This document shows positions 1 to 48,693 of a DNA stretch of 48,693 nucleotides, in pieces. Position 1 is the stretch's first letter, and every line of letters starts with the position of its first letter. Location of the stretch: assembly GCA_002790095.1 (NCBI GenBank), contig PFUL01000109.1, forward strand, positions 1-48,693. The letters run 5' to 3'. Below the pieces are notes generated by a model, which was given only the letters and a program-made list of their open reading frames with translations, searched no databases and was not told the DNA's origin. Made by a program: the position numbers and the translations under genes. The stretch comes from Elusimicrobia bacterium CG_4_9_14_3_um_filter_62_55 (GTDB lineage Bacteria > Elusimicrobiota > Elusimicrobia > UBA1565).

Positions 1-3000
1 GCGCTCTTCACGCGGCAGGCGTTCTCACCGGTCGTTGCCGAAGTCCAGTCGGGGACGACGAATTTCCCGGTGTTGAAAATCCAGGCGCAGGCGGATACCG
101 GGACGAGCGAGATTTCGAACATGGTGTTCCGATTGAACGGAACGCTCCCGTCCAATAACATTTCCCGCATCAATGTCTGGCGGGACGCGGAGCCGGATGG
201 GATCTTCAATCCGAATCTGGATGAAAAGCTTACCGCGGGGAGCGACGCTTTCTCGCAGGGAATTTCGACGGTTGTGTTCAGTCCCGCGCAGGCGCCGGTC
301 TCCTCCCGAACGGTCACGACCTCCCCGCGGCTCTACTTTCTGACCGTGGATATCGGAGCCGGGGCGACGCCTGGAGACGTCTTCTCCGTTTCGATCGCGA
401 CGGAGACCGACATTTTCCTCGGTAATTTCGCCGACACCGTCGCCTTCGCTTCCACCGGGGCGATTCGGTCGACGACGATGACGGTGATTCTTAATAATGC
501 CCTTTCGGTAAACATCGTCGATACGGTGGGGGCGTCCTTCACTCAAGGACAGCGCTATACCGTCGCGATCGCCTCCTTGTCCGTGAACGCGGCTTCGACG
601 CGGGTTGATCAATTTAAGATCGGCCGCACGGGGACGGGTGTCGACGCCGATATCGCCGGCGTCGAGATTTGGAAGGACTTGATTAAGGACGGCGGGCCGC
701 TCAATCCCGCGCTGGACATCTTCCTCGCCTCGACGACGTTTTCCTCTCAGTCGGCGACGCTGCCGGTCTCGACTCAGACGATCACGGCGGGGACGACGGA
801 GGCCTACTTCGTCGTCTACGAGATCGCCGGAGGGGCCAATCCCGGGAATACGCTTGGGGCGCAGTTCGGCCTCGGCGCGGTGCGCATCACGAACGCGAAC
901 ACCTCTCTTTCGGCGCCGTTTCCGTTCAACACGCTTAACGCTCCCGTGGTGGAAACAGTGAATCAACTGCTCGTCACGAACGCGCTGGACGTTACGGTCG
1001 GAAATCCGCGTCAGGGCGACCAGCACTTCCCGATGCTGAGGATGGACATCGCCTCGGATGCCGGAGACTTCCTCTGGCTGAATCTGGCGGTCGAAAAATT
1101 GGGAACCGCTTCCAGCACCGACGTGGCGAAGGTGAATCTCTTCCGCGATTTCGACGGCGACCAGGCGTTCGACGTCCTGGTCGACTCGCGCGTGACCAAC
1201 GACGCCCAATCCTTCGATTCGACGGGGACCGTTAACCTCTCGCTGACGGCGGTTCAAACGGTTAAGGCTTCGACGCAAACGTACTTCGTGACCCTCTCGA
1301 TGGCCGCGAATGCCGGACCCGGAGGGTCGATCGGTCTCCAGATCCCGACCACGGGAGCCTTCAACCTCATTTCCCCGAATACGGCCAACGCGAGCATTCA
1401 ATCCTACCCGATCAAGACTTCGACGGCCGTGGTCAATCCGTTTCAGAATACCGTGTCGCTTTCGTCTTCCAGCATCGCCCCCGTGGGCGGCGCCGAGCCC
1501 GGAGATCAGAATGTCGGGATGATGGAGCTCGTTTTGAGAACTGATATCTCCAACGCTCGCTGGCTTTCGCTGCAGGTAAACCAGGCGGGGAGCGCTCAGC
1601 AGGCGGATGTCCAGGCCGTTAAGATCTACTACGACTTCAACGACTTCGGCGTCTGGAATTCCGCGAATGTCGGCAACTACCAATTAGTCACCTCCAGCAC
1701 GCAAACCTTCGACGGAAGCGGCAACGTGACGCTTTCGTTTTCGACGCCGCCCGTGCTGTCGCCGACGCCCGCGCGCTATTTCCTTGTTGTCGACGTGTCG
1801 ACGAGCGCCGTTCCCGACCGCGCGATCACCGTGCGCGCCAGCACGGGGCCCTTCTTCGGGATTGAGGCGCCGAACTTCATCGACCCGGACGCGGTATTCG
1901 CGTCCCAGGCGCTTACGCTGAAGCCTCCGCCTGTGACGATGTTCGTCCAGGGCATCTCGTCGGCGCCGACGCAGGCGACGCAGGGGCAATCGAACGTCGT
2001 GATGCTGACGCTGCGTGCCTGGACGAGCGCATTCGACGCGGATTTCTCGGGTCTGACGGTGACCCGAACCGGGACTTCTGCGGATTCGGAGGTCTCTTCG
2101 GTGAAGCTCTACCGGGACGCGGACGCGGACGGGATTCTGAACGTTCTGGTGGATACGCGTCTGAGCACGAAAACCTTCAGCGGCGGAACGGCCGCTCTGT
2201 CGTTTCCGGCGGTTCAAATCACCGCCTCGACGCAGACCTTCTTCGTGACCTACGATCTCAGCAGCGTTGCGCAGGCGGGAACGACGCTCGGAGCGTCGAT
2301 CGTCGCCGCGGGCGACGTCGACATCGACACGCCGCCGAACTCGGTCGATACGGGCAGCTTCCCCGTGCAATCGTCGACTTCGGCTGTTTTGGCCACGCAG
2401 TCGGGTCTCTTCATGACCGCCGCGAATCTGGCCCCCGGAAAACTTAAGCAGGGGGCGACCCATCAACTCCTGATGAGCTTGGCGCTGCGAACGACCCAGT
2501 TCGCCCTTGCCTGGAACAACCTTACCGTGCGCTCCAGCGGAACCGCGTTGAGCGCGGACATCGCCGCGGTTAATCTCTGGCACGACGTCAATGAAAACGG
2601 CCAAGTGGATGCAAGCACCGATACGCGGATCACCTCCGGACTTAATTCCTTCATCGCGGGAGTCGCGGTTTTGAGTTTGGGCGCGGAGGAAATCGGGACG
2701 ACGGAGAAAAAATATCTTCTGACCGCCGATATCGCCGATTTCGCCGAGCCGGGTCGGACTTTTTTCGTCGTTCTCGCGTCGAGCGCGGACGTTTCCATCT
2801 CGAATCCGAATTTCGTGGTGACTCCCGGACCGTTCCCTGCCGCGTCGGATTCGAACACCGAATTAGAGAAGCTCGGCGAAGAAATCGCTTTTACCGCGAC
2901 CGACGCGGCTCCCAGCGGCGTCAACCAGGGATCCGAAGTGGCGTTCGTCAAGATCGAGGCCCGTGCGACCCGTTATCGAGGCGTCTGGACCGGTCTGACC

Positions 3001-4320
3001 GTTCAGAAACTCGGTTCGCTCTCCGATTCGGAAATCACCGCGCTCAATTTCTATCGGGACAGCGATCTATCGGGAACCTTCAACACGGGAGATGTCTTTA
3101 TCGGCAGCGGGGCGTTTGCCGGCAACCAGGCGGCCGTCGTCTTTTCTTCGGCGCAGACCGTAGGCCCGTCGACCCAGACCTACTTTGCCGCGCCGCAAAT
3201 CGCCCTCGCGGCCGCGGTCGGCTCGACGCTTCGTTTCTCGTTCGACAAAGCGGATTTCGCGATCGCGTCTCCGGATACGGCGGCGCAGGGGTCGCTTCCG
3301 TTCACGAACGCCGGTTTTTCGACGGTGCTCGACGCCACCACGCCGACTCAGCCCGTGGTGAGCGTGGACGGAGCGTACAGCAGTAATTTCGAGTACATGC
3401 ATTTCCTGTGGTCTTCGGCGGTGTCGATAGGACAAATCACCGGAGCCCTTTACGCGGTCGGCACGACTCCGGGGGGAACCGACGTTGTGGATTGGACGGC
3501 GCTCTCTGCCGACAATACCGATGTTCAGGCCTCGGGATTCGCGCTGCTGCAGGCGACGACCTATTACGTCTCGGTCAAAACGCAGGCGAACGCGCTGGAA
3601 AGCCCGGTGGGAACGTCCGATCCCGTCTTGATGGACTTCCAGACTCCCCCGACTCCGGCGCCGGCGGTGACGTCCGGAAACAACACGCTGCTGATCACCT
3701 GGGCGTCGGTCAGCGGGGGACCTTCCGGCGTGATGGGATATCTCGTGGAGTACCGGACCGAGCGAAATCCGGTTTGGATCAACGCGAAAACCGGTCAGAA
3801 GAGCACGACGCAGAGCTTGAACCTTGCGGGGGCTTCTGCGCCCGCGGGCGCTTCGTACGCGCTCGCGGTAAGTTCTTCGCAGGTCGTAACCGGCACCTCT
3901 TTCCAGGCGACCGGCGTCCCGACCGGAACCGCTTTCGTGCGCATCCGGGCCGCGTCGGGTTCCGGCGTCTTGTCGAACTCGAGTCAGGAAGTGAAGGTCC
4001 AGCTGGGAGCGCTGCCGAAGGACGGAATCGCGAACGCGTCGTCTTACCCGAATCCGTTCGATTCGCGCAAAACCTCGGCGCGGATCTACTACGAACTCAG
4101 TGAAAACGCGGAAGTGACGATCAAGGTCTACAGCGTTTTCGGACGCGAGTTGAAGGAAATGAGCTTCAGCGGCGGGGGCAACGGCGGCAATGCCGGGGCC
4201 AACACCGTGACGTGGGACGGCGCGGACGAATCAGGACGAAAGGTCTCCAAGGGCATGTACCTCGCGGTCATTCAATCGGGCGGCGCGAAAAAGGTCCTGA
4301 AAATCGGCGTAATCCACTAA
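1..4320 (+). CDS. Giant secreted repeat protein with FlgD-Ig-like C-terminal domain (5' partial)
   Basis: The frame is open from base 1, so the N-terminus lies outside the window. At least 1,439 residues are visible. Seven related units with a period of about 160 residues begin near bases 115, 605, 1070, 1555, 2035, 2510 and 2980. Each carries an L-x-V...GT...D motif, then an acidic D-x-D-x-D-like turn, then a 'tyr-phe-val' strand. Two fibronectin-III-like domains follow (about 3340-3640 and 3640-4010). The last 90 or so residues start with a YPNPF motif and end with a WDG...G-x-Y pattern, which is the FlgD-Ig or T9SS type-A sorting-domain fold. By family knowledge such tails anchor or sort secreted surface proteins. 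The acidic turns suggest calcium binding, but this is inferred. The next gene is a PorV-like barrel, a partner type expected for such a tail. Its ligand or substrate is unknown. Confidence 0.75.
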   Translation, partial: ALFTRQAFSPVVAEVQSGTTNFPVLKIQAQADTGTSEISNMVFRLNGTLPSNNISRINVWRDAEPDGIFNPNLDEKLTAGSDAFSQGISTVVFSPAQAPVSSRTVTTSPRLYFLTVDIGAGATPGDVFSVSIATETDIFLGNFADTVAFASTGAIRSTTMTVILNNALSVNIVDTVGASFTQGQRYTVAIASLSVNAASTRVDQFKIGRTGTGVDADIAGVEIWKDLIKDGGPLNPALDIFLASTTFSSQSATLPVSTQTITAGTTEAYFVVYEIAGGANPGNTLGAQFGLGAVRITNANTSLSAPFPFNTLNAPVVETVNQLLVTNALDVTVGNPRQGDQHFPMLRMDIASDAGDFLWLNLAVEKLGTASSTDVAKVNLFRDFDGDQAFDVLVDSRVTNDAQSFDSTGTVNLSLTAVQTVKASTQTYFVTLSMAANAGPGGSIGLQIPTTGAFNLISPNTANASIQSYPIKTSTAVVNPFQNTVSLSSSSIAPVGGAEPGDQNVGMMELVLRTDISNARWLSLQVNQAGSAQQADVQAVKIYYDFNDFGVWNSANVGNYQLVTSSTQTFDGSGNVTLSFSTPPVLSPTPARYFLVVDVSTSAVPDRAITVRASTGPFFGIEAPNFIDPDAVFASQALTLKPPPVTMFVQGISSAPTQATQGQSNVVMLTLRAWTSAFDADFSGLTVTRTGTSADSEVSSVKLYRDADADGILNVLVDTRLSTKTFSGGTAALSFPAVQITASTQTFFVTYDLSSVAQAGTTLGASIVAAGDVDIDTPPNSVDTGSFPVQSSTSAVLATQSGLFMTAANLAPGKLKQGATHQLLMSLALRTTQFALAWNNLTVRSSGTALSADIAAVNLWHDVNENGQVDASTDTRITSGLNSFIAGVAVLSLGAEEIGTTEKKYLLTADIADFAEPGRTFFVVLASSADVSISNPNFVVTPGPFPAASDSNTELEKLGEEIAFTATDAAPSGVNQGSEVAFVKIEARATRYRGVWTGLTVQKLGSLSDSEITALNFYRDSDLSGTFNTGDVFIGSGAFAGNQAAVVFSSAQTVGPSTQTYFAAPQIALAAAVGSTLRFSFDKADFAIASPDTAAQGSLPFTNAGFSTVLDATTPTQPVVSVDGAYSSNFEYMHFLWSSAVSIGQITGALYAVGTTPGGTDVVDWTALSADNTDVQASGFALLQATTYYVSVKTQANALESPVGTSDPVLMDFQTPPTPAPAVTSGNNTLLITWASVSGGPSGVMGYLVEYRTERNPVWINAKTGQKSTTQSLNLAGASAPAGASYALAVSSSQVVTGTSFQATGVPTGTAFVRIRAASGSGVLSNSSQEVKVQLGALPKDGIANASSYPNPFDSRKTSARIYYELSENAEVTIKVYSVFGRELKEMSFSGGGNGGNAGANTVTWDGADESGRKVSKGMYLAVIQSGGAKKVLKIGVIH

Positions 4321-4387
4321 TTCTCCTGAAAATAAAGTCGCTTTTTATGGAGTCGGCTTCGTCGTTTATTCGTGATTGAATCCGATT

Positions 4388-4425
4388 GGCCGGGCACACT
4401 ATCGCGTGCGCAGATCGGCCTTTTT
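4388..4425 (+). terminator. Possible intrinsic terminator after the surface protein gene
   Basis: A GGCCG/CGGCC outer stem encloses a GCAC/GTGC inner stem and is followed directly by TTTTT. It lies 68 bases after the stop codon of the giant surface protein gene. The stem is interrupted, so termination efficiency is uncertain. Confidence 0.45.
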
Positions 4426-4448
4426 CCCGCTTATGTTCCTGCTCGCCG

Positions 4449-4465
4449 CGGCGCAATTTGCGCCG
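4449..4465. repeat. Short perfect inverted repeat in the leader of the PorV-like gene
   Basis: CGGCGCAA and TTGCGCCG are perfect 8-base arms around a single T. The repeat ends 26 bases before the chosen ATG of the next gene. It could be an operator or an mRNA hairpin close to the ribosome binding region. No function can be assigned from sequence alone. Confidence 0.4.
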
Positions 4466-4491
4466 TTGAGTTTCGGCGCGGTGGTTCACTG

Positions 4492-6123
4492 ATGATCGCC
4501 GCGATTCACGCTTTGATCCAGGCGGTGCGGGGACCGGATCCGCGGCGAGGCGGGTTCACGACCGCCTGGGTCCTGATTTTCTCTATGGCGGCATGCCCGC
4601 GCTTTGCGGGCGCGCAAGTCGCAGGCCAGCCCGGCGAAATATACCAGTTCGGCGCCGGCGCCCGGGCGTTGGCGATGGGGAGCGCGCAAACGGCCGTCGT
4701 CCAGGACGTCAACGCGGTCTATTACAATCCCGCCGGCCTCGGCCTTCTGCCGGGACGCGAACTGCAGTTCATGCGCGCGAGCCTCTTCGAAGGCGCGAGC
4801 TACGACTATATCGCCTATGCGCAGAATAAGAAGAAGCGCGCGGGAGGATGGGGGTTCGAATTGATTCGTTTGGGCGTCAGCGGCGCCGAAGGCCGCGATG
4901 AATTCAACAACGAAGCAGGAGGCTTCGCGTATTCGGAAACCTCTCTCGGTCTCGCGCATGGATGGCGCGGCGTGTTCCATCCGAAGATGTCGATCGGAAT
5001 CAAAGGAAAGATGCTCAATCGAACGCTTGCCAGCTCTTCGGACCGTATAATTTCCGTCGACTTCGGTCTCCAGTCCGGCCCTTGGATGGACGAGAAGCTG
5101 ATGATCGGAGCGGTCGTCCAAAACGGGCTTGGCCTGGCTCAGGGGGACACCGATGATCGCCTCAAGCCGTTGATTCGCGCGGGAGTCTCTTACAAGGTCG
5201 TTGGGCCTCTTTCCTTGGCGGCGGATGTTTCCCAAAGTGGAGAATTTCGAATCGGCACGGAGTACGCCTTCGGGATGACCGCGCTCCGGGTCGGTATGAC
5301 CGATAGGTCGCTTTCCTTCGGCGGTGGACTCCAACTGCGTGAGAAGTACCTCCTCGATGTAGCGCTTCAAAATCACGCCGTGCTCGGCATGTCGCAGCGG
5401 ATTTCCGTCGGGTACCGTTTCGGGGAGCGGAAGGGGCTTAGCGGCGGCAAACCGCCGAAAATGCAGTTCTACGCTTCCGAATATCTCAACAACGCGTTGG
5501 CTGAGTTGAAGAAGCGAAACTATTTGAAGGCGTCGAGTGATTTGGATACCGCGCACGGAATCGATCCGAAGGTGTTCGGCGCGGAGTGGAAGCCGAAGGG
5601 CGAGAGGCTGCGAACGCTGGTGAAGGCTCTCGAACTCGAGGCGCACCCCGAGGATCAAAAGGCGTTTCAAGAAAATACCCCTGCGGCGTTTATCGCGTAC
5701 CAGGCGGTTCAGGCGTACATCGGAAACGAAGAAGACCGGGCCTCGCTGCTCGCGCACGCGGCGCTCGGTTCGGATCCGCGGAACCCCGGCTACCGGCGCT
5801 TGCTGGACGCGATCGGAAAGCTGACCGGCCGCGAGAAGAAGCGCGACGAAATTCTGCCTCCGGCGCGCCTGCTCGGCTTGAAAATGAAGTTCGCGGTCGA
5901 TGAAGTCTACCGGAGGCGCTTCCCTTCGGCGGTTGAAACGCTCCGTGAAGCGCTGTGGCTCGACCCGAACAACACGATGGCGTGGACCCGACTTGGCTCA
6001 TGCTATTACGCCATGGGAGACCGCGAGCGCGCTGCGGCGGCCTACGGGAAGGCCCTGGAGCTCGACCCCGCGGACCAGAAACTCAGGGCGTTCATGGAGA
6101 AGCAGGGCTTGGCCGGGAAATAA
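4492..6123 (+). CDS. PorV/UPF0164-like outer-membrane protein with C-terminal TPRs
   Basis: Starting at the ATG at 4492 gives 543 residues with an N-terminal signal peptide ending near FAGAQ. An upstream in-frame start at 4372 would lie in the terminator region and is rejected. The mature N-terminus carries 'GARALAMGSA' and 'AVYYNPAGL', which are hallmarks of the PorV/PorQ and UPF0164 outer-membrane barrel families. Alternating strands continue to about residue 310 (YRFGER). The second half is helical and ends in a clear TPR pair ('ALWLDPNNTMAWTRLGSCYY...ALELDPADQ'). PorV proteins in known type IX secretion shuttle substrates with C-terminal sorting domains, and the preceding gene encodes a protein with such a domain. 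A role in surface delivery is therefore plausible but inferred. Confidence 0.75.
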   Translation: MIAAIHALIQAVRGPDPRRGGFTTAWVLIFSMAACPRFAGAQVAGQPGEIYQFGAGARALAMGSAQTAVVQDVNAVYYNPAGLGLLPGRELQFMRASLFEGASYDYIAYAQNKKKRAGGWGFELIRLGVSGAEGRDEFNNEAGGFAYSETSLGLAHGWRGVFHPKMSIGIKGKMLNRTLASSSDRIISVDFGLQSGPWMDEKLMIGAVVQNGLGLAQGDTDDRLKPLIRAGVSYKVVGPLSLAADVSQSGEFRIGTEYAFGMTALRVGMTDRSLSFGGGLQLREKYLLDVALQNHAVLGMSQRISVGYRFGERKGLSGGKPPKMQFYASEYLNNALAELKKRNYLKASSDLDTAHGIDPKVFGAEWKPKGERLRTLVKALELEAHPEDQKAFQENTPAAFIAYQAVQAYIGNEEDRASLLAHAALGSDPRNPGYRRLLDAIGKLTGREKKRDEILPPARLLGLKMKFAVDEVYRRRFPSAVETLREALWLDPNNTMAWTRLGSCYYAMGDRERAAAAYGKALELDPADQKLRAFMEKQGLAGK

Positions 6124-6168
6124 ATCGGACACTCTTATGGCGAACATTAATATGGAAGGAGCCGGATC

Positions 6169-7152
6169 GTGGAAATAGTCGTGGTCGCGCTGATTCCGGT
6201 ACTGTTTCTCGTGCTGGCCGCGAGCATGCTCGTCGTCAGCCAGGTCTCGAGCTTCTTTCAGTTCGGCCGTTACTCGAATAAGCGCCGTGAGGACCGCGCC
6301 GAGATCGAGCGCTTTATGGCGCAGCTCGCCTCGGCGCAATCTACGGTCGCGCGCAGAAAGAAGGAGCTCGAAAAGTTGTCGCAGAATTTGGCGAAGTCGA
6401 ACGAACAGCTGGAAGGCTTGAACTCGATGAAATCAAAATTTCTCTCCATGGCGGTCCACGACGTCCGCACTCCGCTCGCCTCGATCAAAGGCTTCGGGGA
6501 GATGCTCAGCCGTCAGCCGCTGGAGGGGACTCAAAAGAAATACGTGGACTATATCGTTCGCGGAACCGACCAGATCAATCGGTTGATGAGCGACTTGACC
6601 GACCTCGCGGTGATAGAGGCGGGAAAACTCCGGCTCGAGAAGAAGGAATTCTTTCTTCCGGAAATGGTTTCGGATATCGTCCCTGCGATCCGCGTGATCG
6701 CGGATAAAAAGGGCGTCAAGCTCGTCGCGCCGGAAGCGGAGGAACTCCCGAGAATTCCGGTAATCGGAGACCGGTTCCGCCTCGTTCAGGCGCTGATGAA
6801 TTTTCTCAATAACGGCGTGAAGTTCACCCCTCCCGGAGGAACGGTCGAGTTGAAGATAAGCGTGATCGGCCGCCGCGTGACCCTCGCGGTCAAGGATACG
6901 GGACCGGGAATTCATCCGGCGGAGCGCGAACGGGTTTTTGAAAAGTTTTACCAGAGCAAACACGCCACGGCCACGGACCAAAAGAAGGGGTGGGGATTGG
7001 GACTGGCGATCGCGCAGGAAATCATCCGCGGTCACAGCGGGGATATCGGCGTCGATTCCCCCGGTTTGGGCAAGGGGGCCACGTTTTGGTATCGCATTCC
7101 CATGAAGCCCCCGCGTCCCGCGGTACGCTCAACGGCGCAGGCGGCCGCATGA
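6169..7152 (+). CDS. Membrane-anchored sensor histidine kinase
   Basis: The start is a GTG preceded by GGAAGGAG at good spacing. The 327-residue protein has one N-terminal membrane segment (about residues 4-26), a coiled coil (about 40-85), then a HisKA domain with phospho-acceptor H97 in 'AVHDVRTPL'. The HATPase domain shows the N box 'NFLNNGVKFTPPGG', the G1 box 'DTGPGI', the F box 'FEKFYQ' and the G2 box 'GWGLGLAIA'. No periplasmic sensor domain or HAMP is visible, so it probably senses a membrane or cytoplasmic cue. Its stop overlaps the start of the FliF-FliG fusion gene (ATGA), which ties it to the motor module. The winged-helix regulator at 11532 is a candidate partner, by position only. 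Confidence 0.9.
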   Translation: MEIVVVALIPVLFLVLAASMLVVSQVSSFFQFGRYSNKRREDRAEIERFMAQLASAQSTVARRKKELEKLSQNLAKSNEQLEGLNSMKSKFLSMAVHDVRTPLASIKGFGEMLSRQPLEGTQKKYVDYIVRGTDQINRLMSDLTDLAVIEAGKLRLEKKEFFLPEMVSDIVPAIRVIADKKGVKLVAPEAEELPRIPVIGDRFRLVQALMNFLNNGVKFTPPGGTVELKISVIGRRVTLAVKDTGPGIHPAERERVFEKFYQSKHATATDQKKGWGLGLAIAQEIIRGHSGDIGVDSPGLGKGATFWYRIPMKPPRPAVRSTAQAAA

Positions 7153-8762
7153 GGCTCGCGGGGCTGTTTTTCGCGTTTGCACTGCCGGCCGCGGCGCAAA
7201 CAATTCCGCTCGAATCGAAATCAGCGTTTGAGACGGCGATGGAAAAACGCGCGGAATCGGTCCTGCTTCCGATCCTCGGGCCTTCCCGGTATCGGGTCGT
7301 GGTCGACGCGACGCTCGACTTTACTCGCATCGAAAGGTTCGAGGTGCAGGGCGGCGCGGCGAAAGACGCCGACAGGGGCGCCGTGTTCCTCTGGCAAAGC
7401 GTGGGACAGGAGGCGGTCGGACAAAGCGAACTGCTTCCCGGCATCCCCGAGCCGTCACCCGTTCCCGGCTTCGGCGGGTCGCAGTCCTACGAGCGGCAAA
7501 ATTCCTTTCCGACCGAGTTCGTGAAGCGAATGACGGTGACGTTGATTCTAGACGAAAGCATCCCGACCGAGATGGGCGACCGGCTTTCCCAGATTCTGCG
7601 GGGGATTTTGGACATGCGCCCGGATCGGGGAGACGTCCTCGACGTCGTAAAAGCTCCGTTCGCGCCGGCGTGGAAAACGATTTGGTATCGCCCCGACGCG
7701 GTCGGGATCTTGTTTAAATACGGCGTGATCGCCCTGATGACCCTGATCACCTTGATTGTCGTCGCCATCTGCTTCCTTAAGTTGGCGGAGGCAATGGATT
7801 CTATGGCGCAGGCGCAGGGAAACCAGCTCTCGATGGATTTCGGAGAAAAGGAGGGCGGCGGGAAAGAGGGCGAAGAGGACGGCAAGAAGGAAGGAGAGGG
7901 AGAACTCGTCGAAGAAGAGCCTTCAAACGCCATCTACTTCGATATCAAGCCGTCTCAAGTCGAAACCCTATGGGAGATCCTGCACCGGCAGGACCCGGAA
8001 AACATCGCGCTGGTCGTCGCGCATTTGAAGGCGGAGGTCAAAACGGCGTTTTTGGACCGATTGCCGACGAAGCTCTACAGCGCGGTCGTGATCAGTCTCG
8101 GCAAAGTGAAATTCATCGAACCGGACGTGGTGCAAACGGTAAAGGAAGAGCTTGAGCGGCGGCTGGAAAGCGCCGTCGGAGGGCGGCGGCAGCTGTTCAC
8201 GATGCTGGAGCGTGCCGACATGCGAACGAAGCGGGAGTTGCTCAGAATGCTCGAGATCCAGGACCCGGAAATGGCTTCCACGGTCCGCCCGCAGGTTCTT
8301 CTGTTCGAGGACGTGCGTTGGCTCGAGGCGCGGGAGTGGTCGCTGCTGCTGGGCCAGGTCAAGCTCGACGATTGGGCGTCGGCCTCCTATGGAGCGGAAC
8401 CGCTCGTGCGCGACGCGGTCCGAAACCAGATGGCCCCAAAAACCTGGGCGATTCTCGAGCAGATGACCGCAGCGGTCAAACCCAACGAGGGGCTCGTCGA
8501 CAAGGCTCAGGAGGCCGTCGTCGAGGCACTCGAGAAATTGATTTCCGATGGAAGAATCGAGAATCCCGTGAAACGGCGCCGAACGCTCGAGCCGGAGCCG
8601 ATCGCGGTGGCGGCGGGGATGGAGGGGACTTTGGGCGACGAGGCGCCGGCCCGCGCGCTGGAAGGGCCTCCTCCCCCGGCCCTCGAGCAGGAAGGGCCCC
8701 TTCCGCCGGAATACGGCGGAACCGGCGGCGCGGACGAAGGAGGGCCGCCCCCGCTCGGCTGA
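7149..8762 (+). CDS. FliF C-terminal/FliG single-chain fusion (flagellar-type rotor protein)
   Basis: The ATG at 7149 overlaps the kinase stop and opens a 537-residue protein with a signal peptide (cleavage near AAAQ). Residues about 22-180 match the C-terminal periplasmic part of FliF (ring-building motif 3 and collar): 'ILGPSRYRVVVDATLDF', 'PGIP...PVPGFGG', 'VKRMTVTLILDE' and 'RGDVLDVVKAPF'. A membrane segment (about 184-213) and a charged linker follow. Residues about 260-467 match FliG middle and C domains, including 'LLFEDVRWLEAR' and 'GAEPLVRDAVRNQM'. A Pro/Glu-rich tail ends the protein. A normal FliF has about 550 residues with two further ring-building motifs and an N-terminal membrane helix; these are absent here. 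In flagella FliF forms the MS ring and FliG receives torque from MotA. The fused form would place torque reception directly on a membrane ring. A flagellar role is unlikely given the absence of other flagellar genes in view. Confidence 0.8.
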   Translation: MRLAGLFFAFALPAAAQTIPLESKSAFETAMEKRAESVLLPILGPSRYRVVVDATLDFTRIERFEVQGGAAKDADRGAVFLWQSVGQEAVGQSELLPGIPEPSPVPGFGGSQSYERQNSFPTEFVKRMTVTLILDESIPTEMGDRLSQILRGILDMRPDRGDVLDVVKAPFAPAWKTIWYRPDAVGILFKYGVIALMTLITLIVVAICFLKLAEAMDSMAQAQGNQLSMDFGEKEGGGKEGEEDGKKEGEGELVEEEPSNAIYFDIKPSQVETLWEILHRQDPENIALVVAHLKAEVKTAFLDRLPTKLYSAVVISLGKVKFIEPDVVQTVKEELERRLESAVGGRRQLFTMLERADMRTKRELLRMLEIQDPEMASTVRPQVLLFEDVRWLEAREWSLLLGQVKLDDWASASYGAEPLVRDAVRNQMAPKTWAILEQMTAAVKPNEGLVDKAQEAVVEALEKLISDGRIENPVKRRRTLEPEPIAVAAGMEGTLGDEAPARALEGPPPPALEQEGPLPPEYGGTGGADEGGPPPLG

Positions 8763-8815
8763 CGGACTGGAAACCCTCGCGAGTTTGAGGCATCCTAGAA
8801 ACTGCGGAATAAGCG

Positions 8816-10039
8816 ATGGCAAAGGTTGAAAATCTACTGGCGACGCTGCGCGGCGAAGAGCCCGAGCCTGAAGCGCCTCCCCCGATGGAGGGGGGCGGAT
8901 CGGTCACGTCCGCCGAAGCGGTCCAGGAGGCGGTTGCTCCGCTTGAGGCGAGAATCGCGGAACTCGAGCAGCGGATCGCCGACGCCGTGCCCCCCGCCGC
9001 GTTTGAAGAGCCGCCGGCTCTGGAGGAAGCCCCGGCGTTCGGCGAGGAAATCCCGCCGGCGATGGGCGCGGATCCCCCGCAGAAACCTCCACCCGTGCCC
9101 CCCGCGGCGCCGACCGAGCTCGTCTTGTTTTTGCAGACGAAGATGGAGCTCTTGGAGAAGAAACTTGAGATTTCCCAGCAGGAGGCGCTCCGGTCCAACC
9201 TCGTGCTCCGCGAACGCGAACACGCGCAGCACAAGGCGCAGCGCGAGGTAGAGGATTTATTCCGCGGAATCCGCGAAGCGCAGCGCGCGCAGAATTTCGA
9301 CCGAACGCTTCGGGACCACTACTCCTCCGCGCTCCTGCGGGTCCGGGAGCTCGAGCAGCGGCTGGCGCTCGCGCAGCTTCGGATGATTCCGGCGGAAGAC
9401 GTCCTCGCGCAAATTACCGATGACGAGGGGCGCGCGGCTCTCGCCGCGCGCATCAAGGAGCAACTCGAAGAGCTGGAGAGAAAAACCGCTCCCCCAGCCG
9501 CCGGCGCGCCCGAGCCGCCGTCTTTCGAGCGCGTCGAGGACGCGGACGGTGAGGCCGCCGCGGACCGGGCAAAGGCCGGGTTTTCGAGACCCGTCTCCGC
9601 CGTTGCTCCCGATATCGACCTACCGCAGACCGCCGTTTTGCTGGGACGAATCTCCGATTTGGAAAACCGTCTCGAAGAGGCGCAGGAGGCCCGCAAACGT
9701 GAAGCCGACGCGCGGCGTCATTGGGAAGAGAACATCCTCTTCGCGCTTAAGAGCACGCGCCGACAATGGCAGAAAGCCGGAGGGCCTGAGATGCTCGTCG
9801 AGGCGGCCTTGGAAACGATGACCGATTCGCTTCAGGCCCGCGACGCGCTCCAATCCAAGATGAACGCTTTGGTCGCGAAGATTTCAGACGAGCCGCCGGA
9901 TTCGACGGAAACGGCGTCGCTCCGTGCCGGGCTCGCCGAGTGCCGATCCCGGATGGAGGCGCTCCAGGACAAGCTCGGCAAACAGATGGCGATCGTCCAG
10001 GCATGGGTGCAGCGCAGCAAGGGCAAGGGGGACGACTGA
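8816..10039 (+). CDS. Acidic Pro-rich coiled-coil protein of the motor module
   Basis: This 407-residue protein has no signal peptide or membrane segment and is probably cytoplasmic. It alternates Pro/Ala/Glu-rich linkers (about 15-100 and 220-265) with heptad-rich helices (about 40-57, 100-215, 275-315 and 370-400). I recognise no family. It lies 53 bases after the FliF-FliG gene, and its stop codon is 2 bases before the MotA start, so it is almost certainly co-expressed with them. Its position in the cluster resembles accessory or linker proteins such as FliH-like stalks, but there is no sequence support for that comparison. A role connecting the rotor to another cell structure is speculative. 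Confidence 0.7.
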   Translation: MAKVENLLATLRGEEPEPEAPPPMEGGGSVTSAEAVQEAVAPLEARIAELEQRIADAVPPAAFEEPPALEEAPAFGEEIPPAMGADPPQKPPPVPPAAPTELVLFLQTKMELLEKKLEISQQEALRSNLVLREREHAQHKAQREVEDLFRGIREAQRAQNFDRTLRDHYSSALLRVRELEQRLALAQLRMIPAEDVLAQITDDEGRAALAARIKEQLEELERKTAPPAAGAPEPPSFERVEDADGEAAADRAKAGFSRPVSAVAPDIDLPQTAVLLGRISDLENRLEEAQEARKREADARRHWEENILFALKSTRRQWQKAGGPEMLVEAALETMTDSLQARDALQSKMNALVAKISDEPPDSTETASLRAGLAECRSRMEALQDKLGKQMAIVQAWVQRSKGKGDD

Positions 10040-10041
10040 TC

Positions 10042-10779
10042 ATGGATTTTTCGACAATCGGAGGCGTTATCGGGGCCGTCGTGCTGCTGGCCCTCGGGAT
10101 CGCGACCGGCGAGGTCAACGAGGTCTTTCTCAACGCGCATGGAATCGTCATCGTTTTCGGCGGAACGCTCGTGGCGATGCTGATCAATACGCCGCTCTCC
10201 TACTTTTCCGCGACGCTTCGTGCGACGCTGGACCTGTTTCGTCCGGATCCCTACGGGGCTCCGGAAAAAATAATTCCGAATCTGGTGCGGTTGGCGGAGC
10301 AGGTGCAGGGTCAAGGGCTGGCGGCGCTTCGCGGCGTCGACGCGAAAGCTGCGGGGGGATTTCTCCAGGAGGCCGCGACGACCGCGCTGGAGTACAACAA
10401 CCCCGATTTCGTGAAGAAGGTCCTCGAAAACCAGGTCAACAACGGCGTCGACCGGGCCAATGAAGTGATCAACGTCGTGCGCACTGCAGGCGTGTTATCC
10501 CCAATGTTCGGCCTGCTCGGAACCTTGATCGGGATCGTTCAGGTCCTTAAGGTCATCGCCGATCCGGAAAAGGTCGGTCCGTCGATGGCGGTGGCGATCA
10601 CGACGGCGTTTTACGGGATCTCCTTCGCGAATCTCGTCTGCATACCGGTCGCCGGGAAGCTGCGAATGCGGTTGTGGGAAGAGATTAAGATCAAGGCGAT
10701 GGTCGTGGAAGGGATTCACGGGATGATGACGGGAGTCGTTCCGCTCGTTCTCGAGCGGCGATTACAGTCGTTCCGTTAA
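10042..10779 (+). CDS. motA: MotA-like stator subunit
   Basis: The protein has 245 residues starting at the ATG at 10042; an in-frame start at 9940 lies inside the upstream gene and is rejected. It has four membrane segments in the MotA layout: two near the N-terminus (about 4-22 and 32-50), a cytoplasmic loop of about 95 residues, and two near the C-terminus. The third contains 'SPMFGLLGTLIGIV' with P154 and the fourth contains 'FYGISFANLVCIP' with P202, matching the two conserved prolines of MotA. The cytoplasmic loop shows the usual 'RLAEQVQGQGLAAL' and 'FVKKVLENQVN' pattern. With MotB it should form an ion-driven 5:2 stator. It lacks the long cytoplasmic tail of ZorA defence proteins. Confidence 0.9.
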   Translation: MDFSTIGGVIGAVVLLALGIATGEVNEVFLNAHGIVIVFGGTLVAMLINTPLSYFSATLRATLDLFRPDPYGAPEKIIPNLVRLAEQVQGQGLAALRGVDAKAAGGFLQEAATTALEYNNPDFVKKVLENQVNNGVDRANEVINVVRTAGVLSPMFGLLGTLIGIVQVLKVIADPEKVGPSMAVAITTAFYGISFANLVCIPVAGKLRMRLWEEIKIKAMVVEGIHGMMTGVVPLVLERRLQSFR

Positions 10780-10788
10780 GGGAGCATC

Positions 10789-11484
10789 ATGTCGGTCTAC
10801 CGATTCAGAAAAGAAGAGCTCGAAGGCCATCTGAACAAGAATGCCCAGTGGGCGATTGTTTACGGGGACCTGATGAGCTATTTGATGATCCTTTTTCTGC
10901 TGATGCTCTCGTTTCAGATTTCCAAGAACGCCGACAACAAAAAGCGCGATCCGGTCGAAGAGAGTCTGATTCAGATCCAGCGCGTGTTCGGCGGTGAAAT
11001 CGATCCGCGCATCGCCGAAGCCTCCGAACAGCGGGACAAGGAATACTTGCTCGCCAACCAGCTTCAGCAGGACGCGGACCAGGGAGAGCTGGGAGACACG
11101 AGCCTGATGGTCACTGAGAAGAGCATCACGCTGAATCTCGGGGAGGGGGTTCTCTTCGACTCAGGGAAATCCGACTTGAAGGAGGAGGCCGATCAGGTTC
11201 TGGAGAAGATCGTGCAGCGCATGGTCAGCATGAAGAACACGATCCGAGTCGAGGGACATACCGACAGCGTGCCGTTGGGGAAAAACCTCAAATACTCGTC
11301 GAACTGGGAACTCTCGATGGCGCGCGCGCATTCCGTGATCGTGCGGCTGCAGTCGCTTGGCGTCGATGGAAAGAGGCTTGAGGGCGTCGGTCACGGTGAA
11401 TTCCGGCCGATCGCCGACAACAAAACGGCAGACGGGCGGGCGAAAAACCGCCGCATTGAGATTTCCCTTCTCAAGGCCGAGTAA
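10789..11484 (+). CDS. motB: MotB-like stator subunit with OmpA-type peptidoglycan domain
   Basis: The protein has 231 residues and begins 9 bases after motA. One membrane segment (about 22-43) contains 'YGDLMSYLMILF', placing D27 at the position of the essential ion-carrying aspartate of MotB. A short plug-like and linker region follows. Residues about 110-229 form an OmpA/MotB domain with 'EGHTDSVPLG', 'NWELSMARA', 'GVGHGEFRPIA' and 'RAKNRRIEI', which by family knowledge binds peptidoglycan. All residues expected for a working stator are present, so this is unlikely to be a decayed remnant. It completes the kinase-rotor-stator cluster. Confidence 0.92.
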   Translation: MSVYRFRKEELEGHLNKNAQWAIVYGDLMSYLMILFLLMLSFQISKNADNKKRDPVEESLIQIQRVFGGEIDPRIAEASEQRDKEYLLANQLQQDADQGELGDTSLMVTEKSITLNLGEGVLFDSGKSDLKEEADQVLEKIVQRMVSMKNTIRVEGHTDSVPLGKNLKYSSNWELSMARAHSVIVRLQSLGVDGKRLEGVGHGEFRPIADNKTADGRAKNRRIEISLLKAE

Positions 11485-11531
11485 AAATTTCGACCTCTTG
11501 CGCTTGTCGCAGGTCCCTGCTACAACAAACC

Positions 11532-12257
11532 ATGACCGCATCCCCGCTGAAGACGGCGGCCGCGCGCTTGTGGGCGGTGAGCCCGCGCGATCCGCAGGCC
11601 GCTCGATGGCGGGAACTTTTAAAATCCGCGGGCGCTCACGCGAGCGAACGCCTCAAATCGCTGAACGCGCTCGCGCAGGCGGCAGGGGAACGCTCTGAGG
11701 GAATTGCGCTCGTGGACGCGGCGCTGCTGGCGGGTCGCGCAAACGAAGGGGTGACGTCGCTGCGACGTCGCTGTCCTGGGGTGCGGCTTTTAGTCGTCTG
11801 CGAGGAGGTGGCTCTCGAGGGCCCTGATCTCGCGGACGCTCTTTCCGCCGGAGCGCTCGATTATCTTCGGGCCTCCCGTTCCGACGACGAGCTCGTGGAG
11901 AAACTTCGGGCGCATCTCACGCGTCTTTATCCAGGGAACCTGCGGTCCGAGGGCGCGGCCTTCGATGATTTGCGCATCGACTGGCGTTGCCGGGAGATTT
12001 CCGTACGGCGCGGACGAGGATGGAAATCCGTCGAGGCGTTGACCCCGAAGGAATTTGAATTGCTGCGCGCGTTCGTCGAGCTGAGAGGGAATAGGATTTC
12101 GCGCGGGGTCCTTCTCGACCGGGTTTGGAAAGGCAAGGGTGGAGACGTTAATCCGGAGTCGCTCGACAAGGCCGTCGGCTCGCTTCGCCGCAAGCTCGGC
12201 GCCGCGGGAAGGCGGATCGTCACGATTCGCGGCTTTGGCTACTCCTTCAAACCCTGA
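11532..12257 (+). CDS. OmpR-type winged-helix response regulator with atypical receiver
   Basis: The protein has 241 residues. The C-terminal part (about 145-241) is a Trans_reg_C winged helix with 'ALTPKEFELLRAFVE', 'RISRGVLLDRVW' and 'VTIRGFGYSFKP'. The N-terminal half folds like a receiver but lacks the usual acidic pair; an aspartate in 'ALVDAALLAG' may occupy the phosphorylation site. It could therefore act without phosphorylation or respond to an unusual signal. It starts 47 bases after motB. A weak promoter-like TTGCGC-N17-TACAAC ends 6 bases before the ATG, which would give an almost leaderless mRNA. It is convergent with the next gene and their stop codons abut. Confidence 0.85.
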   Translation: MTASPLKTAAARLWAVSPRDPQAARWRELLKSAGAHASERLKSLNALAQAAGERSEGIALVDAALLAGRANEGVTSLRRRCPGVRLLVVCEEVALEGPDLADALSAGALDYLRASRSDDELVEKLRAHLTRLYPGNLRSEGAAFDDLRIDWRCREISVRRGRGWKSVEALTPKEFELLRAFVELRGNRISRGVLLDRVWKGKGGDVNPESLDKAVGSLRRKLGAAGRRIVTIRGFGYSFKP

Positions 12258-13145
12258 TTATTCCAGAAAGGAGTCTTCGAGCGCGGCGTCGTAGCCCGAG
12301 GGTTTTTCGACACGAACGCCCATGGCCGTGAGCGCCCGGTAGGCGGCCTGCCGAACGGGATACACGACGCGTTCCCGGGTGTTTCCGTCCACTCGCGTCG
12401 TCATAACGCGGGTTCCCGGATCCGAGAGCAGCTCCCGGAGAACCGTCTCGGTGCGGGCGTTGTGATAATTCGCCAGGCGCCAGGCGGCGCGCGCACGGAC
12501 GGCCGTCTCGGAGTCCCGAACGGCGTCGAGCAACTCCTTCTCGCGGAAAGAATCGGCCGGAACGACGAGGTACACGGAACTCCCGCCGAAGAGTTTGTCG
12601 TGCGCTTCAGAATTAAACGGAACTTCGTCCTTGATGTAGCCCGATCCGGGTTTCCCGTTGACGTATCGCTGTCGGTCCACCGCGGGCCACCGGGTCTCCT
12701 CGTGATAGGCGATTCGGCGCTTGAGCGTTTTGAGAATATTCCTTCTCCCCCGAATCTCGCTGAAGTCCAAACCGAACGCGCGTTCCCAGGGTGCGGTATC
12801 TCCGGGGCGCTCGAGGTCGATGACGAAGTCGACGCCGCCGTGATGGTCGAAGAAAACGAGAAAGCGCCGGCCGCGTCCCGGCTTGGGTGTTTTTAGCGCG
12901 ACCGAGCGGGCGAAGCCGACGTTTTTTGGGGGATCGCCTTTAATCCGAGATTTTCGCTTCAGCAGAAAGCGCCGTTGGGTCCACCGGGCGCCGGGGTCCG
13001 CGCGGTCCTTCGCTTCGACCAGCTTGTATTCCCCGATTTCCAGGCGCGACACCGCGAGCCACTCCAGGCTTTCCCCGACGACGCTCTTGGCGCGTGCGGG
13101 GACCGCGGCAAGGAGGGCCGCGCAGACCAGTCCGGCGAGTCTCAT
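12258..13145 (-). CDS. Exported protein with C-terminal HEAT-like repeats
   Basis: The protein has 295 residues with a signal peptide ending near PARAK, so it is exported. The first 200 residues are beta-rich and match nothing I recognise. Residues about 205-280 form helical repeats with 'SETAVRARAAWRLANYHN' and 'VRQAAYRALTAMGVRV', typical of HEAT-type scaffolds. Its start overlaps the stop of the REC-GGDEF gene (ATGA), so the two are one transcription unit. Function is unknown; a binding or scaffold role in the periplasm is the most that the sequence supports. Confidence 0.7.
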   Translation of the reverse strand: MRLAGLVCAALLAAVPARAKSVVGESLEWLAVSRLEIGEYKLVEAKDRADPGARWTQRRFLLKRKSRIKGDPPKNVGFARSVALKTPKPGRGRRFLVFFDHHGGVDFVIDLERPGDTAPWERAFGLDFSEIRGRRNILKTLKRRIAYHEETRWPAVDRQRYVNGKPGSGYIKDEVPFNSEAHDKLFGGSSVYLVVPADSFREKELLDAVRDSETAVRARAAWRLANYHNARTETVLRELLSDPGTRVMTTRVDGNTRERVVYPVRQAAYRALTAMGVRVEKPSGYDAALEDSFLE

Positions 13146-14116
13146 TCTTTGCGCCGATCGATCTCGAAATGCGAGGTCTCAATGCGTTTGGCGTGTTTCT
13201 TAAGTTCGGATCCGATGCCGGAAACCTCGGCGTAATTGGCCAAGGGTTTGAGCCCGTTGTGGCACACGCCGACGGCGATCGACAGCAGGGGAAACTCGAG
13301 CGCTTCCCCTTGGCGGTCTTTGGAGAGAAGACGCCCTCGGGCCCGGTCCTCTTCCTTATAAAAACCGGGGGAGAGCGCGTCGTATCCCCTGCAGATGTCC
13401 TCGGCGAGCTTCTCCATCGCATCGGGAACCGACACGATGATGAAGTCGTCGCCGCCGATATGCCCCACGAAGTCCCCTTCTTGTCCGACGCGCTCAACGG
13501 CGGCGATGAGAAATTCCGCCGTGGATTTGAGAACCCGGTCCCCCGCCTCGAACCCATAGGCGTCGTTGTAGGCCTTGAAATGGTTGAGATCGCAATACAG
13601 CACCGCCATGGCTTTTCCGTCGAGCAGCGCGGTTGTGATCTTGTGTTGAATCGTCACGTTTCCGGGCAGGCGCGTTAGGGGATTCGCGTCGAGACCTTGC
13701 CGATTTCGGCGCATAATCATGCGGATGCGCGCGAGGAGTTCTAGGATCTCGATGGGTTTGACGAGGAAGTCGTCGGCGCCGATGTCGAGACCTTGTATGC
13801 GGTTATCGCGCTGTCCCGCTGCGGAGAGAAGGATGATCGGAAGGTTTTGAAAACGGATGTCGCCCTTCAACTCCCGGCAGACCGTAAAACCGTCTTTGAC
13901 GGGCATGAACAGATCCAGGACGACGCAGTCGGGCGGGTCTTGCCGTACGAGGTCGAGAGCTTCCTGGCCGTTTTCCGCGGTGCGGACCTCGTAGCCCTCC
14001 ATCTCTAGGGCGTCTTTCATCAGAGACAGCAGGTCGGTTTGGTCGTCGGCGACAACGAGGTGTCCTTCCGGGCCCCTGCCGGGGCCCCGCGGTTTATCTT
14101 CGGGACCGGGGCTCAT
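13142..14116 (-). CDS. Response regulator with GGDEF-family output domain
   Basis: The protein has 324 residues. The receiver domain (about 19-135) has the acidic pair D24/D25, phospho-acceptor D68 in 'VVLDLFMP' and the conserved lysine in 'LVKP'. The output domain (about 145-320) is of the GGDEF family, with 'LTRLPGN', 'LYCDLNHFKAYND' and the signature 'HIGGDDF', so GGDDF replaces the standard GG(D/E)EF. Many proteins with this variant occur beside receivers; whether it makes c-di-GMP cannot be told from sequence. It is transcribed divergently from the ATP synthase operon, and the 111-base gap between them contains an FNR-type site. A PilZ gene in that operon is a possible downstream reader. 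Confidence 0.88.
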   Translation of the reverse strand: MSPGPEDKPRGPGRGPEGHLVVADDQTDLLSLMKDALEMEGYEVRTAENGQEALDLVRQDPPDCVVLDLFMPVKDGFTVCRELKGDIRFQNLPIILLSAAGQRDNRIQGLDIGADDFLVKPIEILELLARIRMIMRRNRQGLDANPLTRLPGNVTIQHKITTALLDGKAMAVLYCDLNHFKAYNDAYGFEAGDRVLKSTAEFLIAAVERVGQEGDFVGHIGGDDFIIVSVPDAMEKLAEDICRGYDALSPGFYKEEDRARGRLLSKDRQGEALEFPLLSIAVGVCHNGLKPLANYAEVSGIGSELKKHAKRIETSHFEIDRRKE

Positions 14117-14169
14117 CGCGGATACTGTATCGCCTAATTAAGGAAGCGTCCAGGGCGTCGGGCTAAGAA

Positions 14170-14183
14170 TTGATCTGCATCAA
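14170..14183. promoter_or_regulatory. FNR/CRP-family palindrome (perfect anaerobox)
   Basis: The sequence TTGAT-CTGC-ATCAA matches the FNR consensus TTGAT-N4-ATCAA exactly. It lies in the gap between the divergent GGDEF regulator and the ATP synthase operon. A -10-like TACAAT at 14220-14225 would put the site about 55 bases upstream of an atp transcript start. For the minus-strand gene the spacing is about 47 bases from a TTAATT element. Which side it serves is undecided. Confidence 0.6.
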
Positions 14184-14227
14184 TGACCTTAATCAACCGG
14201 AGCGTTTGGCCCCCTTTTATACAATAA

Positions 14228-14503
14228 ATGCGCCGTACGGCAGTTCTTTGGATGCAATCGGACCCCTCCGAGTTGAGTAGGAGTCGCAAAAAAACGAGCC
14301 CTCTGCACGCGGCGGTCAGCGGCGGCATAGAGCTCGCGGTTTCCGTATTTCTGGGATTCTTCGCCGGCCAAAAGGCCGACGTCGTTCTTGGAACCGGGCC
14401 GTTCCTTCTTCTCCTGGGTGTCGCGGCGGGATTTGCGGTTGGGCTCTATCTTCTCATCCGAAGCGCGAAACAGTCTCCGGCAACTCGCGCTAAGCGCGAT
14501 TGA
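14228..14503 (+). CDS. AtpZ/AtpI-like small membrane protein of the ATP synthase operon
   Basis: This protein of up to 91 residues has two membrane segments (about 30-46 and 54-76) with glycines spaced as in AtpZ ('GGIELAVSVFLGFFAGQKAD'). AtpZ-type proteins assist ATP synthase assembly or Mg/Ca uptake in other bacteria. The TACAAT element ends only 2 bases before the first ATG, so translation may start at the in-frame ATG at 14252 instead. It is the first gene of the atp operon. Confidence 0.7.
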   Translation: MRRTAVLWMQSDPSELSRSRKKTSPLHAAVSGGIELAVSVFLGFFAGQKADVVLGTGPFLLLLGVAAGFAVGLYLLIRSAKQSPATRAKRD

Positions 14504-14843
14504 AGGCGCCGTTTTAACGGCGGCGGCGGCGCTGGCGCTTTGGTGGAAGTTGGAGGCCGGCCTGTTTCGGCCCGCTCTTGTGGGGTTGGCGGCGGCGTTC
14601 GGGGTTTCGACGCTGTCGGTCGCTCTTCTTGTTTTCGCCCGGTTGCACAAGGTTCCCTTCGGAGGCTTTATGAAAGCCTTCGGCGCCGGGGTGGCGCTTC
14701 GGGCGGCGGTGCTGGCCGCGCTGATGGCGGCGGGTTACGGGACCCCGTGGAAGACGCAGGGAGCTCTGCTGGCTTCCTATACGCTGGGTGTTTTGTTTTT
14801 GCTGTTGTTGGAATACAGGCAACTTGTAAGGAACACTGGATAA
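14388..14843 (+). CDS. AtpI-like four-helix membrane protein
   Basis: The C-terminal 115 residues contain four membrane segments, the last being 'ASYTLGVLFLLLLEY'. Position directly before atpB and this topology match AtpI, which helps c-ring assembly. The listed TTG start gives a large overlap with the preceding gene, and the first 35 residues are probably not coding. A start near 14499, overlapping the preceding TGA, is more likely, but no ATG or good ribosome site is visible there. It ends 4 bases before the atpB start. Confidence 0.6.
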   Translation: MEPGRSFFSWVSRRDLRLGSIFSSEARNSLRQLALSAIEGAVLTAAAALALWWKLEAGLFRPALVGLAAAFGVSTLSVALLVFARLHKVPFGGFMKAFGAGVALRAAVLAALMAAGYGTPWKTQGALLASYTLGVLFLLLLEYRQLVRNTG

Positions 14844-14847
14844 ATTT

Positions 14848-15675
14848 ATGAACATGGACCATGTCCTCGCGCATCATTTGCTCGACCACAAAATCGCGGA
14901 CCTGTTCTCCCTGCACGGCATCGCCTTCGCACTCTCAAAGCACTTACTGACGATGTGGATCGTCGGTATCGGGCTTCTCGCGATTCTGTCGTATGCGGTC
15001 CACGGCAAGGGCGAGTTCGCGAAGATCCTGCGCCACGCGGTCGAAGTGATCGTGCTGTATCTGCGCGACGAGGTCGTTGAGCCCCTGCTCGGGCACGACG
15101 CCCACAAGTACCTGCATTACTTCCTGAGCCTGTTCTTCTTTATCCTCGGCTGCAACTACTTCGGCCTGATTCCGCTGGGCGACATTCTGCGTGCGCTGCA
15201 CATCCCCTTTACCGACGTCGGCGGGACCGCGACCGGGAACATCGGCGTCACCGCCGGTTTGGCGCTGTGCACGCTCGGCCTGATCGTCGTCGGAAGCGTT
15301 CGGGCGCTCGGCCCCGTCGGCTTCATCAAGAATTTCATGCCGGTTCCCGCCGACTTGCATTGGTCGATGAAGATCGTTCTGATGCCGTTGATGGGCGTCA
15401 TCGAGCTTATCGGCCTGGTCGTCAAGATTTTCGCGCTTACGGTTCGTCTGTTCGCGAACATGATCGCCGGGCATATCGTCATCCTGGGATTCTTCTCGCT
15501 GATCTTCATCATCGGATCGGCGAGTCAGCATCTGGGGATTTTCGCGGCCGGGCCGTTCGCGTTGGGGATGGTCACCTTCGTCAATTTCCTGGAGATCCTC
15601 GTCGGGCTTCTCCAGGCGTTCATTTTCACGCTGCTGACCGCGGTGTTCGTCGGGAGCATGCTGCACGCCCATTGA
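14848..15675 (+). CDS. atpB: ATP synthase subunit a
   Basis: The protein has 275 residues with five or six membrane segments and is the stator half of the proton channel. The essential arginine is in 'FALTVRLFANMIAGH', and the last helix carries 'FLEILVGLLQAFIFTLLTAVF' in the family pattern. Length is normal for the family. It begins the core F0 set, followed by atpE, atpF and atpH in the usual order. Confidence 0.95.
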   Translation: MNMDHVLAHHLLDHKIADLFSLHGIAFALSKHLLTMWIVGIGLLAILSYAVHGKGEFAKILRHAVEVIVLYLRDEVVEPLLGHDAHKYLHYFLSLFFFILGCNYFGLIPLGDILRALHIPFTDVGGTATGNIGVTAGLALCTLGLIVVGSVRALGPVGFIKNFMPVPADLHWSMKIVLMPLMGVIELIGLVVKIFALTVRLFANMIAGHIVILGFFSLIFIIGSASQHLGIFAAGPFALGMVTFVNFLEILVGLLQAFIFTLLTAVFVGSMLHAH

Positions 15676-15768
15676 GGGCGGATGGGATTTACGAGCCGCC
15701 CCCGTAACGAGGGGCGAGGTCGGACCCGGGTCGGTAAGAGCCCGGAATTGAAAAACGAGAGGAATTAC

Positions 15769-16059
15769 ATGTACGACATTGCATTCGGTTACCTTGGTGT
15801 CGCCCTCGGCGCGGGCATGGTGCTCATCGCCGCCGGATTCGGCATCGCGAAACTCGCCAGCGCGGCTCTTGAGGGCGCGGCGCGTCAGCCTGAAGCGGCC
15901 GGCTCGCTCCAGACGATGATGATCATTCCCGCGGCCATGATCGAAGGCGCGGCGCTCTTCGCGCTCGTGATCTTCTTCCTGGCGGGCGGAGCGCTCAACA
16001 CGAGCGTGACCTCCCAGGGCGGAGCCCAGGCCGAGTCGCACGCCTCGGCGTCGCACTAA
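15769..16059 (+). CDS. atpE: ATP synthase subunit c
   Basis: The ATG at 15769 follows GAGAGG at ideal spacing and gives 96 residues; an upstream in-frame start at 15682 adds an unlikely Arg-rich tail. Two hydrophobic helices flank the polar loop 'ARQPEAAG'. The ion-binding carboxylate is E59 in 'AAMIEGAALFAL'. The glutamine of helix 1 and the Ser/Thr after the glutamate that mark sodium c-rings are missing, so proton coupling is likely. The C-terminal 20 residues are a polar extension rich in Ala, Ser and His. Confidence 0.93.
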   Translation: MYDIAFGYLGVALGAGMVLIAAGFGIAKLASAALEGAARQPEAAGSLQTMMIIPAAMIEGAALFALVIFFLAGGALNTSVTSQGGAQAESHASASH

Positions 16060-16066
16060 TAAAAGT

Positions 16067-16100
16067 CCTTTCCCCCGCTGCTCACGCGGCGGGGGAAAGG
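16067..16100 (+). promoter_or_regulatory. Strong intercistronic hairpin between atpE and atpF
   Basis: Arms 16067-16081 and 16086-16100 form a 15-base-pair stem with one G-U pair and a TCAC loop, starting 7 bases after the atpE stop. There is no T-run, so it is not a normal terminator. It may protect the 3' end of an atpE message and raise the yield of subunit c, which is needed in many copies. Confidence 0.65.
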
Positions 16101-16136
16101 CCCGATTTGCCGTTTCGAATATAGACGGAGAATATA

Positions 16137-16640
16137 ATGGACAAGCTTCTTAGCCCCGATATCGGACTGATGATCTGGACGATCTTCTCGTTCTTGATCC
16201 TCGTATTTTTGCTGCGCGCGTTCGCGTGGGGACCTCTGCTGGCGTCGATCGACGCGCGCGACAACGCGCTTCGCGAGGAACGCGAACGCGCGGAAAAAGC
16301 CCGCGAGGAGTCCGAAAAAATCCAGAGGGACCTCGAAGCGCGGCTCGCCGTCGCGGCGGAAGAAGCGAAAGGGATCGTCGGTCAGGCGTCAAAGGACGCC
16401 GAGGCGCTTCGCTCGCGGCTGAAAGCCGACGCCGAAGACGAGGCTCGCGGCATGATCGACAAAACTCGGGTGCAGCTTGAGGACGAGAAAAACAAGCTTA
16501 TCGGGGAACTGCGCCGGGAAGTCGCCGACCTGTCGTTGACCGCCGCGGAGCGGTTGATCAAGAAGAGCGTCGACCCGTCGGTCAAGAAGACCGTTATGGA
16601 CGACTTCTTCTCCGAACTCGAAAAACAGAAGGCCGCCTAA
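16137..16640 (+). CDS. atpF: ATP synthase subunit b
   Basis: The 167-residue protein has one N-terminal membrane helix ('LMIWTIFSFLILVFLLRAFAWGPL') and then a long, charged coiled coil (about 40-165), the peripheral stalk architecture. 'RLIKKSVDPS' near the C-terminus is typical of the delta-binding end. A single b gene is present, implying a b2 homodimer. The gene is preceded by GGAG and lies 36 bases after the atpE hairpin. Confidence 0.95.
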   Translation: MDKLLSPDIGLMIWTIFSFLILVFLLRAFAWGPLLASIDARDNALREERERAEKAREESEKIQRDLEARLAVAAEEAKGIVGQASKDAEALRSRLKADAEDEARGMIDKTRVQLEDEKNKLIGELRREVADLSLTAAERLIKKSVDPSVKKTVMDDFFSELEKQKAA

Positions 16641-16642
16641 GC

Positions 16643-17176
16643 ATGAACATGAACGATCGCGTTCTTGCGCGGCGCTACGCGCTGGCTCTTTACCAGAGCG
16701 CGCAGGGGCTCAAGGAAGAGAAGACGATCGCCGAGGAGCTTTCGGCCGCCGCGAGGGCGCTCTCCGCCAACATGTCCGAGTTCAGCCACCCGCGCGTGAC
16801 GCTGGAAGACAAGAAATCGCGGCTTCGCGCGGCGTTGGGCGGGAAGTACTCCAAGCGAACGCTTCGATTTCTGGAACTTCTCATCGAGAAGAAGCGCTTC
16901 ATCCTGCTTCCGCAGATGGCGGTGGATCTCGGCAAGATTTACGACGAGGGCCGCGGCGTCGTGCACGCGTCGGTCCGCGCCGCCCACGAGCTCGACGAAG
17001 GGCAGAAAATGATCCTCGCGGAGCGTTTGGGCGCTTTCGTCGGGAAATCCGTCGTTTTGGACGTTCGTGTCGACGAGACCTTGTTGGGCGGCGCGGTCGT
17101 CCGGCTCGGAGACTGGACGTTTGACGCGAGTTTGAAGGGAAAACTGCGAACCCTGCGCGGCCGATTGGCCGCCTAA
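16643..17176 (+). CDS. atpH: ATP synthase subunit delta
   Basis: This 177-residue protein starts 2 bases after atpF. The helical N-terminal domain contains 'ARRYALALYQSAQG', and the C-terminal region carries 'DETLLGGAVVRLGDWTFDASLKGKLRTL', the family signature. Delta joins the peripheral stalk to the top of F1. Length and order are normal. Confidence 0.94.
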   Translation: MNMNDRVLARRYALALYQSAQGLKEEKTIAEELSAAARALSANMSEFSHPRVTLEDKKSRLRAALGGKYSKRTLRFLELLIEKKRFILLPQMAVDLGKIYDEGRGVVHASVRAAHELDEGQKMILAERLGAFVGKSVVLDVRVDETLLGGAVVRLGDWTFDASLKGKLRTLRGRLAA

Positions 17177-17209
17177 GACGCTTAACGAAGACAACAGACG
17201 AGGAAAAAC

Positions 17210-18724
17210 ATGGCCATCCGACCCGAAGAGATCACCGGAGTCATCAAGAAGCAGCTCGAAAATTTCGACGGCAAGACCGAGATCAAGGAAGAGGGCTTCG
17301 TGCTCCAGGTGGGAGACGGCATCGCCCGCATCTATGGGCTCGAGAACGCCATGGCCGGAGAGCTTTTGGAGCTCCCGCACGGCGTGTTCGGCCTGGTGCT
17401 GAACCTTGAAAAGGAAAACGTGGGCTGCGTGCTGCTCGGTGAGGGCGACATGATCCGCGAAGGCGACCCGGTCAAGCGAACGGGGCGCATCATGGAAGTT
17501 CCCGTCGGCGAGGCGCTCATCGGACGCGTCGTCAACGCACTGGGACAGCCGATCGACGGCAAGGGACCGATCGAAACGGAGAAGCGCCGCCAGATGGAGG
17601 TGATCGCTCCCGGCGTCGTGGAGCGTCAGCCGGTGACGCAGCCGATTCAGACGGGCCTGAAAGCCGTCGATGGAATGATTCCGATCGGGCGCGGTCAGCG
17701 CGAGTTGATCATCGGAGACCGCCAGACGGGAAAGACCGCCGTCGCCATCGATACGATCATCAATCAAAAAAATCAGAAGGATCGCCCGATCTGCATCTAC
17801 GTCGCGGTCGGTCAGAAACGTTCGACGGTCGCAAACGTCGTGAAGACGCTCGAAGAGCACGGCGCCATGGAGTACACAATCGTCGTCGCGGCGACCGCCT
17901 CGGAAGCCGCGCCGCTTCTTTTTATCGCCCCGTATACCGGCGTCGCGATGGGAGAGGAGTTGATGTGGGCCGGAAAGGACGTCCTCGTCGTATACGACGA
18001 CCTCTCCAAGCACGCGCAGGCGTATCGCCAGCTTTCACTGCTTCTGCGCCGCCCTCCCGGCCGCGAGGCGTATCCGGGAGACGTGTTCTACGTGCACTCC
18101 CGCCTGCTGGAGCGCGCCTGCAAACTGTCCGAGAAGAACGGAGGCGGCTCTCTGACCGCGCTGCCGATCATCGAAACCCAGGCGGGCGACGTGTCGGCGT
18201 ATATCCCGACGAACGTCATCTCGATTACCGACGGGCAGATCTACCTCGAGTCGGGTTTGTTCTACTCGGGCATCCGCCCCGCGGTGAACGTCGGTCTCTC
18301 GGTATCCCGCGTCGGCGGCGCCGCGCAGATTAAGGCGATGAAGAAGGTCGCCGGGAAGCTTCGCCTCGACCTCGCTCAGTACAACGAACTCGCGGCGTTC
18401 GCTCAATTCGGCTCCGATCTTGATAAGACCTCGCAGGCTCAGCTTGCGCGCGGCCAGCGGATGGTCGAACTGCTCAAGCAGGATCAGTACAAGCCGATGG
18501 CGGTCGAAGAGCAGATCGTTTCCATCTTCGCAGGCACCAACGGATTTCTCGACGACGTTCCGGTCGACGCGATCCGCCGCTGCGAGTCCGAAATGATCGA
18601 ATTCTGCAAGTCGCGCAAGGCCGATCTGCTCAAGAAGATCGTGGAAGAAGGCCAGATGACCGACGCGATCGCCGGGTCGCTCAGCGATGCGTTGAGGGAA
18701 TTCAAGCAGGGGTTCAAGGCTTAA
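17210..18724 (+). CDS. atpA: ATP synthase subunit alpha
   Basis: The protein has 504 residues of the non-catalytic F1 subunit. It shows the P-loop 'GDRQTGKT', '[13 protein letters not shown]' and the alpha signature around '[17 protein letters not shown]'. Its N-terminal '[17 protein letters not shown]' binds delta in homologues. Its TAA stop is immediately followed by the ATG of an unrelated exported ORF, so atpG is displaced by about 1.4 kb. Confidence 0.96.
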
Positions 18725-19219
18725 ATGCTCCGGGTGCGGGCTCGAATCCGTCGCGGTCTGACCGCGGCGCTTCTCGCGGCGCTCGCCGCGGGCGCGCCGG
18801 CGGCGGCCGAGAACGGCTTTAGAATCGATCCGCCCAAAATGGAGCAGGGACAACTGCTGAACCTCAGCCTGATCGAGGCGCTCGCGACGATCAAGGAGGA
18901 AAAGTTGTCCGGCGTCTTCGCGTTCATCGCGGAGGCGGATTCTTCGCTCGCGTTCGCGAATCTGCTCTTGGCCGATTCGAAATCCCGGGACCGGTTTTTG
19001 AAGGCTTGCGAGAGGATGCACACCGCCGCGGGCGCCATCAGCCGATGGGACAAGCAGGTGATCCTGCTGCTCGTGGGGATGAACAGTCAGAGGGAGTTCC
19101 CCCCGGGCATTCAGCCGATGTCGGAGAAGCAGCGTACCCGCATCAACAAGCTCGCGCTCATCCCCGGGGTCGCGATCGAAGAACTGCGCAACCGCATGGC
19201 CACGCGGGGGAAACGGTGA
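18725..19219 (+). CDS. Exported protein of unknown function inside the atp operon
   Basis: The ATG directly abuts the atpA stop. The 164-residue product has a signal peptide (Arg-rich start, hydrophobic core, cleavage near AAAEN). The mature part is mainly helical, with 'GQLLNLSLIEALATIKEEKLSGVFAFI' split over two helices and a basic C-terminus. I recognise no family. It overlaps the epimerase gene by one base (TGATG), so it is translationally tied to its neighbours. Nothing links it mechanistically to ATP synthase. Confidence 0.65.
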   Translation: MLRVRARIRRGLTAALLAALAAGAPAAAENGFRIDPPKMEQGQLLNLSLIEALATIKEEKLSGVFAFIAEADSSLAFANLLLADSKSRDRFLKACERMHTAAGAISRWDKQVILLLVGMNSQREFPPGIQPMSEKQRTRINKLALIPGVAIEELRNRMATRGKR

Positions 19220-20163
19220 TGAAGCCGACGCTCAAACGCGCTCTCGTGACCGGAGGTGCCGGATTCATCGGGTCGAATCTCGCGCTCACGCTTCGCGATG
19301 CGGGAACCGAAGTTGTCGTGATCGACGATTTTTCGGCGGGCCATTTTAAGAACCTCGTCGATTTCGACGGGGATGTGATCGCCGCAGACCTCGTCGACGC
19401 CGGCGCGTGGGTCGACCGGGTCGGCGCGGTGGACGCTATTTTCCATCAGGCGGCCATCACCGACACGACCGTTACCGATCAAAAGCGGATGATGGAGGTA
19501 AACGTCGAAGCGTTTCGGAACCTGCTCACTTTCGCGGTCGCGGGCGGGGTCAAGCGGGTCGTATACGCGTCTTCGGCCGGCACGTACGGGGCGGGACGCA
19601 TTCCGATGAAGGAAACGGACGCGACCGAGCCGATGAACGTTTACGGTTTTTCGAAAAAGGTCATGGAGGCGACGGCACGCGAGTTCCATCGCCTTGAACC
19701 GGGGCTCGCGCTGGTCGGGTTGCGCTATTTCAACGTGTACGGCCCGCGGGAATCCTACAAGGGGTCCGCGCGGAGCATGATTTTGCAGCTGTACCAGCAG
19801 ATGCGATCCGGCAAACGGCCGCGCGTTTTCAAGCACGGCGAGCAGTTCCGCGATTTTATTTACGTGAAGGACGTCGTTGCCGCGAATCTGAAGGCGGTCG
19901 AAGCCGATTCCTCGGGGGTTTATAACGTCTGCACGGGGAAAACCACCGATTTTAATTCGGTCATCACCGAACTCAACCAGGTTTTGGGGACTGAGTTCGA
20001 GCCCGAATATTTTGAAAACCCCTATTCGTTCTATCAGAATGAGACGAAGGGAGATCCTGAAGCCGCCGCGAATGGGATCGGATTTACCGCGCGCTTTTCC
20101 GTCGCGGAGGGAATTCGCGATTATTTCGGGGGAAAGCCCGAATTGGCGGCTCAGGCCGCCTAG
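19219..20163 (+). CDS. HldD/RfaD-like NAD(P)-dependent sugar-nucleotide epimerase
   Basis: The ATG at 19219 gives 314 residues; a longer frame from 19006 only reads through the previous gene. The Rossmann motif 'TGGAGFIGS' is near residue 10 and the catalytic pair Y142/K146 sits in 'YGFSK'. 'LRYFNVYGPRESYKGS', 'RDFIYVKDVV' and 'FYQNETKGD' closely resemble ADP-glyceromanno-heptose 6-epimerases, which supply heptose for lipopolysaccharide core. Other extended SDR epimerases remain possible. It sits between atpA and atpG, an unusual place, with 9 bases to atpG. Confidence 0.78.
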   Translation: MKPTLKRALVTGGAGFIGSNLALTLRDAGTEVVVIDDFSAGHFKNLVDFDGDVIAADLVDAGAWVDRVGAVDAIFHQAAITDTTVTDQKRMMEVNVEAFRNLLTFAVAGGVKRVVYASSAGTYGAGRIPMKETDATEPMNVYGFSKKVMEATAREFHRLEPGLALVGLRYFNVYGPRESYKGSARSMILQLYQQMRSGKRPRVFKHGEQFRDFIYVKDVVAANLKAVEADSSGVYNVCTGKTTDFNSVITELNQVLGTEFEPEYFENPYSFYQNETKGDPEAAANGIGFTARFSVAEGIRDYFGGKPELAAQAA

Positions 20164-20172
20164 AGGACTACG

Positions 20173-21075
20173 ATGGCATCTTTAAGAGAAATCCGGTCGA
20201 AAATCAAATCGGTCAAGTCGACCCAGCAAATCACGAAGGCGATGAAGATGGTGGCCGCCGCCCGCATGCGCAAGGCTCAGCAGTCGATCCTCGCGTCTCG
20301 CCCCTTCGCCGTTCAAATGGAAAAGGCGGTGGCGGATCTCGTGAAGCTCGAGGTCCTCTCGGACATCCGCAACGGTGACCCGATCGAGATCCATCCGTTT
20401 TTCGAGGATCGCGGGGATGCGCGCGAGTGCCTGATGCTGGTGACCGCCGATAAGGGATTGTGCGGGTCGTTCAACGCGAACATCCTTCGGCAGGCGATTG
20501 CCTGGATCCAGGCCCGGCGCGATAAGAAGCTCACCGTCGCCGTCGTCGGCCGCAAAGGGCGCGATCTGCTCAATCGTTTGCGCGACGTCGAAATCGACCG
20601 CGCCGTCGAGTTGGTGAACATCTTCCCGAAGGTCGGCTTCAAGCACGCCGAACTGGTCGCCGAACCCGTTCTTTCCTTGTTCGAGCGGGGCGAGATCGAC
20701 AAGGTCACGGTGATGTACACCGAGTTCAGGTCGGTCGTCTCGCAGCAGGTGGTCGAGAAGCAGCTGCTTCCCATTCCGACTCCCAAGGTCGATGCCGATG
20801 AGGTCCTCAACCCCTTCGGGTTCCATTTCGAGCCCGGCCGGCAGCAGCTGCTTTCGACTCTGCTCCCGCGCGACATCAAGGCCCAGGTGTACCGGTTCCT
20901 TCTGGAGTCCCAGGCCGCCGAGTTGGCGGCCCGCATGAACGCGATGGAGTCGGCCTCCAAGAACGCGGGTGAGCTGATCGAGGGGCTGACCTTGGCCATG
21001 AACCGTACGCGTCAGGGGATCATCACCAACGAGTTGATGGAAATCGTCGGCGGTGCGGAGGCCTTGGCTGCATGA
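20173..21075 (+). CDS. atpG: ATP synthase subunit gamma
   Basis: The protein has 300 residues. The N-terminal helix 'REIRSKIKSVKSTQQITKAM' and the C-terminal 'NRTRQGIITNELMEIVGGAEAL' are the coiled central-shaft segments, and 'VTADKGLCGSFN' is a family motif. It is the rotor shaft of F1. Its stop overlaps the start of a PilZ gene (ATGA), so the two are translationally coupled. Confidence 0.95.
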   Translation: MASLREIRSKIKSVKSTQQITKAMKMVAAARMRKAQQSILASRPFAVQMEKAVADLVKLEVLSDIRNGDPIEIHPFFEDRGDARECLMLVTADKGLCGSFNANILRQAIAWIQARRDKKLTVAVVGRKGRDLLNRLRDVEIDRAVELVNIFPKVGFKHAELVAEPVLSLFERGEIDKVTVMYTEFRSVVSQQVVEKQLLPIPTPKVDADEVLNPFGFHFEPGRQQLLSTLLPRDIKAQVYRFLLESQAAELAARMNAMESASKNAGELIEGLTLAMNRTRQGIITNELMEIVGGAEALAA

Positions 21076-21452
21076 CGCTTCGAGAATCTCCGAAATCGGT
21101 TATGGCCGGCGGCGATAAGCGGCGGCACGCGCGGGTCCCTGTGGGGATCACGCTGGACATCAAGGTGAAGGGCGTCGCGGTGAAAAAGTGCCGCGGAACG
21201 ATCGCCGACCTCTCAATGTCGGGAATGACCTTCAAGTCGGACGCAGTGCTGGAGAAGGGGCAGTCCCTATATTTGAAAGTGAACATCCCCCTGGAAATCC
21301 GGGGAGAGATTCGGCATATCAAGCCTTCCCCGAAGGGAGGGATGCACCGCTACGGCGTGCGCTTCCATCACATCGGATTCGACGGTGAAAGCGAGACGCG
21401 CAAGCCTGAAAATTTCATCGCGGCGCGTTTTCGGCGCCCGAGCGCAAACTGA
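21072..21452 (+). CDS. PilZ-domain protein inside the atp operon
   Basis: The protein has 126 residues, almost all a single PilZ domain. The c-di-GMP-binding motif RxxxR is at R17-R21 ('RRHAR') and D46-x-S-x-x-G is in 'ADLSMSGMTF'. Both motifs are intact, so ligand binding is likely. It overlaps the atpG stop by 4 bases and is 33 bases before atpD. It could signal c-di-GMP status to the ATP synthase or simply be co-expressed. The nearby GGDEF protein is a possible source of the ligand. Confidence 0.85.
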   Translation: MTLRESPKSVMAGGDKRRHARVPVGITLDIKVKGVAVKKCRGTIADLSMSGMTFKSDAVLEKGQSLYLKVNIPLEIRGEIRHIKPSPKGGMHRYGVRFHHIGFDGESETRKPENFIAARFRRPSAN

Positions 21453-22919
<1,467 letters not shown>

Positions 22920-22937
22920 GCCTTCGGGACGGCGGTT

Positions 22938-23393
22938 ATGGCGAATCCACTCACGATTAAAATGGTCACCCCGGAACACGTGGCCCTCGAGACCACGGCG
23001 GACCGGGTCGTACTCCCGGCCGTTGAGGGCGAGATGGGCGTCCTTCCAGGACACGAGCCGTTTATGGCTCAACTCGACGTCGGTGAAATCCGCATCACGG
23101 TCGGGGGCGAGTTGAAGAGCTACGCGGTCTCCGGCGGCTTCGCCGAGATCCTCAACAACACGATCTCGGTGTTCGCGGAAACGGCCGAGATGGCAGACGC
23201 GATCGACGAGGAGCGCGCCAAGCAGGCGTTAGAGCGCGCGGCCGCGGAGGCGAAGCTCGGCGACGAGAAGGACAAGATGACCTTAGCCGATGCGGAAAAC
23301 GCGCTCAAGCGCGCGCGTGTGCGCCTGCGGGTCGCGAAATTCCGCAAACGCCGCGGTTCCTCGCCTTCCCGCGTCCCTGAGTCGGACCTTTAA
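22938..23393 (+). CDS. atpC: ATP synthase subunit epsilon
   Basis: The protein has 151 residues. The N-terminal beta-barrel starts 'MVTPEHVALETTADRVVLPA' and contains 'EGEMGVLPGHEPFMAQLDVGEI'. Two C-terminal helices follow, as in inhibitory epsilon subunits. About 15 extra basic residues end the protein. It closes the operon and is followed within 16 bases by a strong terminator. Confidence 0.94.
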   Translation: MANPLTIKMVTPEHVALETTADRVVLPAVEGEMGVLPGHEPFMAQLDVGEIRITVGGELKSYAVSGGFAEILNNTISVFAETAEMADAIDEERAKQALERAAAEAKLGDEKDKMTLADAENALKRARVRLRVAKFRKRRGSSPSRVPESDL

Positions 23394-23408
23394 GGGTTTC
23401 GCGGTTTC

Positions 23409-23447
23409 AAACGAAAAGGACCTCCCACGGGGAGGTCCTTTTCGTTT
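23409..23447. terminator. Bidirectional intrinsic terminator between atpC and rsgA
   Basis: Perfect 18-base arms (23409-23426 and 23430-23447) surround an ACG loop. The stem ends in CCTTTTCGTTT on the plus strand and in the matching T-rich tract on the minus strand. It sits between convergent genes, so it can end both atpC and rsgA transcripts. Confidence 0.85.
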
Positions 23448-23462
23448 ATCCGGCCCGCCGCG

Positions 23463-24506
23463 TCAGCAACCGTCAAGCTTGCGCTTTTTGCGCGCGTCGA
23501 TACGAATCTGCCTCCACTTCTTGGCGTCGGCGCTTTGAGCTGCGTCATCCTTTCTCCGCGCGTTCCGCGTCAATTCCTTCTGAAGCTTGCGCCAGGATTC
23601 CAGGCGCCGTTCGTCGATGACGCCCTCAACCGCGCAGCCCGCGTTGCGGGTGTGCGTGCAGTTTCCGAATTTGCAGTCCGCGGCGAGCACCTCGATGTCT
23701 TCAAACGCGTCCTGAATCCCGCCCGCGTCCCATAGCTGCAGTTCCCGCATGCCCGGAGTGTCGACGACGAGCGCCCCGGAAGGGAGTCTGTGCAGCTGCC
23801 GAGTCGTCGTCGTATGCCGACCCTTGCCGTCGCGTTCGCGCACCGCTTGCGTGGCCGCGACCTCCCGACCGGCGAGTTTGTTGAGGAGGGTCGATTTTCC
23901 GGCCCCCGAGGCGCCGAGCAGGCAGATGGTTTGTCCGGGCATTAAATACGCGTCGAGCGCGTCGAGACCGGTCCCTTCGGTCGAACTGATCGCGTGTACG
24001 GGGACCCTCACCGCGGAGATTTCCGCTGCCGAGATCGTCTCGTCTAGATCCGCCGCCGCGTCGGCTTTCGTCAGCAGCAATACCGGCTGCGCGCCGCTTT
24101 CCCACAGCATCGTCAGGTAGCGTTCCACGGCGTTCGGGTTGAAGTCCTTGTCGACCGCGATAACCAGAAACGCGGTGTCGATGTTGGCGCCGATCACCTG
24201 TTCGCCGGTCGCCCGGCCCGCCTCGCTGCGCGAGATGCGGCTCGATCGCTCGAGCACCGCTTCCACGAGCATCGGTTCGCCCGGCCGCAGCGCGACCCAG
24301 TCGCCCACCGCCGGGAACGGCTTGTTCTCGATGCGGTAGCGTCCGGCGAGTTCGGCCCTTGTCTCGCCGTGCTCGATGACGACGATGTAAAAACCCCGGT
24401 GTTCTTCGATGACGCGTCCGGGGATGAGTCCTTGTTCTTGATGGGGCTTAAAGGCTCGCGCGCGATCCGGCGTGAAGCCGTAATCTTCCAGCGAATTAGA
24501 GTTCAT
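23463..24506 (-). CDS. rsgA: Ribosome small-subunit biogenesis GTPase RsgA
   Basis: The protein has 347 residues in a circularly permuted GTPase order. An N-terminal OB-fold is followed by the G4 motif 'LTKADAA', then the P-loop 'GASGAGKST' and G3 'DTPGM'. A C-terminal zinc knuckle reads 'CKFGNCTHTRNAGC'. By family knowledge it checks maturation of the 30S decoding centre. A basic tail ends the protein. Its probable ribosome site AAGGGA is partly held in a 6-base-pair stem (24509-24514 with 24531-24536). A promoter and a 20-codon ORF lie upstream on the same strand. Confidence 0.92.
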   Translation of the reverse strand: MNSNSLEDYGFTPDRARAFKPHQEQGLIPGRVIEEHRGFYIVVIEHGETRAELAGRYRIENKPFPAVGDWVALRPGEPMLVEAVLERSSRISRSEAGRATGEQVIGANIDTAFLVIAVDKDFNPNAVERYLTMLWESGAQPVLLLTKADAAADLDETISAAEISAVRVPVHAISSTEGTGLDALDAYLMPGQTICLLGASGAGKSTLLNKLAGREVAATQAVRERDGKGRHTTTTRQLHRLPSGALVVDTPGMRELQLWDAGGIQDAFEDIEVLAADCKFGNCTHTRNAGCAVEGVIDERRLESWRKLQKELTRNARRKDDAAQSADAKKWRQIRIDARKKRKLDGC

Positions 24507-24577
24507 GGGGGTCCCTTAAAATCGGTCGGAGGACCCGAACGCGGCGCGGCGTCGGGCGGACGCGGGGATCGGCTGAC

Positions 24578-24640
24578 TCAGAACGTCGAGACCGGACCCG
24601 TCGTCGAAACGGTGTTCTGGGGTGCACGTTCAATCACCAT
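24578..24640 (-). CDS. Possible 20-residue leader ORF upstream of rsgA
   Basis: An ATG is preceded by a perfect AGGAGG (plus strand 24648-24653) at 7-base spacing. The frame codes for 20 residues, ending Val-Ser-Thr-Phe before TGA. It lies between a good minus-strand promoter and rsgA, with 71 bases to the rsgA start. The ribosome site is stronger than that of rsgA itself. No similarity is recognised, and it may act in cis as a leader peptide. Confidence 0.4.
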   Translation of the reverse strand: MVIERAPQNTVSTTGPVSTF

Positions 24641-24686
24641 CGTCCGGCCTCCTAAGTGCGGGATCGTCCCCGTCGGGGGACGCGAT

Positions 24687-24716
24687 AGTATAGGCGAGCG
24701 GGGTCGGGGATTTCAA
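24687..24716 (-). promoter_or_regulatory. Sigma70-type promoter for the rsgA leader
   Basis: On the minus strand TTGAAA (24716-24711) is followed after 18 bases by TATACT (24692-24687). A CGTCCCC/GGGGACG hairpin lies just downstream in the predicted leader, before the AGGAGG of the small ORF. Confidence 0.55.
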
Positions 24717-24929
24717 GGGGGCGATTCCAATGGGCGCGCCGAATCACTCATAGTGCGTCCATAGGGGGTGGGTTTTGGAATGGATTTTTCTCGATGACCG
24801 CTAGGAGCGACTCCGCCTTAGATCGCAATCCTGCCGATGCAAGCCTCTTGGCGTCCCTTTGCGCCTGCCGAGTAAAAACCAGTTGCCAGGCTCTACCAAG
24901 ACAATTTTTTAGAAAGCTTCGTGTCGCCC
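24717..24929. other. Non-coding gap between rsgA promoter and the toxin-antitoxin pair
   Basis: I see no convincing gene, RNA or strong hairpin here. Base composition becomes less GC-rich towards the antitoxin gene, and several ORF fragments lack ribosome sites. It may be the edge of an acquired segment. Confidence 0.4.
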
Positions 24930-25304
24930 TTAAACCATCGCATGAATATTGATTGCCTGGTACGGAACCAAGATGGATTGGCTTGATGTTTTGCTCGCTT
25001 TTTTTCGTTTGTTCATTCGAACCAGCCCATATTCCTTGAGCAGCATAACGTCCGCATGAACATTTTTAAAATCACGCCCCGCGATTTTCGCCAACTGGTT
25101 AATCGATTGCGGAGATTGTTCTCTAACGATATGAAGCAGCGCAAGCCGCTTATCCGTGAGCAGAGATCTCACAGCCTCTAGGCTGGTGAAATAAATTCCG
25201 CGGTGAAGGGAGGTCTTTTTTCGAGCGCGTGAACTATTGAACGACTCTTTGAACTGCGCGTCCGCCTGTTCGCGACTAATAATTTGGATCTCTAGTGTTT
25301 TCAT
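24930..25304 (-). CDS. TumA-like antitoxin with winged HTH
   Basis: The protein has 124 residues. A winged helix-turn-helix spans about residues 50-105, with 'LLHIVREQSPQSINQLAKIA' and 'KNVHADVMLLKEYGLVRM'. This matches the HVO_A0114-type regulators that act as antitoxins to TumE toxins. It overlaps the toxin stop by 4 bases (ATGA). It probably represses its own promoter through the palindrome at 25582-25604. The local sequence is less GC-rich than the neighbours, consistent with transfer. Confidence 0.75.
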   Translation of the reverse strand: MKTLEIQIISREQADAQFKESFNSSRARKKTSLHRGIYFTSLEAVRSLLTDKRLALLHIVREQSPQSINQLAKIAGRDFKNVHADVMLLKEYGLVRMNKRKKASKTSSQSILVPYQAINIHAMV

Positions 25305-25582
25305 CGCAGGGCCTCAATATCACTCTCAAAGTCCTTCAGCAGCTTTCCCACGCCATCAAAGGCATATGCAACCTGTCGCTCCCCGATATGCTTATGGTGT
25401 CCTTTCGGGTGGTGATTGTCATAAAGAACAGCCGGTCTCTTCTGCCCTCTCGGGATGTACGCTAAGCGATAGCGTACACCGTCCGGGTTTTTCTCGCTTT
25501 TTGCAATGCGCCAAATCTTTCGTTCTTCGATGCCTCCGGCCTCATCGATCAGCTTCAGGCTATGAATCAGCAGAGCGCGCAT
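25301..25582 (-). CDS. TumE-like (DUF6516) toxin
   Basis: The protein has 93 residues. It carries the family pattern 'YRLAYIPRG', 'YDNHHPKGHHKHI' and 'LLKDFESDI', typical of DUF6516/TumE toxins, which are thought to act as RNases. The histidine-rich centre is the likely active region. It is the first gene of the pair. The predicted transcript would start only about 2-3 bases before the ATG, so the mRNA may be leaderless. Confidence 0.78.
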   Translation of the reverse strand: MRALLIHSLKLIDEAGGIEERKIWRIAKSEKNPDGVRYRLAYIPRGQKRPAVLYDNHHPKGHHKHIGERQVAYAFDGVGKLLKDFESDIEALR

Positions 25583-25604
25583 ATATGGTATAGGATACCA
25601 TATA
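25582..25604. promoter_or_regulatory. Palindromic operator of the toxin-antitoxin operon
   Basis: Two perfect 10-base arms (TATATGGTAT and ATACCATATA) flank AGG. The palindrome covers the -10 region and reaches the toxin ATG, an ideal position for autorepression by the HTH antitoxin. Confidence 0.65.
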
Positions 25605-25619
25605 AAGTTGATTTGTCAA
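25592..25619 (-). promoter_or_regulatory. Promoter of the toxin-antitoxin operon
   Basis: On the minus strand a consensus TTGACA (25619-25614) is followed after 16 bases by TATCCT (25597-25592). The -10 element lies inside the operator palindrome. Confidence 0.55.
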
Positions 25620-25672
25620 GACTGGGGGGCATGGAGGCATGGATAAAATTAGGAAAGCGGGGATCGCGAGGC

Positions 25673-26422
25673 TTAGGGCGTCTTCTTCTCGAGCGCGCGC
25701 TTGGCGCAGTAGTCGACGAAACCCTTCTTATACTTGTTAAGCGGTTCCAGACCGATCTCCGCGCGGCGCTTTTCAACCGCTTCAAGATCCAATTCCGGTC
25801 CCTGCACAACCGGCGTCGCGCCGTCGCAGTCCCACTGCGTCGCGTAGCGCTGCGGCGCGTTCGTCTTCACCGCGACCCGGTCGAAGAGATAGGCCGCATC
25901 CCGCTTGGAGACCTCGGCCTCGGGAAGTTTTTCCATAATCCCGAGAATTTTTTTCTGAAACGCCGGGTCGCGGTCCGCGTGCTGCACGAGCAGCCAGGCC
26001 GCTTCGGAAACCTCGTCGCCGAACTCCGTGCGCGTGATCCATTTCCAGCGCCGCGCCTCGAGGATGCGCTTGAGTTCGGCGGTATGCGGCGGGTCGATCT
26101 CGTTGAGGACGCCGATCACGCGCTCCCCGTAAATCCTGCCGTCCTCGCCGGGCATCGGATCCTTCCAGTGCTTGATCAAAGCGGCGCGCACGATTTGATC
26201 GACCTTCTTCATGTGCAGGATGCGACGCCGGACCGCGTCCTTGTCGCGGAGCTTTTTCTTCGCCAGCGGCTTTGCCGCGTTGCCGGACTGCGCGTTCGCC
26301 GCGACGATGCGCGCGTCGAATACGCGGATCGCCTCAGCGGCTTTGGGGGAAACGCCGTCTTGCGCCGAGAGCGGCGCCGCGGCGAGGAGAAACGAAAGCG
26401 CGATTACTTTTCGGCGGGCCAA
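25673..26422 (-). CDS. Exported DUF6624-like protein
   Basis: The protein has 249 residues with a signal peptide ending near PLSAQ. The C-terminal half shows 'AAWLLVQHADRDPAFQKKIL', 'VSKRDAAYLFDRVAV' and 'RYATQWDCDG', matching the DUF6624 pattern, a family of unknown function. The start overlaps the end of the XRE regulator gene by 19 bases, so the two are co-transcribed. No catalytic residues are known for the family. Confidence 0.72.
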   Translation of the reverse strand: MARRKVIALSFLLAAAPLSAQDGVSPKAAEAIRVFDARIVAANAQSGNAAKPLAKKKLRDKDAVRRRILHMKKVDQIVRAALIKHWKDPMPGEDGRIYGERVIGVLNEIDPPHTAELKRILEARRWKWITRTEFGDEVSEAAWLLVQHADRDPAFQKKILGIMEKLPEAEVSKRDAAYLFDRVAVKTNAPQRYATQWDCDGATPVVQGPELDLEAVEKRRAEIGLEPLNKYKKGFVDYCAKRALEKKTP

Positions 26423-26820
26423 ATCGGGGAAAGGGGAAGCTCGGGTTCCATTTTGTCTTCGAGCGGGTCGGGCCGCGGCATTTCGACGGGCTTCATCTTC
26501 AGCGGCACGATCGGGGTCGGTTTGCGTCCGGGTCGCCCGGCGGATTTCGGGATCGGCGCCGGCTCGGCGATCGCGTGGTCGGCTTCCGGTCTCCCGGGGT
26601 GCTTGCGTCCCGAAGTTTTTCCTTCATAGCGGAGGATGTCGCCGGGCTGGCAGTCGAGCACTTCGCAGATCTTCTCCAGCGTGGAGAAGCGGATCGCCTT
26701 TCCCTTCCCGGTTTTTAAAATCGAGAGGTTCGCGAGCGTGAGCCCGACTTTCTTTTGCAGCTGGGTGAGCATCATCCCGCGGTCCAGCAAAACGCTTTCG
26801 AGTTCCACCTTGATTGGCAT
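26404..26820 (-). CDS. XRE-family regulator with GRP-containing tail
   Basis: The protein has 138 residues. An N-terminal HTH (about 4-65) reads 'LLDRGMMLTQLQKKVGLT' and 'FSTLEKICEVLDCQPGDIL', like YozG/XRE regulators. The C-terminal 70 residues are Pro/Arg-rich and hold two GRP cores ('HPGRPEA' and 'AGRPGRKP') that resemble AT-hooks. It is divergent from the DUF4349-like gene across a 99-base AT-rich gap that may hold promoters for both. It heads the operon with the DUF6624-like gene. Confidence 0.8.
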   Translation of the reverse strand: MPIKVELESVLLDRGMMLTQLQKKVGLTLANLSILKTGKGKAIRFSTLEKICEVLDCQPGDILRYEGKTSGRKHPGRPEADHAIAEPAPIPKSAGRPGRKPTPIVPLKMKPVEMPRPDPLEDKMEPELPLSPIWPAEK

Positions 26821-26919
26821 GCCCCGATTACACCAAATATTTTTTTATCGGAAAACAAGAAACCGCTTCAAATGCGGCGTGGTCTTGCGGGAGTATTCCG
26901 TTTCTTTTATCATTCGGCC

Positions 26920-27504
26920 ATGACCCGATTTTTCCTCGCAACGCTGCTATTGATTCCCGCCTCGGTTCTCGCGCAGAGCGACCGCGACAACACCGTCCGG
27001 CGCCGTGATCCCGAGCCGCCGGCGAAGTTCTGGCTTCGGCGGTATCCGGTCCGCCGCTTCGCGGCGCTGCGGCATGTCGATTTGGAAACCGCCGATTTCG
27101 AGCGAACGCTCGCGCAAGTTCGCGGGTACATCGAAAAGCTCGACGGAGCCGAGGACATTTCGTCGGCGCGCGATCCCCGCGACACCGTGAAGTACCAGCA
27201 GTTCGCGATCGCCTTCGACCGGAAGAACGCCGATAAATTCATCAAGCGTTTGAGTCGGATGGGGAAGGTGAGGCGGGACACGCAGGTCGAGATTCTTCAC
27301 CCCGAGATTCCCGGGGAAGCCGCGACGAAATTGGCCCAGCTTCAAATGGAGCGACGCGCCGCTAAGGAGAGCTTGAATTCCCTGTTTTCGGTGCGCTCGG
27401 TGATCGACGAGTTGTTGGATCATCTGAAGCAGGCCGTCGACGCCTATGAAGGATCGAAGGATCGCGTGCTGGTCAATCTCACCGTGGAGCAAAAGGCAAG
27501 ATGA
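26920..27504 (+). CDS. Exported DUF4349-like protein
   Basis: The ATG at 26920 gives 194 residues with a signal peptide ending near VLAQS; longer frames from 26755 overlap the divergent gene. 'LRHVDLETADFERTLAQVRGY', 'FDRKNADKFIKRLSRMGKV' and a Leu-rich coiled coil (about 140-185) resemble DUF4349 periplasmic proteins. Those usually have a C-terminal membrane helix, which is missing here. It overlaps the lipoprotein gene by ATGA. Confidence 0.6.
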   Translation: MTRFFLATLLLIPASVLAQSDRDNTVRRRDPEPPAKFWLRRYPVRRFAALRHVDLETADFERTLAQVRGYIEKLDGAEDISSARDPRDTVKYQQFAIAFDRKNADKFIKRLSRMGKVRRDTQVEILHPEIPGEAATKLAQLQMERRAAKESLNSLFSVRSVIDELLDHLKQAVDAYEGSKDRVLVNLTVEQKAR

Positions 27505-28505
27505 GGCGGGCTCTCCCGGCCGCGTTGGCGGCCCTCCTCATCGCGGGCTGCCTTCCTGAGCTTCCCTTCCAGGAGGGAAAGAACCCGCATTTGCTGATCC
27601 CTCCGGAGACCCCGGAGGGGATACGAAAAATTCCTATTAGTTTCCCAGTGGATTTGGTCAACGACCGCCGGGCTCAATCGGTCACGATGGATGTCTTCCG
27701 GGCCGGGGCGATCAAGGTTCGAGGCGAAGCAGTGTCCTCGCTAAAGAGCTACCACTCCAAGATCGAAATGGATGTTCCGGTGTTCTTAATCCGCCACTCT
27801 TCGGCCGGGTACATCCTCGTGGGAACCGGGCTTTCTACTGATAAATCAAGGAGAAAAGAGAATATCCTAGATGCCTTCCTCCCCTATTCGTTCGCGTATC
27901 GGCTAAAGAGAAAGGAAGATATTGTCACGCAGCTCGCCCGATTCGGCATCGCGGAAAACGAGATACGCTGGATTTTATTGCCCTATTTGGATATCGATAC
28001 GGGGGGGATGCTCGACGCCTTCCCGGAGGCCACCGTCGTCTTATCGCGGGCCGAGTGGGAGTATCGAAAATCTCTGCAGAAACCGGGAGCAGCGGGGGGC
28101 TTTCTTTCCCCTTCGGCGATGGAGGCCAGGCTTCGAATCGAGCCGGCGGATGTGGGCTTGGCGCCCGGATTCGGCTCCTTCGAGAACGGACTCGACTTCT
28201 TCGGCGACGGTTCGGTCTATCTCGTTTCCCTGCCGGGACGAACGCCGGGAAATTTCGGGGTATGGGTGAATCTCGACGAGGGGCCGGTGTTGTTGACCGG
28301 CGGCGCGACCTACGTCGTCGACAATTATCTCGACCGCGCGCTGCCGGTGAAAGGCAAGCTCGTCGACCTCGAGGACTACTGGCGCAGTCTTCACATCATC
28401 CGCGCGATGCGCCAATCGATGCCGCGTTTGCAGATTTTCGCGGGGTCGGATTTGAGTTCGCTCGCGGTTCCCCGAAGAAGCGATCTGACGCTTCACGCGC
28501 GCTGA
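27501..28505 (+). CDS. Lipoprotein with inactive metallo-beta-lactamase fold
   Basis: The protein has 334 residues with a lipobox 'LIAGC' (C17). The body resembles AHL-lactonase-type metallo-beta-lactamases: 'VPVFLIRHSSAGYILVGTGL', 'GGMLDAFPEATVVLSRAEWEY' and 'LPGRTPGNFGVWV'. The zinc motif HxHxDH reads Y162-L-D164-I-D166-T167. The next ligand motif PGHTPGH is PGR247TPGN251, and the usual GD is GG268. Only one acidic ligand position survives, so hydrolase activity is unlikely. It may bind a ligand or a cell-wall part. It is translationally coupled to the preceding exported protein. Confidence 0.65.
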   Translation: MRRALPAALAALLIAGCLPELPFQEGKNPHLLIPPETPEGIRKIPISFPVDLVNDRRAQSVTMDVFRAGAIKVRGEAVSSLKSYHSKIEMDVPVFLIRHSSAGYILVGTGLSTDKSRRKENILDAFLPYSFAYRLKRKEDIVTQLARFGIAENEIRWILLPYLDIDTGGMLDAFPEATVVLSRAEWEYRKSLQKPGAAGGFLSPSAMEARLRIEPADVGLAPGFGSFENGLDFFGDGSVYLVSLPGRTPGNFGVWVNLDEGPVLLTGGATYVVDNYLDRALPVKGKLVDLEDYWRSLHIIRAMRQSMPRLQIFAGSDLSSLAVPRRSDLTLHAR

Positions 28506-28537
28506 TTTTCCGCGCTTCTCCGTCGAGAAAAAAAGAG

Positions 28538-28566
28538 TTGACATGCGTCCGGATTTTTGTTCTAAT
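28538..28566 (+). promoter_or_regulatory. rRNA operon promoter P1
   Basis: Consensus TTGACA is followed after 17 bases by TCTAAT. It lies about 380 bases before 16S, 32 bases after the lipoprotein stop. Confidence 0.7.
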
Positions 28567-28678
28567 TAAGACCGCTACTGAATACGTGGACGTGTTCATA
28601 GCCGGACCCCCAAGGTCCTTGCTTCCGCAGCGTCGGAGGGCGGAATCAAGAGCGGGGTTCTTTGTTCTCAAAAAAAGC

Positions 28679-28708
28679 TTGACAGGATTCGGCAGGGTTT
28701 GATATAAA
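28679..28708 (+). promoter_or_regulatory. rRNA operon promoter P2
   Basis: TTGACA follows an A-rich stretch that may act as an UP element, and TATAAA follows after 18 bases. It lies 141 bases downstream of P1, giving the tandem layout common in rRNA operons. Confidence 0.75.
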
Positions 28709-28776
28709 CTCGGGCCGGACGGTTTAGCGTCCGACGGATGCGGCGGATCCGCGCTGCGACAAACAGCGGATCGCGG

Positions 28777-28786
28777 TCTTTGACAA
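28777..28786 (+). promoter_or_regulatory. boxA-like antitermination site in the 16S leader
   Basis: TCTTTGACAA resembles the boxA consensus (GCTCTTTAACAA) and sits between P2 and the 16S processing stem, as expected for Nus-factor antitermination. A second copy lies near 30784 in the tRNA-23S spacer. Confidence 0.55.
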
Positions 28787-28794
28787 TCGGTTTA

Positions 28795-28819
28795 TTTGCA
28801 AGCGAATGGGCATCCCGTT
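28795..28819 (+). repeat. 5' arm of the pre-16S processing stem
   Basis: These 25 bases are complementary to 30544-30568 downstream of 16S with a single mismatch. The pair encloses the 16S gene and forms the RNase III-type processing stem. Confidence 0.8.
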
Positions 28820-28944
28820 CACCCATGCCGTATCGGGTGTTAGGGTTTTAAGGATTGCAGGTGTGGTTCGGTACTAGAGAACCAGACAAACACCATTGAA
28901 ACGATTTCGTCGGGCTTCCTTCGGGGGGCGAGACAGAAAAGATT

Positions 28945-30464
<1,520 letters not shown>

Positions 30465-30543
30465 AAAAACCTTTTTTCTCACGGGAAAAGGTTTGGTCGA
30501 ATCCTATGGCACTGTCTCTCGAAGGTGGAGAGCCAGCGAGCCT

Positions 30544-30568
30544 AACGGGATGCCCATTGGCTTGCAAA
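30544..30568 (+). repeat. 3' arm of the pre-16S processing stem
   Basis: It is complementary to 28795-28819 with one mismatch and lies 80 bases after the 16S end and just before tRNA-Ile. Confidence 0.8.
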
Positions 30569-30584
30569 CGCGCAGTAACCTTCC

Positions 30585-30658
<74 letters not shown>

Positions 30659-30677
30659 CCCATTTTCCAGGGTACCC

Positions 30678-30750
30678 GGGCCCGTAGCTCAGCTGGGAGA
30701 GCGCCTGCTTTGCAAGCAGGAGGTCGCCGGTTCGACCCCGGTCGGGTCCA
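30678..30750 (+). tRNA. tRNA-Ala (TGC)
   Basis: The cloverleaf has acceptor GGGCCCG/CGGGTCC, D-loop 'AGCTGGGAGAGC', anticodon TGC at 30711-30713 and T-arm 'GCCGGTTCGACCCCGGT'. CCA is not encoded. The Ile-Ala order in the 16S-23S spacer is the classic bacterial arrangement. Confidence 0.96.
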
Positions 30751-30783
30751 ACCGGATTTCGCGCGAAGCCAACCGATTTTCGT

Positions 30784-30905
30784 TCTTTGATAACCTGATA
30801 GATGTACATGCCATGCCAATCACGCGGCGTTAGACCCCCTAGTGGGGCGGACTGCGTCAAGCATGGATGCCAGATCGACACATATAAGTTAAAAGTAAGA
30901 CACAA
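30784..30905 (+). promoter_or_regulatory. boxA-like site and 5' side of the pre-23S processing stalk
   Basis: A boxA-like TTCTTTGATAA near 30783-30793 is followed by three blocks (30792-30800, 30874-30881, 30895-30905) that are perfect complements of 34744-34752, 34729-34736 and 34717-34727 downstream of 23S. The order is antiparallel, as needed for one long interrupted stem. Confidence 0.6.
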
Positions 30906-32143
30906 ATACGTTGAGAGCATTCGCGTAAGAATTAGTATTGATTGAAGTACTCATCTTTTGCGCATCGTTCCATAAATAGGCGGAACGGTGTGATTGAAGA
31001 ATGAGGTTAAGCTGGAAAGTGCATGTGGTGAATGCCTTGGCGCCGAAAGTCGATGAAGGACGTGATAAGCTGCGATAAGCCTCGGGGAGACGCAAACAGT
31101 CTATGATCCGGGGATTTCCGAATGGGGAAACCCTTAATACATTCAGCTGAAGGCCCGGTTTTAGGATCGGGATATAGGCTGTCTGAGACAACCCAGGGAA
31201 TTGAAACATCTAAGTACCTGGTGGAAAAGAAATCAAAAGAGATTCCGTTAGTAGTGGCGAGCGAACGCGGAATAGCCCAAACCATGAGGACCTGTCCTCG
31301 TGGGGTTGTAGGGCTCGTCCGGTGTAGAACCAAGAAGTTACCAATCGTCGGGTAGTTAAACGGTCCTGGAAAGGCCGGCCAAAGAGGGTGATAGCCCCGT
31401 AAGCGAAACCTAGACGACTTCTGACGAGTTCCTGAGTAGGATCGGGCACGAGAAACCCGGTCTGAATCTGCGGAGACCACTCTGCAAGGCTAAATACTCT
31501 TCGGCGACCGATAGTGAACTAGTACCGCGAGGGAAAGGCGAAAAGAACCCCTGACGGGGAGTGAAAAGAACCTGAAACCGCATGTGTACAAACAGTGGAA
31601 GACCTATGGCACTCTTTCGGGAGCGCAATGGTCGACCATGTGCCTATTGAAGAATGATCCGGCGAGTTACTGGGTGGAGCGAGGTTAAGGGCTGCGTGAA
31701 AGCGTAGTCCGAAGCCGTAGCGAAAGCGAGTCCGAAAGGGCGACTAGTTTCATTCAGTAGACCCGAAACCAAGTGATCTAAGCCTGGCCAGCGTGAAGGT
31801 TCGGTAAAACGAACTGGAGGTGCGGAGTGTTTAGCGTTGAAAAGCTACTACATGAGCTGGGTTTAGGGGTGAAAGGCCAATCGAACTTGGTGATAGCTGG
31901 TTCTCCCCGAAATAACTCTAGGGTTAGCGTCGAGGGTTAAGCGGTAGGGGTAGAGCACTGGTAAGTGTAGGGGGAGCAACCCTCTTTCCGAAGCTTGTCA
32001 AACTCCGAATACTACCGTGTATTGCTCGGCAGTCAGTTCCAGGGGGATAAGCTCCTGGTGCAAAAGGGAAACAGCCCAGACCATCGATTAAGGTCCCAAA
32101 GTGCGTGCTAAGTGGTAAATGATGTGGATTTGCTTAAACACCT

Positions 32144-32186
<43 letters not shown>

Positions 32187-33000
32187 CAGCTCACTAGTCT
32201 AGCGAATCTGCGCAGAAAATGACTCGGGGCTAAGCACGCCACCGAATTCGTGGCTGTACGAGTTCTTCGGAACTTGTGCGGGGTAGGGGAGCGTTCGCAG
32301 TGCACAGAAGGCATACCGTAAGGAGTGCTGGAGCGCTGTGAAGTGAGAATGCCGGAATAAGTAGCGAGAAACAAGGTGAGAATCCTTGTCGCCGAAAGCC
32401 TAAGGTTTCCTTGAGCAATGTTCGTCAGCTCAGGGTTAGTCGGTCCTAAGTCGAGGCCGAAAGGCGTAGACGAAGGGCATCAGGTTAATATTCCTGAACT
32501 AGTGTCGGATCTATACACTAAGGAGTGACGCAGAAAGGTAAGTCTACCCGGTAATGGTTGTCCGGGGGAAAGGTGGTAGGGGTGCTTCTCCAGGAAAATC
32601 CGGAGGGGCGTTAACCCGAAAGCCGAGACCACGATGGGGAAACCCGTTGGAAGTGACCCAACTACGCTGCCTAGAAAACCTTCGTAGTGTGATCCGAGAC
32701 TAACCGTACCGTAATCCGACACAGGTGGGCGGGTTGAAAATACTAAGGCGCGCGAGTGAGAGTTGGCTAAGGAACTCGGCAAAATAATCCCGTAACTTCG
32801 GAAGAAGGGATGCCTCCGCAAGGAGGCCGCAGTGAACGGGGGGTTGCGACTGTTTATCAAAAACACAGGTCTCTGCTGAAATCACAAGATGATGTATAGG
32901 GACTGACTCCTGCCCGGTGCTGGAAGGTCAAGGGGAGCTGTTAGCTTTCGGGCGAAGCAGCGAACTTAAGCCCCAGTAAACGGCGGCGGTAACTATAACC

Positions 33001-33052
<52 letters not shown>

Positions 33053-33307
33053 AGTAACGATGGCCCCGCTGTCTCGGCCAACTGCTCGGCGAATTTGTGG
33101 TGCGAGTGAAGACGCTCGCTAGGCGTGGTTAGACGAAAAGACCCCGTGCACCTTTACTGCAACTTGACATTGTGTTACGGTTTTGAATGCGTAGGATAGG
33201 TGGGAGCCTTTGAAGCGGCCCTTGAGGGGGTCGTGGAGGCAACGGTGAAATACCACCCTTTTGGGACTGTGACTCTAACGTTGGGCCGTAATCCGGTCGA
33301 CGGACAT

Positions 33308-33361
<54 letters not shown>

Positions 33362-33492
33362 TACAAAGGTTCCCTCAGGCCGTATAGAAATCGGCCATTG
33401 AGCGCAAGAGCAGAAGGGAGCTTGACTGTGAGGCACACAAGCCGAACAGGGACGAAAGTCGGTTCTAGTGATCCGGTGGTTCGGAGTGGAAC

Positions 33493-33540
<48 letters not shown>

Positions 33541-33567
33541 GCATCCAAGAGTTCACATCGACGATGC

Positions 33568-33601
<34 letters not shown>

Positions 33602-33619
33602 CCCGCTGGAGCAGGTGGG

Positions 33620-33664
<45 letters not shown>

Positions 33665-33683
33665 CAGTACGTCGTGAGACAGT

Positions 33684-34335
33684 AGAACCTGCTGTCTATA
33701 AACTTGGCCATATGCTGGAAACTCTGAGAATCTCTTGGTATGGAGCGGAACCTTAAGCGGTCCCGAAACGTAAAAATCCATGAGTGCAGACAATCAGCAG
33801 GTAACCGAGATGAGAATATCGTCAGACTATATACGTGGATTCGTGGACGGAGAGGGATGCTTCTACATCCTCGCTAGCCGACGGATCGCATGCGAGTTTC
33901 AAGTCAGCCAGAAGGAGCGGACTGTCTTGGACGAAATGCAGCGGTTTTTCGGTTGCGGGTACGTGAAGCCGAAGTATGATAGGTCGGGTACGCATGTCTT
34001 CGTGGTAAAGAGGATTGCGGATTTGGCCGGTGTCATCGTGCCCTTTTTTAAAACGAATTTGCTTTTAGTTAAGCGGTATGATTTCGAATGTTTCGCGGAA
34101 GCGGTTGAGCTTCAGCGAGCGAGAGCGCATCTGACTCGAGAGGGTAGGGCGCGAATTATCGAACTCAAATCGGGAACCTCAGAGACTTTACGCCAGGCTT
34201 CGGCTCACAAGGCCGGAAGAAGATAAAGTCCGAACTGTGCGGCGACGCATAGAGTTTGTCGGAAACGGCAAGCCGCCGGTCGGGATTTTTCCCGGACGGT
34301 CAGTACCTCAAGAGTTTGAGGGAAGCAACAGATTG
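33684..34335 (+). mobile_element. Group I intron at the L2593 site of 23S rRNA
   Basis: The 652-base insert splits helix 93 between GAGACAGT and ACGGTCTC. The 5' exon end AGACAGT (33677-33683) pairs with GCTGTCT (33691-33697), leaving the diagnostic U-G pair at the 5' splice site. The insert ends in G34335. A Q-like AATCAGCAGG (33792-33801), an R-like CAGACTATAT (33823-33832) and an S-like AGATAAAGTCC (34221-34231) fit the conserved core, and GACT/AGTC can form P7. Three hairpins near the 3' end fit a P9 series. This is the site used by the Chlamydomonas chloroplast intron that encodes I-CreI. Removal restores continuous 23S rRNA. Confidence 0.9.
33780..34226 (+). CDS. I-CreI-like LAGLIDADG homing endonuclease (intron-encoded)
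   Basis: The protein has 148 residues, or 138 if the in-frame ATG at 33810 is used. A single LAGLIDADG motif, 'YIRGFVDGEGCF', has E25 at the metal-binding acidic position. 'FQVSQKERTVLDEMQRFFGCGYV' split over a helix and strand, and 'IVPFFKTNLLLVKRYDFECF', follow the order seen in I-CreI, a homodimer of about 163 residues that cuts at this same rRNA site. The reading frame covers most of the segment between the R and S core elements, and its TAA lies inside S. It likely promotes intron homing into intronless 23S genes. No strong ribosome site is visible. Confidence 0.87.
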   Translation: MSADNQQVTEMRISSDYIRGFVDGEGCFYILASRRIACEFQVSQKERTVLDEMQRFFGCGYVKPKYDRSGTHVFVVKRIADLAGVIVPFFKTNLLLVKRYDFECFAEAVELQRARAHLTREGRARIIELKSGTSETLRQASAHKAGRR

Positions 34336-34716
34336 ACGGTCTCTATCTACCATGCCCGTAGGAAACTTGAGAGGATTTGTCCATAGTACGAGAGGACCTG
34401 GATGAACGCACCTCCTGTGTCCCAGTTGTCCCGCCAGGGGCAGCGCTGGGTAGCGGTGTGCGGATGGGATAAACGCTGAAAGCATCTAAGTGTGAAACCC
34501 ACCTCAAGATAAGGTTTCCCTAAGATCTTCGGATCTTCTAAAGGCCCCCGGAAGACTACCGGGTTGATAGGCTGGACGTGTACGCACGGTAACGTGTTTA
34601 GCAAACCAGTACTAATCGGCCGTGAGGCTTGACCTCATTCTTCAATCATCGAAGACTGCCCCCTCGGGGCGGTGCCGGGAGACCTAGAATAGGCTCCCCG
34701 GCGCTCAAAAATGTGC

Positions 34717-34752
34717 TTGTGTCTTACGGTGTCGATTTGGTAATATCAGGTT
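34717..34752 (+). repeat. 3' side of the pre-23S processing stalk
   Basis: Blocks 34717-34727, 34729-34736 and 34744-34752 are perfect complements (11, 8 and 9 bases) of segments in the tRNA-23S spacer. They would extend the stem formed by the 23S ends. Confidence 0.6.
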
Positions 34753-34886
34753 GTAGGATTGGGACCTGTGGAGTTCGTTTCGGCGCAGCCGCAACGTGAA
34801 TTCGTAGCAGTACGCGTTCAGCCAGACTCCCGCCATAAATATCCCCTACACCGACGGCGCGGTCGCAAGGTATGCCGTCGGCGATT

Positions 34887-35034
34887 CGAGGGATCTACGA
34901 GACCGGTGTTTATCCCGACAGGGCGACACCCGTTCCCATTCCGAACACGGCAGTTAAGTCTGTCAGGGCCGATGGTACTAACACCCAATTCGGTGTTGGA
35001 AGAGTAGGTCGATGCCGGTCTCGTAGATCCCTCG
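34887..35034 (+). repeat. Processing stem around 5S rRNA
   Basis: The arms 34887-34906 and 35015-35034 are perfect complements of 20 bases, extending helix I of 5S by about 12 base pairs. The 3' arm ends 14 bases before the next gene's ATG. Confidence 0.75.
34900..35021 (+). rRNA. rrf: 5S ribosomal RNA
   Basis: The conserved 5S sequence 'CCCATTCCGAACACGG' and '3' domain 'GATGGTACT...GAGAGTAGG-like' segment ('AGAGTAGGTCGATGCC') are present. Helix I is part of a perfect 20-base inverted repeat (34887-34906 with 35015-35034), so the mature ends cannot be fixed exactly. Length is about 120 bases. Confidence 0.92.
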
Positions 35035-35048
35035 AGGTTGAAAAAAGA

Positions 35049-35882
35049 ATGCGTATGAGCCGTTTGCGGCTGCAAGGACAAATGTCCTTGCTGGCCATGC
35101 TTTTGTCTAACGCGCCTGTCGGCGCGGCCGTTATCGGGAGCTCCGCTCGTCACCTCGAGCAGGGCTCCTGGCGTGCGTCCGTGCAATACCAAGGCGTGCA
35201 GAAAGAAGACCTTGAATTCGACGTGGGTTCGAGCGGAACCTGCGCGGGAAATACCGTCCCCGCGGGAACCGTGACCTTCCCCTGCGGCGCGACCGGCACC
35301 GTCGAAGCGACCGGCAGCGGCGAGTCCGTGATCGCGAAGCTGGAGCTGCAGCCCTACGAGCGGATGCAGTATTACGTGTCCGGCGGCGCGGGCAACTACC
35401 GTCTCAAGGCCTCGACTCTGACCGCGGCCGGCGACAATCTCGGTTTTATCCTGGGGGGCGGCGTGAAGGCCCTCGTGATGTCGGAAAGTCTCGTAACGCC
35501 CGCGATCGCCATCGACGCGGGTGTTTCGCTTGAGAGTTACCGGTTCAGCCGCTCCAACAGTGCCCGTGCGTCGATCGCTGAGCGATTGGAGTTGCTGCGC
35601 ACCTACGTCGCGGTCGAGGGTTCGAAGCGCTTCGATTTTGATGAGAATATCACCCTCGAGCCGTATGGTGGCGTAAAGTGGCTGCGCACGCGGGCGACGA
35701 TTAAGGATTTAAATTCGACGGATCGTCAGAGTGGAAATCAGGACACGGTCTCACCGTTTGTCGGACTGTCGCTCCCCGTTTTCGGACGCGAAGGCTTCTT
35801 CGCGGAAGCCTCCTTCGTCAACGGGATTCACTACGGCTTCGGCCTGAACATCGCATTCGGCGGAAAAGAGAAAAAAGCATGA
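35049..35882 (+). CDS. Small outer-membrane beta-barrel protein
   Basis: Starting at the ATG at 35049 (another ATG is at 35055) gives 277 residues; a longer frame from 34872 runs through 5S and is rejected. A basic start and hydrophobic stretch ('MSLLAMLLSNAPVGAAVIG') form a signal peptide. The mature protein shows alternating strands such as 'MQYYVSGGAGNYRLKAS', 'LGFILGGGVKALV' and 'ITLEPYGGVKWLRTRA', and ends with strand 'YGFGLNIAFGG', typical of an OMP barrel of about eight to ten strands. Family is not recognised. It starts 14 bases after the 5S stem and overlaps rplJ by ATGA, so it links rRNA to the ribosomal protein genes. Confidence 0.75.
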   Translation: MRMSRLRLQGQMSLLAMLLSNAPVGAAVIGSSARHLEQGSWRASVQYQGVQKEDLEFDVGSSGTCAGNTVPAGTVTFPCGATGTVEATGSGESVIAKLELQPYERMQYYVSGGAGNYRLKASTLTAAGDNLGFILGGGVKALVMSESLVTPAIAIDAGVSLESYRFSRSNSARASIAERLELLRTYVAVEGSKRFDFDENITLEPYGGVKWLRTRATIKDLNSTDRQSGNQDTVSPFVGLSLPVFGREGFFAEASFVNGIHYGFGLNIAFGGKEKKA

Positions 35883-36433
35883 AACTCACGAAAGAGCAGA
35901 AAAAGGACCAATCCAAGGAACTCGGCGCTGAGCTGAAGGCGTCCTCGCACGTCTTCTTCACCCACTATCAGGGTCTGAAGTTCGAGCAGATGGAGACGAT
36001 TCGCACCAAGCTCCGCCCGATGAAGTGCCGGTACACGGTTTTGAAGAATTCGCTTCTCGCATCCGCCCTCAAAGAGGCCGGAATCGAGATCAGCGAGGTC
36101 GACGGAGGCGAGGGGCTGCTCAGCGGTCCGAACGCCGTTCTCATCGCGAAAGAAGACGATCCCGTCTCGCCCGCGAAGGTCCTCGTGGACATGCAGAAAG
36201 AGGCCGAAAAGCTCGACATACGGGCCGGCTTCGTCGGCGGCAAGTGGATCGGCCCCGATCAGGTCAAGGCGCTCTCGAAGATCGGCACGAAGCCGGAGCT
36301 TCTCGGGCAGTTGGCCAACGCGCTTTACTCGTCGGTCGCTCAGGGCGCCTGGGTGCTCGCGGCTCCGATCCGCGACCTCGTGCTGGTTCTGAAGGCGGTC
36401 GAAGAGCAGAAGAAGTCGGAGGGCGGCGCCTAA
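35879..36433 (+). CDS. rplJ: 50S ribosomal protein L10
   Basis: The 184-residue protein has the L10 core 'VFFTHYQGLKFEQMETIRTKLR' in two conserved helices, 'YTVLKNSLLASALKEAG' and 'GPNAVLIAKEDDPVSPAK'. The C-terminal helix binds L7/L12 dimers. Its ATG overlaps the stop of the outer-membrane protein gene. The L10 autoregulatory leader would have to lie within that gene. rplK and rplA, which normally precede it, are absent here. Confidence 0.95.
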   Translation: MKLTKEQKKDQSKELGAELKASSHVFFTHYQGLKFEQMETIRTKLRPMKCRYTVLKNSLLASALKEAGIEISEVDGGEGLLSGPNAVLIAKEDDPVSPAKVLVDMQKEAEKLDIRAGFVGGKWIGPDQVKALSKIGTKPELLGQLANALYSSVAQGAWVLAAPIRDLVLVLKAVEEQKKSEGGA

Positions 36434-36512
36434 GGGTCCGCCTCCTAAAGAAACGTAGTCGGCTCAGAAGAGCCTTAAGCCCCTCAGGCACTGCGCGAAG
36501 GAGAAAAAGAAA

Positions 36513-36899
<387 letters not shown>

Positions 36900-36912
36900 C
36901 GATCCCAAAGAC

Positions 36913-36945
36913 CCCCGCCCCGGGGCCGAACGGCCCGGGGCGGGG
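36913..36945 (+). promoter_or_regulatory. GC-rich hairpin between rplL and rpoB
   Basis: A 15-base-pair stem with one bulged G and an AA loop starts 13 bases after the rplL stop. There is no T-run. The place matches the attenuator and RNase III region between rplL and rpoB of E. coli, so it may reduce or process read-through into rpoBC. Confidence 0.6.
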
Positions 36946-37015
36946 AACACTTTCAAGACTAGAATTAGAAGTAAACGAAAGCGAAATCTAACAGGCCTGA
37001 GCTAGAGGAAAACGC

Positions 37016-40000
37016 ATGAAGCGTATCCGAAATTTCTCGAAAATCGCCAGAGTCGCGGAACTCCCCGACCTTCTGGAGATGCAGAAGCAGTCCTATCGTG
37101 ATTTTCTCCAGGAGGATATTAAGCCTCAGGACCGCGATTTGAAGGGACTGCAGTCTGCGTTCGTAGACGTTTTCCCGATCAACAGCGCCGACAACAGCAT
37201 GGTGCTCGATTTCGTGCGGTACGAGTTGGTCGAAAACCGCTATTCCCGCGAAGAAGAGGCCCGCGCTCAGGACGCGAACTTCCAGAGGACCCTCAAGGTC
37301 GTGCTGCGCCTTTCTTCCCGCCAGCCTTCCGGAAAGCTTAACAAGATCGTCGAGCAGGACGTCGTTTTGTGCGAAGTCCCTCTCATGACAGAAACGGGGT
37401 CGTTTATCATCAGCGGCGCCGAGCGCGTCGTCGTCAGCCAGTTGCACCGCTCGCCCGGCATCGTCTTCGAAGAAGACGACGACAAAAAGATTTCTGTGCT
37501 CGGCCGCAAGCTTTTTACTGCGAAGATCATTCCCTACCGCGGCGCGTGGATCGAATTCGAATTTGACGTCAACAACGCCCTGTTCATCCGCATCGACCGC
37601 AAGAAGAAGTTCCCGGTGACGACGTTTCTTCGCGCCTGCGGGATGGACTCCCAGGCCGATATCCTCCAGACTTTCTTCCGCTGCGACACCGTTGCGATTT
37701 TCGGCCGGTCCGTCGATGAAGTGAAGGCGGAGCTTCTGCGCCGCATCAGCGCCGAGGACGTCGTGGACAAGGCGACCGGAGAGATTCTCGTGGAGGCCGG
37801 CGATTCGCTGACTCACGAGAAGATTGACCGGATGATCGATAAGAAGATTTCCGGCATCCTGCTTTTGGGAGCCAACCCGGACAAGGAAAATCCGGCGGTG
37901 TGGGAATCCCTGCGTAAGGACGCGACCAAGAACCAGAAGGAAGCGCAGCAGGAAATCTACAAGAAGCTCCGGGGTCAGGAGTTCATCGTTCCGGGCCAGG
38001 CCGAGGAGTACCTCGACAATCTGCTGTTCAAGACGCTGCGCCGCTACGACCTTTCAAAGGTTGGCCGCTACAAGATTCTCAAGAAGCTCGGGTTCCTTTT
38101 TGAATGGCTTAAGGACCGCGAGGGTTTGCGCTACCAGGTTCCCGCCGACAAGACCCGGACCTTGATGCTCGAGGACCTGCTCGCGACGATCAAGTATCTG
38201 ATCCTTCTCAACAACGGCGACGCTCGCATCGAGTACAAGGGCACCACCTACCCGATCGAAACCGACGACATCGACCATCTCGGCAACCGCCGGGTGCGCG
38301 GTGTCGGCGAACTGCTCAAGGACCAGATCCGCATCGGCCTCACGCAGATGTCCCGCGTGATCCGCGATCGGATGAGCGTCCAGGACAAGGCGCAGCTCAC
38401 CCCGCGCAGTCTGGTCAACGCAGCCCCGCTGGTCGGCATGCTGCGCAAGTTCTTCGGAACCTCCCAGCTGTCGCAGTTCATGGACCAGATCAACCCGCTG
38501 GCCGAGTTGACCCACAAGCGTCGCTTGTCGGCTCTCGGACCGGGCGGTCTGAACCGTAAACGCGCCGGCTTCGAAGTCCGCGACGTTCATCCGACGCATT
38601 ATGGCCGCATCTGTCCGATCGAAACGCCGGAAGGCCCGAACATCGGTCTCATCACGACGCTCGCGTCGATGGCGAAGGTCAACGAATACGGCTTGATCGA
38701 GTCGCCGTACCTGTCAGTAAACGGCAGAAAGGTGAGCGATAAGGCGGAGTATTTGGCCGCGGACATCGAAGATGGAAAGATGGTTGCCCAGGCGAATGCC
38801 GAACTTAAAGGCAATACCCTCTCCGGCGACTATGTCGCCGCGCGGCATCAGGGCGACTTCAAGACGGTTTCTCCCAAGGAAATCGACTTCATGGACGTTT
38901 CTCCGCTTCAGGTCGTTTCGGTTTCCTCCGCGTTGATTCCGTTCCTCGCTCACGACGACGCGAACCGCGCGCTGATGGGAGCGAACATGCAGCGGCAGGC
39001 CGTACCTTTGATGATCACCGAGCAGGCGGTCGTCGCTACCGGGATCGAGGAGACCGTCGCCCGGGACTCGGGTGCCTGTATCCGCGCGAAGCGCGCAGGC
39101 AAGGTCCTGTATTCCTCCGGCGACGTGATTGCGGTCGCCGCCGGCGGCAAGGACGTCGATCTTTACGAGCTTCGCAAGTACCGCCGCTCGAACCAGGACA
39201 CCTGCGTCAATCAGGTTCCTCTTGTGCGGGCCGGTGATTCCGTCAAGAAGGGCGATTCCCTCGCCGACGGCCCGGCGACCAGCGAAGGCCAACTCGCGCT
39301 CGGCAAGAATATTCTCGTTGGCTTCATGCCGTGGGAAGGCTACAACTACGAGGACGCCGTCTTGATCTCTGAGCGCCTCGTCAAGGAAGACGTTTTCACG
39401 TCGATTCACATCTCGGAATTTGAGATCGAGGCTCGCGACACGAAACTCGGCCCAGAAGAAATTACCCGGGACATCCCAAACGTCGGTGCCGACGCTCTTG
39501 AGTATCTCGACGAGAACGGAATCGTCGTTCCGTCCACCAACGTCCGTCCTGGCGACATCCTCGTCGGCAAGGTCACTCCGAAGGGTGAGCAGCAACTGAC
39601 GCCGGAAGAGCGCCTGCTGAAGGTTATTTTCGGCAAGAAGGCCGAGGACGTGCAGGACGCGTCGCTGAAGGTCCCCCCGGGCGTACGGGGCAAGGTCATT
39701 GGCGTGCGCACCTTCGTTCGCCGTGAAAAGCTGACGAAGCAGGACGAAAAGCGGCGGCTCAACGAAGTTGACGCCCGCCTCAACGCCTCCCTGAGCGCCC
39801 TTAAGGAATACCGCAAAGAGCAGAACGAGGACAGCGCCAAGGGCAAAGGTGAGGACGAGCGTCTGAAGGTGTTCTTCAATCTGATGGAAAAGCGCCTTAA
39901 GGACGAGGCCGCGCGGGACAAGGAGGGAATCAAGCAGGGCGACGACCTTCCCGTTACCGTCAACAAGATCGTCAAGGTTTACGTCGCGTCCAAGCGCAAG

Positions 40001-40807
40001 ATCCAGGCGGGCGACAAGATCGCCGGCCGCCACGGAAATAAGGGTATTATCGCGAAGGTGCTCCCGGTTGAGGACATGCCGTTCATGCCCGACGGGACCC
40101 CGCTCGACATGGTGCTCTCGCCGCTGGGCGTGCCTTCCCGCATGAACGTCGGTCAGCTGCTGGAAGTCATGCTCGGTTGGGCGGCGAAGACACTGGACGT
40201 CCAAACCTACAACCCCGTGTTCGACAGTGCGACCGAGCAGGAAGTCGTCGACATGATCGGAGAAGGCCGCGCCAAGCTCAAGGAAGATCTCGGCTTCGAC
40301 GAGAAGGCCGCTAAGAAGTATCTTCCGGACGAGTACTGCCGCGTGCAGCTTTACGACGGGCGCACGGGCGATCCGTTCGAAGAAAAGACGACCATCGGCT
40401 ACATGTACATCATCAAGCTCAACCACATGGTCGAAGACAAGATTCATGCACGTTCCACCGGACCCTACAGCCTCATCACGCGCCAGCCGCTGGGCGGAAA
40501 AGCTCAATTCGGAGGCCAGCGCTTCGGTGAAATGGAAGTGTGGGCGATCGAGGGATACGGCGCCGCCAACGCCCTGCAGGAGTTCCTCACCGTGAAGTCC
40601 GATGACGTCACCGGGCGCACGAAGATGTATGAGGCGATCATTAAGGGTGAGCCGCCGCAGGCTCCGGGCGTTCCGGAGTCCTTCAAGGTACTGATTAAGG
40701 AACTTCAGGCGCTGGGACTCAGCGTCGATCTGCTCAAGCAGCCAGTGCCGAGCAATGGGGCCAAGTCCGACGGCGAGAAGAAGAAAGCCGTCGAGGCGAA
40801 GGCGTAA
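37016..40807 (+). CDS. rpoB: RNA polymerase beta subunit
   Basis: The protein has 1,263 residues and full beta architecture. The rifampicin region reads '[20 protein letters not shown]' then '[12 protein letters not shown]', with the usual Asp, His and Ser residues. Active-site lysines lie in '[11 protein letters not shown]', and the C-terminus has '[19 protein letters not shown]'. A ribosome site GAGG precedes the ATG. It is 116 bases after rplL and 10 bases before rpoC. Confidence 0.97.
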
Positions 40808-40817
40808 GGGGGGGGGA

Positions 40818-43800
40818 ATGTCCGATTCTATCGCAACCGCCGAGCGCAAACTCTTCGGAGCCGGGCGCACCAAGAAGAAGAAGTCCGGAATTCTCGATTT
40901 CGGGGAATTCGACGCGATTCGTCTGTCGCTCGCCAGCCCCGACATGATCCGTGAATGGTCCCACGGCGAAGTGAAAAAGCCCGAAACCATCAACTACCGG
41001 ACGCTCAAGCCTGAGCGCGACGGTTTGTTCTGCGAGCGCATTTTCGGACCCGCCCGCGATTTCGAGTGCTCCTGCGGAAAATACCGCTGGATCAAGTTCA
41101 AGGGCATCGTCTGCGACCGTTGCGGCGTTGAAGTCACCGAGTCGAAGGTCCGCCGCGAGCGGATGGGCTCGATCGAACTCGCCGTGCCCGTCGCCCATAT
41201 TTGGTTCCTCAAGAAGAGCCCGTCGCGCATCGGCATCATTCTCGGCATGCGCACCAGTGATCTCGAGCGCGTGGTCTATTACGCGATGTACGTCGTTCTC
41301 GAGGATATGGTCGAAGCGGGTTCCATTGTTTTCGAAGCCGGAAAACTGATGACTCCCGAGGAGATGCAGAAGGCCGTCGCCGAATACGGTTCGAAGCTTA
41401 AAATCGGCATCGGCGCGGGAGCCCTTCGCGACCTGCTCGTCAATATCGATCCGAAGAAGGAATGCGATAAGATGCGCGAGGAGCTCAAGAAGGTCGCTTC
41501 CGAGACGCAGCGCACCGCGCTGGTCCGGCGCCTCCGCCTGCTCGAGAAGTTCGTCGATTCCGGCGCGCGGCCTGAGTGGATGATCTTCACGACGCTTCCG
41601 GTTATTCCCCCGGAGCTTCGCCCTCTTGTCCCTCTGGAAGGCGGCCGCTTTGCGACTTCAGATCTCAACGATCTTTACCGTCGGATCATCAACCGCAACA
41701 ACCGCCTCAAGCACATCATCGGCCTCCGCGCCCCGGAAGTCATGGTGTACAACGAAAAGCGCCTTCTGCAGGAAGCCGTGGACGCGCTGATCGAAAACGG
41801 CGCGCGCGGAAAGGTGGTTATCGGAGCCGGCAACCGCCCGCTTAAATCCCTCTCCGATGTTCTGAAGGGAAAGCAGGGCCGCTTCCGTCAGAACCTTCTC
41901 GGAAAGCGCGTGGACTACTCGGGTCGGTCGGTCATTATCGCGGGTCCGGAGCTCAAGCTCTATCAGTGCGGTCTTCCCAAGGAAATGGCCCTCGAGCTGT
42001 TTAAACCGTTTATTATCCGCGAGCTTATGAAGCGCGATTCCTTAACACTGAAGGCGGCGAAGCGCATGTTCGATCGCGTCCGCCCGGAGATATGGGACAT
42101 CCTTGAAGAGGTCACCAGGAGTCATCCGGTGATGCTCAACCGCGCTCCGACTCTGCATCGCCTGGGTATCCAGGCGTTCGAGCCGGTGCTGATTGAAGGC
42201 AAGTCTATTCAGCTTCATCCGCTGACCTGCGCGGCCTTCAACGCCGATTTCGACGGCGACCAGATGGCCGTGCACGTTCCGCTCTCGCAGGAGGCGCAGT
42301 TGGAAGCGCGCCTGCTGATGCTGGCGCCGCACAACCTGCTCGCGCCGTCCAATGGAAAGCCGATCGCGACGCCGTCGCACGACATGGTGCTCGGCATCAA
42401 CTACCTCACCTCGGAGAAAAAGAAGGCTCCGGGCGAGGGGCGCGTGTTCGCCTGCACCGACGACGTGATCTCAGCGTACCAGTCGACCCGCGACCGTAAG
42501 ATTCCGATTCTAACGCTGCATGCTCGGATCAAGGTTTATGAGGATTCCCGGCGCTGCGTCGTCTCGGACTGCGCGAGCCAGCGAACCTGCGGGCATGAAC
42601 GCCGCAAGCTCGCCTGGACTGAGTCCGACATTGCCGCCGAGATTTCCCGGCTGAAGGAAGAGGCGAAGGAATTGGGCAAGAAGAAGGGTTCGGTCGATGA
42701 GGCTGAGCGCGTTCTCGCCAACGCCAAGGCGCTCGAGGCCCGAAAATTCTACAAGCTCAATTCTGACGTCGTCGCGTCCCGCCCGCTCGGCTTGCTGAGC
42801 GAGGCGGATGAGAAGGGCGACGGAAAGTCTGTCGACCAGTGGGGCGGCTACACCACCATCGGCCGCGTCATTTTCAACGAAATTCTTCCGGACGCGCTCT
42901 CGTTTCATAATGCGGACTTTGCCGCTAACACGGGCGAGAGTTTTGAATACGAAGCCGAGACGAAGAAGAGCATTCAGGCGATCATCAAGGAAGCGCTGCT
43001 TACCTGCAGTCGCCACGAGGTTCGTCAGTTGCTTGACGATCTTAAGCGCTTCGGCTTCCACTATGCGACGCTTTCGGGTTTGTCGATTTCAATCGCGGAT
43101 CTCGAGACGCCGAAGATGAAGGTCGGCGCCGTGCGCGACGCCCGCAAACGCGTGAAGGAAATCGAGAGCCAGTTCGCGATCGGCGCGATCTCTAAAAAGG
43201 AGCGCTACGACAGGATCATCGAAATCTGGAGTGCGGTTTCCGACAGCGTTAAGAGCGCTCTGACCGAGAGTCTCTCCCGCATCAAGGGCGAGGAATATCG
43301 GTTTGGGGAGCGCAACTTCAACCCCACGTATTCCATGATGACCTCCGGCGCCCGCGGAAACGAACACCAGGTTCTTCAGCTCGCCGGCATGCGCGGTCTA
43401 ATGCAGCGCCCGAAGAAGAAGCTCGGCGAAGGGGAGATCATCGAGAACCCGATCGTCTCGAACTTCCGTGAGGGGCTTACAGTGCTCGAGTACTTCGTTT
43501 CAACACACGGCGGACGCAAAGGTCTGTCGGATACGGCGCTCAAAACCGCCGACGCTGGCTACCTGACCCGTCGTCTCGTGGATGTCGCTCATGATCTCGT
43601 GGTTGTCACCGAGGACTGCGGAACGCTTCGCGGCATCTCGGTCGAGAGCCTCGAGCAGATTAAGGGCCGCGTTCTGAGCCAGGAGCTTAAACTGGTGTGG
43701 GAATCGAAGCGGACTGGGACGCTTAGGACCGAGGTGTTCCCCATCGGCACGTATTTCGACAAATTCCTCAGCAAGACACTCACGGAATACAGCGACGACG

Positions 43801-45563
43801 GCGCCGTTACCTCCATCGATGAGAACAGCCCGGCCGGCATCCGCTCTCCTATGTCCTGCGAAGCGAAGAGGGGCCTGTGTGTTATGTGCTACGGCATCAA
43901 CAACGCGACCGGCGAGAAGGTCGAAGTTGGTGAGGCGGTCGGCGTGATCTCGGCCCAGTCGATCGGTGAACCGGGGACGCAGTTGACCCTGCGCACGTTC
44001 CACACCGGCGGCGCCGCAGACATTTCCTCTCAGGAAGACTTCCAGGTGCGGGGTGCTTGCTCCATCAGGATCGAGACGCTCGACGGCAAGCCCGTCAAGC
44101 TCGCGGTCGATCGTGACGCGAAACTCCAGTTCCTGACCGAGGCTCGCATCATCCAGTCGACCGATAAGAAGACGGTCGAGAAGTTTTCAAAGAGTCGTGT
44201 CGAGCAGCGCAAGTTCGGCGTTCAGCAGGCCGACGGGAGCTTCGTCAAGAAGTTCCGCGTGAAGAAGGGCGACGCCGCAGGACCGGTTCTCTATTGGGGG
44301 CTCTGCGAAGCCGGTAAGATCAAGGCGAAGACCGGCGAGACCTCGGAGTTCGAGAGCGCCGACCTCTCCGAGCAGATCGTGAAGTCTTATTTGGACGCGA
44401 TCGGATTCGACGCGGCCACCGAAGAGGCGAGCTCCGCGAAGGCGGATTCGTTCATCAAGAAAAACGGCGCTCTGCGTTATCTCCGCGCGGACTTACTGAA
44501 GGCGGTTGTCCGGGCGCTGAACGTCAACAAGTTGATGTCCGGAGTGCATGGAATCGTCGAATTGCGCGACGTCATCAGCAACGAAACGCTGAGTGAGTCC
44601 CGCAACCCGATTACCGGCATTATTGAGCGCAAAATTATGCCGAGCCGCGTGAAGGTGACGAAGGCTTCGAAGCTGAAGCCGAAGGTTCCGCGCGCGGTGA
44701 TCAGAGACGCTTCGGGCAAGGAGCTCGAAACTCTGATTCTTCCGGTCGACACGATGCTCGTCGTCGAAGATGGACAGGAAGTGTTCACTGGAGACGAGGT
44801 CGGCCGCATTCTGTTCGGATCCGTTCAGACCAAGGACATCACGGCTGGTCTGCCGCGCGTCTCGGAGCTGTTCGAGGCCCGCAAGCCGAAGGAATCGGCG
44901 ATCGTTTCGGAGATTTCCGGAAAGGTTTCCATCGGAACGAACGCGAAGGGCCTCGTTCAGGTCACCGTCACCGACGAGGAGTCGGAGATCGAGCGGGAGT
45001 ACGACATTCCGGTCACGCGCCATCTGCGCGTTTACGAGGGAGACATTGTCCGCGCCGGCGACCAGATCACCGACGGTGTCATCGATCCGCACGATGTGCT
45101 GCGGGTCATGGGCATCCAGGCGGCGCAGCAGTTCCTGCTGAAGGGTATTCAGGACATTTATCGGGGCCAAGGCGTCGAAGTTTCCGATAAGCACATGGAA
45201 TGCATCATTCGGCAGATGATCCGCAATGTGAAGGTGACCGAGCCGGGAGATACCGACTTCGAGAACGGGGAAACCGTAACGACTCCCAAGTTCAACGAAG
45301 AAAACGCAAAGGTCGCCGAGAAGGGCGGCAAGGAGGCTCAAGCCGAGCCGGTCCTCCTCGGCATCACGAAGGCGGCGCTTTCGTCCGAATCGTTCATCTC
45401 GGCCGCGAGCTTCCAGGAGACGACACGCGTCCTCACCCAGGCCGCGACTTCGTCGCAAATCGACAATCTGAAGGGTCTTAAGGAGAACGTCATCATCGGC
45501 CACATGATTCCGGCCGGGACGGGCCTCCAGGCCCGTAAGACCCTAGAGGCGTTGGAGAACTAA
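40818..45563 (+). CDS. rpoC: RNA polymerase beta' subunit with a lineage insertion
   Basis: The ATG at 40818 gives 1,581 residues, longer than the 1,407 of E. coli. The N-terminal zinc ribbon 'CSCGKY...CDRCGVEV', the catalytic 'NADFDGDQM' and the second zinc site '[14 protein letters not shown]' are intact. About 100 extra residues (about 577-677, bases 42546-42850) separate 'ARIKVYED' from '[10 protein letters not shown]'. They begin with C580-x4-C-x5-C-x-H and continue as a charged coiled coil. The ribosome site is a run of nine G (40808-40816), one base away from AATG. An in-frame start at 40755 lies inside rpoB and is rejected. Confidence 0.96.
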
Positions 45564-45566
45564 GTC

Positions 45567-45950
45567 ATGCCTACGATCAACCAGCTTATCCGTCACGGGC
45601 GCGAGCCCATGAAAAAGCGGACCAAGTCGCCCGCGCTGAAGTCGTGCCCGCAGCGCCGCGGCGTCTGCACCCGCGTTTATACCACGACTCCTAAGAAGCC
45701 AAACTCGGCCCTGCGAAAGGTCGCCCGCGTGAAGCTCACGTCGGGCATCGAAGCGACCGGCTACATCCCCGGCGAAGGCCACAACCTGCAGGAGCACTCG
45801 ATCGTGATGCTCCGCGGCGGCCGCGTGAAGGACCTGCCGGGCGTTCGCTACCACTTGATCCGCGGCGTGCTCGACACGGCCGGAGTCGACAAGCGCCGTC
45901 AGGGTCGCTCGAAGTACGGCGCGAAGCGCCCCAAGAAGGACGCGAAGTAA
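45567..45950 (+). CDS. rpsL: 30S ribosomal protein S12
   Basis: The 127-residue protein has the S12 core '[20 protein letters not shown]', '[20 protein letters not shown]' and '[20 protein letters not shown]'. The lysines at the usual streptomycin-related positions are the wild-type ones. It starts 3 bases after rpoC, so the str operon is joined to rpoBC. Confidence 0.96.
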
Positions 45951-45962
45951 GGAGATTGAAGG

Positions 45963-46442
45963 ATGCCTAGAAAAGGACTCAGGCCGCGCGACCGCCGGGG
46001 ATTCCCGGACGCCGACCACAAATACAAGTCGGTGTTGGTTTCCCGGTTCATCAACAAGCTTAACTACCAGGGCGAAAAGCTCTCGGCTGAAAAATGTTTT
46101 TACGGCGCGATGGAAATCGTCGCCGAGAAGACGAAAAAAGACGCCCTCGAAGTTTTCAATCAGTGTGTCGAGAACGTCCGCCCTCTTCTCGAGGTTCGTC
46201 CCCGCCGCGTCGGCGGAGCGACGTATCAGGTTCCCAGTGAAGTCCGCCCCACGCGTTCCTACACGATCGCGATGCGCTGGATGATCGACGCCGCGCGCTC
46301 GCGCTCAGGCAAGCCGATGGCCGAGAAGCTCGCCGAGGAATTCCTCTCGGCGTTCAAGAAAGAAGGGACTTCCTTCAAGAAGCGCGAAGATACCCACAAG
46401 ATGGCCGAGGCGAACCGCGCCTTCGCCCACTACCGCTGGTAA
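45963..46442 (+). CDS. rpsG: 30S ribosomal protein S7
   Basis: The 159-residue protein reads '[20 protein letters not shown]' and '[18 protein letters not shown]', the S7 16S-binding core, and ends 'NRAFAHYRW'. It lies 12 bases after rpsL with a GGAG-type ribosome site. Length is normal. Confidence 0.96.
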
Positions 46443-46462
46443 TCGTTCACCAGGAAACATTC

Positions 46463-48595
46463 ATGGCCACTCAGACTCAAGCGACAAAGGGTTCCGGAAA
46501 GCGGGTTTCGATGGATAAGATCCGCAACATCGGCATTATCGCGCACATCGACGCCGGCAAAACGACGACGACCGAGCGCATTCTGTTCTATACCGGGCGT
46601 CTGCACAAGATCGGCGAGGTGCACGACGGCGGCGCGACGACGGACTGGATGGAGCAGGAGCGGGAGCGGGGCATCACCATCACCTCGGCCGCGACCTACT
46701 GCATGTGGAAGGGCTTCAACATCAACATCATCGATACTCCCGGCCACGTGGACTTCACCGCCGAAGTCGAACGCGCCTTGCGCGTTCTCGACGGCGCCGT
46801 GACCGTGTTTGACGGCGTGATGGGTGTGGAGCCGCAATCCGAGACCGTCTGGCGCCAGGCGAACAAGTACAATGTTCCCCGCATCGCCTACGTCAATAAA
46901 ATGGACCGCTTGGGCGCCGATTTCTACAAGGCCGTCACGTCCATGCACGAGAAGCTCGGCGCCAACGCGGTGCCGATTCAGATTCCGATCGGGGTGGAAG
47001 AGAACTTCGCCGGCGTCGTCGACCTCATTAAAATGAAGGCCTTGGTTTGGAAGAGCGAACAGCTCGGCGCCGCGTGGGACGAGCTGGAGATCCCGGAAGA
47101 TTTGAAGGAAAAGGCCGCCGAATTCCGCGACAAGATGATCGAAGCCGTCTGTGAATTCGACGACAAGATGATGGAAGACTATCTTGAAGGTAAGACGGAC
47201 TTCTCCGAAGCGCAGATCCACAAGGCGATCCGGACCGGCGTCCTGCAGGTGAAGCTTTTCCCCGTGCTCTGCGCCTCTTCTTATAAGAATAAGGGCGTTC
47301 AGCCGATGCTCGACGCGGTGACCTACTATCTCCCCTGCCCGACGGATCTTCCGCCGGTTAAGGGCAAGAATCCCGACTACGAGGATAAGGAAGAATTCCG
47401 AAACGCCGATCCGAAGGAACCCTTCTCGGCGTTGATGTTCAAGATCCAGACCGATCCATTCGTCGGAAAACTCGCGTTCCTGCGGGTGTACTCGGGAACG
47501 CTTAAGGTCGGCGACAGCGTCCTCTTCCCGCAAAAGGGCAAGACCGAGCGCATTGGCCGCCTCCTGCGCATGCACGCCGACAAGCGCGAAGAGATCAAGG
47601 AAGTCTGCGCGGGCGACATCGCGGCCACCGTCGGCATCAAGAATTCCGGCGTCGGCCAGACGATGTGCGATGAGAACCATCCGATGATTCTCGAGGAAAT
47701 AACCTTCCCCGAACCGGTCATCTCGGTCGCCATCGAGCCGAAGTCCAAGGCCGACGAAGAAAAGATGGGCATGGGACTCGCCCGGTTGGCCGAGGAAGAT
47801 CAGACCTTCCGCTGCCGCACCGACGATGAAACCAGCCAGACGATCATTTCAGGAATGGGAGAGCTTCATCTCGACATCATCGTAGACCGCCTTCGCCGCG
47901 AGTTTAAGGTCGAAGCGAACGTCGGCGCTCCGCAGGTCGCCTATCGCGAAACGATCCGCAAGGCCAACGACGCCGAATATAAGTTCGTGCGTCAGACCGG
48001 CGGCCGCGGTCAGTACGGCCACGTCTGGATGACCGTCGAGCCCAACGAGACCGGAAAGGGCTTCGAATTCATCGACAACATTAAACAGGGCCGCATTCCC
48101 CGCGAGTTCATCCCTGCGGTCGAAAAGGGCGTCCGGGAGTCTCTCGGCAACGGCGCACTGGCCGGTTATCCGATCGTCGACGTCAAGGCGACCCTCTTCG
48201 ATGGGTCCTTCCATGAAGTTGACTCCTCGGAAATCGCCTTCAAGGTCGCCGGCTCCATGGCCTTCCGCAAGGGCTGCCGAAACGGAAAGCCGGTGTTGCT
48301 GGAACCGATCATGAACATCGAGGTCACCACGCCCGACCAGTACATGGGCGACGTCATCGGAGACCTGAACAGCCGCCGCGCGAAAATCGTCGAAATGGGC
48401 GATCGCGGGAACATTAAGTTCGTAAGGGGAACCGTTCCCCTCTCGGAGATGTTCGGCTACGCGACCGCGGTTCGCTCCCTCTCGCAGGGACGCGCGGCGT
48501 TTGTGATGGAACCCAGCCACTATGAGCAGGTTCCCTCGAACGTTCAGACCGCGATCGTCGAAAAGCGCGGCGTAAAAAAGGACGAAGACGAGTAA
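46463..48595 (+). CDS. fusA: Elongation factor G
   Basis: The protein has 710 residues in five domains. G1 is '[15 protein letters not shown]', G2 includes '[12 protein letters not shown]', G3 'DTPGHVDF' and G4 'NKMDRLGAD'. Domain IV has '[11 protein letters not shown]' and domain V ends with '[15 protein letters not shown]'. It drives translocation. The extra N-terminal Gln/Thr/Lys stretch of about 14 residues is unusual but short. It follows rpsG by 20 bases. Confidence 0.97.
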
Positions 48596-48616
48596 TTTAA
48601 AGGAGACCACCGCATC

Positions 48617-48693
48617 ATGGCCAAGGAAAAATTCGAACGCAACAAACCTCACGTCAACATCGGGACGATCGGACACGTCGACCACGGTAAGAC
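48617..48693 (+). CDS. tuf: Elongation factor Tu (3' partial at window end)
   Basis: The frame begins '[19 protein letters not shown]' and reaches the P-loop 'GHVDHGKT' when the window ends. It follows fusA by 21 bases with an AAGGAG ribosome site, the classic str-operon order. Only about 25 residues are visible. Confidence 0.95.

Follow-up and report, generated by a model that had tools for sequence, protein, structure and literature searches.

In the window, by which we mean the whole 48,693-nucleotide stretch of DNA analysed, a run of plus-strand genes encodes what is very probably a stand-alone rotary motor built from flagellar parts, judging by its gene architecture, the conservation of its residues and the flagellar genes that are missing. 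Conserved gene order in five subfamilies and the type IX context slightly favour a link of this motor to surface proteins carried by a PorV-family barrel; for the complete reading, an ion-driven motor of flagellar origin that moves these surface proteins, we consider the chances evenly balanced.

The operon and its single-chain rotor

The original prediction placed a five-gene module at 6169-11484, and all five open reading frames were found there on the plus strand: a membrane-anchored histidine kinase (6169-7152; HisKA, HATPase_c), a single-chain rotor of the form FliF(RBM3)-TM-FliG(M+C) (7149-8762; Pfam, PDB profile search, AlphaFold and Foldseek), a coiled-coil, proline-rich protein with no predicted transmembrane (TM) segment (8816-10039), a full-length MotA stator subunit of the flagellar PomA/MotA type (10042-10779; PDB and NCBIfam), and a MotB stator subunit with a plug/TM region carrying channel Asp27 and an OmpA-type peptidoglycan-binding domain (10789-11484; Pfam). 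The unit is wider than this range. Outside it, on the same strand, lie a giant surface protein whose 5′ part is cut off by the contig start (1-4320; TIGR04183, FlgD_ig), a PorV-family outer-membrane beta-barrel with a C-terminal TPR domain (PorV-TPR, 4492-6123; NF033709, PDB profile and model), and an OmpR-type response regulator with a degenerate receiver (11532-12257; Trans_reg_C 5e-17, Response_reg 0.16), which close relatives also keep downstream of MotB. The prediction was right about the genes, and it missed these output neighbours, the five copies in the genome and the one-ORF kinase-rotor present in 12 relatives. Recurrence of the operon in about 50 named loci rules out a chance arrangement of open reading frames.

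The rotor chain matched FliG_C (6.6e-13), FliG_M (1.1e-10) and YscJ_FliF_C (6.5e-6) in Pfam; the same search gave no match to YscJ_FliF, and FliG_N (0.083) stayed under the cut-off. Its features, all on the plus strand, are a signal peptide (7149-7200), RBM3 (YscJ_FliF_C, about 7206-7658), a TM segment (about 7722-7778), FliG_M (about 7962-8177) and FliG_C (about 8247-8561). A profile of 21 relatives matched the FliG MC structure 1lkv at 1.2e-36 and, over the RBM3 region, FliF chains of known structure (1.7e-6 to 4e-4). In the AlphaFold model (mean pLDDT 75.6), a FliF S-ring/RBM3-like domain is followed by a single long TM helix and by the M and C domains of FliG; Foldseek paired the model with FliF S-ring/RBM3 and FliG MC structures, the modelled FliG_C aligning to 1qc7 with a TM-score of 0.93 and an rmsd of 1.1. 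Topology predictions agree with the kinase inside, RBM3 outside and FliG inside. The predicted FliF(C)-TM-FliG fusion is thus borne out by Pfam, PDB profile and Foldseek, the domain search that the prediction had suggested finding all three domains in one chain. The chain lacks RBM1, RBM2 and FliG_N, and its RBM3 leads through the TM segment into FliG_M. We score RBM1 and RBM2 as missing because PF01514 had no match in the genome while the controls were detected, in agreement with the claim that FliF lacks its N-terminal helix and two ring-building motifs, to which the loss of FliG_N is now added.

The kinase (HisKA 2.3e-17, HATPase_c 4.5e-25 in Pfam) consists of one N-terminal TM segment, a coiled coil, HisKA and HATPase_c, with no sensor domain recognised by Pfam or NCBIfam. 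Its gene overlaps that of the rotor by ATGA. In 12 relatives the two form a single open reading frame; within its clade only the window departs from this, its split with overlap and frame change being either derived or an assembly error. The fused relatives examined have, between kinase and RBM3, a hydrophobic segment and after it an A-x-A|Q-like site, and conservation of this site in the sequences suggests that signal peptidase may cut the chain into kinase and rotor. The OmpR-type regulator is the probable partner of the kinase, whose role we infer from co-translation and neighbouring regulators; histidine kinases or receivers adjoin the rotor in two sister subfamilies.

All stator features are present, namely the channel Asp, the prolines and the peptidoglycan-binding domain. 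MotA matched MotA_ExbB in Pfam (8.8e-21), MotA/PomA in the PDB (5e-30) and PomA in NCBIfam (5e-46, equivalog cut-off not reached), and MotB matched MotB_plug (3e-8) and OmpA (5.5e-20) in Pfam. MotB D27 and MotA P154 and P202, which had been described as intact, show at least 90% conservation across 40-46 homologues, and MotB W21 is conserved among homologues as well. Positions at the MotA-FliG interface are given in E. coli numbering, as we map it from alignments and from what is known of the E. coli MotA and FliG sequences. At the MotA R90 site, 46 sequences have R in 32, Q in 10 (the window among them), H in 3 and K in 1, and the E98 site is basic in 40 of 46 (K in 31, R in 9). On the rotor side, 45 of 52 sequences have a basic residue at the FliG R281 site and 43 have E at position 287; D288 is replaced by Q and D289 by a neutral residue. 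FliG_MC itself is conserved, while its FliM-binding motif EHPQ has become mainly EDPA. FliG_C, the torque domain, keeps its fold in the model with a changed charge pattern toward MotA. According to these alignments, members of the family share a conserved yet rewired interface. The FliM docking motif has been lost, in agreement with the missing FliM. Because MotA E98 is basic and FliG D288/D289 are lost, standard flagellar coupling cannot be assumed.

Flagellar genes and the spread of the fusion

The window belongs to an Elusimicrobiota MAG of 4.31 Mb (95.4% complete), for which genome-wide statements rest on family searches. These searches detected their controls and found no FliF N-region (PF01514), no FlhA (PF00771) and no FliM/FliN (PF01052, FliMN_C) in the genome; full-length FliG was also missing from it, matches to TIGR00207 spanning no more than positions 106-332 of 338. 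Within the window, no rod, hook or filament protein was seen. A flagellum elsewhere in the genome is therefore rejected for the FliF N-region, FlhA, FliM/FliN and full-length FliG, which upholds the view that the system stands alone. The co-occurrence check proposed with that view gave the same picture across the phylum, where 91 of the 92 fusion-bearing genomes lack FlhA. FlhA occurs in 3 of 248 genomes, PF01052 rises above its cut-off in those three and no others, and the few flagellated relatives (G032, G215 and G246) include a single genome, G215, that has both FlhA and the fusion.

Elusimicrobiota are a little-studied phylum. Fusion matches were found in 92 of its 248 genomes, or 48 of 76 genera, the motor genes often being present more than once per genome, and the window's genome holds five such loci, on C106 (the window), C119, C198, C90 and C32, the last two with no adjacent MotAB. 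The named relatives are Elusimicrobia/Elusimicrobiota MAGs. In a profile scan of named genomes, those matches that could be assigned were to Elusimicrobia; the profile was tuned to the window's subfamily, so the scan does not speak for other phyla. Two gene orders recur among the approximately 50 named loci: PorV-TPR, kinase, MotA, fusion, coiled coil and MotB; or giant protein, PorV-TPR, kinase and fusion as one open reading frame, coiled coil, MotA, MotB and regulator. For some later loci, genes were called with codon models taken from similar loci. MotA lies at most 7 genes from the rotor in 46 of 54 evaluable loci, some loci having no MotA nearby, and most subfamilies have a coiled-coil protein alongside the rotor. 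Type B loci read PorV-TPR, fusion, a 635-930-aa coiled coil, FlbD, MotA and MotB, with FlbD directly before MotA-MotB, an order familiar from flagellar operons. In type C, PorV, kinase, fusion and a coiled-coil/HATPase protein are divergent from MotA, MotB, a PAS-kinase and receivers; type D has PorV, fusion and two giant coiled coils with no MotAB nearby, and type E has PorV, fusion, MotA and two successive MotB genes. In one locus (L059), FlbD was missed by NCBIfam and found by Pfam. In a FliG_MC tree, every fusion but L062, a row on a long branch, falls into one group (support 90/90) apart from flagellar FliG, with types A and C as sisters and types B, D and E together. The best reading includes a single exaptation of flagellar parts in Elusimicrobiota.

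Outer-membrane neighbours and the proposed output of the motor

PorV-TPR matched PorV 6h3i_F at 1.1e-18 with an alignment profile and the PorV family NF033709 at 1.3e-17, below the NCBIfam subfamily cut-off. Its model (pLDDT 85.6) resembles a FadL/OmpG-like barrel (strands at residues 89-310) followed by TPR helices (322-537). At its C-terminus the giant protein carries a T9SS type A sorting domain (TIGR04183, 23.6 bits against a cut-off of 23; residues 1349-1435 of 1439) as well as FlgD_ig (27.9 bits), these domains lying at about 4045-4305; the window's genome has 13 FlgD_ig matches. In 48 of 54 evaluable loci, drawn from five subfamilies, a same-strand PorV gene lies at most 4 genes upstream of the rotor, and it often follows the gene of a giant surface protein that bears a type IX sorting domain. 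Across the locus survey PorV matches made up 66 of 1028 genes, and C-terminal TPRs were found in 60 of 62 rotor-adjacent PorV proteins versus 0 of 4 others, a contrast biased towards type A because the TPR profile was built from that type. The suggestion that the output lies at the surface or in the envelope gains support from these neighbours. Giant open reading frames adjoining some fusions were considered as SprA paralogues and rejected, as they are coiled-coil-like and gave no SprA-profile match.

Since the motor genes adjoin an outer-membrane carrier and giant surface proteins, these results suggest a flagellar motor rebuilt in evolution to drive something at the cell surface. RBM3 domains would assemble into an inner-membrane ring on the periplasmic side, and peptidoglycan-anchored MotAB would push the cytoplasmic FliG_C domains and turn it. 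Like a small rotating track, the ring would then drag the outer-membrane carriers and the giant sorting-domain proteins they hold. The TPR tails of the PorV-like barrel, along with further periplasmic components, might provide the connection; no rod is known, and by itself RBM3 may fall short of the outer membrane. Ring formation, rotation and contact with PorV are conjectured steps rather than observed features. Instead of swimming, the output would be adhesin movement that serves gliding or attachment to surfaces. The coiled-coil proteins may replace the missing FliM/FliN on the cytoplasmic side, and the kinase with OmpR-type or CheY-like regulators would read or control the state of the motor. 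A more elaborate form of this proposal, which we hold tentatively, combines a FliF-FliG/MotAB trans-envelope motor, type IX-like cargo on PorV-TPR, the rotor-linked kinase as a load sensor, and one ancient exaptation later duplicated into several specialised motors per cell.

The operons shared by rotor, PorV-TPR and giant sorting-domain proteins could also be read as a motor that energises type IX-like export of particular giant cargoes through SprA, replacing GldL/GldM. A SprA-like protein of 1700-1900 aa (A2 profile against SprA 6h3i, 7.6e-35) is present in 213 of 248 phylum genomes, in the window's genome at C103:14263-19614, and in 91 of the 92 genomes with the fusion (the exception being G224), while, in searches that had no positive-control genome, GldL was a weak match below cut-off in 1 of 248 genomes and GldM was found in 0 of 248. 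However, SprA also occurs in 122 genomes that lack the fusion, and type IX-like export in itself can therefore do without the motor. This weakens the rotor as the sole type IX motor and leads us to favour surface-protein movement over general export, the export reading being unlikely.

Somewhat less probable still is a device that acts mainly as a load or surface sensor, in which MotAB rotates the ring or puts it under strain and the attached kinase reports resistance, with little mechanical work. The single kinase-rotor frame in 12 loci, the kinase without a recognised sensor domain, and the further kinases and receivers flanking a sister subfamily all fit this idea, but in the loci sampled 3 of the 5 subfamilies have no kinase annotated next to the rotor, and the conserved cleavage-like site suggests that kinase and rotor are separated. 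That the genes are functionless remnants of a lost flagellum, or a non-rotary scaffold, is very improbable: the parts are flagellar in kind and flagellated relatives persist in the phylum, yet the active-site residues are conserved, the copies have multiplied and diversified, ordered operons with new partners extend over 48 genera, and G215 holds flagellar genes side by side with the fusion.

Relation to known machines and significance

With the bacterial flagellar motor the proposed surface-protein motor shares FliF RBM3, FliG_M/FliG_C, full-length MotA and MotB and, in one subfamily, the FlbD-MotA-MotB order. It differs in that RBM1/2, FliG_N, FliM/N and FlhA were not found, FliF and FliG are one chain, the FliM motif is lost and the torque charges are rewired, and the genes coupled to it encode PorV-TPR, surface proteins and kinases. 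Laboratory FliF-FliG fusions of Salmonella and Vibrio, which form rings (PMC6079021, PMC11481574), likewise unite both proteins in one chain, but they join full-length proteins and were built in, or for use in, flagellar systems, whereas the present one is natural, minimal and found in genomes without flagellar export genes. Bacteroidota type IX secretion and gliding (GldKLMN, SprA, PorV, SprB/SprF; PMC12635249) have in common with it a PorV-family barrel, sorting-domain proteins, SprA and an expected ion-driven motor; here, however, that motor would be FliF-FliG/MotAB, PorV bears a TPR domain, and GldL/GldM were not detected in the search without positive control. AglRQS-Glt of Myxococcus (MotA/TolQ-like; PMC9120999) also employs flagellar-stator homologues without a flagellum, but a FliF/FliG ring is not known there, in contrast to the full flagellar-type stator with its own rotor described here.

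Because the flagellar export gate, switch and full FliF/FliG fail to appear, GldL/GldM are untraced and the FliF-FliG rotor is unlike Agl/Glt, the assembly, as known from its genes, lies outside the known kinds, although every part comes from a known family. In the open-access literature on Elusimicrobiota FliG, gliding or type IX secretion, which leaves most subscription journals outside, no such system was described. Rotor proteins without a filament have been reported in 11% of non-motile species and posed as an open question (PMC12199754), and uncultured Elusimicrobiota have been reported as flagellum-less yet cellulose-binding (PMC7031533).

If the proposal is true, a rotor-ring machine would be added to the ion-driven outer-membrane systems known so far (GldLM, AglRQS, Tol and Ton), and a minimal natural FliF-FliG ring would become available for structural work. 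The kinase-rotor open reading frame would give a direct genetic link from a rotary motor to signalling, and the system would hint at how flagellum-less, cellulose-binding Elusimicrobiota deal with surfaces.

Partners and neighbours of the rotor in other subfamilies

In the type D loci (L056, L159, L164 and L170), the single-chain FliF-FliG rotor is paired with coiled-coil proteins of two size ranges, 1600-1850 aa and 740-1000 aa, the larger of which carry TPR-like sequence at the end; no genes for the stator pair MotAB were found near the rotor in these four loci. Several histidine kinases and receivers surround the type C rotor loci L165-L168; among them is a coiled-coil protein, encoded directly 3′ of the rotor gene, that contains a HATPase_c domain. 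These domain assignments come from L165 alone. One genome, G215 (L160 and L173), has flagellar genes encoding FlhA, FliM/N and FliG side by side with a type B fusion locus.

ATP synthase and 23S rRNA genes of the window

The ATP synthase gene cluster (14848-23393) is broken up by genes without obvious synthase identity, whose products are about 164, 314 and 126 aa long. The 23S rRNA gene (31005-34636; 3632 nt) contains an insert at 33632-34252 with a weak match to group I introns (RF00028; 24.5 bits, E = 0.0027, below the gathering score).

Type IX-like secretion components

An open frame of 13,346 aa with a T9SS-like C-terminal domain is present on contig C26 of genome G000 (L186). The window's own genome encodes an SprA-like translocon (L185, 7231-12618). 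Most accounts restrict the type IX secretion system (T9SS) to Bacteroidota, yet SprA-like proteins are near-universal in Elusimicrobiota (213 of 248 genomes).
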